Source of the DNA: a virus
DNA: 42,415 nucleotides
IMG/VR virus record: IMGVR_UViG_3300025146_000007
Coordinates: 1-42,415 of that record
Reading direction: 5' to 3' (one strand)
Below the pieces are notes generated by a model, which was not told the origin of the DNA, made no database searches, and saw only the letters and a program-made list of their open reading frames with translations. Position numbers and translations under genes: made by a program. Positions 1-42,415 of this stretch are shown piece by piece (within the stretch, counting starts at the first letter, position 1; the number at the start of each line of letters is the position of its first letter).

Positions 1-99
1 GTGGCTCAACCGGATGCTGGTGTTTATCGTCCAGGGCTGGCCCGAGGACGAGATGATGCGAATCCAGGTGGTCGAACTCCTGTTGAGGGACGACTACAT
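1..99. repeat. Terminal direct repeat, left copy
   Basis: These 99 bases are identical to positions 42317-42415. The reading frame of the gene at 42141 continues without a break into the frame at the start of the window. This is the usual signature of a circular or circularly permuted genome cut at an arbitrary point, with an overlap left by the assembler. A genuine short terminal repeat of a linear virion genome is less likely, because the repeat lies in the middle of a coding region. Confidence 0.95.
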
Positions 100-262
100 T
101 GAGGGCTGGCGCCAAGGGGTGTTCCCGACCATCCCCGTCAAGCCTTGGATACTGCTCTACCCCATCCCGCGCATCTTCGAGGACATCCGCGTCAAGTTCG
201 CACGGCTCTACAGGGAGCGGGAGCGCAAGGACGGCGAGGAGTACGGAGAAGGCTATCTATGA
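1..262 (+). CDS. Hypothetical protein, C-terminal part of a gene that crosses the ends
   Basis: The codons from position 2 continue the gene that starts at 42141. Joined across the 99-bp overlap, the gene gives a protein of 145 residues. It is acidic at its N terminus and has a Trp/Pro/Tyr-rich stretch (PVKPWILLYPIPRIFEDIR) followed by a charged Arg/Glu tail. I recognise no domain. It lies between the portal block and the large virion protein, in the same direction, which suggests a small head or packaging accessory protein. The stop TGA at 260-262 overlaps a 15-codon ATG reading frame at 259 that I do not call a gene. Confidence 0.85.
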   Translation, partial: WLNRMLVFIVQGWPEDEMMRIQVVELLLRDDYIEGWRQGVFPTIPVKPWILLYPIPRIFEDIRVKFARLYRERERKDGEEYGEGYL

Positions 263-298
263 CAGAAGTGAGTCAGACCCTGAACGGAGTATCCGCCA

Positions 299-3200
299 GT
301 GCCTAGCCTCCTCGACCGGGTAGCGGACTTTCTGGACCCTCTCATTGAGAGGGCCCAGAAGTACCTTGTCCGTGACCCTGAGACGGGGAAGATGGTGACA
401 CCCGAGGAGTTGGAGTTTCAGACGGCCGTGCGTGCCGAGATGCGCCGTCAGCAAGCCGAGAAGGAGCGCCTGAAAGCTTCCAGGCTCGGCCCCGCCGGCC
501 GCACCTTCGAGCAGGTGACCGGCACGGACGCCGAGATGGACTGGTACAGGGAGCAGGCCCGCCAGCGTGAGGCGGCACAGGCGGGACGGGACATCTTCCG
601 GGGCGTGTCCGGTATGGCCCAGGGCATCGCGCAGGCAGGCGGGGCCATAGGTGACCTCAGTTCACAGGTAGCGCCGATGGTCGAGAGCGCCAGAGAAGCT
701 GACCGCGTGGCGCTCGAGGAAGGTAGGCCCGCGTCCCAGGAGCGCTTGCTGGAGTTGCAGCTTCGCCACGAGGCCGGGGGGCTTGAGACCGCATCGCCCG
801 AGTGGCAGGAACTGGCCGGCCTGGTGAGGCAGGGGCGCAGGGAGACACAACTAGGGGCGCAGCAACGCCAGTTCGACGCCTTCGTCCAGGCTATCCAGGA
901 GAAGCAGCCCGACCTAGACCTCGCGGGTGCTGCCAGGATTGCGCGTGCCCGCTTGGAGGCTTCGGGTGGCGACTTGTCCAAAGCTCTCGGTACGTTCGAG
1001 GAAGCCTATCGCAACCTCTACGAGCGCTCGGACCCGTTCCTGACCGCTGCCCTTCCTATCGCGGCTGGAGCGCCGCTGGTGGGCGGTGGCCTCGCCGCGA
1101 ACCTCCTGGGCAGAGGCAGTCTCGGCCTGGGCCGTTACTTGGCGTCAAGCGTTGCAGCCGAGGCGGGCGGCTATGCTGGAGCCGCTGGTGCTAGGGAGAT
1201 AGGCGCACCTCCTATCGCCGGGGCGCTCCTGGGCGGGCTCACAGGCGGTGTGGCTGGGGCCATAGCCCCGACACCCGGACAGGTAGGCCGGACAGCCGCA
1301 CGCCGGATAAGCGAGGCCGCCCCTGGGATAGCGGCCGCGGCGGACGTGCCGGGCATCGGCCCAAGACTCACCAGCCCTACACCCCAGGTGGCGGGGCGCC
1401 CACGTAAGCCTGCTCCGGCAGCCTCAGTTGTCCCCGAGTCCGCGCTTCCGTCTCCTTCCGCCGCTCGGGGCGCATCTACCGCTGAGGTGGCGGCTGGCCA
1501 AGCTCAGCCGCCCGCCGGGGCAGTACCTCCGGCCGGTACAGGAGGGACGGGCCCACCCTCGGTGCCGCCGGGGGGTCGGATTAAGCCACCGCCTGACCCA
1601 GCCCGCGCCCTTGATGGCGTTATCCCCGGTGAGTCCGTGCCCGATGCCGCTTTCCGGCAGTACGAGGGTGGTATCGAGACGGCGGCGCGTATCGAGCGCC
1701 TGAACCTTGGCGAAGGAGTACAGAAGCTCCGGCAGGCAGGCGTATCTCCCGGCACGAAGACCCCCGAAGTCGAAGCCCTCTACAAAGCACTACACGGCGA
1801 GGGGCAGGCACCCGAAGGACTGGCCGGGGTGTTTGATGACCTCAAGACACTACTGGCTCAAGAGGAAGCGATGACGCTGGACTTTGACCCAAAGTTCCAG
1901 CTACACCCCGACTACTTCCCCCGCTTCTGGCAAGAGCCGAAGGTGACGAGACCCGGACCCGCTGGTCTTGGTGGCAAGCCCGCTTTTGTCAAGGCTCGTG
2001 TGGATGCGACATTCAGTGAGCTTCTCGACGCCGGCTACAAGCCGCGCACCTGGAACCCTTACGAGATGGTATCGCTCAGGCGGATGGCCGGGGCCGAATA
2101 CCGCGAGCAAGGACGCCTCCTTGGCATCCTCAAAGGCGAAGGCTTGGTTTCCGATGTGGTCGGCCCGCTGCCTGATGGCTGGCGCATCCCCGACGTTACC
2201 GGGGCAGTCTTTCAGCCCAAGCCTTACGTCGACGCCGGCGGGGCGATCCGGTTCACCCCGCCTAAGATGGTGCCTAACGGCGTTGCCAATGTCCTTGAGC
2301 AGATGTTTGGCCGCAAACTGAGCTGGGGCACGGTCGGCCCGGTCGATGTTCACGGGGTGGTTTCTTCCACCTTCAACGCAGCCAAGCGCACAAAGCTACT
2401 TGGTTCATTCTTCCAGCAAGCCGACTTCGCGAACCGCACGGGTTTTAGCTCGATGGGCGCGGCGCTGAATGACCTCGCTCACGGTAAGCCTGTAAGCGCT
2501 GTCAAGAACACCGTCCGCCTGCCGAAGTCGATAGGTGAGCTTATCGGGGCCAACCTCAGTCCAACATGGCGCCAGAACCTCAAGCGCACGTTGACCTCGA
2601 ATGTCCCGGTGGTGAAGGAGCGGCCCGGTCTGACCTGGAACCTCATATCGAAGCAGGGACTATCGACCGGCGACGTGAGCGCGTTCAACAAGACCATGCG
2701 CGATTCCTTGCTGGAAGCTAGCAAAGATGCCACGGCCGGCCGCGCTCGCGGTGTTGTGAATCGTATCAACGGTGCGATGGAGCGCGGGCTGTTCGAGGGT
2801 GTCTACCCCCAGGCTCAGAAGAACGCCGTTCAGAACTTCATCGCCCCAGCGCTTGTAAGGGCGCACCCCGAGTGGACTGACGCGCAATTGGCCGCGTCTA
2901 TCGCGGTCGAGGCGAACAAGATGTTCTCCTCGCTGCCGCGCTCGCAGTCCGCGTTGCGGCACATCAACCGCAACCTGACCGAAGTGGCGCGGATGGCGAT
3001 CTTCAGCACGAACGAAACTGAGTCGTTTCTAAAGGCAACGGGTAGCACGTTCATAGGGCCGAACCGGCAGCTCTGGGCGCAATACTGGGCAGGCGGGGTC
3101 GTATTCCTGGCGGCGACTGCCGAAGTCATGCATTACGCGGTAACAGGCGAGCCGTTGCCTCACGACCGGCTCTCTCCCGTCAAGCCCGGTGGGCCACTGG

Positions 3201-4573
3201 GTGTCCAGTACAACACGCGCTGGCTGGCACCGGATATTGCTGAGGGTTTGGGGCGTGGCGGGACGAACCTCTCTCTTGACCTGCTCATGCAGATGGATAC
3301 ATCCCTGCGGCTACTCGATCCCAAGAGTTTCGTTGAGGCGCGTGAGAACGTGATTCCTCGGGCGGTGTTCAACCAGGCGCGAGGCAAGGATTTCTTTGAC
3401 CGGCCTCTCGATTCCGCGAAGAAGCGAATCGGCCAGTTTGCTTCCGATGTTGCCGCCCCAATCCCGGCACAGCATCTATCCGGCCTGCTCCTCAAGCGCT
3501 TCCCTGCCCTGGAAGGCTGGATAGCCGATAACGAGGCTCGGCTGGGTCCGTATGCCCAAGCTGCGCAAGGTACGGGCTTGAACTTTAGGGCCGAGACGAA
3601 CGCGATGGTGCGCGACCGAATGGCGGCAGAGTCCGGCCTGAAAGACAAGAATGGCAAGCCTATCGAGAACTGGCGCGAAGCCACCCCGGCCCAGAAGAAG
3701 GAGATCGAGAGCCGGCCACAGAATCAAGCGCTTATCGAGGAGCTGAAACGGCGCGGCGAGGAAGCGGCGCAAGCGGGCAGCACCTATGCCCAGTACAAGA
3801 TCATCGACGAAGAGGAGCGGGCCAGCGCCGTGAGGCGAGCTCAGGCCGTAGAGCGCGAGATGGCATCGGGAGGCATGTCGGGCGGCGATGCCCGCCGTAG
3901 CTTCGACGCCATCGAGGAAGAGCTTGCTCTGGCTGCCGAAGCCCGTCGCAAGACACCGGAGATGGATAGCATCCTCAAGGAGCTCGCCAAGCGCGATAAC
4001 CTGAGCGGCGCCGAAAAGGCGACTCAGGACTACTTCGCCATGTTCGACGACCCGGCCATCCGCACGGCGACGGGAGCATTCAACTTCGACCGCTACAAGG
4101 AACTCCTGACGCAATGGGAGACGGATCATCCCGGCTACACAAAGGAAGATGTCAGCCCTGGCAAGCCGCTGACCGCAAAGCATGAGGAGCTAGAGAAGGA
4201 CCGCAAGACCCTTGAACCCTACTGGGAGAACGAGCGCCAGGTCTGGGAACGCATTGCCCCCACGTTGCCGCCGGGCCTGAAGGCTGACGAGGCCAAGAGC
4301 ATGGACGACCTCAAGAAGCTGCTGATCCAGCGGGCCGTGTCTAACGGCAGCTCTGCTAATAAAGCCCAGGAGGCAGTAGACGAGTTGTGGGACCAGCCGC
4401 TCCAGAACGGCCTTTCGCTGGCAGAAATGGAACGCATCTCCCGGTCTGTCTACCTTGCCCAGCACCAGGAGCTAGTGCCCTTACTGCTCAAATGGAATTA
4501 TCATGGCTGGACTTCCCCGCCAAAGTACCTGGTCGAAGAAATCGAGAAGCGACAGAAGGTAGGAGCGCGGTGA
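299..4573 (+). CDS. Very large virion protein, probable internal/ejection protein
   Basis: This gene encodes 1,424 residues from a GTG start, with GGAG at 286-289 as the ribosome binding site. The N-terminal 230 residues are charged and likely helical. Residues about 245-325 form a Gly/Ala-rich hydrophobic stretch with little charge. Residues about 350-430 are a Pro/Ala-rich linker. The middle and C-terminal parts are helical and charged, with one short hydrophobic segment (GGVVFLAATAEVMHY). Length, position between portal and scaffold, and a membrane-active-looking segment fit the large ejected inner-virion proteins of short-tailed phages, or the large polyvalent proteins of phages. No catalytic motif was recognised. 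It is not a classic tape measure because it lacks a long uninterrupted coiled coil. Confidence 0.8.
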   Translation: MPSLLDRVADFLDPLIERAQKYLVRDPETGKMVTPEELEFQTAVRAEMRRQQAEKERLKASRLGPAGRTFEQVTGTDAEMDWYREQARQREAAQAGRDIFRGVSGMAQGIAQAGGAIGDLSSQVAPMVESAREADRVALEEGRPASQERLLELQLRHEAGGLETASPEWQELAGLVRQGRRETQLGAQQRQFDAFVQAIQEKQPDLDLAGAARIARARLEASGGDLSKALGTFEEAYRNLYERSDPFLTAALPIAAGAPLVGGGLAANLLGRGSLGLGRYLASSVAAEAGGYAGAAGAREIGAPPIAGALLGGLTGGVAGAIAPTPGQVGRTAARRISEAAPGIAAAADVPGIGPRLTSPTPQVAGRPRKPAPAASVVPESALPSPSAARGASTAEVAAGQAQPPAGAVPPAGTGGTGPPSVPPGGRIKPPPDPARALDGVIPGESVPDAAFRQYEGGIETAARIERLNLGEGVQKLRQAGVSPGTKTPEVEALYKALHGEGQAPEGLAGVFDDLKTLLAQEEAMTLDFDPKFQLHPDYFPRFWQEPKVTRPGPAGLGGKPAFVKARVDATFSELLDAGYKPRTWNPYEMVSLRRMAGAEYREQGRLLGILKGEGLVSDVVGPLPDGWRIPDVTGAVFQPKPYVDAGGAIRFTPPKMVPNGVANVLEQMFGRKLSWGTVGPVDVHGVVSSTFNAAKRTKLLGSFFQQADFANRTGFSSMGAALNDLAHGKPVSAVKNTVRLPKSIGELIGANLSPTWRQNLKRTLTSNVPVVKERPGLTWNLISKQGLSTGDVSAFNKTMRDSLLEASKDATAGRARGVVNRINGAMERGLFEGVYPQAQKNAVQNFIAPALVRAHPEWTDAQLAASIAVEANKMFSSLPRSQSALRHINRNLTEVARMAIFSTNETESFLKATGSTFIGPNRQLWAQYWAGGVVFLAATAEVMHYAVTGEPLPHDRLSPVKPGGPLGVQYNTRWLAPDIAEGLGRGGTNLSLDLLMQMDTSLRLLDPKSFVEARENVIPRAVFNQARGKDFFDRPLDSAKKRIGQFASDVAAPIPAQHLSGLLLKRFPALEGWIADNEARLGPYAQAAQGTGLNFRAETNAMVRDRMAAESGLKDKNGKPIENWREATPAQKKEIESRPQNQALIEELKRRGEEAAQAGSTYAQYKIIDEEERASAVRRAQAVEREMASGGMSGGDARRSFDAIEEELALAAEARRKTPEMDSILKELAKRDNLSGAEKATQDYFAMFDDPAIRTATGAFNFDRYKELLTQWETDHPGYTKEDVSPGKPLTAKHEELEKDRKTLEPYWENERQVWERIAPTLPPGLKADEAKSMDDLKKLLIQRAVSNGSSANKAQEAVDELWDQPLQNGLSLAEMERISRSVYLAQHQELVPLLLKWNYHGWTSPPKYLVEEIEKRQKVGAR

Positions 4574-4692
4574 AGTACCCCAAAACCAGTCAAAAGCTCG
4601 GCGCCTATGCCCTGGTGGCGTTCTTTCTCACGCCTATCGTGATCCTCACAGCGATGATCATCGCGGATTTTGTAAGGTGGCTAATCAGGTAA
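4570..4692 (+). CDS. Small single-pass membrane protein (40 aa)
   Basis: The GTG start at 4570 overlaps the stop of the previous gene as GTGA, and AGGAG lies at 4561-4565. The 40-residue product has a basic N terminus (VKYPKTSQKLG), one transmembrane segment (YALVAFFLTPIVILTAMIIA) and a short basic tail ending WLIR. It is co-transcribed with the two largest virion genes. It may be a membrane partner of the ejection proteins or a holin-like peptide. Neither role can be shown from sequence. Confidence 0.7.
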   Translation: MKYPKTSQKLGAYALVAFFLTPIVILTAMIIADFVRWLIR

Positions 4693-4711
4693 AGAAGGAG
4701 GGCATCCCGCC

Positions 4712-7240
4712 ATGCCTCACCTAAGCAACTTGTATCCCGATCCGAAGTCTCCAGAGGCTCAGGCTGCCGGCCATGAGAATGCAAAGGATACCCTGGTCGA
4801 TACCAAGACGATCAAGGGTGTCTCGTACAAGATGTACAAGCGGGCCGATGGCTCGCTCTACGTCGTCAACGGCGACACCGGCCAGAGCCTGGAGGGCTCG
4901 TTCGCGGACAACGACCTCGGCGGTACGGGCTCTTCAGGCGGCTCAACCAAGCCGCCCAAGGACATCGTTTACAAGGGCACTAAGGCTTACCGTGAGGCCG
5001 CGAACGGGGCGCTGACGCGCACGCCCGAGTATGACCTGGAGCCGGAGGAAGCGGCACCGGTTGCCCGCAAGCGCACGAAGCTCGAAGAGACGATGGACAC
5101 GATCTCGGCCATTAAGGGCACACCCTCCCAGGGCCGGGAAATCCAGGTGCCGGGGCTTGCGGGCCAAGGGATCGATCCATTCGCCACTGGCACGCCGGGC
5201 ACGATTGGCCGCACGAACGCGGGCGACCGGCAGGTCATTGGGGCCGATCCTTCGAAGAACATCTACATCCCTTCATTCGTGGCCCGCATCGACCCGGATA
5301 CGGGCAAGGGGTATACGGCGGACGGCACGCCGGTTGAAGGCAACACCTCGACGGGCTTCGGCGAGATCATGGACGCCGCCTGGATGCGCCGGAAGGCCAT
5401 CGAGTATACGGGCATCTCAGGTGGGCAGCGCGGCTACGATTCTTCGATACTCGGCCAGGCCATGATTTCACCGCGGAACATGACGGCGGATCAGATCGCT
5501 TCCGCAGCCGAGCTGATCAAGTACCTGAGGCCCAGGGTGCCGGCTGAAATCACCGACCCTAAGAAGGTAGCCGCGTACTTGCAACGCATGCTGGCCGAGG
5601 CGGGCATGACCGTTGACCCGCTGGAGGACCCGAGTTTCCAGGGATACCAGAATCAGCTTTACGGCCCGCCCAAGAACCAGCGGGGCGAGGTCGATCCCTT
5701 TGCGCTCGAAAAGATCGACCGAGAGGGATTGCCGTCCTTCGCCTCCGGGGGCAGTGCGATGGTGGACATGCCCATGGAGGAGAAGATGCGCCGCATGATG
5801 GGCGGGATGCGCTCGTTTGCCGAGCCTGGCGCGGTCGAAGTCGAGGCCCTGCCGGCCTGGCTCCAGGCCTTGCTCCAGGTCCAGGCTTATCGATCCGGCC
5901 AGGCCGCGAGTCCCTTCCAGGAAGGCGCCGTCACCTCTACAGGTGGCTCTTTTGCACCGTCCGCGCCGCTGACCCCGGCACAGGAGCTATCGGCCTTCTT
6001 CAAGCGCTTCGCCCAGCAAGGCCAGGGAGCCGGTGGAGCCGGACAGGCTACGGCGGGTTACCCTACTCCCTCGGGTTCCGCCCAGGGCCAGGTGAGAGGC
6101 GGCGGTATCGACCCATTCGCGGCGGCCCCTGGCTATCCCGCCCCCGTGGCTGACGCCTTTGGCCGCGCTATGGGTTACGAGGGGATTCAGGCCCGGGACT
6201 TCTACAACCTCGACAACCTGCCCAGCTTTGCCCTGCCGGGCTCGATGCAGATAGGATCGCCGGCCACCCAGCAGAACCCACAGATAGCAGCCTTGATCGC
6301 GGCCCTGGGTGGCTCTCCCGCGGCCTCGGCCTCTTCCGACATTGAGGAGCCCGCTGCCCCGTCTAGGTCTCCCCAGCAACGGGCCCAGGCCACCGCGACC
6401 TCGAATCCCGCAATCATCGGCCAGGACCCTCTGCGTAACACGCCGGCCATGCGGCTGCGGACGGCCCTTTCTCAGCCAGGCGGCATGGATAGCAGGCTTG
6501 GGGCCTTCCCCGCCGCGAACTGGAACGAGCTGCTTGACCTGGTCTTTCCAGGGGGCGAGACACCGTTCGCGGAGCCGCTTGAGCCTGAGTCGGAACTGGA
6601 CCGGCCGCGAGGCAGGGCAGAGGCTGAGGCGTACCGAGCGGCCAGGGAGCAGCGTGAGGAGGAGCGGACGGCCCAGTACCTCACCAGCTTCTTGCGGTCG
6701 AACCCGGACCTGTCTACCTTCAGTTGGCGGCCGGGGACGCCTATAGCGGGCACGCCGCCGACAGCCGTCCAGCAGATGGCTCGGACCCTCTCCCAACTTG
6801 GCCCGGAGCTGACAGGCCTGATCCTGGGCCTGATCCGGGGCGTCCCCTATCGCAACACCTCGGGGCTGGATTCGGGTATGAGTACGGCGGGAGAGGCTCC
6901 ATCACGGTTGCCTTTTGACGCCTACCGCGAGCGGGGCATTGCTTCCTTCGCGAACCCTGGGATGCTGACGCTGCCTGAGCCTATCGTGCTCGAAGGGGCG
7001 GCTTCGGGTATCCCCTACGGCACTGCTTCCCCAGGCGAACAGATAGCGTTCGGCGGCGCTCCTGACCCCCAGATGGGCAGGATGCAAGAGCAGGCGGGCT
7101 TACAGGCTTATCAACAGCGAGGAATGGGATTGGACCCGTTCGCGGCGCCAATGGTGATGCTGCCGGTAGACATGCGCCGTGACCCGCTGAGGATGCTGAG
7201 GAAGGCCATGCACAAAGCCGACCCGCTGAGGGCCGCATAG
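4712..7240 (+). CDS. Large structural protein with repeated DPFA and SFAxPG motifs
   Basis: The 842-residue product starts at ATG 4712 after GGAGG at 4698-4702. It is rich in Pro, Gly, Ala and Gln and looks largely disordered. Two short motifs recur: DPFA (about residues 153, 328, 467 and 805) and (P/A/R)SFA followed by a Gly (about 341, 368, 503 and 742), the latter as LPSFASGG, RSFAEPG, LPSFALPG and IASFANPG. Repeated short motifs in a disordered virion protein suggest docking sites for a repeated partner such as capsid or portal. It sits between the large internal protein and the scaffold. No enzyme motif was seen. Confidence 0.8.
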   Translation: MPHLSNLYPDPKSPEAQAAGHENAKDTLVDTKTIKGVSYKMYKRADGSLYVVNGDTGQSLEGSFADNDLGGTGSSGGSTKPPKDIVYKGTKAYREAANGALTRTPEYDLEPEEAAPVARKRTKLEETMDTISAIKGTPSQGREIQVPGLAGQGIDPFATGTPGTIGRTNAGDRQVIGADPSKNIYIPSFVARIDPDTGKGYTADGTPVEGNTSTGFGEIMDAAWMRRKAIEYTGISGGQRGYDSSILGQAMISPRNMTADQIASAAELIKYLRPRVPAEITDPKKVAAYLQRMLAEAGMTVDPLEDPSFQGYQNQLYGPPKNQRGEVDPFALEKIDREGLPSFASGGSAMVDMPMEEKMRRMMGGMRSFAEPGAVEVEALPAWLQALLQVQAYRSGQAASPFQEGAVTSTGGSFAPSAPLTPAQELSAFFKRFAQQGQGAGGAGQATAGYPTPSGSAQGQVRGGGIDPFAAAPGYPAPVADAFGRAMGYEGIQARDFYNLDNLPSFALPGSMQIGSPATQQNPQIAALIAALGGSPAASASSDIEEPAAPSRSPQQRAQATATSNPAIIGQDPLRNTPAMRLRTALSQPGGMDSRLGAFPAANWNELLDLVFPGGETPFAEPLEPESELDRPRGRAEAEAYRAAREQREEERTAQYLTSFLRSNPDLSTFSWRPGTPIAGTPPTAVQQMARTLSQLGPELTGLILGLIRGVPYRNTSGLDSGMSTAGEAPSRLPFDAYRERGIASFANPGMLTLPEPIVLEGAASGIPYGTASPGEQIAFGGAPDPQMGRMQEQAGLQAYQQRGMGLDPFAAPMVMLPVDMRRDPLRMLRKAMHKADPLRAA

Positions 7241-7242
7241 AG

Positions 7243-7443
7243 ATGGTAGCGGTGGCGAAGCCTGAGCCTATGATTGCCGCGGTGGTGGAAGTGCGCTGCT
7301 GGTCGAGCGCCTGTATGCCGAACGGCCAGCGGCGGCTCTTGCTTCGCGCCGCAATTGAGGGCAAGGCTACGCTATTCCTTCCCTGCCCGCGTTGCGGGTC
7401 TTACAACATCCGTGAAATAGAGGACGGAATTGTGCTAAACTAG
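7243..7443 (+). CDS. Com-like zinc-ribbon protein
   Basis: The 66-residue protein has the pattern EVRCWSSAC, about 20 residues, then LPCPRCGSYNIREI. Two cysteine pairs around a short beta-rich core are the hallmark of the Com family (Mu Com, a translational activator of the phage methylase gene) and related rubredoxin-like zinc ribbons. The ATG lies 2 nt after the previous stop. The 3' end overlaps the extended -10 promoter at 7432-7441. A regulatory role is possible but inferred only from family resemblance. Confidence 0.75.
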   Translation: MVAVAKPEPMIAAVVEVRCWSSACMPNGQRRLLLRAAIEGKATLFLPCPRCGSYNIREIEDGIVLN

Positions 7444-7457
7444 CGCCAATCGAATAG
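7432..7457 (+). promoter_or_regulatory. Extended -10 late promoter, copy 1
   Basis: GTGCTAAACT at 7432-7441 contains an extended -10 box (TGC then TAAACT). CGCCAA follows at 7444-7449 and AATAG at 7453-7457. The same three blocks occur with the same spacing at 37384-37409, ahead of the terminase operon; 20 of 26 positions agree. No good -35 box is present at 17 bp, as is common for extended -10 promoters. Expected transcription start is near 7448. It overlaps the end of the Com-like gene and is followed by a strong terminator at 7484. Confidence 0.65.
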
Positions 7458-7483
7458 ACCACCGAGGCCCCAGCACCGCGTCG

Positions 7484-7523
7484 AGGCCCTTAAGCGCGGA
7501 CCAGCTTGAGGGCCTTTTCTTTT
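7484..7523 (+). terminator. Intrinsic terminator in the leader of the capsid operon
   Basis: A 12-bp stem (AGGCCCTTAAGC at 7484-7495 with GCTTGAGGGCCT at 7504-7515, one G-U pair) closes an 8-nt loop and is followed by TTTTCTTT. This is a textbook rho-independent terminator on the + strand. It lies about 36 nt after the predicted start of the 7432 promoter and directly before the scaffold gene. The downstream structural genes therefore need either read-through, antitermination or another promoter. Confidence 0.85.
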
Positions 7524-8349
7524 GGTTACCGCAAATGCACCGGAGCTAACCCAGACCGAGGCCACGGAAACCCAGGCCGGAGAAGGTACAGACCCAGGTA
7601 TTGACGGCATCGACCGTGGGTTGATGTCGGATGTCCCTGAGTCCCAGGCCGAACCGGTACAGTCTCCTGACGCTGAAGGCACAGACAGCGACCCGGAAGC
7701 GGCTGCTGTAGAAGCGCGTATCAAGGCCGAACGTGAGGCCGCTGGGCGCGAAGTCCTGGAACGGACTCAGAAAGAGCAGCGCGAACGCGCCGCCGAAGCG
7801 GAGGAAACAGGGCGCCTGAAAGCCGCCCGAGATTTCTACATCCAGGCGGCGCAGGCAGCGCGACAGGTGACTCTCTCCGACGATTACACGCCGGACGAGA
7901 AAGCCCAGCTCATCAGCGGCTATTTCGACACCACGCACGGCGTATACCAGCGCATCTTCGCGGAAGGCGTAAAAGGCCAGATGGCGGTGGAGATTGCCGA
8001 AAAGACTTCTCCCGAGAAGGGTGAGGCATTTCTGCGCCGTCGATTTGGCAGCACCCGCGAGATGCTGGCCGCGGCCCTGGACGAGATGGAGCCTACGCGC
8101 CAGGAGCAGGCCCGCAAGGGCTTTGTCTCTGAAGCTGAGGCTGCCAAGCGCACCCAGGACGCCTTGCGTGAGGCCCGTAAGCGCTTTATTGAGAACCCGG
8201 ACAAGTACCTGTCCCAGGGCTCAAAGGGTTCACCTCAGAGCCGGCGTGACGGGAGCGGGAACTACAAGAGTGACGATGAGTTGCTGCTTGACCCAGCCAC
8301 GCCCATCGAAACAGTCAACGCAATTCTCGACCGCAGGCGCGGTCAGTAA
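7522..8349 (+). CDS. Capsid scaffolding protein
   Basis: The 275-residue product lies immediately before the major capsid gene. It is strongly charged, acidic at its N terminus (many Glu, Asp and Gln up to residue 70), then has a long helical Glu/Arg/Ala-rich coiled coil (about residues 65-105) and a basic C-terminal part (about 205-240). This composition and position are typical of phage scaffolding proteins. The start is uncertain. TTG at 7522 follows the terminator U-tract, and its only Shine-Dalgarno-like sequence (GAGGG at 7508-7512) lies in the terminator stem. ATG 7624 would shorten it by 34 residues. Confidence 0.8.
   Translation: MVTANAPELTQTEATETQAGEGTDPGIDGIDRGLMSDVPESQAEPVQSPDAEGTDSDPEAAAVEARIKAEREAAGREVLERTQKEQRERAAEAEETGRLKAARDFYIQAAQAARQVTLSDDYTPDEKAQLISGYFDTTHGVYQRIFAEGVKGQMAVEIAEKTSPEKGEAFLRRRFGSTREMLAAALDEMEPTRQEQARKGFVSEAEAAKRTQDALREARKRFIENPDKYLSQGSKGSPQSRRDGSGNYKSDDELLLDPATPIETVNAILDRRRGQ
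8329..8344 (+). promoter_or_regulatory. Hairpin before the major capsid gene
   Basis: GACCGC, a four-base loop AGGC, and GCGGTC form a perfect 6-bp stem that spans the end of the scaffold gene. It lies 16 nt before the capsid ATG and just upstream of the GGAG ribosome binding site at 8351-8354. It is the first of three similarly placed hairpins (see 9269 and 10142). A role in mRNA processing, stability or translation of highly expressed genes is inferred. Confidence 0.5.
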
Positions 8350-8360
8350 CGGAGTAAGAC

Positions 8361-9260
8361 ATGGCGACAGGTGAAACCACCAGTGGCTCCCTGAGCAATG
8401 CCCTGCCCACCATCTACGCGGACGCTCGCCGGATTCGTGAGCAGAAGAGCGGCACTTGGGAGCGCACTACCACAGTCAAGCGCCAGCCGGAAGGCACTGG
8501 CGATGAGTTCAACTGGTACACGCTGAACCAGATCGACGCCGAGAACATCACAGAGACCCAGACAAACAGCAACTTCCAGCAGTTCTCCGGCTCGGTCCAG
8601 TCCACGGAACCGCAGATGACCCAGGTGATCATCAAGGTCACGGACAAGACCTATCGCAAGGTCTCCAAGAACGTGACCTCCCTGATGGGGCCTGCGGCCG
8701 GTAACGCGATGGAGCGCAAGAAGAACAAGGACTACCTGGCCACGTTCACCACTTTCGCGACCACCAACTCTCCTGGGACGGGTCAGCCGATGGCCTCCGG
8801 CTACATCTCGGCGGCCGTGGCCAACGCCCGGTCGAACACCACGGAACCGGCCATGACCCCGGTCTCCACGGTGTTGCACGGCTTCCAAATCTTTGACCTG
8901 CAAGTGGAACAGGTCACGGCCATCGGCACCTACGCCATCCCGGCCGGTATGACCGAGCAGGTCTTCCGCAACGGCTTCCAGGGGCAGGTGTCAGGCTCGA
9001 TGGTGTTCGAGGACGGCAACATCGCCGTGGACTCGACCCCGGACGCCAACGGCGCCACCCACGCCCGTGAAGGCGTGTACTCAGTCATGGGCATGTCCCT
9101 CAAGCGAGAGACCGACCGCGACATCTACTTCGGTGGTGGCGCGGACGTGATCTCCCTGACCGACGAGTTCGCCTTCGCGGAGAACAAGTCCGGTACGTCC
9201 GGGACTACGCAGGTCTTCTGCTACCGGCATCTCAGCGATGCCACGTCGCCGACCAGCTAG
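8361..9260 (+). CDS. Major capsid protein
   Basis: The 299-residue protein follows the scaffold gene by 11 nt, with GGAG at 8351. Its N-terminal part (SLSNALPTIYADARRIREQ) and the absence of any enzyme motif fit phage major capsid proteins. The sequence is a balanced alpha/beta mix with a Glu/Asn/Gln-rich region at about residues 50-70 (ENITETQTNSNFQQFSG), and is probably an HK97-like fold. Composition is moderate, without long low-complexity runs. Position, size and strong ribosome binding site support the call; the fold is inferred. It presumably assembles on the scaffold encoded upstream into the procapsid filled by the terminase. Confidence 0.82.
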   Translation: MATGETTSGSLSNALPTIYADARRIREQKSGTWERTTTVKRQPEGTGDEFNWYTLNQIDAENITETQTNSNFQQFSGSVQSTEPQMTQVIIKVTDKTYRKVSKNVTSLMGPAAGNAMERKKNKDYLATFTTFATTNSPGTGQPMASGYISAAVANARSNTTEPAMTPVSTVLHGFQIFDLQVEQVTAIGTYAIPAGMTEQVFRNGFQGQVSGSMVFEDGNIAVDSTPDANGATHAREGVYSVMGMSLKRETDRDIYFGGGADVISLTDEFAFAENKSGTSGTTQVFCYRHLSDATSPTS

Positions 9261-9268
9261 TTCCTAGT

Positions 9269-9285
9269 TTGGGGAGGACCCCCAA
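9269..9285 (+). promoter_or_regulatory. Hairpin before the first decoration gene
   Basis: TTGGGG at 9269-9274 pairs with CCCCAA at 9280-9285 around a 5-nt loop. The AAGGAG ribosome binding site begins inside the right arm (9284-9289), so folding and ribosome loading may compete. No U-tract follows, so it is not a terminator. Confidence 0.55.
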
Positions 9286-9295
9286 GGAGTAAGAA

Positions 9296-10102
9296 ATGCC
9301 CAACATTCAATCTGCCTACGGGCGTCTGGCCATCTTCGAGGACTTCGCCGGCTACCAGGCCTCGGCCACCATTTCGGACGCCACGGGCGGCACGCTTTAC
9401 AACGACCTCACCCTGATCGCGATCAGCGGCGACGTGGCCTGGGTCAACGTTGTCGATGAGAGTGGGGGGGTGGGCTCGTTCTCAGGCGCGGCCGGTGCTG
9501 GTGATGGTATCGCCATCACGACCGGCATGGTGTTCCAGCCATCGACCAACGGTCCGATTGCTATGGAGGCGCGGTTCAAGAAGGGTTCCGCGACCGACCT
9601 CCAGATTTTCGTCGGGTGGCAGGAAACCGTGTCCCTCTCGGAGACGGTTAACCCGTTCACACTTTCGGGCACGACCCTGACCTCGAACAACGGCGGAAAC
9701 GTGGTCGGCTTCTACGCCGACTCTACGGCCACTACCGACGACTTCAGGTTCCATTCATCGCTCGACGGTACGGAATCGACCACGGCGGCGCTCAAGTACG
9801 CCCTCGGCGGCGCGACCACCCTGGGCGACCTCGGTGTCAGGTGTAACGCCACGTTGACCGCGGACTCGTACTACATCGCCAGGCTTGAGATCGACCCGGA
9901 CGGCGCTGCCAGGGGCTACTTCGGGCACACGTCGATGGCCAACAAAGAGGGTCTGACCCTCATCGCGCACATGAAGGCCGGCACGCTCGACCAGACGGCG
10001 CTGTACTACCCGCTCCTGCTCATGGTGGACGCCTCGACCGGCGACACCCTGGACGAAGTAGACTACTTCGCCGCGAAGGGCAACCGCGACTGGGCCGCGT
10101 AG
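9296..10102 (+). CDS. Probable head decoration protein
   Basis: The 268-residue protein follows the capsid gene and has AAGGAG at 9284-9289. It is rich in Thr, Gly, Asp and Ala with alternating hydrophobic residues, consistent with an all-beta jelly-roll (concanavalin-like) fold. Segments such as NGPIAMEARFKKG, FYADSTATTDDFRF and YIARLEIDPDG are typical of phage surface beta-sandwich proteins. It likely coats the capsid. A tail fibre role is possible but less likely given its position. Confidence 0.65.
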   Translation: MPNIQSAYGRLAIFEDFAGYQASATISDATGGTLYNDLTLIAISGDVAWVNVVDESGGVGSFSGAAGAGDGIAITTGMVFQPSTNGPIAMEARFKKGSATDLQIFVGWQETVSLSETVNPFTLSGTTLTSNNGGNVVGFYADSTATTDDFRFHSSLDGTESTTAALKYALGGATTLGDLGVRCNATLTADSYYIARLEIDPDGAARGYFGHTSMANKEGLTLIAHMKAGTLDQTALYYPLLLMVDASTGDTLDEVDYFAAKGNRDWAA

Positions 10103-10105
10103 TAG

Positions 10106-10159
10106 GGAAAGGGGGCTCCCCGCCCCCTCTTTCCTTTCAAGTCCCCGCCTAATCGGGGA
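10106..10159 (+). promoter_or_regulatory. Tandem hairpins before the second decoration gene
   Basis: The first hairpin (10106-10134) pairs GGAAAGGGGG with CCCCCTCTTTCC, leaving one bulged base, and is followed by only three T residues, so it is at best a partial terminator. The second (TCCCCG at 10142-10147 with CGGGGA at 10154-10159, 6-nt loop) ends in the AAGGAG ribosome binding site for the gene at 10171. The second repeats the arrangement seen at 9269. Together they fill the gap between the two genes. Confidence 0.6.
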
Positions 10160-10170
10160 AGGAGAGACAA

Positions 10171-10977
10171 ATGGCACGCAGAGGATTCACATGGAGCAGG
10201 TCGGTCGCGTCCGGCGCCAACGTCACGGGCGTCTTGCAGCTACGCGCTGAGGACCAGTCCGCCGGCCAGCTCATTTCAGGGGTAGCGCCCTACATCTTCG
10301 ATGAGAACGGGCGCATCAGCACCAGCTCCCACGCTGGCGCGGCGATTACGATCCCCGACTCCTACACCCTTGGAGAAATGTGGGAGCTTCGCTGGACGTT
10401 CGCCGAGACTGGCAACTCGACTCGCCGTGGCATCTTCCTAGAAGTGCGCCAGGGTGTAGCCAACTCGGCCACCCTCTCGGGCATGGAGGTCACGGCCCGC
10501 CAGTCGGCCGCGGTTGCGATAGGCACGCTCGAAGGCATCAATGGGCGAGCCAACATTGCTTCCACTTCTACGGGCAACATCTCCGCTGCCTTTGGTGTGA
10601 CGGGCGAGATCAACATCAACAGCTCGGCCTACACGGGCACGATCACCTATCAGGCCGGTGTCCGTTCTAAGGTTCAGGTGGAAGACGGCTCGACACTGAC
10701 AGCGGGAAACCCCGTCACTCCAGCTGGCTCTTACCTGTTCTTTGGTCAGCAAGAAGGCGTGTCTGGGCCGGTCGTCAAGATGGCGGCCGTCCTCGGGGCT
10801 TCCGCTACCAATCAATCGTCAGAGTCCTTCGACACCATCATCGACTCAAGGGGCGTGCTGACCACGGTATCCAATACCGACCAGTCCTTGCTCTGGAAGT
10901 TTCTCAACAGCTCCGGCACGGCGATCTACATGCGTTATGACCAGTCGGTCGGTGGGCTGGTTTTTGCGACGAGCTGA
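10171..10977 (+). CDS. Structural beta-rich protein, probable second decoration or fibre protein
   Basis: The 268-residue protein has AAGGAGAG ten bases before the ATG. It is rich in Ser, Thr, Gly and Ala with strand-like alternation throughout (for example ITYQAGVRSKVQVEDG and VVKMAAVLGASATN) and a conserved-looking opening that reads DENGRISTSSHAG. The pattern resembles the beta-rich surface proteins found next to capsid genes in many environmental phages. No enzyme motif was seen. It is probably expressed together with the capsid and the gene at 9296. Confidence 0.6.
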   Translation: MARRGFTWSRSVASGANVTGVLQLRAEDQSAGQLISGVAPYIFDENGRISTSSHAGAAITIPDSYTLGEMWELRWTFAETGNSTRRGIFLEVRQGVANSATLSGMEVTARQSAAVAIGTLEGINGRANIASTSTGNISAAFGVTGEININSSAYTGTITYQAGVRSKVQVEDGSTLTAGNPVTPAGSYLFFGQQEGVSGPVVKMAAVLGASATNQSSESFDTIIDSRGVLTTVSNTDQSLLWKFLNSSGTAIYMRYDQSVGGLVFATS

Positions 10978-10980
10978 ACG

Positions 10981-11682
10981 ATGAAGGCAACCCTGTACGT
11001 CTTCGCCTATGCGGGTCTCAACGGCAGGACACACCTCTGTGTCTCCGAAGAGGCCCGCACTTGGCCCGAACTCGTGCATGGGATAGCCCAGGACGATGCA
11101 CTGATCGACCGCGCCCGTAGCAACGCGGCAACTCACTTCTGGCTCGACAGGGATGCGGGTGACGTAATGCTCATGGTGGACCACGACATGCAGTGGGAGA
11201 AAGGCGACCTTCGCTACATCGCGGAGAAGGCGGCTGAGACTCACGGCATTGTTGCCGGCCTCTATCCCAAGCGCGGGTTCAGTGCCGGTCACACCTTTCA
11301 CATGGCGGAACCCTGCCGTTTTCTCGTGGGCGAAGACCGCCTCATACCGGCGACGTTCGTACCGACAGGCTTCATCGCCATCCACAGGGACGTAGTGAAC
11401 GAGATCGTCAAGCAGGTGCCGTTAGTAATCCAGAACTTCTACCCAGTGTTCACACCGTTGGTCGTAGAGACGGACCGGGGATGGGAGCACCTGTCGGAAG
11501 ACTGGGCTTTCTGCTACCGGGCCAAAGGGTTGCCGATCCACATCGCGGCCAAGCCGAAATTGCGGCACGGCGGCTCCTACGACTTCAGGATGATCGATTC
11601 CTTGACGGAACCGCCGAGCGACAAGGACTTGAGGGTAGAGATCACCCACAACTCGGCCAGAGTGCTCCAGGTGGTTGCATGA
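10981..11682 (+). CDS. GT-A fold glycosyltransferase
   Basis: The 233-residue protein has the DxD-type motif in VMLMVDHDMQW (about residues 60-70), which in GT-A glycosyltransferases binds the metal and the nucleotide sugar. Further family-like segments are PTGFIAIHRDVV, an acidic SEDWAFCYRAKG where the catalytic base is expected, and PKLRHGG near the C terminus. It likely transfers a sugar from a nucleotide donor onto a protein or a cell-surface glycan. Its location among decoration genes suggests that the acceptor is a virion protein, which is inference. It starts 3 nt after the previous stop and ends in an ATGA overlap with the next gene. Confidence 0.75.
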   Translation: MKATLYVFAYAGLNGRTHLCVSEEARTWPELVHGIAQDDALIDRARSNAATHFWLDRDAGDVMLMVDHDMQWEKGDLRYIAEKAAETHGIVAGLYPKRGFSAGHTFHMAEPCRFLVGEDRLIPATFVPTGFIAIHRDVVNEIVKQVPLVIQNFYPVFTPLVVETDRGWEHLSEDWAFCYRAKGLPIHIAAKPKLRHGGSYDFRMIDSLTEPPSDKDLRVEITHNSARVLQVVA

Positions 11683-11906
11683 ACATCTACGAAATGTTTG
11701 GACGGCAGGCCGAGCAAATGCAGGAGCTTCGTGGCTTCTTCGCCTCGACCATGCAGCTCCTACAACAGGTCAGAAACGGTGAAGTCATACCCTCCCAGAT
11801 TGTGCTCAACCAGACGGGCTGGGAGGTAGAGGACCAACCAAAACAGGAGGAAAGCGATGGCGACAAAGCCAAAGAAGCAGCCGGCAGCAACGGCGTCCAC
11901 GCCTGA
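11679..11906 (+). CDS. Small hypothetical protein (75 aa)
   Basis: ATG at 11679 overlaps the glycosyltransferase stop. The product has a helical N-terminal half (FGRQAEQMQELRGFFASTMQ) that may be a short coiled coil, and an acidic, Gln/Glu/Lys-rich tail. The last 50 bases overlap the next gene in a different frame. No family was recognised. Tight coupling to the neighbours indicates that it is translated as part of the head operon. Confidence 0.7.
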   Translation: MNIYEMFGRQAEQMQELRGFFASTMQLLQQVRNGEVIPSQIVLNQTGWEVEDQPKQEESDGDKAKEAAGSNGVHA

Positions 11907-12036
11907 GCGCGTGCGCGTCGTCTGCGTCCAGGACACGCGGGTCAAGGGAGTGCATTTCACCCTTGGCGATGAGTTCAACACCAGTCCTGAGGACGCCGAA
12001 GCGCTGGTGGAATCCGGAGCATTCAGGAAGGTCTGA
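11857..12036 (+). CDS. Small head-associated protein (59 aa)
   Basis: ATG 11857 is preceded by a perfect AGGAGG at 11845-11850. After a basic Lys/Ala/Pro N terminus the product reads RVRVVCVQDTRVKGVHF, then GDEFNTSPEDAEALVESGAF. This strand-turn-helix pattern is seen in many short phage proteins coded near head genes, where a beta-barrel-like domain ends in a helix carrying an EALVxxGA motif. The function is unknown. The stop shares an A with the next ATG (TGATG). Confidence 0.75.
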   Translation: MATKPKKQPAATASTPERVRVVCVQDTRVKGVHFTLGDEFNTSPEDAEALVESGAFRKV

Positions 12037-12155
12037 TGCTGGCAAGACTCTATCGACGCTTGTTTGTCTGCCGGAGGGTCGGGCACTCGCCTGCTCTCAG
12101 GCTGGGCGACTACTGCGTCCGCTGCGGAGGCTATCTCTACGGGAGAAGGCGATGA
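12036..12155 (+). CDS. Tiny zinc-binding protein (39 aa)
   Basis: The start overlaps the previous stop as TGATG. The basic 39-residue peptide has FVCRRVGHSP followed by LGDYCVRCGGYLYG, that is one Cys and one His, then a CxxC pair, a likely zinc knuckle like that of short prophage proteins (DUF1660-type). Ten of its residues are Arg, so nucleic-acid contact is possible. Confidence 0.65.
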   Translation: MLARLYRRLFVCRRVGHSPALRLGDYCVRCGGYLYGRRR

Positions 12156-12343
12156 GAATCCGCGCCGAAGGAATCGAAGAGGGCCAAGTAATCGGTGCGG
12201 CCGTTCTGGGATCGGCGCAGCTCACGGGCAATTCGAAGATACAGCCGCCACCATTCAGGGCCATAGAAACGGCGCATCATCGTGAGCCATCGCTGGCGGT
12301 AGCGGCGCCGAAGAATACCGTAGTCCGGCTTGGAGGGTTCCAT
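12137..12343 (-). CDS. Possible antisense, leaderless small protein (68 aa)
   Basis: Read on the minus strand, this frame encodes a basic, aromatic, helical protein with segments such as RRFYGPEWWRLYLRIARELR and YLALFDSFGAD. It has no Shine-Dalgarno sequence. An extended -10 element (TGT then TAAGAT) ends 8 nt before the ATG, so a transcript would begin almost at the start codon. All flanking genes are on the + strand. It competes with the frame at 12152-12358. Confidence 0.4.
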   Translation of the reverse strand: MEPSKPDYGILRRRYRQRWLTMMRRFYGPEWWRLYLRIARELRRSQNGRTDYLALFDSFGADSHRLLP

Positions 12344-12358
12344 CGATGCGAATCTTAA
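12152..12358 (+). CDS. Hypothetical protein, strand uncertain (68 aa)
   Basis: This frame starts at ATG 12152 with an ATGA overlap and GGGAGAAGG just upstream, which fits the operon. The protein (opening MRIRAEGIEEGQVIGAAVLG) has no recognisable domain. An equally long frame on the other strand (12137-12343) has the amino-acid make-up of a folded protein and its own extended -10 sequence. One of the two may be a shadow; I cannot decide from this sequence alone. Confidence 0.4.
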   Translation: MRIRAEGIEEGQVIGAAVLGSAQLTGNSKIQPPPFRAIETAHHREPSLAVAAPKNTVVRLGGFHRCES

Positions 12359-12438
12359 CAGACAAGTGCCAGCGCTGTGGGGAAGTAATCGACCAGGCGA
12401 AGTGGGATCGGCTGAAGGCAGAGGTGGCTAGTGGTTGA
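12346..12438 (+). CDS. Tiny CxxC peptide (30 aa)
   Basis: ATG 12346 is preceded by GGAGGG at 12332-12337. The 30-residue product MRILTDKCQRCG followed by an amphipathic helix (DQAKWDRLKAEV) carries a single CxxC pair. It could bind zinc as a dimer or be a remnant of a longer zinc-ribbon protein. It overlaps the start of the next gene by 8 nt. Confidence 0.5.
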   Translation: MRILTDKCQRCGEVIDQAKWDRLKAEVASG

Positions 12439-12895
12439 AACCTGGTCGCACATCCTCTCGCCCGATGAACCGACCTGGGGGATGAAGGTCGAGGAGACCC
12501 CTGGCGGGTTCGTGACCACGATCAGGGTGAGGCGCGGCGATGCCTTGATTTGGGCGAGCATCAACCACGGCCGGGACGACGAATACGCGGGCAAGATTCC
12601 GCCCTTGTTCGTGCCCAGCGTCGAGGGTGAAAACCCCGTGGGTTTAATGCTGCAAATGTCGGAAGACCACCGCCATGACCTGCGCTGGTACAGGCGGGCA
12701 TTGGAGATGAAAGAGGGCAGCACCCTCATCCAGGACGCGATCAGGTACGACGAAGAGGCCCTCGCAGCGATCAGGAATGCCAGCGTCTTTGGGCCTCACC
12801 TAACCAAGCAGAGAAACGGCTACTCGCGCCAGACGACACACCGAGATTGGTTTGACGAACGGGCACGCCGCACAGGAAAGAGGAGTTTCCCATGA
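12431..12895 (+). CDS. Hypothetical protein (154 aa)
   Basis: The GTG start at 12431 overlaps the previous tiny gene. The product has a beta-rich first half (ETPGGFVTTIRVRRGDALIW) and a helical, charged second half rich in Arg, Asp and His. I recognise no family. It ends with an ATGA overlap into the next gene, whose AGGAAAGAGGAG ribosome binding site lies inside its last codons. Confidence 0.7.
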   Translation: MVETWSHILSPDEPTWGMKVEETPGGFVTTIRVRRGDALIWASINHGRDDEYAGKIPPLFVPSVEGENPVGLMLQMSEDHRHDLRWYRRALEMKEGSTLIQDAIRYDEEALAAIRNASVFGPHLTKQRNGYSRQTTHRDWFDERARRTGKRSFP

Positions 12896-13437
12896 CATCA
12901 GCACCTACAGACCAGCGTTGGATCGAGCGGGTAGAGGCGGCCCGCGACCTCAGGACCCAGCTCGGCAACCTGGACAAGGACGAGGAGCAGGAGATTCAGT
13001 TCACCGAATGGTCACCGGGCCGGAAGCTGGTGACGATCTGGTCGATGGAGTCGGGGGAGGAAGTCACACTGCCGCGCTATCAGGCGCAGGCGGCGGTCAA
13101 TTCCTTCATGTGGACCGCTGACAAGAGCAAGGCCCCCAAGCGGCGGGTGAACAACGTCAAGTGCTTCCTGCACCCGGAGAGTCCGGAGAGGGCGGTGCTG
13201 AATGAGCTCGGCGTCACGCGCACCTGTTCGGCCGCCCACCTCGCTAACAACGGCTCCAAGCGCACCCATGCCGAGAACCGGCACAAGGCCGAATGGCGGC
13301 AATTGCAAGAACACCTGAACGAGCAGCGCGAGGCTGAATATCGGCAGCTCCAGACCCAACAGACCGAGGCCATGCTGGCCCTGGCCGGGAAGTCTGCCGA
13401 GGCGCCGAGGCGGGGCCGGCCACCGAAGGAGGAGTAA
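12892..13437 (+). CDS. Hypothetical protein with Cys/His cluster and AT-hook-like tail (181 aa)
   Basis: The product opens with a charged helix. Residues about 84-130 hold VKCFLHPES, then TRTCSAAHLANNG and KRTHAENRHKAEW, a spacing of Cys and His that could hold zinc. A coiled coil (QLQEHLNEQREAEYRQLQTQ) follows, and the C terminus is RRGRPPKEE, which contains the RGRPP core of AT-hook minor-groove binders. A DNA-contacting internal head protein is possible. The start is supported by AAGAGGAG and an ATGA overlap. Confidence 0.7.
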   Translation: MTSAPTDQRWIERVEAARDLRTQLGNLDKDEEQEIQFTEWSPGRKLVTIWSMESGEEVTLPRYQAQAAVNSFMWTADKSKAPKRRVNNVKCFLHPESPERAVLNELGVTRTCSAAHLANNGSKRTHAENRHKAEWRQLQEHLNEQREAEYRQLQTQQTEAMLALAGKSAEAPRRGRPPKEE

Positions 13438-13440
13438 GCA

Positions 13441-13824
13441 GTGGCAAGCATTAAGGCTATGCCGGGTGTCCAGACAATCTATGCCCTGACCGCGACCACG
13501 GCCACTCACTCCATCAACTTCACGAACGCGGCCAACTACAAAGGGATCATCCTGATCGTCGAGTCCACGGCCGAGACCGATACGGCCGTGGTCACGCCCG
13601 CGATTGAGGTGCCGGACGGCAACGGTGGATGGGAAGCGATCTGGACGGCCGCGGTGGCTATTTCCAGCGTGGCGACTACTGACTACCTGATCTACCCAGG
13701 GGCTACGGACGGCAACTTTACCGAGGTGGACGGCAGCATTATGCCCCGCGTGGGGCGTTTCACCTTTACCCACGCGGACGCCGACAGCCTGACCTACACC
13801 GTTACCTGCCAATGGCTGAAGTGA
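13441..13824 (+). CDS. Small beta-rich virion protein (127 aa)
   Basis: The start is GTG 13441 after GGAGGAG. The sequence is Thr/Ala-rich with regular strand-like alternation (YALTATTATHSINFTN, GIILIVESTAETDTAVV, LTYTVTCQWLK). It resembles short phage minor head or tail proteins made of a single beta-sandwich. No catalytic residues were recognised. It lies in the head-to-tail part of the structural operon. Confidence 0.65.
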   Translation: MASIKAMPGVQTIYALTATTATHSINFTNAANYKGIILIVESTAETDTAVVTPAIEVPDGNGGWEAIWTAAVAISSVATTDYLIYPGATDGNFTEVDGSIMPRVGRFTFTHADADSLTYTVTCQWLK

Positions 13825-13844
13825 GGAGAAAGGAAAGGTAACCA

Positions 13845-13967
13845 ATGCCTAAGAAGAAGGCTGCAAAGCCTACAAAGATGCCCATGAAGAAGGACATGCA
13901 CAAGATGCCCGGTGGGCACATGATGAAGGATTCCGAGATGAAGAAGGCGCACAAGAAAGGATACTGA
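13845..13967 (+). CDS. Lys/Met-rich basic peptide (40 aa)
   Basis: ATG 13845 follows AGGAAAGG. The 40-residue product is almost entirely Lys, Met, Ala, Pro, His and Gly (opening MPKKKAAKPTKMPMKKDMHK). Such a strongly basic, Met-rich peptide could bind packaged DNA or polyanions. It shares an A with the next start (TGATG). Confidence 0.65.
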   Translation: MPKKKAAKPTKMPMKKDMHKMPGGHMMKDSEMKKAHKKGY

Positions 13968-14107
13968 TGCCCTTCAAGAGCAAGGCCCAGAGGCGCTGGG
14001 GTCACACACCTTCGGGGCGGAAGGCGCTTGGCGGCGCCAGGAACGTCAAGGAATGGGACAGCGCCTCTAAAGGTAAGAAGCTGCCGGAGAAGGTCAAGAA
14101 AAAGTAG
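13967..14107 (+). CDS. Small basic phage protein of the MPFKSKAQRR type (46 aa)
   Basis: The product opens MPFKSKAQRRWGHT and ends in KVKKK. This opening is a very common one among short, basic proteins of environmental phages and plasmids, whose function is unknown. It carries a helical middle (ARNVKEWDSASKGKK). It is translationally coupled to the gene before it. Confidence 0.7.
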   Translation: MPFKSKAQRRWGHTPSGRKALGGARNVKEWDSASKGKKLPEKVKKK

Positions 14108-14461
14108 ATGCGAAAATCAGTTGTCATTCACGCGGCCGTGGCGAGGGCCAGCTTCCCTCGATTTGACCGGGCCAACATCTTCCTTATGGACCCGGACAAG
14201 CCGAAGGAAGACCCTAACGAAATGCTTGCCCGCACCTTCAAGGGCAAGATGCTCGACCCTCACGCCGTCAATCACAACTGTCCATTCTGCGGCAAGACCA
14301 TGAACTGGGAGCTGTTCACAACCCACGCCGAAGCCTGCTTCCGCAAGTGGCGCAAGGTCGTGAGGGGCTTGAGAGTTCATCAGGTGCCCGAATTCAAGTC
14401 AGTCACGATCCAAGCCGTCCCGGCCGCAGCCGATAGCGCCGTCAAACAGGTAGGTCAATGA
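14108..14461 (+). CDS. C2HC zinc-finger protein (117 aa)
   Basis: The ATG directly follows the previous stop. Residues about 58-80 read CPFCGKTMNWELFTTHAEAC, a CxxC...HxxxC zinc-finger pattern. The N-terminal part has DPDKPKEDPNEMLARTF and the C terminus is Ala/Val-rich. A zinc-stabilised adaptor or nucleic-acid contact is likely; the target is unknown. Confidence 0.7.
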   Translation: MRKSVVIHAAVARASFPRFDRANIFLMDPDKPKEDPNEMLARTFKGKMLDPHAVNHNCPFCGKTMNWELFTTHAEACFRKWRKVVRGLRVHQVPEFKSVTIQAVPAAADSAVKQVGQ

Positions 14462-14571
14462 CAGGTGCAGGTCGGGCAATGAGGAAGCACCGCGAAGTAG
14501 GCGCGTCTCGTGTTCTCCCTTGCGGGCACCGCTTCGTAGCACAGAGAGAGAGGCAAATCAACTGGCAGTAA
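14458..14571 (+). CDS. Tiny hypothetical protein (37 aa)
   Basis: ATG 14458 overlaps the previous stop as ATGA. The basic product (opening MTGAGRAMRKHREVGASRVL) holds a PCGH motif. Its last codons contain the AGAGAGAGG ribosome binding site and the CTG start of the next gene, so its translation may feed into that gene. Confidence 0.5.
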   Translation: MTGAGRAMRKHREVGASRVLPCGHRFVAQRERQINWQ

Positions 14572-15038
14572 CCGCCTTCTGGTTCGTGGCAGCCTTCGAG
14601 AGCGCTTTCGACAAGGAAATTGACTTCCTGGCCGACAACATCGCATCGATCCTGACGACGAATACCTATTCGCCCAACCAGGACACCCACGACTACCACA
14701 ACGACATCACGAACCAGCTTTCGACCGCCAACGGCTACACGGCTGAGAACGGGACCGGCACGGGCGAAATGCTGGGCACCAAGACGCATGACAACACGCT
14801 TAACGTCAGCACCTTCGACGCGGCGAACACGGTATGGACGTCTTCGGGCTCGGGCTTTACGGGTCGCCGGCTGGTGCACTGTGACGTAACACCGGGGGTT
14901 TCGGCTACTGACCCGCTGTTGTGGTGGATAGACTTCGGGCAGGACGAAACCGCGTCCGGCGGCGGGACGTTCACCATCGCCTACAACGCCTCCGGCATTG
15001 CCTCCATCACTCCAGCCGACGCTACTGGGTTCCCATAG
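14562..15038 (+). CDS. Structural beta-rich protein, probable CTG start (158 aa)
   Basis: The product reads LAVTAFWFVAAFESAFDKEI, then Thr/Asn/Gly-rich strands up to ITPADATGFP. The best ribosome binding site (AGAGAGAGG at 14545-14553) sits 8 nt before CTG 14562. The only other in-frame start, TTG 14520, has no Shine-Dalgarno sequence and would lie inside the previous tiny gene. A CTG start is rare but fits best. It is a likely virion protein by position and composition. Confidence 0.65.
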   Translation: MAVTAFWFVAAFESAFDKEIDFLADNIASILTTNTYSPNQDTHDYHNDITNQLSTANGYTAENGTGTGEMLGTKTHDNTLNVSTFDAANTVWTSSGSGFTGRRLVHCDVTPGVSATDPLLWWIDFGQDETASGGGTFTIAYNASGIASITPADATGFP

Positions 15039-15058
15039 GCGATGGCGGGCCAACTTAG

Positions 15059-16108
15059 ATGACGCTTGCCATAGGTAATGTCACATCGGGCGTCAGTGAA
15101 ACGGACGCGACCTCCTACGTTACCGGCACGGCGGCGCTGACCGCCGACCGGCTCAACCTTCTCTTCGTCTGTGCGCGAGGGGCTGGCAGCGCTGCTCCTA
15201 CCGTGACCCAGACCGGCGTGACCTGGACGCTGGTTCGCAACCAGGCATCCGGGACTATTACCCGTATGTCGGTCTTTAGCGCTAAGGTCAGTTCAAACCA
15301 ATCGGGGACGATAACGATTGACTTCGGCTCTAATACACAATCCTATTGCCTTTGGTCGGTAGCCAACTTTTACGATGATGTGCTTGGCTCAGCGGCAGTT
15401 GTCCAGTCAGCTAGCGCCTCCAGCTCCGGTCCCGATACCTCTATGACAGTCACCCTTGCCGCCTTTGGCAGCGCCAACAACATGGCCTACGGCGGCTTTT
15501 ACCAGTACCAGGACGACAACGATATGACCGTTGGCTCGGGCTTTACGGGGCTCCACGCGGTTGCAAGCACTAACCCGGCCCGGCACGAAACCGAGCACAA
15601 GCTTAACGACACCACGGTAGACATGACGTTTGCCAGTAGCAACGGCGAGATCGCCATCGCGCTTGAGATCGAGGCGGCGGCCCCGCCGGTCAGCACCACT
15701 ATTTCGGGTGTCGTGGCTACGGCTAGTGCAGCCGCTCTCGCGGCTGTAATCACCGCCGTTGGCACCGTCAGCATCGCGGGCGCCGTGGCCACGGCCTCAG
15801 CCGCCGTCCTTGCCGGTTCGGTACAGATCGCCCGCACCATATCCGCCGAGGTCGCGCTCGCCGATGCCGCCACCCTGCCCGCTACGGTCTCGGCCGTCCG
15901 CATCGTCACGGTCAGCGGTGTAGTTGCCGAAGCTACGGCCGCTGTCCTCGAAGGTGTTATCACAGCGGTTCACCCCATTTCTGGTTTTGGAAATTTGGCC
16001 GCATTGTCCACGGGCCTGCACCAACGCGATGGCGGGCTGGCGCCGGCGGGGACAGGGCTGGCTCGGCCTAGCTTTGGGCTGGCGCCGCCTGAGGGGAGGC
16101 CCCGATGA
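15059..16108 (+). CDS. Virion protein with four Ala/Val-rich repeats (349 aa)
   Basis: Residues 1-210 form a Thr/Ser/Ala-rich beta domain. Residues about 214-308 contain four copies of a 22-24 residue unit, with cores SGVVATASAAALAAVITAV, AGAVATASAAVLAGSVQIA, AEVALADAATLPATVSAV and SGVVAEATAAVLEGVITAV. The C-terminal 35 residues are Gly/Pro/Leu-rich. The repeat pattern suggests a fibrous or spacer segment in a tail or head appendage. It ends with an ATGA overlap into the next gene. Confidence 0.65.
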   Translation: MTLAIGNVTSGVSETDATSYVTGTAALTADRLNLLFVCARGAGSAAPTVTQTGVTWTLVRNQASGTITRMSVFSAKVSSNQSGTITIDFGSNTQSYCLWSVANFYDDVLGSAAVVQSASASSSGPDTSMTVTLAAFGSANNMAYGGFYQYQDDNDMTVGSGFTGLHAVASTNPARHETEHKLNDTTVDMTFASSNGEIAIALEIEAAAPPVSTTISGVVATASAAALAAVITAVGTVSIAGAVATASAAVLAGSVQIARTISAEVALADAATLPATVSAVRIVTVSGVVAEATAAVLEGVITAVHPISGFGNLAALSTGLHQRDGGLAPAGTGLARPSFGLAPPEGRPR

Positions 16109-17391
16109 CAACGAGAGGCAATGCCAGAGATCAACTCCTGGACGAACCCGGCTGTAGGGGGATGGGCTGGAAGATCACGGCCACGGCCACCGCCAGCGGC
16201 CTGACCGCGAGCACAACCGATCCCCGAGTGGCACGGGCGGCAGTTGCTTCTGAAGGACTGACGGGATACTGGCTCTACTTCCCTTCGGGAGCGAGCGCGA
16301 ACCAGGTACGCATGATCGCCTCTGTCTCAGTCTCCAGTGGTACGACCACGATCACCACCGATGGCCCGAACTACAACGAGACCCTTACCGGCGTCACGGC
16401 CTACATCCTCTCGGTAGACCCGAACCACATCAACAGCCTGTTCAACGACGCGCTGGCCGAGCTGTTCACGGAGTTCGAGATTCCCCTGGCACATGGGCCT
16501 ACGGACTACGACATGAGCGCGGCCGCGGATACGGACTGGACCGAGAGCGGCGCTACCGACACCAAGACGACGACCGCAGCGGACGTATTCTCGGGCCGCC
16601 AGGCCATGACGGTCGCCAACGCCGGCGCGGGAGACTACACCCGCTCCGGGGTGGTAAGGCTGGGGCAATCGCGCAAGGCGCTCTTCTTCGGCGTCTGGAA
16701 GGCCGACGTGGGGACCGGCGTGCTCAGGCTCCGGGACAGCGCTAACAACTCGCTCGATACCCTCTCGCACGATGAAGAGGAGTTCGTGTACGGGGCCAAG
16801 CTCTACGCGGGCTCTTCCACCGTGGAAGGAGTAGAGCTTGACCTGGAGGGCACGGAATCGACGGCGGACATCGATTGGGACTGCGCTGGCATCGTCCGGC
16901 CGGAGGACTACATCTTCCGTCTGCCTTCGTGGATCGACCACAGATTCAACCTTCGCGCCGTGTGCAAGGCCAGGTGGCACACCTCCAAGGACACAAACCT
17001 CTGGTACGCCTTCTCCAAGACGCTGGAGGCGCTCCAGGAAGGCGTCCACTACCGCTATATCCGCCGGCCGGGCGAGGCCAATCCTTACGCAATCGAGCTG
17101 ACCGAGCAAGGCCACGCGGAAGCCAACCTTACCGAGCACCCGCTGTGGCTGGTGGGGCTAAGGCCCTATTCGGACATCGCCACCTTCTCTGACGACACTA
17201 CTTCTCATCCGGTGCCGGAGGATGAACTGGTGGCGAAGGTCAAGGTCTATCTCGGCCTGTCTTACAGGGACAAGTTCCCCGCACTGGCTGAGATTGCCGA
17301 CCGTGAGGAACGCAAGGCCAAGACCAATGCCCGCACCGAGGAACCGCCGCAAGAGCGGTGGTCAGGACCAATCGGCGGGAGACGGATATGA
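16105..17391 (+). CDS. Structural protein, probable head-tail adaptor or tail component (428 aa)
   Basis: The protein has a charged N terminus, a beta-rich Thr/Ser segment, a helix near residues 110-130 (NHINSLFNDALAELFTEFEI), a carbohydrate-binding-like beta-sandwich at about 135-260, and a C-terminal domain with many aromatic and basic residues (HRFNLRAVCKARWH, WYAFSKTLEALQEG). The helix and C-terminal part resemble tail-completion proteins of short-tailed phages. The role is inferred from position between head and tail genes. Confidence 0.65.
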   Translation: MTTRGNARDQLLDEPGCRGMGWKITATATASGLTASTTDPRVARAAVASEGLTGYWLYFPSGASANQVRMIASVSVSSGTTTITTDGPNYNETLTGVTAYILSVDPNHINSLFNDALAELFTEFEIPLAHGPTDYDMSAAADTDWTESGATDTKTTTAADVFSGRQAMTVANAGAGDYTRSGVVRLGQSRKALFFGVWKADVGTGVLRLRDSANNSLDTLSHDEEEFVYGAKLYAGSSTVEGVELDLEGTESTADIDWDCAGIVRPEDYIFRLPSWIDHRFNLRAVCKARWHTSKDTNLWYAFSKTLEALQEGVHYRYIRRPGEANPYAIELTEQGHAEANLTEHPLWLVGLRPYSDIATFSDDTTSHPVPEDELVAKVKVYLGLSYRDKFPALAEIADREERKAKTNARTEEPPQERWSGPIGGRRI

Positions 17392-17681
17392 GCTACGGAC
17401 AGATGCGCGGCGCTTCAAAGAGCCCCTTGCGGGAGCCGCCTTCCTTTACGCCGAAGGTGTCTTCCAGCGCCCTCTCCAGGCTGAACGTGCCCTCGGCGCG
17501 AGGGTTGAAGCAAGGCGTGGGGGTCGGTTCCAGGGTGACACCTGAGGACACGGCCGAGGCCGCGATGACGGCGATCACCAGCAGCGCCATCAAGGGCACG
17601 AACACGAACCGGAAGCCCCGGACATACGCGACCACCAGTTTGTCGATTGGCATAGGCGAAAGGATAGCACAGTGCCAGTAA
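17388..17681 (+). CDS. Small hypothetical protein (97 aa), opposite a minus-strand frame
   Basis: ATG 17388 overlaps the previous stop as ATGA, with GGGAGA upstream, and the frame runs to 17681, overlapping the next start. The product is Ser/Thr/Arg-rich and without an obvious fold (opening MSYGQMRGASKSPLREPPSF). The same DNA codes on the other strand for a convincing membrane protein (17393-17653). One or both may be expressed. Confidence 0.5.
   Translation: MSYGQMRGASKSPLREPPSFTPKVSSSALSRLNVPSARGLKQGVGVGSRVTPEDTAEAAMTAITSSAIKGTNTNRKPRTYATTSLSIGIGERIAQCQ
17393..17653 (-). CDS. Probable antisense, leaderless membrane protein (86 aa)
   Basis: The minus-strand product starts MPIDKLVVAYVRGF and has one strong transmembrane segment (FVFVPLMALLVIAVIAASAV), then a Thr/Pro linker and a charged soluble tail. 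The positive N terminus predicts that the tail faces outward. There is no Shine-Dalgarno sequence; instead GTGCTATCCT and CGCC, as in the two late promoters, lie directly before the ATG. This suggests independent, leaderless expression against the tail operon. Strand choice is uncertain. Confidence 0.55.
   Translation of the reverse strand: MPIDKLVVAYVRGFRFVFVPLMALLVIAVIAASAVSSGVTLEPTPTPCFNPRAEGTFSLERALEDTFGVKEGGSRKGLFEAPRICP
17654..17670 (-). promoter_or_regulatory. Extended -10 promoter, antisense copy
   Basis: On the minus strand, GTGCTATCCT is followed two bases later by CGCC, matching the first two blocks of the promoters at 7432 and 37384. The -10 box TATCCT ends 7 nt before the ATG at 17653, so the start codon would be at or next to the first transcribed base. 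On the + strand the same bases hold the AAAGGA binding site of the gene at 17672, so chance similarity is possible. Confidence 0.45.
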
Positions 17682-18103
17682 TCAGGATCGGGACCGCCGC
17701 TTACGACGTGGCAACAGGCCACCAGCCGCCGCCTCAGCTTCCAGGCATCACAAACCTTGACCGGCTGGCTGATGATTCGATCCTTCTTGCCAACGGCGTG
17801 AGGATTGAATCCATGCTCTTCGCGCCCACGATCCAGGGTGGTGCCCTCCCTTTGGGAGAAGAGGCCGCCGCCGGGACGGTGCTTTCGGTAGAGCAGATCG
17901 TGGCCACGCCTGAGGGCGCGTTCACGGTGCAGTCCGGGGCCGTTGACCTCGGTGGCGGTCAGCTGGAGCCTCTTAGTGGCGTGGGCGCACCAGCGGCCCC
18001 AGAGGATGTCGTCGGCGCTGAGGGATTCGGCTTCAATCTTGAAGACGCTTTGAACCAATTCTTCCCCGGGGGAAAGTCCGGGGGATTTGGAGGGCTCATT
18101 TAG
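17672..18103 (+). CDS. Hypothetical virion protein (143 aa)
   Basis: The start is GTG 17672, with AAAGGA at 17659-17664. The acidic product has beta-rich stretches (GTVLSVEQIVATPEGAFTV) and ends in a Phe/Gly-rich tail (NQFFPGGKSGGFGGLI). Gly-rich tails of this kind occur in small tail-assembly proteins. No family was recognised. It directly precedes the large tail gene, 3 nt apart. Confidence 0.65.
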   Translation: MPVIRIGTAAYDVATGHQPPPQLPGITNLDRLADDSILLANGVRIESMLFAPTIQGGALPLGEEAAAGTVLSVEQIVATPEGAFTVQSGAVDLGGGQLEPLSGVGAPAAPEDVVGAEGFGFNLEDALNQFFPGGKSGGFGGLI

Positions 18104-18106
18104 CTA

Positions 18107-20776
18107 ATGGTACAGGCCCCCGCCAAGCCCGACACATCCAGGCCCGCGGAGCTGGTCGAGTTCGCCGGCAAGGCGATCCCCGCCTTCGCGGTGGTGGAGC
18201 GCCGTTACTCCCGCAACCCTCAGGGGGTGAGCTCGGGGCCGGAAGGCCAGCGTTCCGACCAGCGCGGCTATGTCACGGCCAAGATCGCCGACTTCTCCGG
18301 GGGCCTGTTCAAGAGAAGGGGCGACTGGCGCCGCGACCTCAACCGCCAAGAATACAACGAGGGCCTACAGACGCACGTCCCCGGCGAGTGCGCCCTACCC
18401 TACGTCCTGACCACGCAATCGAGCCTGATTTCGGTCGATGCATCCGGCTACGCGGCGGCGAACCTCAGAGTCCACGGCTGGCAGTTCAACGGTGGCCAGT
18501 CGGCGCTCCGCTTCGGCGTGGGGATCGACAAGTACATCCTGGCCGCGACTTCGGACTCTAATCCTGCCCTTAGAGACGTGACCCCCGGCGGGGCGGCGCT
18601 TACAAACTCGATCACCGCCGTCAGGCCGATCCGGCTGAACTCGGCCGATTACCTGGCTTTCGCCACGAACGGCCAGACCAACGACATCTTCGGGGTTACG
18701 GACATCACCGCGAACCCGCTGACCAAGACCGAGCTTGTCACCTACGGCGACTCCAACGACCTGATCTGGGGCATGGAGTACCTGAACACCGCCGGGCTGG
18801 ACCATGTGCCATTCTGGGGCCGCTATGGCGACGTTACGAGCATCTTCTACGCCAAGTCCACCGACTCGATCCCGATCACGACGCTCAAGCGGGTTGTCCT
18901 GGCCGAAACGAAAGACATCGACAACACCTCCAACTCTACTGAGAACACCGGGGCCAAGAGTCCGGGCGGGGCCTCGGCGGTGGCTTTCCTGGACGCGGTT
19001 CAACTCGGGACGGTCTGGACGAACCCGACCAACGCCCTCACGTCTAATGATTCCAGGGCCACCGTAACCGTAGGGACCAACACATCCGCCCTCCTGGCCG
19101 TCCACACCTTCGGCTTCAATGTCCCGAGTTCGGCCAAGATTCTGGGAGTGCTGGTAGAGATCGAAAAGTCGGAAGCCGCCGCCACCGACAACATGGCCGA
19201 TGAAGCCGTAGTCCTGATCAACGGCATTGACACGATCTACGACTCGACCTCCTCCCTTTACGTGACCTCCACCACGGCTATCTCGGACAACAAGGCCGAC
19301 ACCTCGACCGAATGGCCGATAACGGGTTCGGAGGCTTACACCTCTTATGGCGGTTCAGCAGACCTTTGGGGCGCGACCCTAACGCCCGCGATTGTCAATT
19401 CGTCGGGCTTCGGGGCCGCCATCGCCGCTGATGGCGACAACGCTGGTGCTATCGCACAGGTTGACCACATACGCATGACGGTCTACTACCGCCTGCCGGG
19501 TACGCCCGTAACCATCACTGAAGGCGGGTTCATGGTCGGCAAGCTCCCCGGTGCGTTGACGACGGTCGCGGCGGTCAGGCCGGTTACGGACGACGCCAGC
19601 GCCCGCAACGTGCCACGCTTCCTGGAGTTCGACACCTTCAGCTACGACTCCGAAGGTGACCGGCCGGTGGTGTCGAGCACCTACCCGAACACCGGACTGG
19701 TGACGGTCACCTTCGCCGTGCCTTTCGCCGGCGGCGTGGCGGTCTGCGGCGACACCTCGAACAACCTCGCGAAGAAGGTGCTGCACGTCGATGCGGCGGG
19801 CACGGTGCGCGACCTGGGCTTCCTCAAGCACGACGGCTACGCCTCGGCCGTGGGTGTGGTCAACATGTTCGCGGCCGGCTCCGTCCTGATCTGCGAAGTC
19901 GCCAACGAGGACGGGACAAATGCCCAATGGTGGTACTGGGTCAACGGCACCTGGCACGCCTCTACGCCTCTACAGAGCAAGAGCGCCGCCATCGCCACCG
20001 TGCCCCTGCCGTGGGCGGAAGCGGCCATCGACACTCACCAGCAATATCGCTACCGGCTCTACCCGGTGAGCACGACCGGACTGAGCGTGGCCAGGATGTT
20101 CCAGCCGCGCAACATCTTCGAGAGTGCGCTGGTCAACACCACCATCCTTAAGCAGAACGGGCCGCTGTTCCTGCGTATGCCGCGATTGGACTTTGGGCCG
20201 GAGGAGAACAACAAAGCCTTCTACTCGATCCGTTACCTGTCGCGGGAGATCTCGGCCACGGGCGGCTCTTACGGCACCTGCCAGATGGAGATGGACACCG
20301 GCGGCGACACCGCTTTTTCGAGCGCCGAGATCAACACCGGAGCATTGGACGAGGCCTTCGAGGAATACCTGGTGCCTTCGTCCGGCGTGCCTTACCGGGA
20401 CGCGATCCCAAGGATCACCCTGAACAACGCCGCCAGCTCGGCCAAGACACCCCTCGGCGGGCCCTGGCTGATAACGATGGTGCAGAAGTTCGTGATCGAG
20501 CGCGAATGGGATGTCTACGTGGACTACGAGGGAGTGAAGTCTCGGTACAGCCACTGGACGAACCTGACATCCACGCTGGAGGACAAGGTCACGACCGACG
20601 CCGAGGCCAATGCTCAGGTAATCCGCCGCTTCAAGTGGGGCGTGGTGGATGTGCCCGCGACCTGGGAGAACCAGATCGCGCATATCCGGCCGCCGCCTTT
20701 GGGGTCGCCGATAACGGAGCTGAGTCAGGTGCCGATGCTGACCTTCCGGGAGGTCAAGGGCAAGGTGACGGCATGA
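18107..20776 (+). CDS. Large tail protein, probable tail nozzle/tubular protein (889 aa)
   Basis: This is the largest tail-region gene. The protein opens with a basic segment, then DFSGGLFKRRGDWRRDLNRQ and LPYVLTTQSSLISVDASGY, followed by long beta-rich Thr/Gly/Asp-rich sequence. Two or more propeller-like or sandwich regions are suggested (about residues 120-260 and 470-640). The C-terminal part has IEREWDVYVDYEGVKSRYSH. Beginning with a short 'GG(L/F)' strand and continuing in beta repeats is typical of tail nozzle proteins of short-tailed phages. The call rests on size, composition and position only. Confidence 0.6.
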   Translation: MVQAPAKPDTSRPAELVEFAGKAIPAFAVVERRYSRNPQGVSSGPEGQRSDQRGYVTAKIADFSGGLFKRRGDWRRDLNRQEYNEGLQTHVPGECALPYVLTTQSSLISVDASGYAAANLRVHGWQFNGGQSALRFGVGIDKYILAATSDSNPALRDVTPGGAALTNSITAVRPIRLNSADYLAFATNGQTNDIFGVTDITANPLTKTELVTYGDSNDLIWGMEYLNTAGLDHVPFWGRYGDVTSIFYAKSTDSIPITTLKRVVLAETKDIDNTSNSTENTGAKSPGGASAVAFLDAVQLGTVWTNPTNALTSNDSRATVTVGTNTSALLAVHTFGFNVPSSAKILGVLVEIEKSEAAATDNMADEAVVLINGIDTIYDSTSSLYVTSTTAISDNKADTSTEWPITGSEAYTSYGGSADLWGATLTPAIVNSSGFGAAIAADGDNAGAIAQVDHIRMTVYYRLPGTPVTITEGGFMVGKLPGALTTVAAVRPVTDDASARNVPRFLEFDTFSYDSEGDRPVVSSTYPNTGLVTVTFAVPFAGGVAVCGDTSNNLAKKVLHVDAAGTVRDLGFLKHDGYASAVGVVNMFAAGSVLICEVANEDGTNAQWWYWVNGTWHASTPLQSKSAAIATVPLPWAEAAIDTHQQYRYRLYPVSTTGLSVARMFQPRNIFESALVNTTILKQNGPLFLRMPRLDFGPEENNKAFYSIRYLSREISATGGSYGTCQMEMDTGGDTAFSSAEINTGALDEAFEEYLVPSSGVPYRDAIPRITLNNAASSAKTPLGGPWLITMVQKFVIEREWDVYVDYEGVKSRYSHWTNLTSTLEDKVTTDAEANAQVIRRFKWGVVDVPATWENQIAHIRPPPLGSPITELSQVPMLTFREVKGKVTA

Positions 20777-20997
20777 ACAGCCAGATAGACCCAATGACGC
20801 CATCGAGTTTTGAGGGCGGCTACGTCCACATGGCGCTGATCGAATGCGTCTGTGGCAGATATTCGGAGTGCATCGAGTGTCACGGCGAGGGCTTGAAGCC
20901 TTGCAACGGTGACGCCGAGATGGACAGGCAATGGGGCTGGGGCTACTGCAAGCTAGAGGGCGTGTCGGTGCCCACGGGAGAGTTGAGGCGGAAATGA
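20773..20997 (+). CDS. Cysteine-rich small protein (74 aa)
   Basis: ATG 20773 overlaps the tail-gene stop as ATGA. Cysteines lie in ECVCGRYSECIECHGEG and LKPCNGDAEM, with one more near the C terminus (WGYCKLEG), a pattern that resembles a small DnaJ-like zinc domain. Function unknown. It shares its stop with the next start. Confidence 0.65.
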   Translation: MNSQIDPMTPSSFEGGYVHMALIECVCGRYSECIECHGEGLKPCNGDAEMDRQWGWGYCKLEGVSVPTGELRRK

Positions 20998-21164
20998 GCA
21001 AACCGATCTGTGGCGAGCCGTGTCCGGCAAAGGACTGGACTGACAACAAGCCCTGTCTCTGCGAGCTGCCGAAAGGCCACAAGGTCCACAAGAGCAAAGC
21101 CTGCCAGCACGCTTGGACGCGGACCGGGCAGACCGTGACTTGGGTGGATTGGAAAGAGGAATGA
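20994..21164 (+). CDS. Cys/His-rich small protein (56 aa)
   Basis: The ATGA-coupled product has PICGEPCPAKD, NKPCLCELPKGHKVHKS and ACQHAW, giving five Cys and three His that could bind one or two zinc ions. The Gly-His-Lys-Val-His-Lys segment resembles other short phage proteins in which such a motif marks a metal site. No role can be assigned. Confidence 0.65.
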   Translation: MSKPICGEPCPAKDWTDNKPCLCELPKGHKVHKSKACQHAWTRTGQTVTWVDWKEE

Positions 21165-21167
21165 GAA

Positions 21168-21605
21168 GTGCCCCAGCCTCCCACTCTTGAAGTCTTGGCC
21201 GAACGCATCGAGGGCTTCCGTGCCTTGGTCTTGCAGCGGTTTGATGATGGATTCCGGCATCTGAACGAGCGCCTGGATCAGGAGCGTATTCAGGATAGTG
21301 AGCATAACGCGGGTTTAATCGAGGACATCAAAGGATTAAGAGTGTTGCAAAAAGAGCAGAACGGCAATGTCTCAAAGGCCATGGATCGGATCGCCAAAGT
21401 AGAAGGCCGCCAGGATGGTCACGACAAATGGCATGGCGAAAACAATGAGGAAATTGAGAAGCGGTTAGGAACGCTGTGGAGTGAGCGCAGCGACTCGAAA
21501 GTGCGCCAAAGCGTGTTGATGGCGCAATGGAAACTGATCACGGCCTCACTCACCACTGGTGGCGCTATCGCCACCGCCGCTATGTACGTCTTGGGATCGA
21601 TGTAG
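21168..21605 (+). CDS. Coiled-coil protein with C-terminal membrane anchor, holin-like (145 aa)
   Basis: The start is GTG 21168. Residues 5-110 are helical and charged, with a likely coiled coil (RHLNERLDQERIQDSEHNAG and following). Residues about 120-145 are a transmembrane segment (WKLITASLTTGGAIATAAMY). This layout, a soluble coiled coil followed by a single C-terminal membrane helix, matches XhlA-type haemolysin/holin proteins of phages. It opens the putative lysis cluster. Codon use and base composition here are somewhat more AT-rich than in the tail genes. Confidence 0.65.
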   Translation: MPQPPTLEVLAERIEGFRALVLQRFDDGFRHLNERLDQERIQDSEHNAGLIEDIKGLRVLQKEQNGNVSKAMDRIAKVEGRQDGHDKWHGENNEEIEKRLGTLWSERSDSKVRQSVLMAQWKLITASLTTGGAIATAAMYVLGSM

Positions 21606-21615
21606 GGGTGAAGCC

Positions 21616-21969
21616 ATGATTAGGAGCGCGATAGCGGGAGGCGGCGGCTTACTGGCCGGGGTCATGCTCATGCTGGGCCTGGCCGGCGGCGCGGTGGTCG
21701 AGAACCAGGCTGGGGTAGTGGAGGAGATACGGCCCGCCTCACCGTCCTTCGATGCCCTCGACTTCTGCCGTAAGGCCCTGACGGTTACGTACACGCCGAA
21801 CTCTGAGAACGGCGGCAACACGGCCATCGCACGCAACGGCCTCGAGGAGCTGCACTGGCAGGACACGCCGGTCCTGAACAACGTCGGCGAGTACTTCAAA
21901 GGTAAGGACTCGGAGCCGGTGCTGATCGAGAGCGCTGAGGCGATGGCCTGCTTGAGGACGGCGAAGTGA
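21616..21969 (+). CDS. Membrane-anchored or secreted protein (117 aa)
   Basis: ATG 21616 follows GGGGTGAAG. Residues 5-28 are a Gly/Leu-rich hydrophobic segment (IAGGGGLLAGVMLMLGLAGG) that may be a signal peptide or anchor. The remaining 90 residues are soluble, acidic and contain two Cys that could pair outside the membrane. It lies between the holin-like and metallopeptidase genes, so a lysis or envelope role is likely. A spanin role is possible, but no lipobox is present. Confidence 0.6.
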   Translation: MIRSAIAGGGGLLAGVMLMLGLAGGAVVENQAGVVEEIRPASPSFDALDFCRKALTVTYTPNSENGGNTAIARNGLEELHWQDTPVLNNVGEYFKGKDSEPVLIESAEAMACLRTAK

Positions 21970-22847
21970 GACGGCTCATTCTTGCGGTGCTGTTAGTCGC
22001 GGGGCTAAATTTAGCCTTCGGCCTAAAGACTGAGGCGGCCGACCCGCCGCTGCCTGGACAACCGCGCCCGGATCAATTCCCGGGCCTGAACATTTGGAAC
22101 CTGGCCGAGTCCGAATTGCTGCGCTTCGGCGTCTTCCGCTACCGGCTGGAGGATTCCTGCTCGCCCAAGTCCGCCCAGGCCGTGAGAGAGGCCATGAACT
22201 CGATCAGCCGCGAGAGCGGCGCCCTGTTCCTGGAGTCCGCGAACGGCTGGCGCATCCGCGTCCTTTGCGGGGTCGAGTGGACGGCCGCGGCTGGCGCCAC
22301 GCCGGGGGTGATCGGCTGCCTATGCGAGGGCTTTCCCGGCAACGTCAACATCGTGCTGAACGGCTCGATGGAAGGCTGGAGCTTCGACATATCGAGGCTG
22401 GCCGTGGCCCTGCACGAGCTCATGCACGCGCTCTTGACCTGGAACGAGCAGTACGGGGCCAACCTAGGGGCCGTGCCGGGATGGCGCGATTTCATGAACA
22501 CGGGCCCGGACAGCCGGCATGACTTCGAGTACGTCGAGATTCAGCGCCTGGAGCGCACGGCCATCCCTCAGGCACACAACGGCGGGGCGCTGCTCGGCGA
22601 CGTGCTGGTCTACGGATCCAGCGACCGCCAGACCACACGCATCGCGGTGTTCTTCCGCACCTACACGGGTTACGTGTTCTTCAGCGGCCAGTACCTGACG
22701 CCGATTCAGTGCTCAGGCTTAGCCTGCGGCGCGGAGCGGATTCAGAACCTCGGCCCCTGTACGGCCGTGCTGCTGGGCCATGAGAACGCCCTGCCGCTGT
22801 CCTGGGGCCGGGAGTTGGTCGATGCGGGGACGACATCATGTCTGTAG
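21966..22847 (+). CDS. Secreted zinc metallopeptidase-like protein with HELMH motif (293 aa)
   Basis: The GTG start overlaps the previous stop as GTGA. Residues 1-25 form a Sec signal (RRLILAVLLVAGLNLAFG, likely cleavage after TEA). Residues about 150-166 read VALHELMHALLTWNEQ, a full HExxH zinc-binding motif with catalytic Glu. A third ligand is not obvious; DFEYVEIQRL downstream could supply a Glu. Six Cys suggest disulphides outside the cytoplasm. It could cut cell-wall cross-bridges or envelope proteins during lysis, or act on neighbouring cells. The family is not one I can name. Confidence 0.7.
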   Translation: MRRLILAVLLVAGLNLAFGLKTEAADPPLPGQPRPDQFPGLNIWNLAESELLRFGVFRYRLEDSCSPKSAQAVREAMNSISRESGALFLESANGWRIRVLCGVEWTAAAGATPGVIGCLCEGFPGNVNIVLNGSMEGWSFDISRLAVALHELMHALLTWNEQYGANLGAVPGWRDFMNTGPDSRHDFEYVEIQRLERTAIPQAHNGGALLGDVLVYGSSDRQTTRIAVFFRTYTGYVFFSGQYLTPIQCSGLACGAERIQNLGPCTAVLLGHENALPLSWGRELVDAGTTSCL

Positions 22848-23059
22848 TCCAGCTCTGCGTCTGTGCCCGTCCGCTGCCCGATCTGGACGGCTACTGCCTG
22901 TACTGCGCGAAGGCGCTCGTCCAGCCTGACGTGCTGGACATACCCAGGAGCAGGGGCGGTCCGGGGTCAGGGCACGACAGGACGGACGGCGTAAAGCTGA
23001 GGCGCGGGGTAGGCACGGTCCCAGCATCGGCCTACGCGAGTAAGAGGTACTGGAGGTAA
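22838..23059 (+). CDS. Zinc-ribbon small protein (73 aa)
   Basis: ATG 22838 overlaps the peptidase gene by 10 nt. The N terminus has VQLCVCARPLPDLDGYCLYC, two CxC/CxxC pairs that likely bind one zinc. The C-terminal half is basic, Gly/Arg-rich and probably unstructured, ending KRYWR. Function unknown. Confidence 0.65.
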   Translation: MSVVQLCVCARPLPDLDGYCLYCAKALVQPDVLDIPRSRGGPGSGHDRTDGVKLRRGVGTVPASAYASKRYWR

Positions 23060-23063
23060 GGCA

Positions 23064-23171
23064 ATGAAACGACTTTGGACGCCGCAGGTGAAGGCTGCGC
23101 TAGTCGCGCTGATCGTAGCGCTGGCCGCGGCCATCGTGGACGCCGCTACAGGGGTTCTAGGCGTGGTCTAG
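23064..23171 (+). CDS. Small hydrophobic membrane peptide, holin candidate (35 aa)
   Basis: A perfect GGAGG lies at 23052-23056, 7 nt before the ATG. The product is a basic N terminus (MKRLWTPQVK) followed by one Ala/Val/Leu-rich transmembrane helix (AALVALIVALAAAIVDAATG). Its size and shape fit a very small holin or pinholin. It is the last gene of the late operon and overlaps the end of the convergent minus-strand gene by 26 nt. Confidence 0.7.
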   Translation: MKRLWTPQVKAALVALIVALAAAIVDAATGVLGVV

Positions 23172-23376
23172 GGTCTGGAGGGCCGAGATCCGCCTGTGGC
23201 ATGACGATGACTACGCTTCCATCTCGTCGTTCAAGCCTCAATGCGCCAGATAAGCGTCCTTCGGTATTAACTCCCGTGGCCGGTGGTACATACCACGTTC
23301 TTATGGAGGTCGCGGCCTTCTCGCATCCACAATCCCAGTAGGCTCCACACTTAGGACAGAGGTCAGGGGCCATCAT
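23146..23376 (-). CDS. Zinc-ribbon protein, second gene of minus-strand operon (76 aa)
   Basis: The ATG overlaps the stop of the upstream minus gene (ATGA). The N terminus reads LCPKCGAYWDCGCE, a compact four-Cys zinc site. The rest is beta-rich (TWYVPPATG, GSVVIVMPQAD). Together with its partner it forms a two-gene unit divergent from the early operon and convergent with the late operon. This position is one where phages often keep switch genes, but no repressor domain is visible. Confidence 0.7.
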   Translation of the reverse strand: MMAPDLCPKCGAYWDCGCEKAATSIRTWYVPPATGVNTEGRLSGALRLERRDGSVVIVMPQADLGPPDPRPRLEPL

Positions 23377-23690
23377 CCTGCCTCGTGGCCCGTGACTTGA
23401 CGTTGTAGTGTCCTGATCCGGCGCATGATCCCCTTGGCCTCACGCATCTTCTCTTTGTCGAAGCCTGTCGCGCTATCGATGGCCTGGTCCAAAACTGATC
23501 GGGCACGTTCGGCGCGCAGCATCTCCTCCAGATGCCAGCGCAGGTAATCGATCTCGGCTATGGCATCTAGGTCAGGTGCGGTCATATAGCCACGGCGCAG
23601 CTTGACTAACCAGTGCCAATCGAGGTCACCATCGATCCCCGCCTCCTCACGCCGCTTCAGCTCTTCTGGTGATTCATCCCATCTGCTCAT
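23373..23690 (-). CDS. Helical charged protein, first gene of minus-strand operon (105 aa)
   Basis: Two in-frame ATGs are 6 nt apart. GAGGAGG lies 1 nt before the first (23696) and 7 nt before the second (23690), so the second is preferred. The product is helical and charged (WDESPEELKRREEAGIDGD, IDYLRWHLEEMLRAERARS, EKMREAKGIMRRIRTLQRQV) without a clear helix-turn-helix. It may be a small regulatory or anti-host protein. Confidence 0.7.
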   Translation of the reverse strand: MSRWDESPEELKRREEAGIDGDLDWHWLVKLRRGYMTAPDLDAIAEIDYLRWHLEEMLRAERARSVLDQAIDSATGFDKEKMREAKGIMRRIRTLQRQVTGHEAG

Positions 23691-23725
23691 CTTCATGCCT
23701 CCTCAAAATTAAGGGCTCCAACCCC

Positions 23726-23753
23726 TTGACAGTAACCAAATTCATAGTAATAT
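23726..23753 (+). promoter_or_regulatory. Early promoter with consensus -35 (leaderless transcript)
   Basis: A perfect -35 TTGACA (23726-23731), a 16-bp spacer and TAATAT (23748-23753) form a strong sigma-70 promoter on the + strand. The ATG of the next gene begins 7 nt after the -10 box, at the expected +1, so the message would have no leader. It drives the long early operon. Just upstream, AAGGG and CCCTT form a short inverted repeat across 23711-23727 that touches the -35 box and could be an operator. Confidence 0.8.
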
Positions 23754-23759
23754 GGCCCC

Positions 23760-23924
23760 ATGGTGACAGTCAATCTCTTCACCTGCCAGCGCTGCGGAGC
23801 ATCCTGGGAGCCGCGAAAGCCGAACCCAGTCCAGTGTCCCCGCTGCAAATCGCTGGCATGGCGAACACCTAAACCTGAACATAGCGAGAATAATGGTAAA
23901 GTAACGCCCGAGCCTCAGACTTAA
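23760..23924 (+). CDS. Zinc-ribbon protein at the head of the early operon (54 aa)
   Basis: The product MVTVNLFTCQRCGASWEPRK, then NPVQCPRCKSLAWRTP, has two CxxC knuckles, a classic zinc ribbon like those of small transcription-linked or RNA-binding proteins. No Shine-Dalgarno sequence precedes the ATG, and the -10 box is only 6 nt away, so it is probably translated from a leaderless message. Being first transcribed, it could act early in infection. Its tail is hydrophilic and likely disordered. Confidence 0.75.
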   Translation: MVTVNLFTCQRCGASWEPRKPNPVQCPRCKSLAWRTPKPEHSENNGKVTPEPQT

Positions 23925-23998
23925 CGTTCTTGCTCGTACATATATAGTGCGAAGTTAAACGTTTGTCTGAGAGACAGAGAAAGGGCCGAAGATGGCCC
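23923..23998 (+). promoter_or_regulatory. AT-rich spacer with palindromes, candidate operator
   Basis: The 161-base gap between genes contains AACGTT (23923-23928), an AT-rich stretch with TATATA (23941-23946), the perfect palindrome AAACGTTT (23957-23964), a TGTCT-GAG-AGACA inverted repeat (23964-23976) and a GGGCC/GGCCC hairpin (23983-23998). The cluster of dyads just downstream of the first early gene suggests a binding site for a regulator, perhaps the winged-helix protein at 24735. No clear -35/-10 pair was found here. Confidence 0.4.
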
Positions 23999-24085
23999 GA
24001 CTCACAGACAGCGACACGAACCCATCGGTAATATTGCCGCGAGTCGATTACTCTCCCCGCCGAAGTAACGCACAGGGGGAGGATC

Positions 24086-24286
24086 ATGCTCGAACAGCGA
24101 TACCGCGACACGGCGCCGCCACCCGGCTGGCAACCCAAGAGCCCATTCTTCAAGTGGCTGTGGGCCAAGCTGGACTCAGAGCTTCTGGCGGCGCTCAAAG
24201 TACCGATCTCCGGCCGCATGACCTGCCCGCATTGCCGGGAAGCCTTCATGGTGAGCCTACACGTCGAGGGGGAGTTCGAAAGCTAA
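24086..24286 (+). CDS. Small zinc-binding protein (66 aa)
   Basis: A strong GGGGGAGG binding site precedes ATG 24086. The product has PPPGWQPKSPFFKWLWAKLD, a helix, then RMTCPHCREAFMVSLHVEG, with a single CxxC pair and one His. It could bind zinc as a dimer. The function is unknown; its place is among the first genes of the early operon. Confidence 0.7.
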   Translation: MLEQRYRDTAPPPGWQPKSPFFKWLWAKLDSELLAALKVPISGRMTCPHCREAFMVSLHVEGEFES

Positions 24287-24288
24287 GC

Positions 24289-24405
24289 CACCACCACATT
24301 CGTTTAGAAGATTGCTGGGTTTGGCAGGGTGGCCATAATGCTGACGGCTACGGCCAATATGGCCGTCCTGGCTGCACCCCGCCGTCAAAGGCACGGGCAG
24401 GGTGA
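24289..24405 (+). pseudogene. Relic of an HNH homing endonuclease N terminus
   Basis: This frame translates as HHHIRLEDCWVWQGG followed by HNADGYGQYGRPG. The pattern CW(V/E)W.G......GYG is the usual opening of phage HNH endonucleases. It breaks off at once: no start codon or binding site precedes it, and the HNH core (H, N, H) is missing. It therefore looks like the trace of a past insertion. The gene at 24402 overlaps its end. Chance resemblance over about 20 residues cannot be excluded. Confidence 0.45.
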
Positions 24406-24557
24406 TCACCACGACTTACGAGGGCGAGCCCATCTACGACCAGGGGCTGCCAGCCTACGTCGTCGTCCAGTTCGCGAACGGCCTGCGGCACGCCATAGAT
24501 GCCCGTGGCCTAGGCAAGAGTTGGCAACGCACCTCGCTGCGGCAGGAGGAGGCATAG
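24402..24557 (+). CDS. Small hypothetical protein (51 aa)
   Basis: The start is GTG 24402, with ACGGGCAGG upstream as a weak binding site. The product is beta-rich then basic (MITTTYEGEPIYDQG, LPAYVVVQFANGLRHAIDAR). It looks like a complete small domain, with strand-strand-helix order. The last codons (CAGGAGGAGGCA) carry the binding site of the next gene. No family was recognised. Confidence 0.55.
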   Translation: MITTTYEGEPIYDQGLPAYVVVQFANGLRHAIDARGLGKSWQRTSLRQEEA

Positions 24558-24561
24558 GCCC

Positions 24562-24738
24562 ATGGCACCGCCTCAGTACCAGGACCTGCAGCGCACCTGC
24601 ATCGATTGCGGCCAGCCCTGGACCTTCACCGCGGGCGAGCAGGAGTTCTTCGCCCAGCGCGAGCTCCAGGAGCCTAAGCGCTGCGCCGATTGCCGCGCCA
24701 AGAAGCGCGCCGAGCGCGAGAGGACGGACGGGCGATGA
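24562..24738 (+). CDS. zf-trcl-type zinc-ribbon protein (58 aa)
   Basis: The product reads RTCIDCGQPWTFTAGEQEFF, then a helix and KRCADCRAKKRAER. The pair CxxC...FTxGEQxFF...RCxxCRxxKR is characteristic of the zf-trcl family (probable zinc-ribbon domain), found across bacteria and phages. It likely binds one zinc and a nucleic acid through its basic tail. GGAGGAGG lies before the ATG. Confidence 0.8.
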   Translation: MAPPQYQDLQRTCIDCGQPWTFTAGEQEFFAQRELQEPKRCADCRAKKRAERERTDGR

Positions 24739-24962
24739 ACGTCAGGCCACCCCTCACGAGGCACGCCTCCATCCAACGGTACATATCCGCCCATCCTGGC
24801 TGCACGGCTAGCGAAATCAGCAAGGCGCTCGATCTGCCCAGATCGTCTGTCCTCTACAGCCTTGGACATCTGCTCTGCATCAGCCGGACCATCTATAGGC
24901 GCAGGCTGGTGACCAATGGCCGCTACTTAGAATACTGGCCGGTCGTGGCGGTGCCGGCATGA
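24735..24962 (+). CDS. Winged helix-turn-helix DNA-binding protein (75 aa)
   Basis: ATG 24735 overlaps the previous stop. The core TRHASIQRYISAHPGCTASE, then ISKALDLPRSSVLYSLGHL, is a MarR/ArsR-like helix-turn-helix in which the second helix enters DNA. A short beta wing follows (RTIYRRRLVTNGRYLEYWPV). It is the only clear DNA-binding regulator in the early operon and could control the divergent promoters near 23.7 kb or the late promoters. That link is inference. Confidence 0.75.
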   Translation: MNVRPPLTRHASIQRYISAHPGCTASEISKALDLPRSSVLYSLGHLLCISRTIYRRRLVTNGRYLEYWPVVAVPA

Positions 24963-25627
24963 CCACGCGGCTGCACGAAATCCATTTCACCGAGCCGGCC
25001 GCCTTCCTCGAGGAGCTGGCCGCCGACTGCGCCGCGAGCGCCATCGAGGACGGCATCGTCCGCCTGGCCGTCGTGACCGGTCCGACCGAAACACTGCCGG
25101 AGCGCATCGCGCAGACCTGCTACGTCGAGGCCAGCTACCTCAGCGCCCGCGGCCAGATGGTCAAGCTCTCGCTCTTCGCCTGTTGGCGCTGGACGGGCGC
25201 AGAGGTCAAGCTGCACGGCGCGAAGGGCAAAGAGCACAACGACGGGGCGGATTTGCTGATCCGCCAGGTGCTGCTGTCCCTGCAGGCGCCGCTGCAGCGC
25301 ATCGAGGGGATCGAGCTCCGCGGCGGCTCGCTGGTCGAGTCGCACCGCATCTGGACACCGGCCCCGTTCGCGGAGGTGTCGAGCCCGGACCCGCTGGTCT
25401 GCCGCCTCTGCGGTGAGGCCCTGTATTGGGCCAACGCCGCCTGGCGGGCCAAGAGCACGCGCAAGGCCGAGGCCCTGGTGGAGGTGCCCTGCGACGCCTG
25501 CGAGGGCAGCGGGCAATCCCGGGCGGGCCGCCTGTGCATGAGCTGCCAGGGGTCGAAGGTCACGCGCAAGGTCGATCACGAGCATGAGCCCGAGGCCGTG
25601 CCCCTGGCGGAGGCGGTGGCGTCGTAA
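24959..25627 (+). CDS. Protein with C-terminal zinc-finger region of DnaJ type (222 aa)
   Basis: Residues 1-135 form an alpha/beta domain of unknown type with a charged surface (TEPAAFLEELAADCAASAIE, ARGQMVKLSLFACWRWTG). Residues about 140-205 have LVCRLCGEALYW, then VPCDACEGSGQSRAGRLCMSC, followed by QGSK. The CxxCxGxG-type repeats are those of DnaJ-like zinc-finger domains. It may chaperone or bind another protein. It is coupled to both neighbours by overlaps. Confidence 0.65.
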   Translation: MTTRLHEIHFTEPAAFLEELAADCAASAIEDGIVRLAVVTGPTETLPERIAQTCYVEASYLSARGQMVKLSLFACWRWTGAEVKLHGAKGKEHNDGADLLIRQVLLSLQAPLQRIEGIELRGGSLVESHRIWTPAPFAEVSSPDPLVCRLCGEALYWANAAWRAKSTRKAEALVEVPCDACEGSGQSRAGRLCMSCQGSKVTRKVDHEHEPEAVPLAEAVAS

Positions 25628-25989
25628 TGCCCCTGATCGCCTATATACAGGCGCGCCTCGAACTCTTCATGGGCGGCCTGGAGTTTGAACGTCTGGCCCT
25701 GAACATGGATCAGGTACAGGAGTACACGCCGCCGCCGAACCCGGCCAAGATCACCGACAGCCGGGCGGTCGGTTACATCAGCATCCACGGCAACGAGTCT
25801 TGGGAGCTGGACGCGCTAGAGCCGCAAGTCTTGGCGGACCTGATCGAGAGTGCTGTCGAGGGCATCCGGGATGACGCCGCCTGGGAAGAGGCGGAGAAAC
25901 AGACCCGCGAGGAGAAGGCACAACTAGAACAGGTCTATCGGCGCTGGTCCGACGTGCAGGCATTCCTCCAGAACGGGACCGAGCCGTGA
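25627..25989 (+). CDS. Conserved phage hypothetical protein (120 aa)
   Basis: The middle part reads YTPPPNPAKITDSRAVGYI, then NESWELDALEPQVLADLIE. This block, with PPPNPAK.TDSRA and SWELDALEP, is one I recognise from many environmental phage proteins of unknown function encoded near DNA-metabolism genes. The C-terminal 35 residues form a charged helix. The stop overlaps the next GTG start. Confidence 0.7.
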   Translation: MPLIAYIQARLELFMGGLEFERLALNMDQVQEYTPPPNPAKITDSRAVGYISIHGNESWELDALEPQVLADLIESAVEGIRDDAAWEEAEKQTREEKAQLEQVYRRWSDVQAFLQNGTEP

Positions 25990-26300
25990 CCGCCGTACAG
26001 CTCTCCCTGCTCGACGGCGAGCGGCGCCGCGACCGTGGCCTGGCGCTGGTTAGCCAGGGCGATGAGTGCCAGGAGTGGCTAAGGAAGGCGCGGGACTGGG
26101 CCGAGAGAATGCTTAGCTACCGTTTCATCTCCTACGTCACGGCTAACGACGTGCGGGGCATGGCAGGCGACCCGCCACGGCAGAACCTGATGGGCGCTGT
26201 TTTCAAAGACAAGCGCTTCGAGTTCTGCGGCTGGGAGCTTTCAAGCCGTGGGCCAGCCCACGCCAGAGCACTTAGACGATGGAGGCTGAAGGATGGCTAG
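25986..26300 (+). CDS. Conserved phage hypothetical protein (104 aa)
   Basis: The GTG start overlaps the previous stop. The segment ISYVTANDVRGMAGDPPRQN, then LMGAVFKDKRFEFCGWE, matches a short family common in phage early regions, with a DVR..(A/C)G.P..(P/Q)N..GAVF pattern, whose role is unknown. Its N terminus has a Gln/Leu-rich QLSLLDGERRRD stretch that looks like a sliding-clamp-binding peptide, also seen at the start of the gene at 28131 (LQLPLIE). This is inference. Confidence 0.65.
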   Translation: MTAVQLSLLDGERRRDRGLALVSQGDECQEWLRKARDWAERMLSYRFISYVTANDVRGMAGDPPRQNLMGAVFKDKRFEFCGWELSSRGPAHARALRRWRLKDG

Positions 26301-26361
26301 CTGCCGGCGGCCGTCTCCGAAGGAGGCATCCGCCCATCGTCAGGGTGAGTAAAGGAAGGAA

Positions 26362-26421
26362 GGGCCTATCGAGGAACCAGGGATGGATAGGCCCCGGACC
26401 TTACTAGCGAGGGCCGGGGCC
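26362..26421 (+). promoter_or_regulatory. Two mutually exclusive hairpins in an intergenic leader
   Basis: The 157-base gap holds two stems that share bases. GGGCCTATC (26362-26370) pairs with GATAGGCCC (26386-26394). GGCCCCGG (26390-26397) pairs with CCGGGGCC (26414-26421). Both cannot form at once. This is the layout of an attenuator or riboswitch-like switch ahead of the gene at 26458. No U-tract follows the second stem, so control would more likely be at translation or RNA stability. Confidence 0.5.
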
Positions 26422-26457
26422 ACCAAAGAGAGCGCCTTGCAGCCAAGGAGAGCATAC

Positions 26458-26820
26458 ATGAGCAACGAGACAGAGTTCAAGGGGACGCCGGGGCCGTGGT
26501 ACGTCGAGGAACTAACAGGCATTGCCGTGTGCCGTATCCACACATCTGATTCTGATGCTGACGGCTCCTGGCTAAGCAACATCTACGACGAGACTTCGTG
26601 GGAACGGTGTAAAGCCAACGCCCGCCTCATAGCCGCCGCGCCGGAGCTTCTAGAGGCGCTGCAAGCGGCACGTGAAGCGTTCGCATTGCGTGGGCTTGAT
26701 CGTGATGAGGCGCAGTGGCCTCATCACCCGTCCTTGATCCCAGACATCGATGCTGCCATGGCTAAGGCCCTCGGCAATCAAGCGGACATAGAGGCGCAGG
26801 AAGCCTCGATCAGGGGGTGA
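26458..26820 (+). CDS. Conserved phage protein with NARLIAAAPELLEAL motif (120 aa)
   Basis: AAGGAG precedes ATG 26458. The product has FKGTPGPWYVEEL near the start, an IxxxD-type strand region, and CKANARLIAAAPELLEALQA, the hallmark of a very widespread phage and prophage family of unknown function (opening TPGPW, ending with NARLIAAAPELLEAL). It is probably a small folded domain with a helical C terminus. It lies directly after the paired hairpins. Confidence 0.75.
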   Translation: MSNETEFKGTPGPWYVEELTGIAVCRIHTSDSDADGSWLSNIYDETSWERCKANARLIAAAPELLEALQAAREAFALRGLDRDEAQWPHHPSLIPDIDAAMAKALGNQADIEAQEASIRG

Positions 26821-26823
26821 GGG

Positions 26824-27018
26824 ATGGAGAAGCAACGGCGGTTTCTTTTCGACTGCAGAGCCTGCAAGCATCGGCACCTGATGGAGCTTCGCCCTTGTCC
26901 TTCCTGTGGAGGTGCGGGCGGCTGGACGCCTCAGCCTGTGAGCGGTGCAGTCTATGGCCGCTGCCATGAGGACTACGACTGCGACGGCTGCGTAGCATAC
27001 CGGGACCGCTACCGATGA
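26824..27018 (+). CDS. Cys-rich zinc-binding protein (64 aa)
   Basis: The product has FDCRACKHRHLMELRPCPSC followed by GGAGG, then CHEDYDCDGCVAY: seven Cys and three His, enough for two zinc sites. The CPxCGG part resembles the restriction-alleviation protein Lar family of phages (CPFCGG...V.C..C), which counters type I restriction. This link is tentative. Confidence 0.7.
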   Translation: MEKQRRFLFDCRACKHRHLMELRPCPSCGGAGGWTPQPVSGAVYGRCHEDYDCDGCVAYRDRYR

Positions 27019-27128
27019 CTGCCCTTCAAGCCCTGTTTGAGAACGCCGTTGCTGTCGCCGTGATCGCCACCGTGATCTGGACAGCTTGGTTTCTCTGGAT
27101 CATCGCGGAAGGCGGACAGGATGAGTGA
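27015..27128 (+). CDS. Small single-pass membrane protein (37 aa)
   Basis: ATG 27015 overlaps the previous stop as ATGA. The 37-residue product is a single hydrophobic helix (AVAVAVIATVIWTAWFLWII) with an acidic tail (AEGGQDE). It may modify the host membrane early in infection, for example in superinfection exclusion. There is no direct evidence for that. Confidence 0.65.
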   Translation: MTALQALFENAVAVAVIATVIWTAWFLWIIAEGGQDE

Positions 27129-27231
27129 GCACACGCCTGAGCCGTGGCGAATCGATGACACAAACGACATGGGTGATCTGTTCATCTGCGGCGAAGGTGA
27201 GCGAAACGCGGTTGGTCTACGCATTGGATGA
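27121..27231 (+). CDS. Short TPEPW-type protein, perhaps truncated (36 aa)
   Basis: The start lies 8 nt inside the previous gene. The product opens MSEHTPEPWRIDDTNDMGDL and continues FICGEGERNAVGLRIG before a stop. The opening is that of a common phage family in which about 30-50 further residues normally follow (ending in an Arg-Ile-Val helix). It may be a truncated member. It overlaps the gene at 27155 in another frame. Confidence 0.5.
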   Translation: MSEHTPEPWRIDDTNDMGDLFICGEGERNAVGLRIG

Positions 27232-27328
27232 GGCTGACGCAAAACGCCGGGTGGTAGCACTGGATGAAGGCACTTGTCTTACCAGGCACCCGGTGGAGAT
27301 TACTGAGGTCAAAGAGGTGAAGCCATGA
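27155..27328 (+). CDS. Small hypothetical protein (57 aa), overlapping frame
   Basis: From ATG 27155 the product reads TQTTWVICSSAAKVSETRLV, then YALDEADAKRRVVALDEGTC and ends VEITEVKEVKP. The strand-helix-strand order with a final E(I/V)EV motif is typical of a family of short phage proteins. It overlaps the preceding frame over 77 nt. The ribosome binding site is weak, so translation may depend on the upstream gene. GTG 27125 is an alternative start. Confidence 0.55.
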   Translation: MTQTTWVICSSAAKVSETRLVYALDEADAKRRVVALDEGTCLTRHPVEITEVKEVKP

Positions 27329-28134
27329 CGACAGAACTGATCCCGTACGCACCCATGACACTGTTCGGCACAGACGACCCGAACGCGATCATCAAATCAG
27401 CCCACGAGAAAGCCAATGCCCTGGCTGATGTGGTGCGGTCACGCAAGCTTGCCTCGACCATCAGCGGCCGAGAGTACGTTCGGCTCGAGGGCTGGACGCT
27501 GCTCGGCTCCCTCCTGGGTGTGTTCCCTGTCTGCATCTGGACGCGCCATCTAGACCAAGGCTGGGAGGCACGGGTAGAAGCCCGCACCCTGGATGGGCGC
27601 GTCGTAGGCGCCGCAGAGGCGCAGTGCACGCGAGACGAAAAGACCTGGGCGACACGGGCGGAGTACGCGCTTCGGTCCATGGCCCAAACCCGCGCATCTT
27701 CGAAAGCCCTTCGTCTACCGCTCGGCTTCATCATGGCGCTCGCTGGCTATGAGGCGACACCCGCTGAGGAGATGGATATCGAGCATGGGGCAACGCAGCA
27801 GGGGACACCCAACATGAACGCCGCTAAACCAGCCCGACCGGATGCGGCCTCTTCTCGGGGAGCGTCGGGGCCTGCTGCGTCCCCACCAAAGCTCACCTTC
27901 CTGGAACTGGCCCAACAGATGGGATTTGCCCCTGATGAGGTCGATGTGGTGAGCCAGCAAATATTCAACAACCGCGGCGCCCGTGACCTCAACGGGAACG
28001 AGCGCAAGCGTCTGTTGATAGAGCTTGAGGAACGAGCCAAGGCCCGACAGCACAAGCACTCGCCGGCCTACTCGGAGGAAGGCGAATACATCTGCCGTGA
28101 CTGTGGGGAACTCCTAGCAGAGGCTCAGGAATGA
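27325..28134 (+). CDS. Probable single-strand annealing protein (Rad52/ERF-like) (269 aa)
   Basis: The N-terminal domain contains ISGREYVRLEGWTLLGSLLG, then ARTLDGRVVGAAEAQCTRDE, and YALRSMAQTRASSKALRLPL followed by GFIMALAGYEATPAEEM. The helix with MAQTRA.SKALR.PL is a recognisable signature of phage annealing or recombination-type proteins that pair single-stranded DNA. Residues about 155-190 are a disordered linker. The C-terminal part has a helical domain and ends in a CxxC knuckle (YICRDCGEL). It probably works with the VRR-NUC nuclease two genes downstream. Confidence 0.65.
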   Translation: MTTELIPYAPMTLFGTDDPNAIIKSAHEKANALADVVRSRKLASTISGREYVRLEGWTLLGSLLGVFPVCIWTRHLDQGWEARVEARTLDGRVVGAAEAQCTRDEKTWATRAEYALRSMAQTRASSKALRLPLGFIMALAGYEATPAEEMDIEHGATQQGTPNMNAAKPARPDAASSRGASGPAASPPKLTFLELAQQMGFAPDEVDVVSQQIFNNRGARDLNGNERKRLLIELEERAKARQHKHSPAYSEEGEYICRDCGELLAEAQE

Positions 28135-28280
28135 CCGCGCTCCAGCTCCCGCTGATCGAGCCGAAGGCCAGTGCCCTCTGTGACCTATGCCGCCAGCCTA
28201 CCGAGCGCAGGCTGCCCTATGTCCGCTGGTTGGTGTGCCCTGATTGCATAGAGAGGGCGAAGGCCCGGAAGCAGACCTGA
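28131..28280 (+). CDS. Zinc-ribbon protein (49 aa)
   Basis: ATG 28131 overlaps the previous stop. The product has ASALCDLCRQPTERRLPYVR, then WLVCPDCIERAKARKQ, a full two-knuckle zinc ribbon with a basic tail. The N-terminal LQLPLIE resembles a clamp-binding peptide. It sits between the annealing protein and the nuclease. Confidence 0.75.
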   Translation: MTALQLPLIEPKASALCDLCRQPTERRLPYVRWLVCPDCIERAKARKQT

Positions 28281-28292
28281 GAAGGAGAACCA

Positions 28293-28703
28293 GTGCCCGT
28301 ACCCCGCCAGGCACAGAGTTGGAACGGCCTCGCCCGACGTAAGCCCATTGCCCGTAAGGCATGGGGAGAGAAAGAGCGCGTGCGCTATCAAAGCGAGCTT
28401 AAGTGGCAGGCGCAGATCATCGAGCTTGCCCAGGTGCTCGGATGGTGGCCCTTCCACCTTTATTACGCGCAGCGCTCGCCGGCCGGGTGGCCGGACCTGG
28501 TGCTATTCCGAGAGCGGGTGATCTTTGCGGAGCTAAAGGGCCGCAGCAAAGACGGCAAGGCCGAGAACCTAAAGCCCCTTCAGGTAGAGATGGCGCACCG
28601 CTGCTTCACGGCAGGGGTTGAGTACTACGCCTGGCTGCTGCCTGACGACTTTGAGGAGATCAAGGCGGTGCTGTCCGAGGGCGGAAAGGTGAAGGCGACA
28701 TGA
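28293..28703 (+). CDS. VRR-NUC domain nuclease (136 aa)
   Basis: The start is GTG 28293 after AAGGAGAA. The motif order fits the VRR-NUC family of the PD-(D/E)xK superfamily: an N-terminal acidic residue in YQSELKWQAQIIELAQ, then SPAGWPDLVLFRERVIFAEL followed by KGRS (the D...ExK catalytic core), and a C-terminal QVEMAHRCFTAG helix. Such stand-alone domains resolve Holliday junctions or cut branched DNA. It lies next to the annealing protein and the methyltransferase, in the recombination part of the early operon. Confidence 0.85.
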   Translation: MPVPRQAQSWNGLARRKPIARKAWGEKERVRYQSELKWQAQIIELAQVLGWWPFHLYYAQRSPAGWPDLVLFRERVIFAELKGRSKDGKAENLKPLQVEMAHRCFTAGVEYYAWLLPDDFEEIKAVLSEGGKVKAT

Positions 28704-28771
28704 ACAAGGCAAGACTGATCCCTGAGACGTTGGTTGGCGTCAGCGCCGGTCGCACGGAGTGTCCGGCGTGA
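28700..28771 (+). CDS. Possible leader peptide for the methyltransferase (23 aa)
   Basis: ATG 28700 overlaps the nuclease stop, and the stop TGA 28769-28771 overlaps the methyltransferase GTG 28768 as GTGA. The product MNKARLIPETLVGVSAGRTE is short and unlike any family I know. It may simply couple translation of the two enzymes. GAAGG lies upstream. Confidence 0.35.
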   Translation: MNKARLIPETLVGVSAGRTECPA

Positions 28772-30795
28772 GCTGGGAGATGAGGCAGGGCGACGTGCTC
28801 GAGCGGCTGGCCGAGCTGCCGAGCGAGAGCGTGCATTGCGTGGTGACTTCGCCGCCCTACTTCGGCCAGCGCAACTACGGCGTCGAAGGGCAGATCGGCG
28901 TAGAGCGCTCGATAGACGAGTACGTCGCCAAGATGGTGGCCGTGTTTGCCGAGGTCAGGCGGGTGCTCAGGCGTGACGGCACATTCTGGGTGAACCTTGG
29001 GGACGGGTATCACAGCCGCAATCGTGGCGGCTATCACCGTGATGGCGAGCGAGGCTACAAGGGTGGGCCGATTCAGATGGGCAATATCGGCTCTCTCCGC
29101 CGTGCGGGCGCGGATGGGCCCGCAAGCAACCGGCTGGCCCAGACGGGCCTGAAGGCGAAGGACCTCATGATGATGCCGGCGCGTGTGGCCCTGGCGCTGC
29201 AAGCTGATGGCTGGTGGATACGCAGCGAGATTACCTGGTGCAAGCCCTCTCCGATGCCGGAGAGTGTGCAAGGCTCGCGATGGGAGAGGCATTGGATTAC
29301 AATTAAAGAGTATGAAAAGCTGTCCCGATTGCCAAGCTTTATTCGAGCCGACGAAGGCTCACGACCCGCGCTGTCCAACCTGTCGGAATCGCAAGGCGAA
29401 GGAATATCGACAAACGGCAGCCTACCAAATAGCGCGCCAGAAATATCAGGCCAGCCTCAAGGGGCAGATCACTACCAAAGCACGGGAACAGCGCCCGGAT
29501 ATAAAGGAAAAGAGGCGGTTGGCGAGTCGATCCCCATCCGGCCGGCGCAACAAAGCCAAATACACAGCGACTCCGAAGGCACGGGCGGCGAGGGCGCGGT
29601 GGCTGCTCCAGTGGCGGAACAGTCCCAGCGCGAAGGCGTCCGCCGCCGCAGCGCATCAGCGCCGCAAGACGAATCCGCAATGGCGCTTACGCAAGCACGA
29701 GATAGATCGTCGCTATCGTCAGACACCCAAGGGCAGAGCGGTTCACGCGGCCATGTCCGAACGTCGCAGGGCGCGGAAGGCGCAGAGTCCTGGGTGTCTG
29801 ACGACGCAGGAATGGCGGGAGATCCTACGTCTGAGCAAGGGCCGCTGTTTCTATTGCAAACAGCCAGCGAAACTGACGATGGATCACGTAATACCACTGA
29901 GCAAGGACGGACCGCACACGATGAGCAACGTCGTGGCGGCCTGCCAGCCCTGCAACTCGCGGAAGAACGACCGAATACTCCTTCTCTTGTAGAGTGTCCC
30001 GGCTGCGCTAAATGCGCTGTTAACGATGGCTTCATTCTCCGTATCTCCGCCGGCCGCCCGACGAGCGCCACCGAGAAGATATACCTGCTCACGCGGTCCA
30101 GCCGCTACTTCTACGACCTCGACGCTGAGCGGGTGGCGTTTGCCGCGCCCGAGCGAGATCAAGCGGCGGCGCGCAGGGCGCGGGCCATTGAATCCCATAA
30201 GTCCATGCCAACCGCCGAGCGCAACGGGATTCGTCCCGCAAAACAGGAGGGCCATAGGCGCCGTCACGCAGGCTTTAACGAGCGGTGGGACGAAGCCGAA
30301 GCGAACGGCAGCGCCCCCACCGGCCGAAACCTCTGGAACTACTGGATCATCCCGCCTGAGCCCTTCCGTGACGCCCACTTCGCAACTTTTCCTAGCGAGC
30401 TGCCGCGCCGGTGCATCAGCCTGGGGACGTCCGCTAAGGGCGTCTGTGCGGCCTGTGGCGCGCCCTGGGTGCGGGTGGTGGAACGCACCGGCCACATTAA
30501 CGGCCGCGAACCTGCACACGTCCCCCTGAATAGCCCAACCAAGACAGATAGCACCGGCTGGCAACCAACCACTCGCGCTACGGATAGCTGGCGCCCGTCC
30601 TGCAAGCATGAGGCCGAGATAGTCCCGGCAACCGTGCTGGACCCGTTCGCGGGCTCAGGGACGACCTTGCTTGCGGCCATCCGCATGGAGCGCAGCGCCA
30701 TCGGTATCGAGCTGAACCCGGCCTACGTCGAGATGGCGCGGAAGCGCATCATCGCCGCCGCGCCGCTGCTGAACGGCTGCATGGAGGTGCTGTGA
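28768..30795 (+). CDS. Site-specific DNA methyltransferase (N4-C/N6-A, beta class), with nested HNH gene
   Basis: The catalytic motif TSPPYF is at about residue 25 and the SAM-binding loop DPFAGSGTTLLAAIRMERSA is at about residue 623. This catalytic-first order defines the beta class of amino-methyltransferases. FWVNLGDGYHSR, EITWCKPSPMPESVQGSRWE and RPTSATEKIYLLTRSSRYFY are standard surrounding blocks. Between residues about 181 and 408 the frame stays open but is Ser/Gln/Gly-rich and unstructured, because an HNH endonuclease gene lies there in another frame. A short native Cys-pair loop (ECPGCAKC) follows. GTG 28768 is chosen for its GGAG at 28756; GTG 28759 is an alternative. It probably protects phage DNA from host restriction. 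Confidence 0.85.
   Translation: MSWEMRQGDVLERLAELPSESVHCVVTSPPYFGQRNYGVEGQIGVERSIDEYVAKMVAVFAEVRRVLRRDGTFWVNLGDGYHSRNRGGYHRDGERGYKGGPIQMGNIGSLRRAGADGPASNRLAQTGLKAKDLMMMPARVALALQADGWWIRSEITWCKPSPMPESVQGSRWERHWITIKEYEKLSRLPSFIRADEGSRPALSNLSESQGEGISTNGSLPNSAPEISGQPQGADHYQSTGTAPGYKGKEAVGESIPIRPAQQSQIHSDSEGTGGEGAVAAPVAEQSQREGVRRRSASAPQDESAMALTQARDRSSLSSDTQGQSGSRGHVRTSQGAEGAESWVSDDAGMAGDPTSEQGPLFLLQTASETDDGSRNTTEQGRTAHDEQRRGGLPALQLAEERPNTPSLVECPGCAKCAVNDGFILRISAGRPTSATEKIYLLTRSSRYFYDLDAERVAFAAPERDQAAARRARAIESHKSMPTAERNGIRPAKQEGHRRRHAGFNERWDEAEANGSAPTGRNLWNYWIIPPEPFRDAHFATFPSELPRRCISLGTSAKGVCAACGAPWVRVVERTGHINGREPAHVPLNSPTKTDSTGWQPTTRATDSWRPSCKHEAEIVPATVLDPFAGSGTTLLAAIRMERSAIGIELNPAYVEMARKRIIAAAPLLNGCMEVL
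29312..29992 (+). CDS. HNH homing endonuclease nested in the methyltransferase gene
   Basis: In the frame one base behind (-1 relative to) that of the methyltransferase, ATG 29312 opens a 226-residue protein. It starts MKSCPDCQALFEPTKAHDPR then CPTC, a four-Cys zinc site, continues with Lys/Arg-rich DNA-binding repeats (KARAARARWLLQWRNSPSAK), and ends GRCFYCKQPAKLTMDHVIPL, SKDGPHTMSNVVAACQPCNS, RKNDR. The last part is a full HNH core with its two zinc knuckles and catalytic His. AAAGAG lies 5 nt before the ATG. It would nick DNA and spread its own gene. Confidence 0.85.
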   Translation: MKSCPDCQALFEPTKAHDPRCPTCRNRKAKEYRQTAAYQIARQKYQASLKGQITTKAREQRPDIKEKRRLASRSPSGRRNKAKYTATPKARAARARWLLQWRNSPSAKASAAAAHQRRKTNPQWRLRKHEIDRRYRQTPKGRAVHAAMSERRRARKAQSPGCLTTQEWREILRLSKGRCFYCKQPAKLTMDHVIPLSKDGPHTMSNVVAACQPCNSRKNDRILLLL

Positions 30796-31931
30796 GTGTG
30801 GCTGTACCTCCCCTCTACGGTGCTGACGTGAACAAGACCCCAATCGGCTGGACCGACTTCTCGGCGAATCCTCTCCGTGCCCGCAACCGTGAGACCGGCA
30901 AGGTAGGCCACTTCTGCGAGAAGGTGTCGCCCGGCTGTGCTCACTGCTATGCGTCCGAGTGGAACGAGCACCGCTACGGGACAGGGGTAGCCTTCCTGCC
31001 CGGGAACCGGGAGCTGGTAGAGCCTTACCTGGATGAAAAGGTGCTGGAGAAGATTCTTCTCTATCGAGGCAGCCCCGCAAAGTTATTCCTGTGCGACATG
31101 ACGGACCTGTTTGCCGAGTGGGTGAAAGACGAATGGCTTGACCGCATCTTCGCCACGATGGCCTTGCAGCCGCGGCTCACGTTTCAGGTGCTCACCAAGA
31201 GGCCGGAGCGGATGCGGGAGTACTTTGCGGCGGGGCAATACCGTGACGTGAAGGTGACTGACGCCGCAAAAGGGATGGCCCGGGCACCAATAGATTTTCA
31301 CTTTGCGAAGTTGGGGCGATTAGGTGGCGAAGCGCGGGCAAAGAGTGAATGGCTGCCGTGGCCGCTCGATAACGTCTGGCTCGGCGTGTCCGTCGAGAAC
31401 CAGCACTGGGCCGACGAGCGCATACCGATCCTGTTGGCCACGCCGGCAGCCGTCCGTTTCCTCTCCTGCGAGCCGCTGTTGGGGCCGCTAGACCTGACGC
31501 GGATTAAGTTGCCTAAGCCGCCGCCCGATGCGTGGCTGAAACCCCTCGGTGAGTTCCAAGAGGAGATCGATGCGTTAGCCCGCGAACACATGGACTCAAT
31601 GGGCTTCGTGCGCCGCCTCAAACATGGCATCGATTGGGTGATTGCTGGCGGCGAGTCCGCTGGTCCTGCGGAGCGGGCGCTGGTCGAGCGCTGCATATGT
31701 GGGTGTCACGGTCATTTTGGCCACTATTCCTGTCCTTGTGGGAGCGAGTCCGAGGACGCTTCTCCCGCGGCGTGGATACCCAAGCCCGAAGCCCTGGCCT
31801 GGGTGCGCTCTCTGCGCGACCAGTGCGTCGCAGCCGGGGTGCCCTTTTTCTGGAAGCAATGGGCCGGTCCTCGGCCGACCTCCGGTGGGCGGCTCCTGGA
31901 CGGCCGTACTTGGGATGAGGCGCCGGCATGA
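30792..31931 (+). CDS. DUF5131 (phage Gp37/Gp68) family protein
   Basis: The 379-residue protein carries TPIGWTDFSANPLRARNRET, then FCEKVSPGCAHCYASEWNEH. The three cysteines C-x6-C-x2-C followed by YA are the signature of this family and recall radical-SAM iron-sulphur sites. Later blocks are LFLCDMTDLFAEWV, FQVLTKRPERM, WLGVSVENQ, FLSCEPLLGPLDL, VIAGGESAGPAER and a final helix with FFWKQWAG. The family is widespread in phages and unassigned; a nucleic-acid modification role is possible. GTG 30792 (GTGA overlap) is used; GTG 30828 gives the more usual opening VNKTPIGW. Confidence 0.85.
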   Translation: MSVAVPPLYGADVNKTPIGWTDFSANPLRARNRETGKVGHFCEKVSPGCAHCYASEWNEHRYGTGVAFLPGNRELVEPYLDEKVLEKILLYRGSPAKLFLCDMTDLFAEWVKDEWLDRIFATMALQPRLTFQVLTKRPERMREYFAAGQYRDVKVTDAAKGMARAPIDFHFAKLGRLGGEARAKSEWLPWPLDNVWLGVSVENQHWADERIPILLATPAAVRFLSCEPLLGPLDLTRIKLPKPPPDAWLKPLGEFQEEIDALAREHMDSMGFVRRLKHGIDWVIAGGESAGPAERALVERCICGCHGHFGHYSCPCGSESEDASPAAWIPKPEALAWVRSLRDQCVAAGVPFFWKQWAGPRPTSGGRLLDGRTWDEAPA

Positions 31932-32098
31932 AGGCACCTGTCCTTCACCGGCTCTGTATGCGTCCTGGCTGTGGTAAGCCGGCAGCGGTCTTAGAGGGCA
32001 AGGCTTTAGAGCAAGCCCACCGTCAAGGGGTGACGGTGGATTACCTTCCCAGGCTCTATTGCCGGGAGTGCGAAGGAAAGATCGAGGTACAGGAGTGA
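31928..32098 (+). CDS. Zinc-binding small protein (56 aa)
   Basis: ATG 31928 overlaps the previous stop as ATGA. The product has RLCMRPGCGKPAAVLEGKAL, a basic helix, and RLYCRECEGKIEV, pairing Cys in two knuckles. It resembles a zinc ribbon with an unusually long loop. Function unknown. Its stop overlaps a GTG start as GTGA. Confidence 0.7.
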   Translation: MKAPVLHRLCMRPGCGKPAAVLEGKALEQAHRQGVTVDYLPRLYCRECEGKIEVQE

Positions 32099-32520
32099 GG
32101 CCCTGCATCAATGACCACATCGATTCCGCGCTGTGCTGGCGCTGTTCAGATCAGGTGGGTTGGTGGGCCGAAGCACGCCAGAAGGCTGGGATTGAGCTGT
32201 ACGAAAGGAGAGAACTTGATGGCCACGCCCCCTTATCAGCTCTTGAGGCCGACCGACCCGGACCTGGGGTGGACGAGTTTCTCCATCGCGTTCAGGCGCG
32301 ACAGCAAGACCCTTCATATGTTGTATCCGCCCAACATTCCGGACGAAGACCTAGCGCTCGTAATCATGGTGCTCCAACGGGAAGCCCGGAGGCGGCTGGC
32401 GTCCTACAAGACATCCAAGAGTGGGAGGCTCGGGTAGACGACTTTTGGTCCGAGCATCCTGACCTGACTCGTGCTCAAGCACGGGAAACTCTGCGCCGGC
32501 GAGAGGCGAAGCATGGCTAG
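32095..32520 (+). CDS. Hypothetical protein (141 aa) containing a nested gene
   Basis: The GTG start is coupled to the previous stop. Residues 1-40 look real (MRPCINDHIDSALCWRCSDQ, then a Trp/Ala/Arg helix) and residues 105-141 look real (WEARVDDFWSEHPDLTRAQA). The middle, residues about 42-100, is low-complexity and coincides with the separate gene at 32219-32437 in another frame. The binding site of that nested gene (AAAGGAG) lies within this frame. Confidence 0.55.
   Translation: MRPCINDHIDSALCWRCSDQVGWWAEARQKAGIELYERRELDGHAPLSALEADRPGPGVDEFLHRVQARQQDPSYVVSAQHSGRRPSARNHGAPTGSPEAAGVLQDIQEWEARVDDFWSEHPDLTRAQARETLRRREAKHG
32219..32437 (+). CDS. Nested small protein (72 aa)
   Basis: AAAGGAG at 32204-32210 is well placed for ATG 32219. 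The product (MATPPYQLLRPTDPDLGWTS, FSIAFRRDSKTLHMLYPPNI, then DEDLALVIMVLQREARRRLA) has two beta strands and an amphipathic C-terminal helix and looks like a folded protein. It lies completely within the frame of the gene at 32095. One of these two frames may be an accident, but the binding site favours this one. Confidence 0.6.
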   Translation: MATPPYQLLRPTDPDLGWTSFSIAFRRDSKTLHMLYPPNIPDEDLALVIMVLQREARRRLASYKTSKSGRLG

Positions 32521-33322
32521 GACTCGCGACATCAAGCCCAGCTTTTTCAGTAATGAAGACCTTGGCGCTTTACCAATGGCGGCCCGCCTGCTCTATATCG
32601 CCCTGTGGCAGCTCGCGGACCGTGAAGGTCGACTAGAGGACAGACCGTCTCGAATCAAGGCGTATGCCTTCCAGTATGACAAGCGCGGGATCGACATCGA
32701 GGGATTGCTGGCGGCCCTAGAAGCCAAGCACTTCGTCCGCCGCTACGAGGTTGAGGGGGTGCGGTGTATCTGGATTCCGACATTCCAGAGGAACCAGCAC
32801 ATTCATCCGCACGAGGCGACGAGCACACTCCCCAGCCCTCCAGAGGCCGTAATCGCGACAATACCGGGAATGTCATTACATGGAGAGACTTGTACTGACA
32901 AGTCATTACATGTAGAGACTTGTACTGACAAGTCATTAAATGTCGCCTTGCTCTCTGAGCCTTCTTTTCCCTCTTTGCCTTCTTTGCCCTCTTTGCCTTC
33001 TAGTGATCTTGAGCAGCAGCAGCTGCGCCCGAACATTTTCAGCCTTTACGAACAAGCGTTTAGTGGCGGCTTGAACGGGATGCTCAGGGAGGAATTGCTT
33101 GCTCTTGAGCAGGAGCATCCGCCGGACTGTGTTGAGCATTGCTTCAAAGCTGCGGCCTTAGCACAGCCTCGGCCGCGGAGTGTTTTGTGGGTGAAGGCGC
33201 GTCTTGAAGCGCACAGGAGGGATGGTTGTGGCGGCAACGCAAACGGAACAAATCGCGGCAAGTCAGCAGCGGGCGCAAATACCTCGCGAGTGGCAGCTCG
33301 AATTCGCGGAGTGGGCCAATGA
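32513..33322 (+). CDS. DnaD-like replication initiation protein (269 aa)
   Basis: The N-terminal domain reads RDIKPSFFSNEDLGALPMAA, RLLYIALWQLADREGRLEDR, PSRIKAYAFQYDK, the familiar winged-helix opening of phage replication proteins. Residues about 120-165 contain two copies of the repeat (S-L-H-x-E-T-C-T-D-K) and a Ser/Pro/Leu linker. The C-terminal domain (NIFSLYEQAFSGGLNGMLRE and RSVLWVKARLEAHRRDG) matches the DnaD fold, which loads the host helicase. ATG 32513 is preferred because it has GAGAGG upstream and matches the family start. Confidence 0.8.
   Translation: MARTRDIKPSFFSNEDLGALPMAARLLYIALWQLADREGRLEDRPSRIKAYAFQYDKRGIDIEGLLAALEAKHFVRRYEVEGVRCIWIPTFQRNQHIHPHEATSTLPSPPEAVIATIPGMSLHGETCTDKSLHVETCTDKSLNVALLSEPSFPSLPSLPSLPSSDLEQQQLRPNIFSLYEQAFSGGLNGMLREELLALEQEHPPDCVEHCFKAAALAQPRPRSVLWVKARLEAHRRDGCGGNANGTNRGKSAAGANTSRVAARIRGVGQ
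32873..32942 (+). repeat. 30-bp direct repeats inside the replication gene, candidate origin
   Basis: Two 30-bp units (32873-32902 and 32903-32932) differ at one base, and a third begins at 32933. Each holds the inverted repeat CTTGT-ACTG-ACAAG, so the unit is an iteron with a dyad. A pyrimidine-rich, easily melted tract with short CTCTTTGCC repeats follows (about 32960-33000). Repeats in the initiator gene itself recall the lambda O gene, where they form the origin. An origin role is inferred. Confidence 0.6.
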
Positions 33323-33563
33323 CAGCCTTCAAAGCCTCTCGGTTGACCCCGTGGCTCACACGAACGTGCGGACCTATGCGCGGTGGGAGTTGGAGCATCG
33401 GCGGGCGTTCGAGGTGCTGATTGAGATGCACCCAGAGACCGGGGTGGCGATTCGGTTGGTGTCGGACGCCGACCTTGATGCTTTCGATGCTGCCATGGCT
33501 CGCGTCAAAGAGCGAACTCGGCAGCGATTCGGAAGCGTTGAGGACGGTCCAGGAAAGGAGTGA
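33228..33563 (+). CDS. Hypothetical protein (111 aa)
   Basis: AGGAGG at 33215-33220 lies 7 nt before GTG 33228 and only 1 nt before ATG 33222, so the GTG is the likely start. The product is helical and charged, with IPREWQLEFAEWANDSLQSL and RWELEHRRAFEVLIEMHPE. It overlaps the last 95 bases of the replication gene. No family was recognised; a helicase-loading partner is one possibility. Confidence 0.6.
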   Translation: MAATQTEQIAASQQRAQIPREWQLEFAEWANDSLQSLSVDPVAHTNVRTYARWELEHRRAFEVLIEMHPETGVAIRLVSDADLDAFDAAMARVKERTRQRFGSVEDGPGKE

Positions 33564-33566
33564 GTG

Positions 33567-34175
33567 ATGGCTGAGATGATACGCGCATGGCATTTCCTGC
33601 GCGACGACATGAGGTCTGGTTCGGGTGCTGAGCCTGCCTGGACGGAGGGGGAGGAGCGCACGATCACGGGGCGGCTCAAGCTCTGTGATCGCGGCTACCA
33701 TTCGAGCCCAACGCCCTGGGACGCATTGCAGTACGCGCCGGGCTCGATGCTGTGCCTAGTCGAAATTTCGGAGCCCGTGAAGCGAGACAAAGACAAGGCG
33801 GTGAGCCGGACAAGGCGGCTTGTGCGGGCCATCAACATCGAGCGCGAGTTGCGGCTGTTCGCCTGTGATTGCGCCGAGAGCGCGGTGGAGATCGTGAGGA
33901 CGCGGGGCGCGAAGCCCGACCCGCGCAGTCTCGCCGCGATAGCCACCGCACGCCGCTTTGCCAACGGCGAGGCGAGCGTTGAAGAGTTAGATGCCGCTGC
34001 CACGTCCGCCGCCGAGGCCGCCAGGGCCGCCGCCGAGGCCGCCTGGGCCGCCTGGGCCGCCTGGGCCGCCGCCGAGGCCGCCTCGGCCGCCAGGGCCGCC
34101 AGGGCCGCCGCCGAGGCCGCCAAAGCGCAGTTCAACGAGATGGCAGAGGCTCTGTTTGAAAGGACTTCGGCATAG
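33567..34175 (+). CDS. DUF7666-like phage protein with Ala-rich C-terminal repeat (202 aa)
   Basis: ATG 33567 follows AGGAG at 33556-33560. The N-terminal domain (AWHFLRDDMRSGSGAEPAWT, KLCDRGYHSSPTPWDALQYA, PGSMLCLVEI) is a common phage family that I would group with DUF7666; its function is unknown. Residues about 145-190 are a run of AA(E/R/W)AA units. The DNA of that run is shared, inverted, with the gene at 36114-36701. The repeat is made of GCC codons and is likely unstable in length. Confidence 0.7.
   Translation: MAEMIRAWHFLRDDMRSGSGAEPAWTEGEERTITGRLKLCDRGYHSSPTPWDALQYAPGSMLCLVEISEPVKRDKDKAVSRTRRLVRAINIERELRLFACDCAESAVEIVRTRGAKPDPRSLAAIATARRFANGEASVEELDAAATSAAEAARAAAEAAWAAWAAWAAAEAASAARAARAAAEAAKAQFNEMAEALFERTSA
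33999..34128 (+). repeat. GCC-rich 9-bp tandem repeat; inverted partner at 36183-36227
   Basis: Degenerate 9-bp units of the form GCC-GCC-NNG encode Ala-Ala-X. Bases 33999-34013 and 34023-34052 match exactly the reverse complement of 36183-36227, except for one extra 9-bp unit between the two blocks here. The two genes are otherwise unrelated and lie on opposite strands. Confidence 0.8.
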
Positions 34176-34228
34176 GTTACGGAGGCCAGGCGCGCACGGC
34201 CCTCGTCACGATTGCGCTCCTGGTCCTA

Positions 34229-34786
34229 GTGTTCGTAGGGAGGTTCGATGGAAACAATCGCGATAGTGCTCTTGATGGTGGCGATAATTCTGGGCCTGAT
34301 CAGTCAATGGCTGTGGATGGCAGAGGCTCGGCGCTGGAAGGCCAGAGCGATGAAGGCGGAGGCGTTTCTGCCGCGCCCCGGCTCCCTCAGGTAGCCGTAG
34401 ATGCTGTCCCCGCTGCTCCTGAGCCTATTCCTGCTCCTGAGCCTGATGCGCCGGCGTGGGTATGGCCGTCTGCTGCTGAGGTCGAGGCGCTTATCTGTTC
34501 GTACTCATGGCCCTGTGGCGAGGCGCTTGCCGTGGTCTACGGCCCGACGCCGCCGAACGAGAGGGCACCGGTCGGCTGTCCTAATGGGGAGTCCGGCGGC
34601 AATCCATCAGCTAGCAACGGAGATCATGCTGGCCTCTTCCAAATCTCGCGGCGATGGCACGAATGGCGGTTCCTCCGTCGTGGTTGGACTTGGGCCGATG
34701 CCTTCGATGCCGAGCGCAACATCGCCGTTGCCTACGAGATTTGGGTTGACAACTCCGGGTGGTCGCCATGGTCGTGTAAACCATGA
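34229..34786 (+). CDS. Lysozyme/transglycosylase-like lysis protein
   Basis: The C-terminal 100 residues carry VGCPNGESGGNPSASNGDHA, GLFQISRRWHEWRFLRRG, and NIAVAYEIWVDNSGWSPWSC. The ESGG(N)P, GLFQI and NI.VAY.IW...GW.PW blocks are those of SLT-type phage lysozymes, with the catalytic Glu in ESGG. A Pro-rich linker precedes the domain. The start is unclear: GTG 34229 and ATG 34307 lack binding sites, but the open frame extends to 34160 and encodes a membrane helix (TALVTIALLVLVFVG). An ATA at 34172 with AAAGGA upstream is the only candidate that includes it. Confidence 0.75.
   Translation: MFVGRFDGNNRDSALDGGDNSGPDQSMAVDGRGSALEGQSDEGGGVSAAPRLPQVAVDAVPAAPEPIPAPEPDAPAWVWPSAAEVEALICSYSWPCGEALAVVYGPTPPNERAPVGCPNGESGGNPSASNGDHAGLFQISRRWHEWRFLRRGWTWADAFDAERNIAVAYEIWVDNSGWSPWSCKP
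34248..34394 (+). CDS. Small membrane protein overlapping the lysozyme gene (48 aa)
   Basis: GTAGGGAGG lies 5 nt before ATG 34248. The product has one transmembrane segment (IAIVLLMVAIILGLISQWLW) followed by a basic tail (ARRWKARAMK). It lies in a different frame within the lysozyme gene. Overlap of a membrane protein and an endolysin suggests a holin, antiholin or spanin-like role. Confidence 0.65.
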   Translation: METIAIVLLMVAIILGLISQWLWMAEARRWKARAMKAEAFLPRPGSLR

Positions 34787-34932
34787 GTCAGGTTCAGGAG
34801 GGTGAAGTGAGCGTCATCTTCCGGCGGCGCCGACCAAGGCTAGAACATGATCGTCTGCGCTGTGCGGGCAAGCGTGTTTATTCCTCTTGGCCTGCCGCGG
34901 AACAAGCTTCGTGCGCCACTGGTGATCCATGA
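34783..34932 (+). CDS. Basic hypothetical protein (49 aa)
   Basis: ATG 34783 overlaps the lysozyme stop as ATGA. The product has VSVIFRRRRPRLEHDRLRCA and two more Cys. No family was recognised. It lies in a region of slightly irregular codon use, so it may be an operon filler. Confidence 0.45.
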   Translation: MSQVQEGEVSVIFRRRRPRLEHDRLRCAGKRVYSSWPAAEQASCATGDP

Positions 34933-34944
34933 AGGCGGCTGGTC

Positions 34945-35238
34945 ATGAGTAACGACTACATCAAAGCCCGGTATTGGGAGCGTTACGGGTATGGGAGGGG
35001 AGACATGAGGAGATACGAGGAGATCGGACGCATTGCGGAGCTAGAGCTTCTAGCTCGTGAGCTGGCCGAGGCGCTACGGCGCTCCGATTCGACGCTCTCG
35101 TACATCGTGGCGCGTGCTGGTATCAGTTGGGTGCCCCGTCCGGGATTCAACCTCACTAAGGATGAGGTTGACCGCCGCATCATCGGCGAAAGTCGCAAGG
35201 CCCTCGCCCGCTACGACGCCATGAAGGGAGAGTCCTGA
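34945..35238 (+). CDS. Helical hypothetical protein (97 aa)
   Basis: GAAGG lies upstream of ATG 34945. The product has an aromatic, charged N terminus (IKARYWERYGYGRGDMRRYE), a long helix (IGRIAELELLARELAEALRR) and a short C-terminal domain with VARAGISWVPRPGFN. The function is unknown. Its stop overlaps the next ATG as TGATG. Confidence 0.65.
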   Translation: MSNDYIKARYWERYGYGRGDMRRYEEIGRIAELELLARELAEALRRSDSTLSYIVARAGISWVPRPGFNLTKDEVDRRIIGESRKALARYDAMKGES

Positions 35239-35684
35239 TGGCAAGATGCGCGGCCTCTTATACGAGTCGTCAGGGGAAGCCGTGCCGGTGTCTGCGTACA
35301 GAAGGCCACGCCGATAGTCATGTTTGTAAGCACGAGGTGGACTGGTACAGCGATGCCGCCCACCGATTTCGTAATACAGAACCGGCCTTCGTCGCTCTCC
35401 AGGCCCGCATCCAGGAGCTAGAGGCCGAGCGCGTCACGCTGCTGAGTGAGGGTGCAACCAATGGTTGGGCCTGGGTTGACCGCGTCTTGTACGAGGCTGT
35501 CCTTAGTGAGCGTGACACGCAGGACGAGTGGCGGCGCGGGATCACTGCTGGCGCCGGCGAAGGCATGATCTACCACGTGGCAGGGTTCGTTAGCCGGGGG
35601 GATTTGGTCGGTTGGCACATGCCAACCCCGGGTAAGTGTGCCGAGTGCGACTGGCTGGCCGCGCATCCGGCGAAGGAAGGATGA
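35238..35684 (+). CDS. Zinc-binding protein with two Cys/His clusters (148 aa)
   Basis: The first cluster is RCAASYTSRQGKPCRCLRTE then GHADSHVCKHEVDWYS, a pattern of Cys and His with a GHxxxHxC element found in many short phage proteins. The middle is a helical, charged segment (FVALQARIQELEAERVTLLS). The C terminus has CAECDWLAAHP. Function unknown. It directly precedes the CsrA gene and overlaps it by 4 nt. Confidence 0.7.
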   Translation: MARCAASYTSRQGKPCRCLRTEGHADSHVCKHEVDWYSDAAHRFRNTEPAFVALQARIQELEAERVTLLSEGATNGWAWVDRVLYEAVLSERDTQDEWRRGITAGAGEGMIYHVAGFVSRGDLVGWHMPTPGKCAECDWLAAHPAKEG

Positions 35685-35890
35685 GCTTGGCCCTTATCTT
35701 GTCCCGCCGCAAGAACGAGGGAGTGGTGATCCAGACGCCGTATGGACCGGTGCGTGTGTTCGTGACCGAGATCAGTTGGCGCCGTGTCAAGCTAGGCTTT
35801 GAGGCGCCGGCCGAGATCCGGATCATGCGGGAGGAGCTGCTAGAGCAAGGCGCCCAGCCTGAGCCGGGCGCCTGCGTGGTTGGTGGGTGA
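35681..35890 (+). CDS. csrA: CsrA-family RNA-binding regulator
   Basis: The 69-residue protein reads LALILSRRKNEGVVIQTPYG, a short beta hairpin, then RRVKLGFEAPAEIRIMREEL. These are the two conserved ends of CsrA: the L.L.RR..E.(I/V).I opening and the V.LG.EAP..I.I.REE block with the RNA-contacting Arg. CsrA dimers bind GGA motifs near ribosome binding sites and block or aid translation. The protein could steer host carbon metabolism or time phage translation, where many leaders contain AAGGAG. It closes the early operon. A GGCGCCC/GGGCGCC stem lies in its last codons. Confidence 0.85.
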   Translation: MSLALILSRRKNEGVVIQTPYGPVRVFVTEISWRRVKLGFEAPAEIRIMREELLEQGAQPEPGACVVGG

Positions 35891-35941
35891 GGGTCAGCGA
35901 GCATGCGCCGCGCTTTCCGCGCTTTGTCAGAGCTTCACACT

Positions 35942-36117
35942 TCATCTTTCCGTCTCCTTCCGGGCATCCCTCAATTCGTCTCGGACGAGGTCGTTGATCA
36001 TGCGTGTGGAGGCGGTATTGAGCCGCAACCCTGTCTGGGTTCGCTCACGAGGACGGTCACGAGGTAGCCGGCCACATCGTCACGAAAGGCAACTGGGGCT
36101 GCCTGGTGCGGGCTCAT
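35942..36117 (-). pseudogene. Small minus-strand gene, apparently frameshifted
   Basis: The frame starting at 36117 (ATGA overlap with the gene before it) gives MSPHQAAPVAFRDDVAGYLV, then TVLVSEPRQG, but soon stops at 35999. A -1 shift near 36030 would continue into LRLNTASTRMINDLVRDELR, then DARKETER, ending at 35942. Each half looks protein-like and together they read smoothly. This could be a broken gene, a sequencing error, or a programmed shift. No canonical slippery heptamer is evident. The remaining 51 bases to the CsrA stop hold nothing I can name. Confidence 0.45.
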
Positions 36118-36701
36118 GCGGCGAACTCCAATGCCTGACGTGCCAAGGAGGGTAGGTCAACGAAGGCCCTGGCGGCCCCGGCGGCGGCCCAGGCGGCCTC
36201 GGCGGCGGCCCTGGCGGCGGACGTGGCAGCGGAGCGATCTTTGCCGCTTAGCCAATCTTCGGCCCATCGGTTCCAGGACTCAGCTTGATAGACCGCTCGC
36301 CCGCAATAGATGGCGAACGCCACCCGTTGCTCTGTCGTGATGACTGGTACGGGCAACTCGCGTTCGGTGGTCAGAGTCTTGACCCCACATTTCAGCGGCC
36401 CGTCGCGCTCTATTGGCCCGCCATCGGGAGAATCGCACTCCCAGAGCCGCAATGTAGCCGCGACGACGTCGCCATGAATCGGGTTGAGGAACAGCGCCAC
36501 AAACGGGTCTTCATAGGCATGAATCCAGCCGTCTGAACACAAGTTTGTGCCTTTGCCGGTAGCCTTGTGGGTGACGTTCTCGCCCCACTGTGTGCCGCCG
36601 TAAGTCTGGCCGTTTTGGTCCGTGAGCTTGTAGAGCTTCATGCGTCCTCCCAGGCCTGCCGGTCCAGCTCTTGCTGCCAGCGAGTCGGTTAATTGGCTCA
36701 T
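36114..36701 (-). CDS. Conserved phage protein with Ala-rich C terminus (195 aa)
   Basis: From MKLYKLTDQNGQTYGGTQWG through NVTHKATGKGTNLCSDGWIH, the gene matches a well-known phage family of unknown function. Later it has KCGVKTLTTERELPVPVITT, then EQRVAFAIYC and WNRWAEDWLSGKDRS, before an Ala-rich stretch and VDLPSLARQALEF. ATG 36701 has AAAGGAG at optimal spacing and overlaps the previous stop. ATG 36641, 20 codons in, has GGGAGG and matches the usual family start. Either may be used. Confidence 0.8.
   Translation of the reverse strand: MSQLTDSLAARAGPAGLGGRMKLYKLTDQNGQTYGGTQWGENVTHKATGKGTNLCSDGWIHAYEDPFVALFLNPIHGDVVAATLRLWECDSPDGGPIERDGPLKCGVKTLTTERELPVPVITTEQRVAFAIYCGRAVYQAESWNRWAEDWLSGKDRSAATSAARAAAEAAWAAAGAARAFVDLPSLARQALEFAA
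36183..36227 (-). repeat. Inverted partner of the Ala repeat at 33999-34052
   Basis: Read on the minus strand, these 45 bases are the same as 33999-34013 joined to 34023-34052. They encode ATSAARAAAEAAWAA here and ATSAAEAARAAAEAAWAA in the + strand gene. The shared nucleotides between otherwise unrelated genes indicate exchange of the repeat segment. Confidence 0.8.
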
Positions 36702-36871
36702 TTCGTCTCCTTTCGGGCGTCTGGCGCCCTCTCTCGCCAGCGCTTCGAGCTGTGGTACCGGGTCCGGCAGGCTGTATCGCAGAACTTGCGCCCGGCCCGG
36801 CCCTTCGTGGCCTTGCCGTCGTGCAGGCACTTGATCCAGACCGGCTCCTTCGGTACGTAGGTGCGCGGCAT
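36698..36871 (-). CDS. Treble-clef zinc-finger protein (57 aa)
   Basis: The ATG overlaps the stop of the gene before it as ATGA. The product reads PRTYVPKEPVWIKCLHDGKA, then GRKFCDTACRTRYHSSKRWR. The C...C and FC...C.. spacing with RYHxxKR is typical of small phage and bacterial treble-clef zinc fingers that bind nucleic acids. The basic tail supports that. Confidence 0.7.
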   Translation of the reverse strand: MPRTYVPKEPVWIKCLHDGKATKGRAGRKFCDTACRTRYHSSKRWRERAPDARKETK

Positions 36872-37245
36872 CAAGCCCAGTCCGAAAGGAGTGCGTGCAG
36901 CTCCTGAGCGTTGTGCCACCCGCAGGTGTCGGGGTCGAGGTCGCGTAGTTCCTGTGGCGAAAACACGAGATAGCCGCCGTTGCGGATATCGTCGTATGTG
37001 GGCTCTAGCCAGATGGGCGTGCCCCACCTCGCCTCTTCTGCGATCAACGCCTCGTCCTCCAGGTCATTGCCCTCCCACCCCGAGAAGGATGGATCGGCTT
37101 GGGCGTCTTTGAGGTCGCGTACCAAATCACGGGCGTCCAGATAATAATGCTGGTAGCGTTGCTGCCTCCCGCTCTGGAGCTGGAGGGTCATGCCGCCCCC
37201 GTTGTCCGCAATTATCAGGATTTGGAGTGCCTGTTTCTGTTTCAT
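36871..37245 (-). CDS. Conserved phage hypothetical protein (124 aa)
   Basis: It is the first gene behind the 37.3-kb minus-strand promoter. The product has QALQILIIADNGGGMTLQLQ, then YQHYYLDARDLVRDLKDAQA, a SGWEGN motif, and an acidic helical C terminus (PQELRDLDPDTCGW). The opening QILIIADNGGG(M/I)TLQLQ with YQH(Y)Y and SGWEGN recurs in many phages and is of unknown function. The ATG has AAGGACA just upstream, within a leader of short repeats. Confidence 0.75.
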   Translation of the reverse strand: MKQKQALQILIIADNGGGMTLQLQSGRQQRYQHYYLDARDLVRDLKDAQADPSFSGWEGNDLEDEALIAEEARWGTPIWLEPTYDDIRNGGYLVFSPQELRDLDPDTCGWHNAQELHALLSDWA

Positions 37246-37312
37246 TGTCCTTGTCCTTGTCCTCCTCTGTGCTCTGTGCTCTGTGCCGCTCCTGTTGCGG
37301 CTCCCTTACGTG

Positions 37313-37341
37313 AGTGTACCCCGCCTATTACACTTTGTCAA
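37313..37341 (-). promoter_or_regulatory. Near-consensus sigma-70 promoter for the minus-strand operon
   Basis: On the minus strand, TTGACA (37341-37336), a 17-bp spacer and TACACT (37318-37313) make a near-perfect promoter. The leader down to the ATG at 37245 contains three CACAGAG units, three ACAAGG-like units and a GCCGC/GCGGC hairpin. The 249-base gap (37246-37494) thus holds this promoter, the divergent + strand promoter at 37384 and the terminator at 37444. Confidence 0.85.
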
Positions 37342-37383
37342 CCCCCCTGCACGAGAAAGTTTTCGCCCCTCTTGCCCTGGCTC

Positions 37384-37409
37384 GTGCTATACTGCCGCCA
37401 ACTAAATAG
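37384..37409 (+). promoter_or_regulatory. Extended -10 late promoter, copy 2
   Basis: GTGCTATACT (37384-37393) contains an extended -10 box (TGC then TATACT), one base off the consensus. CGCCAA (37396-37401) and AATAG (37405-37409) follow at the same distances as in copy 1 at 7432. The expected start is near 37400. As in copy 1, the leader is short and ends in a strong terminator. Confidence 0.7.
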
Positions 37410-37443
37410 CCGGCCTGCCAGGTGAGCAGGTGAGCCTTAGGAT

Positions 37444-37475
37444 GGGCTGGACCCCACAAGGGTCTGGCCCTTTTT
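37444..37475 (+). terminator. Intrinsic terminator in the leader of the terminase operon
   Basis: GGGCTGGACCC (37444-37454) pairs with GGGTCTGGCCC (37460-37470), 11 bp with two G-U pairs and a 5-nt loop, followed by TTTTT. A transcript from the 37384 promoter would stop after about 75 nt, the same length as at the 7.4-kb copy. Terminase, portal and further genes lie directly downstream. Confidence 0.9.
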
Positions 37476-37494
37476 CGTATGCGAGGGAATAGCG

Positions 37495-37782
37495 ATGGAT
37501 CAAGTAGTGGATGTGCCCGCTGTCTGGTCAGGTGCCAACGCTAGCCTGACATGTGTACCGGGCTGCGACTGCGTGGGCAACCCCTACTGGCTCCCTGACT
37601 ACTGCCCTACGGCCGGCAAGGGCGAGGTGTGTGAGGCCGTCTGGCCGATATCAGAGGAGGGCAGGAGATGGCAGCCGATCTTTGAGGTGGCCGAGTGGCA
37701 GTGCCGTTGTGGCCGGCTAGACCACTGGGAGAGCTACCTTACCTCTGCGGGCTCAGCGGTGACGGTGATCAAGTTGCCATGA
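37495..37782 (+). CDS. Cys-rich hypothetical protein at the start of the late block (95 aa)
   Basis: GAGGGAA lies upstream of ATG 37495. The product contains LTCVPGCDCVGNPYWLPDYC, and later EWQCRCGRLDHWES; eight Cys in all. It could bind zinc. It is the first gene behind the promoter-terminator unit, a position where phage antitermination or small packaging proteins occur, but nothing more specific can be read. Confidence 0.7.
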   Translation: MDQVVDVPAVWSGANASLTCVPGCDCVGNPYWLPDYCPTAGKGEVCEAVWPISEEGRRWQPIFEVAEWQCRCGRLDHWESYLTSAGSAVTVIKLP

Positions 37783-37791
37783 GGGCTGAGC

Positions 37792-38115
37792 GTGGCTGCG
37801 TGGCTGAGTTTTGCAGGCTCGAATATGGCTGGTAAAAAAGGTCGCTCGGGCCGAAAGCCTGCCAGCGCCCGAGCCGCCTTCATTGCCTTCGCCGAGGGAT
37901 ACGAGGCCGACAAGCGGCGGGCAATATTGTGGCTGGAGTTGCAGCATCTTGCTGCTAAGGCGGGCGATGGCCAGGCTGGCCGGTTTTTGCTTGAGCAGTA
38001 CATCGGTAAGGCCAATCAACACCTTGAGGTGGCGGAAGAGAAGTCTGACCAGTGGTACAAGCTACAGCGCGAGATAGCTGGACTCAAGAAGGATGCAGAC
38101 TCTAACGCCGGCTAG
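37792..38115 (+). CDS. terS: Terminase small subunit
   Basis: The product contains MAGKKGRSGRKPASARAAFI, a basic opening common to terminase small subunits, then helical, charged sequence (ADKRRAILWLELQHLAAKAG). GTG 37792 has GAGGG 6 nt upstream; ATG 37825 matches the usual family start but has no binding site. It directly precedes and overlaps the large subunit. It would recognise the packaging site in phage DNA. Position is the strongest evidence. Confidence 0.7.
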   Translation: MAAWLSFAGSNMAGKKGRSGRKPASARAAFIAFAEGYEADKRRAILWLELQHLAAKAGDGQAGRFLLEQYIGKANQHLEVAEEKSDQWYKLQREIAGLKKDADSNAG

Positions 38116-39499
38116 CCTGCGTGAGTTCGCCGGCCGCAAGGCACTGGAGCGCGTAGGCGTCGATGTCTCGCCAGAGTTCGGGGCAGCTCTGTTCCCGCGG
38201 CCGAGGGAGAAGGTCGTCACAGGTGGTTGGCAGGCCGGCAAGTCTGTTGAGGGTGCGGCCGAGATATACATCGATCTGCCGCTCATCGACCCTGACCGTG
38301 ACTACCGCTACTGGGTGATCGTCCCTACCTATCGGGCGCCGCACAAGGAGATCGACTACCTGCTCCAGTGGTGCCAGGCGATGGGCATCGTTAGCTCTCA
38401 TCACTTCCCGGATGGATCGAGCTGCCGAATCGCGCTCTTTGGCGGGCGCGTCGTTGTGGAGACCAAGACTGCCGAAGATCCCGAAGGCATCGCGGGCGAG
38501 CCTTGTGACGGCGTGCTCGTGGTTGAGGCGGGCCAGATGCCCGAAACCATCCGCACGCAGGCACAAGGGCGCATCGTTACCCGGCGTGGCTGGATCACGT
38601 ACACCGGGACATTGGAGGACGACGAGGCCAAGCCTCGGTACGCTTGGTACGGGACCTTGGCTGAGCGCTGGCGTGACCACATCACCCACGAGCAAGGAGC
38701 GTACGAGCTGCCGACATGGGCGAATCGCACCGTCTTTCCTGGCGGTCGCCAAGACCCGGAGATTACGCGGCAGGAGCTTATCTTCGATGAGCACAGCTTC
38801 AGCCGCCGCTACGGCGGCAGGGCGAAGGGTGTGCGCTGGGCTGTCTACACGCAGTTACAGGCCCCGAACGCTCGCGCCAAATACCTCAAGCCGATCCCGG
38901 CCGGTCATGACAATTGGGTCTGGGGCCTCGGGGTTGGTGGCGAGGACTACGGCTCCGAGCATGGCCATCCCTCGGCCCTATCAGCGCTGAGCATGAATGA
39001 CCTGGGTGAACTCTGGGTGAGAGAGTGTCACAAGCTCCAGACCTCAGACACGAAGCGGCTGGAAGAGCAGAGGTTGGCTCTCAGTCACCTCTACCGTATC
39101 CCGCGTGTCCGCTGGGGATTCGACCCGATGCTACGTGCTCACGCCGATTACGTCGGCGCCGAGGCCGTCGACGCAGCGGCAGGAGCACGTATGAGGCGGG
39201 CTGGTGGAGTGATAGCTAGGCTCAACGGCCTGCCGGGGATGCTGGGACCGGGGTTGTTTTTCGACATCAACGGCCATGGAGTCACGGACGGCTATGACGA
39301 AATGACGCGAGTCCACCTGGCCAAGAAGCTGATGCCCAACAGAGGCGAAGTCTTTGAGTACGTCAGGATCGCCGACGACGTGACGGCCACAATTGAGAAC
39401 GCCGTCGAGGTGGCGGACGGGAGACAGCCGTTGCCTATAGGCAACACCGTCAAGCTGGTGGGCGCCAGCAAGGCTATCACTCCGGCGAGGGTTAGCTAA
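38093..39499 (+). CDS. terL: Terminase large subunit
   Basis: The 468-residue protein has a Walker A motif in VVTGGWQAGKSVEGAAEIYI, a Walker B-like GVLVVEAGQMP at about residue 140, and the coupling motif ITYTGTLED at about residue 163. The C-terminal half is the RNase H-like nuclease: an Asp in LGVGGEDYG, another in VRWGFDPML and a third in DGYDEMTR. It drives DNA into the procapsid and cuts it at the headful or site. ATG 38093 overlaps the small subunit by 23 nt, and the stop shares its last base with the portal start. Confidence 0.85.
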   Translation: MQTLTPASLREFAGRKALERVGVDVSPEFGAALFPRPREKVVTGGWQAGKSVEGAAEIYIDLPLIDPDRDYRYWVIVPTYRAPHKEIDYLLQWCQAMGIVSSHHFPDGSSCRIALFGGRVVVETKTAEDPEGIAGEPCDGVLVVEAGQMPETIRTQAQGRIVTRRGWITYTGTLEDDEAKPRYAWYGTLAERWRDHITHEQGAYELPTWANRTVFPGGRQDPEITRQELIFDEHSFSRRYGGRAKGVRWAVYTQLQAPNARAKYLKPIPAGHDNWVWGLGVGGEDYGSEHGHPSALSALSMNDLGELWVRECHKLQTSDTKRLEEQRLALSHLYRIPRVRWGFDPMLRAHADYVGAEAVDAAAGARMRRAGGVIARLNGLPGMLGPGLFFDINGHGVTDGYDEMTRVHLAKKLMPNRGEVFEYVRIADDVTATIENAVEVADGRQPLPIGNTVKLVGASKAITPARVS

Positions 39500-41409
39500 T
39501 GGACCGCACGACTGTAGACCACTGGCGCACAGAGCTTGAGTCTCTGTTCAGCCAGTACATGGACGCACGCCGGTCCTGGCGCCAGCTCTTGCACCGGGAG
39601 CTACAGGCGAACGTAGACCCCAAGCTGCGCGACATCGCCGCCTACTACGAGACGCCGGACATCGAGGAGGAGCTGTTCAAGCTCACGGGGATTCTGCAAA
39701 TGAACCCCACCGAGTTTGACTACGTGCTGCTCGGTGACGGGACACGGCTGGAGGAGCGGGCGCAGGACACGGCTCTATGGGTTGCCCGCGGACATCTGGA
39801 CATCAACAAGGGCCGCAAGGTTGACCGCCAGATCGGTGAGGGGCAGGGGCTGGACGGCTGCAAGGTCCAGCGCTTGATGTACCGCCCGCCTACGGAGCTG
39901 GACGGACGCGAGGAGTACGGCGAGACGGACGGGATGCTCTGGTACACCGACGACGTGGACACGCTCTCTGTGCGCTGGCTGCCAAGGGGCGAGGGCTTTG
40001 AATACATCATCTGGGACGCCGAGGTGCCGATCGCATCGGCTAACGAGGACTACCGGGTATCCGGCAAGCAACTCGGCGGCGGCTACAATTCCAAGCTCTA
40101 CTATCGCCCGCTCCTGGACGACTCCAACAAGCTGGTCTGGGTGGGCGATGACGTATCGCCGGACGATAGCCAGTACGGCACCAGCAAGCTGGTCAGGCGG
40201 GTGATCTGTGAGTACCTGGACAAGACTAACAAGTGTCCGGTCTGCCCTGAGGGGCACCCTCTCTGGGCGGGCGTCGAGTACCTGCTGAACGCGGCCGGTG
40301 AGTTCAAGACAGACGGCATCGAGGTCAACCGCTACACGCTGCCGTACCGACACGCCCCGACCTTGCGCGTGATTGCCGGCCGGCGTTCGTCCGACCGCAA
40401 CCCGCACTTCCGCTACCGGCCGGCTCTCTACCCTCTGTTTGTCGAGGCCACGATCATCAACTGGCTCAACACCGTGCTGATGACTCTGGCCAATCGCGAC
40501 TCCTCTCAGGAGCAGGTGTACGCCACGCTGAAGTCCCTGCCCGAGGCGGCCGTGGGCCGGATGCCCGAAGTCTACTGGGACACCATGAGCGTGCCCCTGC
40601 CCAGGCCGGGCGCGAAGGAAGCGCCGATAGTGCCGGGCGAGCTCTTGGCCTGGCCGACCAAGCTGGTTGATGCCTTCCTGACACTGCGAGAGGACGCGCT
40701 GAGGCGCTTCGAGGCGGCCAAGATCAACCGCTTCATCATGGGCGAAGCGTTCCAAGAGGCAAGGGAAGGCACGGGCTCTGCCAACCTCTCGCAACTGCAA
40801 CAGGCCCGACTGCCCTTCAACCCTCTGTTGATGGAGACGGACCAGTTCTGGTTGGAGCTGTATGAGGACATCCTGCACGCCATCCGCTACTGGGACCACG
40901 AGGAGCCCAAGGATACTCAGCGCCAGTACCCGGTGATCGCCGGCGGTGAGGAACCATTGGCTCGGCACCGGGCTGAGCCGGGCACGACCGTCAACCTCAC
41001 GGCCGCCATGCTCGGCGGCTTCCGCCTCAAGCTGAAGACCGAGAACGAGACCTTGCAAGAGCAGATACAGCGCGAGCAGCACGCCTGGTGGAAGTTCGAG
41101 CGCGGGTTTATCGACGACAGTCAGCTTGTCAAGGAATGGGGCTATGCCGACGCCGAGGCCCAACTGAGGCGCATCAACGACTACCGGCTCTACGTGCGTT
41201 CCAAGCATCTGAAGGAAGCGGCGCAACTGTACGTCATCCAGACCCTATTTTCTTCGCAGGCCGACCTCGACCCCGCGCTTTTCGCGCCCGCGCCACCTTC
41301 AGATGGGGCTGAGGCGCCGCCTCAAGGCGGTGGGGTAGGCCAGCCTAGCGTGAGACTGCCGGCGCTCAACGGACCTGCCGGCGGCACCAGTCCAGTGGGG
41401 GGGTTATGA
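39499..41409 (+). CDS. Portal protein
   Basis: The 636-residue protein follows the terminase in the usual order. It opens with helical sequence (WRTELESLFSQYMDARRSWR), has a long charged middle, a short Cys pair (NKCPVCPEGHPLW) within an inserted loop, and helical segments (LFVEATIINWLNTVLMTLAN, then DAFLTLREDALRRFEAAKIN) of the kind that build the portal stem and crown. It ends in a Pro/Gly-rich tail. Twelve copies should form the DNA channel at one capsid vertex. The call rests on position, size and helix pattern. Confidence 0.8.
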   Translation: MDRTTVDHWRTELESLFSQYMDARRSWRQLLHRELQANVDPKLRDIAAYYETPDIEEELFKLTGILQMNPTEFDYVLLGDGTRLEERAQDTALWVARGHLDINKGRKVDRQIGEGQGLDGCKVQRLMYRPPTELDGREEYGETDGMLWYTDDVDTLSVRWLPRGEGFEYIIWDAEVPIASANEDYRVSGKQLGGGYNSKLYYRPLLDDSNKLVWVGDDVSPDDSQYGTSKLVRRVICEYLDKTNKCPVCPEGHPLWAGVEYLLNAAGEFKTDGIEVNRYTLPYRHAPTLRVIAGRRSSDRNPHFRYRPALYPLFVEATIINWLNTVLMTLANRDSSQEQVYATLKSLPEAAVGRMPEVYWDTMSVPLPRPGAKEAPIVPGELLAWPTKLVDAFLTLREDALRRFEAAKINRFIMGEAFQEAREGTGSANLSQLQQARLPFNPLLMETDQFWLELYEDILHAIRYWDHEEPKDTQRQYPVIAGGEEPLARHRAEPGTTVNLTAAMLGGFRLKLKTENETLQEQIQREQHAWWKFERGFIDDSQLVKEWGYADAEAQLRRINDYRLYVRSKHLKEAAQLYVIQTLFSSQADLDPALFAPAPPSDGAEAPPQGGGVGQPSVRLPALNGPAGGTSPVGGL

Positions 41410-41687
41410 ACCGCGCACAGAGGAGAGCCATGAACCAAGACAACGGCCACGTCCCGATCTCCGTACCCCTATTGGGGCAGGACAAGCCGCGAGTGGGGGC
41501 GAACTCTATCGCGGCCTTCATACGCAAGCTGGACGAGAACGGCACGTTCGAGCCTGAGAAGGTCGTGCGCCTGCCTAACGGCCAAGCCAAGGTGGAGGTG
41601 GGCCGCTCGAACTTCGTGGACGCGACCGAACTCTGCGAGATGATCCGCCAGGTGGTGAGGGAGGAGCTGCAGGCGTGGAAGGGGTGA
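41406..41687 (+). CDS. Hypothetical protein (93 aa)
   Basis: ATG 41406 overlaps the portal stop as ATGA; a second ATG at 41430 has AGGAGAG upstream and is also possible. The product has VPISVPLLGQDKPRVGANSI, then AAFIRKLDENG and a helical, acidic C terminus. The opening MNRAQRRAMN is common among short phage proteins. The role is unknown, probably in the virion or in assembly. Confidence 0.65.
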   Translation: MNRAQRRAMNQDNGHVPISVPLLGQDKPRVGANSIAAFIRKLDENGTFEPEKVVRLPNGQAKVEVGRSNFVDATELCEMIRQVVREELQAWKG

Positions 41688-41962
41688 ACCGCAGGGGATT
41701 CTTCAAGGCTCTAGGCGCCCTTGTGGCCGCTCCCGTGGCCTGGAAGCTGGCACCGAAAGAGGAGACGCGGGACTTCACAGGCGTAAAGGCTCGTGGCGAG
41801 ACAAAGGCTTTCGCAAGCTTCGACACGTCCACCATCCCTGCCAACGCGACGATTACGGGGGTAGCCGTCTGGAACCATACGAACATCCCTTACGTGATCG
41901 TGACATGGTATGACGCCAAAGGGGGCCGCGCCGTGGCCGATGTGCGTCAGGTGAACGCATGA
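41684..41962 (+). CDS. Protein with a twin-arginine (Tat) signal (92 aa)
   Basis: GTG 41684 overlaps the previous stop as GTGA, with GGAAGG upstream. The N terminus reads NRRGFFKALGALVAAPVAWK, a full Tat motif (RRGFFK) followed by a short hydrophobic helix. The remaining 65 residues are beta-rich (NATITGVAVWNHTNIPYVIV). A Tat signal means export of a folded product, if it is real. In a phage it could modify the envelope or be used as a membrane tether. Confidence 0.65.
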   Translation: MNRRGFFKALGALVAAPVAWKLAPKEETRDFTGVKARGETKAFASFDTSTIPANATITGVAVWNHTNIPYVIVTWYDAKGGRAVADVRQVNA

Positions 41963-42144
41963 ACCCTCTGCACTGGCATGACCTGGTAACGGCGACCTGG
42001 CTGGGCTTCGCCGGCCACTTCACGCCGGTAGCCAGGTACTTCCATGCCCACCCCGGTAACGGTGAGCCGCACGAGCATCCCGAGCACTGGCGCCTGGAGG
42101 AGAAGATTCAGGAGCGCGAGCGGGAGGCGGCTAAGGCCGGATGA
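41959..42144 (+). CDS. His-rich hypothetical protein (61 aa)
   Basis: ATG 41959 overlaps the previous stop. The product has MNPLHWHDLVTATWLGFAGH, then HAHPGNGEPHEHPEHWRLEE, nine His in 61 residues, followed by a charged helix. The His cluster could bind metal. No family was recognised. Confidence 0.65.
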   Translation: MNPLHWHDLVTATWLGFAGHFTPVARYFHAHPGNGEPHEHPEHWRLEEKIQEREREAAKAG

Positions 42145-42415
42145 ACCAGCGCCTGCCGCTTGAGCAGCTAGAGCTTGTCCCCAAAGTCTCTGAGGATGAG
42201 GAGAACTCTGCCTGTCTGCGCGTGGCCGAACGCCTGGCCGACGAGCTCTACGACGAGATCAAGCGGCTGTGGCCGGATTACACGATCAGCCCCGGCATCA
42301 AGCTCAAGCCCTTCGAGTGGCTCAACCGGATGCTGGTGTTTATCGTCCAGGGCTGGCCCGAGGACGAGATGATGCGAATCCAGGTGGTCGAACTCCTGTT
42401 GAGGGACGACTACAT
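42141..42415 (+). CDS. Hypothetical protein, N-terminal part of a gene that crosses the ends
   Basis: ATG 42141 overlaps the previous stop as ATGA. The N-terminal part reads LEQLELVPKVSEDEENSACL, RVAERLADELYDEIKRLWPD. The frame leaves the window at 42415 and continues at position 100; see the feature at 1-262 for the rest. The full product has 145 residues. Confidence 0.85.
   Translation, partial: MNQRLPLEQLELVPKVSEDEENSACLRVAERLADELYDEIKRLWPDYTISPGIKLKPFEWLNRMLVFIVQGWPEDEMMRIQVVELLLRDDY
42317..42415. repeat. Terminal direct repeat, right copy
   Basis: This is the exact duplicate of positions 1-99 and shows that the two ends join in the middle of one gene. Confidence 0.95.

Follow-up and report, generated by a model that had tools for sequence, protein, structure and literature searches.

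A promoter-proximal terminator ahead of the capsid operon as a probable switch for capsid production in uncultured tailed phages

The stretch of viral DNA analysed here (the window, 42,415 nucleotides) carries scaffold and major capsid protein genes headed by a predicted promoter, a short leader and an intrinsic terminator at 7.4 kb, and a second cassette of this kind precedes the terminase genes at 37.4 kb (table 1). The two cassettes thus head two late blocks, the second of which starts with terminase and continues across the junction of the window ends as far as 7.2 kb. An identical 99-bp direct repeat occupies both ends (1-99 = 42317-42415), and so the window is probably a complete, circularly permuted genome. 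A DNA search of the phage database returned no match, and none of 4227 Rfam families was found in the window. Gemmatimonadetes was considered as host and set aside as too weak, the single genome match being a contig from a MAG so labelled (L017, contig coverage 1.8). The name "portal" was likewise dropped for the ORF at 39499-41409, which has no similarity to the equally placed 637-aa ORF of the relative L005; the name would therefore be merely positional. Elsewhere in the window, a DNA methylase (PF01555) is followed by a DUF5131 protein (28759-31931).

Table 1. Features of the two cassettes and of the genes around them (window coordinates).
Feature	Position	Strand	Remark
66-aa Zn-ribbon ORF (CWSSAC...CPRC)	7243-7443	+	directly 5' of the cassette; weakly Com-like
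Predicted promoter: weak -35-like GTGAAA (7412-7417), 18 nt, extended -10 TGTGC.TAAACT (7431-7441)	7412-7441	+	
Shared block CGCCAATCGAATAG	7444-7457	+	spans predicted start
Predicted intrinsic terminator: 13-bp stem GAGGCCCTTAAGC..GCTTGAGGGCCTT, tract TTTTCTTTT	7483-7523	+	
Scaffold gene; start codon TTG, 9 nt 3' of GAGGG	7522-8349	+	adjoins major capsid protein; N-terminus matches L014 scaffold (E 0.003)
Major capsid protein	8361-9260	+	28% to Pelagibacter phage HTVC111P major capsid protein
Predicted divergent promoter TTGACA-17-TACACT	37313-37341	-	serves leftward genes 36871-37245 and 36114-36830
Predicted extended -10 promoter GTGC.TATACT	37384-37393	+	predicted start A37400
Shared block CGCCAACTAAATAG	37396-37409	+	
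Predicted intrinsic terminator: 11-bp stem GGGCTGGACCC..GGGTCTGGCCC + TTTTT	37444-37475	+	
Terminase block: 95-aa ORF, 107-aa ORF, TerL	37495-39499	+	
TerL (terminase large subunit)	38093-39499	+	phrog_2, E 8e-11

A sequence-only reading of this DNA had pointed to a decamer, CGCCAA and AATAG at equal spacing at 7432 and 37384, and to a strong terminator about 75 nt past the predicted start with a late block behind it at both sites. Both observations are borne out. A pattern search for GTGCTA(A/T)ACT gives exactly two matches in 42.4 kb, both on the + strand and each followed at equal spacing by CGCCAA and AATAG, and the 26-nt blocks are identical at 20 of 26 positions. In the 16 nt 3' of the decamer 11 positions agree, a level reached by random 16-mers of the window with P = 0.0007. 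The 30 nt 5' of the decamers are unrelated (8/30 identity) and hold no conserved upstream element; thus, there is no -35 common to both sites. The decamers themselves read as extended -10 elements (TRTGn), TGTGC.TAAACT at 7.4 kb and CGTGC.TATACT at 37.4 kb, and a promoter scan of the whole + strand ranks position 7436 first and 37388 third. At 7.4 kb transcription is predicted to start at A7448, and the -10 at 7432 doubles as the final codons (GTG CTA AAC TAG) of the Zn-ribbon ORF. The two most stable + strand terminators that a hairpin scan finds in the window are those of the cassettes (7483-7516, -23.9 kcal/mol; 37444-37470, -21.6 kcal/mol), each ending a leader of about 75 nt. The leader at 7.4 kb folds with a z of -3.6. 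This cassette recurs at 100% identity in two more contigs; the one at 37.4 kb lies outside them.

Capsid searches yielded relatives on viral contigs (L002-L005, L011-L016, L035-L104 and, later, L106-L160) and on a single contig from a MAG (L017). In 24 of 49 non-redundant capsid relatives, against 1.2 expected, the locus has its best sigma70-type promoter within 206 nt 5' of the scaffold start, and these promoters mostly overlap the stop codon of the gene before or lie close to it. A terminator of -13 kcal/mol or lower lies within 167 nt 5' of the scaffold gene in 16 of the 49, compared with 7 of 600 random windows. A strong promoter is followed by such a terminator at 13 of 29 pre-scaffold sites versus 2 of 123 elsewhere (p = 2.6e-9). 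On the capsid tree (44 proteins, with L039 and L040 not placed) a pre-scaffold hairpin or terminator is present in all 10 members of the window clade; in L039 and L040, whose capsids are about 50% identical, the promoter stands without a hairpin. Stems are also kept by compensatory change, 6 of 15 pairs being altered on both sides between L087 and L088, and two pairs between L035 and L036. Between relatives the leaders share no conserved sequence beyond boxA or the hairpin. The architecture is therefore conserved and the sequence is not, and since position is retained despite sequence divergence, and the linkage is specific to the pre-scaffold site, a promoter with a close terminator before late genes is not a product of chance. 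By hand count, a small upstream ORF accompanies about 9 of 16 loci with a terminator and 3 of 33 without, a difference that is suggestive and confounded by kinship. Neither the window nor eight loci contain tRNA genes.

The conservation has its bounds. When relatives were searched for the paired cassette, it was the pre-scaffold arrangement that proved to be kept, by position, and the twin was not recovered: a terminase-side cassette with a terminator is seen in the window and was not found in G001 and G005-G008, so that it is no general feature, and G001 has GTGCTACACT 5' of its terminase genes without a terminator. Nor do the CGCCAA and AATAG blocks form a conserved unit, the 26-nt pattern matching this phage alone in viral_contigs. 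The terminator is missing from roughly half or more of the wider family, and conditional termination is thus dispensable for capsid expression in general. Most loci that do have the terminator place it against or across the scaffold ribosome-binding site, which leaves no room for a promoter 3' of it; read-through of some kind is therefore required.

In the window the overlap goes further. The scaffold Shine-Dalgarno GAGGG (7508-7512) is part of the terminator's 3' arm at 7.4 kb, and hence the hairpin hides the translation start. The locus L014 has like geometry (GAGG, 8 nt, GTG), with scaffold N-termini that align with those of the window. This raises the possibility of a translational operator, in which the hairpin would mainly hide the Shine-Dalgarno, the U-tract would be secondary, and translation would be set by a phage RNA-binding protein, either the scaffold acting on its own gene or the Com-like Zn-ribbon protein whose ORF lies upstream. 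The Shine-Dalgarno is likewise in the 3' arm in L005, L011, L012, L014 and L038, and leader plus hairpin of L011 and L012 reach a z of about -6. Mu Com-mom offers a parallel: Com of phage Mu is an RNA-binding protein that unfolds a structure blocking translation, and selection for Com binding gave the motif GAGNNCC(N)2-3GAGNNCC, whose CC(N)2-3GAG part lies in a C-G-closed loop (PMC6483171). As in that system, a small Zn-ribbon gene sits directly 5' of a hairpin hiding the start region in the window. In L088 a genuine Com gene (PF10122, E 3e-5, above cut-off) directly precedes the promoter, and the terminator hairpin holds GAGAACCTTGAGTTCC, an exact GAGNNCC(N)2GAGNNCC with the loop C-UU-GA closed by C-G; six exact matches to the Com motif occur in 1.1 Mb, counting both strands of the capsid loci. 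Against a translational operator, long U-tracts directly follow many of the hairpins, and the Shine-Dalgarno lies outside the hairpin in L004, L035, L036, L043, L055, L062, L087, L088 and L092, as well as at 37.4 kb in the window (37483-37487). Moreover, the Zn-ribbon ORF of the window matches phrog_6417 "translational regulator" weakly (E 0.078), otherwise has generic Zn-ribbon matches and gives no PF10122/Com match, while CC(N)3GAG(N)2CC occurs at 7459 as sequence, without a supporting stem or hairpin. The arrangement would also differ from Com-mom in its target, the scaffold-capsid operon, and in a hairpin that doubles as terminator, and the window protein is at most a putative Com. We judge a translational operator rather unlikely. 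The Zn-ribbon protein is best regarded as a second candidate agent, a lead and not a result, for relieving the terminator.

Further observations concern Com and small Zn-ribbon genes. L106 resembles L088: a genuine Com gene lies upstream, and the bipartite Com motif occurs as an exact match near the tip of the terminator hairpin. In L118 the loop of the terminator hairpin, some 46 nt 5' of the scaffold start, is of Com type (CCTAGAG, 5-bp stem), and no Com gene was found nearby. A Com search of the phage database gave no match. At 23726-23873 of the window, a TTGACA-16-TAATAT promoter stands 6 nt 5' of the ATG of an apparently leaderless Zn-ribbon gene of 37-38 codons.

The leaders of sister lineages provide additional clues on how termination might be relieved. 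A boxA lies between promoter and terminator in nine of them (L087, L088, L092, L109, L113, L118, L139, L141 and L149). Scoring used a matrix built from four established rrn boxA sequences; the gamma-proteobacterial consensus is GYTCTTTAANA (PMC5725501). With this matrix the best + strand boxA of the locus falls in the leader in L087, L088 and L092. Applied unchanged to 18 new loci, it places the locus-best + strand boxA in the leader in five (L113, L118, L139, L141 and L149; expected 0.46, p = 7e-5), with the caution that by the time of scoring these leaders had already been inspected by eye, the matrix itself being unaltered. In L109 the boxA sits in a longer leader, beyond the scored stretch, and in L146, which is without a terminator, the leader boxA ranks second in its locus. 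The order of elements is well illustrated by L141, where GTGCTATAAT and the boxA ACTTTAACAACTTAATAA are followed by the terminator. The sequence SCGCCAAYHRAATAG may be the form of rrn boxA in the host of the window phage. We also noted a good boxA match in L070 (CTTAACAACTGAATAG, 12350-12370), between two genes about 3 kb 3' of the scaffold gene, and in L109, up to 420 nt 5' of the scaffold start, a tRNA-Leu-like stretch between boxA and terminator in which ARAGORN calls no tRNA.

The window itself departs from this pattern. A boxA core of the CTTTRAMA type is absent from its leader, the best leader match ranking 196th in the matrix scan. Its shared blocks correspond to the 3' half of the boxA element only (CAAYHRAATAR; CAAYHRAATAG), with GCGC or CCGC in place of the boxA CTTTA, and the predicted start falls within the boxA-like element, at the point where the conserved 3' half begins. 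On present evidence the window is thus not a case of boxA, and the role would have to fall to a phage factor or to an RNA element that has diverged.

The boxA elements in the sister leaders imply regulation, which bears on a further explanation, namely that the terminator is a fixed attenuator or punctuation mark, leaky and unregulated, that either sets the proportion between upstream and capsid transcripts or blocks read-through. The same-strand virion genes upstream at 7.4 kb would suit such a role, and no regulator has been identified. Yet the terminator sits after, and not before, the strongest promoter of the locus, and at 37.4 kb the terminator closes no + strand operon directly upstream, the adjacent genes there pointing leftward behind a promoter of their own. 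Together with the boxA elements, these features render a fixed attenuator improbable. We consider very improbable a small-RNA gene, in which the promoter-terminator pair would mainly produce an abundant RNA of about 75 nt, with capsid mRNA as a by-product or made from elsewhere. The compactness of a strong promoter plus terminator fits, and lambda pR' likewise makes a short RNA; the leader sequence, conversely, is unconserved among relatives apart from boxA or hairpin, and matches no Rfam family.

In this context, we favour the view that both cassettes are conditional terminator leaders, working by attenuation or antitermination, and hold it to be fairly likely. At the capsid locus the promoter-terminator pair would probably act as an on/off switch for capsid production. 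A sigma70-type promoter would drive a short leader RNA, and most transcripts would stop after about 75 nt at the intrinsic terminator; the scaffold-capsid operon, and here also the terminase operon, would be held back until the right moment, or the right factor, blocks the terminator. In the sister lineages the polymerase-modifying signal would most likely be boxA, read by host NusB, S10 and NusA. In the window phage the terminator would be relieved by some diverged RNA element or by a factor of the phage, the upstream Zn-ribbon protein being one candidate. Given that one hairpin at 7.4 kb also hides the scaffold Shine-Dalgarno, its opening would switch on transcription and translation together.

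Among known systems, lambda pR'-tR' with Q is alike in that its late genes are preceded by a strong promoter, a short leader and an intrinsic terminator, and in the requirement for read-through. The sequence-only reading had proposed this parallel, and the need for read-through and the conserved layout speak for it; a purely Q-like reading, however, leaves the hidden scaffold ribosome-binding site unexplained. The window further differs in having two cassettes, before scaffold-capsid and before terminase, a 7.4 kb hairpin that overlaps the ribosome-binding site, and no identified Q-binding element or pause motif. PHROGs and Pfam scans of the larger ORFs recovered no Q-family antiterminator, although the diversity among Q families is large and many proteins of the window are without any match. 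With no Q, N or put homologue recognised in the window, it had been suggested that the antiterminator would be new, a claim now weakened by the presence, at that very spot in sister phages, of boxA, a known Nus-factor signal. Nus-dependent antitermination of the rrn and lambda nut type resembles the sister leaders in having boxA at the 5' end of a promoter-terminator interval, but the window is without the boxA core, no boxB or N is seen, and the phage elements precede an intrinsic terminator and capsid genes. That rrn boxA mainly counters Rho-dependent termination (PMC5725501) speaks against the favoured reading. Transcription attenuators such as ribosomal protein leaders share the premature terminator in a 5' leader; here no Rfam family matches and no leader peptide is seen in the 7.4 kb leader. 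The literature searched contained no similar description, which is not proof of novelty.

Control of capsid synthesis through a promoter-proximal terminator would give a widespread group of uncultured phages, in which no transcription regulator is recognised, a simple means of timing their late genes. Owing to boxA, the mechanism can be tested in E. coli or in vitro, with no need for host culture, and the Com-like genes suggest a second role for a protein type so far known for mom. We put forward, as a speculation that we think unlikely, that in a large group of uncultured tailed phages capsid production is governed by regulated read-through of a terminator immediately 3' of the capsid promoter, relying on host Nus factors and boxA in some lineages and on a Com-like Zn-ribbon protein acting on the hairpin in others, with control of transcription and translation joined in one RNA element.

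Other leader types occur among the relatives. HK022 put, an RNA double hairpin, has no Rfam match in the window, and highly structured leaders precede the Shine-Dalgarno hairpin in L005 (8996-9103), L011 (5262-5360) and L012 (8995-9105), with z of -3.4, -6.0 and -6.2, respectively; all three have a long stem GACGG...CCGUC whose inner sequence varies yet still pairs. A clade with promoters and without a terminator (L048, L051, L054, L057-L059, L065, L066, L076, L086, L089 and L093) conserves GTGACGACCC about 35-53 nt 5' of the scaffold start. Finally, the leaders of L047, L055 and L083 have in common GTGAGTGCGC immediately 5' of the terminator, representing another leader motif, without boxA.

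Follow-up and report, generated by a model that had tools for sequence, protein, structure and literature searches.

The promoter-terminator cassette at positions 37384–37475 of the window (the whole stretch of DNA analysed, 42,415 nt, whose source record is a circular phage genome of IMG/VR with a 99-nt end repeat) was confirmed as real and as one member of a pair. Its counterpart, cassette 1, lies at 7432–7523 (+) before the scaffold and capsid genes, while cassette 2, i.e., the copy at 37384–37475, lies before the terminase and portal genes. The two are tentatively explained as paired gates of two structural operons, belonging to a late regulon that would be gated by conditional antitermination. 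Of more interest than the cassette pair is the hairpin at the scaffold start codon, which is kept in two phage lineages.

Structure and surroundings of the paired cassettes

Cassette 2 opens with a block common to both cassettes (GTGCTATACTGCCGCCAA, 37384–37401, +), within which a start site was placed at 37399–37400 from spacing. An extended -10 promoter of the sigma-70 class comprises TGn directly before a TATAAT-like hexamer, and can dispense with a -35 element. Both cassettes carry putative promoters of this form (TGC TATACT, 5/6 matches, and TGC TAAACT, 4/6); that of cassette 2 is TGCTATACT (37385–37393, +), recognised from sequence only, and its -35 element is absent, with 0–1 of 6 positions matching at spacers of 16–18. 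The downstream element AATAG (37405–37409, +) occurs in cassette 1 in the same register. An intrinsic, or rho-independent, terminator is a GC-rich hairpin with a U-run directly after it, and such a structure closes cassette 2: a stem-loop of 11 pairs with the loop CACAA (37444–37470, +), followed by five T/U (37471–37475, +). A candidate leader ORF of 16 codons (MGWTPQGSGPFSYARE, 37442–37492, +) runs across this terminator behind a weak Shine-Dalgarno sequence (duplex -4.2 kcal/mol), and its stop falls 2 nt ahead of the next start codon. An Rfam search of the cassette returned no match, a tRNA scan gave nothing useful, and other occurrences of cassette 2 were near-identical copies only.

The first ORF after cassette 2 (37495–37782, +; 95 aa, no family match) has the Shine-Dalgarno sequence CGAGGGA just upstream. 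It is the first of two small ORFs, which are followed by the terminase large subunit (38093–39499, +; phrog_2, E 8e-11) and a probable portal protein (39499–41409, +), named from its gene order after the terminase and having relatives in G006, G007 and L050. The terminase as query in viral contigs, and portal proteins against the phage collection, gave nothing useful. No promoter-like site was found on the plus strand between the terminator of cassette 2 and the terminase gene (37475–38093), and the terminator of cassette 1 runs right up to the start codon of the scaffold gene; therefore, transcripts must pass the terminators wherever they began.

The sequence-only reading had set cassette 2 between a near-consensus promoter on the minus strand and the terminase block, and every part was found in its place. 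The promoter (TTGACA-17-TACACT, 37313–37341, −) is of sigma-70 type, matches at 10 of 12 positions and points divergently into ORF 37245–36871 (−), for which a search against phages gave nothing useful. It was the sole promoter-like site from a scan of 30000–42415, where shuffled sequences gave 2.1 ± 1.5; the match by itself is thus not above chance, and it is the position before ORF 37245–36871 that makes the case. It was rejected as a component of the mechanism and treated as a separate divergent promoter. A 7-base inverted repeat (GCACGAG / CTCGTGC, 37349–37355 and 37381–37387) flanks the -35 region of cassette 2 and touches its -10; this is a possible operator, but chance is a likely source of such a repeat in so short a stretch.

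The shared block of cassette 1, GTGCTAAACTAGCGCCAA, with the extended -10 TGCTAAACT (7432–7449, +), is overlapped by the 3' end of a gene for a small zinc-ribbon protein (7243–7443, +; 66 aa, weak family matches only). The terminator stem-loop (7483–7516, +) is followed by a T-rich tract reaching 7523, and its 3' arm contains the scaffold Shine-Dalgarno sequence, GAGGG (7508–7512). The probable scaffolding protein (7522–8349, +; TTG start) begins with LVTANAPELTQ, which resembles VTTDVAEVTQ of G007, and has weak matches in L027 and L050. Behind it lies the major capsid protein (8361–9260, +), homologous to Pelagibacter phage capsids. Pelagibacter phages HTVC111P, HTVC112P and HTVC202P are like the window in this homologous capsid and in the order terminase-portal-scaffold-capsid, although capsid identity is only about 30%.

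Terminators were ranked over all hairpins plus tails, on both strands, by a d'Aubenton-Carafa-type formula. The two top scores in the window belonged to cassette 1 (44.6) and cassette 2 (43.4), the next being 28.5; the third-strongest terminator (35872–35849, −) lies just behind the minus-strand gene block 37245–36114. The predicted 76-nt RNAs of cassettes 2 and 1 fold better than 198/200 and 199/200 shuffles (z = -2.9 for cassette 2). As the sequence-only reading had said, the leader sequences differ: the cassettes have GTGCTAWACTNNCGCCAANNNAATAG in common, in register across the -10 and start region, together with AATAG, and are unrelated upstream of GTGCTAWACTNNCGCCAANNNAATAG (17/56 positions match). 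A search of the whole window counts against a special likeness, since 614 of 1000 random 60-mers (61%) found an equally good match. In a conditional test on the 100 nt ahead of the two strongest terminators, only 6 of 1500 random stretches scored as high as observed, and two of the six (scores 52 and 73) were overlaps with the query itself; of random 17-mers, 0.06% equalled the 11 matches seen over the 17 nt that follow the -10. On these comparisons, the sharing was taken as real yet modest. The claim that leader lengths are equal to the end of the terminator stood only if copy 1 was ended at its second T-run (7523; 92 nt, +76 in both), but the stem starts differ by 9 nt (+36 in cassette 1, +45 in cassette 2) and the stem ends by 2 nt. 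Exact leader length as a common design was rejected, because it hinges on the T-run chosen for copy 1 and because relatives vary.

Elsewhere in the window, an alanine-rich GCC repeat (33993–34121) within ORF 33564–34175 (+) has an inverted copy (36165–36227) within ORF 36114–36830 (−), 36 nt of which are a perfect reverse complement. A 30-nt tandem duplication, 97% identical (32872–32931), lies inside the replication-initiation ORF 32471–33322, and possibly represents origin iterons. The DNA methyltransferase ORF 28759–30795 (678 aa) has family matches at its two ends only (to residue 167 and from about residue 625), and the intervening 450 or so residues may hold an intein or other insert.

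The hairpin at the scaffold start codon

A search with the capsid protein produced L027 and L028, the alignment of which led to L032–L037, and a portal alignment led to L050 and L051. The promoter pattern led to G001, whose capsid protein identified L056–L059. When viral contigs were scanned with the pattern, 17 stretches matched; L012 and L015 were the window's phage, L003 and L005 were G001, and the other 13, viewed in the sequence behind the motif and in some cases by protein comparison, were probably, for the most part, chance matches. L053 (JAHFCS010000091.1), a bacterial contig of 7.6 kb from the bin of a Gemmatimonadetes MAG, has a capsid gene of the window's family (51% identity) and a promoter-like TTGACA ahead of the scaffold gene, with no hairpin; its placement gives a weak hint of Gemmatimonadetes as the host group. 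The scaffold-site count left out L012, L015 and L026 (same phage as the window), L036 and L057 (no DNA before the capsid gene), L051 (the L050 phage, ending before the scaffold gene), the duplicates L049, L052, L054 and L055 (of G007, G006 and G001) and the Pelagibacter phages L023–L025.

Comparison of G001 with the window's proteins by BLASTP at 1e-4 found no similarity beyond one short stretch, and a permissive search found nothing below E 0.004. The order in G001 is the same as in the window: two large genes, a zinc-ribbon ORF, promoter, hairpin, scaffold and capsid.

At 14 loci with a scaffold start, the stability of the best hairpin ending no more than 9 nt from the start codon was set against that at 150 positions drawn at random from the same record. 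No more than 2 of the 150 were as stable at nine loci (the window, G001, G002, G004, G005, G006, G012, G013 and L058), while the counts were 4/150 for L027, 8/150 for L050, 19/150 for G007 and 55/150 for L053; L037 had no start-codon hairpin. The distance from hairpin end to start codon was constant at 0–6 nt, and the distance from the -10 varied from about 74 to 110 nt. Scaffold-site sequences were mostly too divergent to align. In the G001 lineage the stems could not be aligned, yet they were long, with the start codon 3–6 nt after them; in L056, GAAGACCCTCG was paired with CGAGGGTCTTC, and the sequences of L058 and L059 were quite different. The hairpin appears to be kept across two lineages that share no detected protein similarity, its sequence continuing to change. 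A scan for start-codon hairpins over all genes was too noisy, because starts are uncertain.

Most of these hairpins were poor terminators. The score was below 5 in seven of the eight relatives scored (G001 4.9, G002 -20.4, G004 2.8, G005 -14.8, G006 -18.3, G007 -11.4, L050 -32.2); L027 alone was high (40.2), and a second promoter follows its terminator. There were five T after the stem of L058, while most of the relatives' hairpins at this site had no U-run. Before the terminase, whole-record scans found no strong terminator (score above 25) in any of eight relatives. The sequence-only reading had named absence of the terminator from relatives, or its presence at variable positions, as the outcome that would refute it; these are what the relatives displayed. 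Since the hairpin is kept 0–6 nt from the start codon and is a poor terminator in relatives, it is the start-codon hairpin that evolution keeps, and terminator function at the scaffold site belongs to the window's phage and a small number of others.

The hairpin of the relatives looks like a lock on the ribosome site, and that of the window like a lock that doubles as a terminator. The first rival of the gate, possible but doubtful, sees in the hairpin chiefly a lock on translation of the scaffold gene. The ribosome, RNA processing or an RNA-binding protein (perhaps the zinc ribbon) would open it, and cassette 2 would be a promoter copy with an ordinary terminator. It is favoured by the position and stability of the hairpins at nine of 14 loci and, less strongly, in L027 and L050, and by the long stems retained in the G001 lineage. 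It is also favoured by the mean probability that the Shine-Dalgarno sequence is unpaired, which was 0.00 in the window and G001, 0.02 in L027, 0.13–0.29 in seven others and 0.43 in L053, against a background of 166 genes (median 0.32, lowest decile 0.13); the value was 0.29 or less in 9 of 10 scored scaffold starts. However, only the window, G001 and L027 fell below the lowest decile, three group-2 phages are not independent, and the lock was not seen in L053, L037 or G007. The Shine-Dalgarno sequence is clearly hidden in the window; elsewhere this is no more than a tendency. Moreover, a hairpin that hides the target gene's ribosome site is present in cassette 1 and most relatives but absent in cassette 2, where 24 nt separate the end of the hairpin from the start codon and the probability that the Shine-Dalgarno sequence is unpaired is 0.33. 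Cassette 2 was rejected as a translational lock because its Shine-Dalgarno sequence lies outside the hairpin.

A small CxxC-type gene was found directly upstream of the cassette at 6 of the 14 loci (the window, G007, L050, G001, G012 and G013, the last translated by eye; L058 was ambiguous), which is a further point in favour of the lock. The match to phrog_6417, 'translational regulator', was weak (E 0.078 for the window, 0.037 for G001), as was that to PF10122, Com (E 0.84 for G001). With best E values of 0.04 (phrog_6417) and 0.84 (PF10122), the zinc ribbons were not assigned to the Com family; the accompanying own-genome search lacked a positive control. The published Com motif occurred in 4 of 7 leaders with a zinc-ribbon gene (L058 included) and in 1 of 4 without, which decides nothing.

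A further explanation, rather unlikely as it stands, would make the hairpin one RNA control of scaffold and capsid synthesis in two lineages, often beside a zinc-ribbon gene. The window would then have a double lock, on the ribosome site and on transcription, with the unit repeated before the packaging genes and both late operons opening together.

Two entrances to the late region

Promoters were paired in relatives also. In G002, G004 and G005, near-identical TTGACA-17-TAG(C/G)(A/C)T promoters stand before the portal and before the scaffold gene. They have the -35 and -10 in common and partly also an element of the start region, GGCGACGG; the start region carries GACGG. A late region with two points of supply is therefore not unique to the window. 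By eye, the 5' GACGGT in the leaders of these three phages (L029–L031, L038–L043) can pair with more than one downstream ACCGTC, and their scaffold leaders may switch between two folds. G007 has TTAACA-17-TATACT before the terminase block, with no hairpin after it. In G013, a relative of G001, an extended -10 (TGTTATACT, 10554–10566, L060) occurs at an apparent early divergent control region, so that the box alone is no late signature.

The sequence-only reading had suggested that the late region may be one regulon split between two control points. The shared promoter before the terminase-portal and scaffold-capsid blocks, the circular record and the paired promoters of G002, G004 and G005 support the two control points; the terminator as the conserved part is what did not hold.

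Under the tentatively preferred explanation, RNA polymerase initiating at the extended -10 promoter of either cassette would by default be halted by the strong intrinsic terminator, some 76 nt further on. In late infection, read-through would be permitted by a factor that acts on the promoter and start region common to both cassettes, and the terminase-portal and scaffold-capsid genes would be switched on together. The evidence in hand consists of the promoter-like and terminator sequences, their rank, the shared block, their places and the lack of any promoter-like site between terminator and gene; promoter activity, efficient termination and regulated read-through are inferred from these. 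The window's two strongest terminators stand exactly at the two operon entrances, and the need for transcripts to cross them is the main argument for conditional read-through, the regulation itself being inferred. Against the gate, none of eight relatives has a strong terminator before the terminase, and most scaffold-site hairpins are poor terminators. The shared block contains no binding element of lambda type in the interval from -35 to -10, a sequence resembling a -10-like pause element was seen in cassette 1 (TCGAAT at +4) and not in cassette 2, and extended -10 boxes are not late-specific, given the G013 site. No match to an antiterminator family, Q included, was found among the window proteins scanned, a set that did not take in every small ORF.

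This last result would suit unregulated, leaky attenuators, which would set the transcript level from strong promoters with no phage factor. The short U-run of cassette 2 (five U, then CG) is in keeping with this, and so is the leader ORF, the translation of which could add read-through as it spans the hairpin of cassette 2. But the cassette terminators have the highest scores in the window and the Shine-Dalgarno sequence of the leader ORF is weak, and attenuation of this kind was considered unlikely. That the cassettes are two small-RNA genes of about 76 nt with a common 5' end, the operons being served by other promoters, is highly improbable: they are complete promoter-leader-terminator units with their first 12 nt shared, and the Rfam result speaks against known families only, but no other promoter-like site was found for the operons and cassette 1 overlaps the scaffold ribosome site.

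The gate would work like those of AlpA and Q without being assigned to either class. AlpA of P. aeruginosa loads at two promoters that have a shared element, and polymerase then passes terminators before the first gene of two target operons; one terminator starts 54 nt from the transcription start (PMC7969949). The window is alike in having two promoters, a shared element and an intrinsic terminator soon after, before the first gene (at +36/+45, against 54 nt). It differs in that the AlpA motif given there, GGGACGN5GGTA, is absent from both strands of the window, no AlpA was found, and the shared block spans -14 to about +10 rather than the interval between -35 and -10 (PMC7969949). For Q of phage 21, two sites are required, one for binding between -35 and -10 and the other a -10-like pause element (PMC6606751). 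Q-dependent late promoters (lambda PR', phage 21) have in common with the window a late promoter followed by a terminator that requires read-through. However, compared with them (PMC6606751), the window has no conserved element upstream of the -10 (17/56) and no TGAGCA repeat pair, shows a pause element in just one of its cassettes, yielded no Q protein, and has two gates rather than one.

For the scaffold site, the nearest parallel is the com-mom system of phage Mu, in which Com opens mom as a translational switch (PMC6483171). Cassette 1 and its relatives are similar in having a small zinc-ribbon gene immediately ahead of a gene with a start region predicted to fold into a hairpin. The window differs from that system (PMC6483171) in that the operon concerned encodes scaffold and capsid, the two genes have a promoter between them, the Com match is not significant and cassette 2 does not fit. 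No account of such a late gate or capsid-operon lock in these phages was found in the open-access literature, subscription papers lying mostly outside that search.

There are few phages in which the control of late genes is understood in detail. In the two lineages of uncultured phages compared here, the scaffold gene is preceded by a promoter and a hairpin at its start codon, an arrangement either retained or reached by convergence, and one lineage has a matching promoter-terminator gate before the terminase. If the lock is true, it would be a translational switch of the Com kind acting on genes for the capsid and not on one for DNA modification; if the terminator gate is true, it would offer a new place in which to seek an antiterminator.
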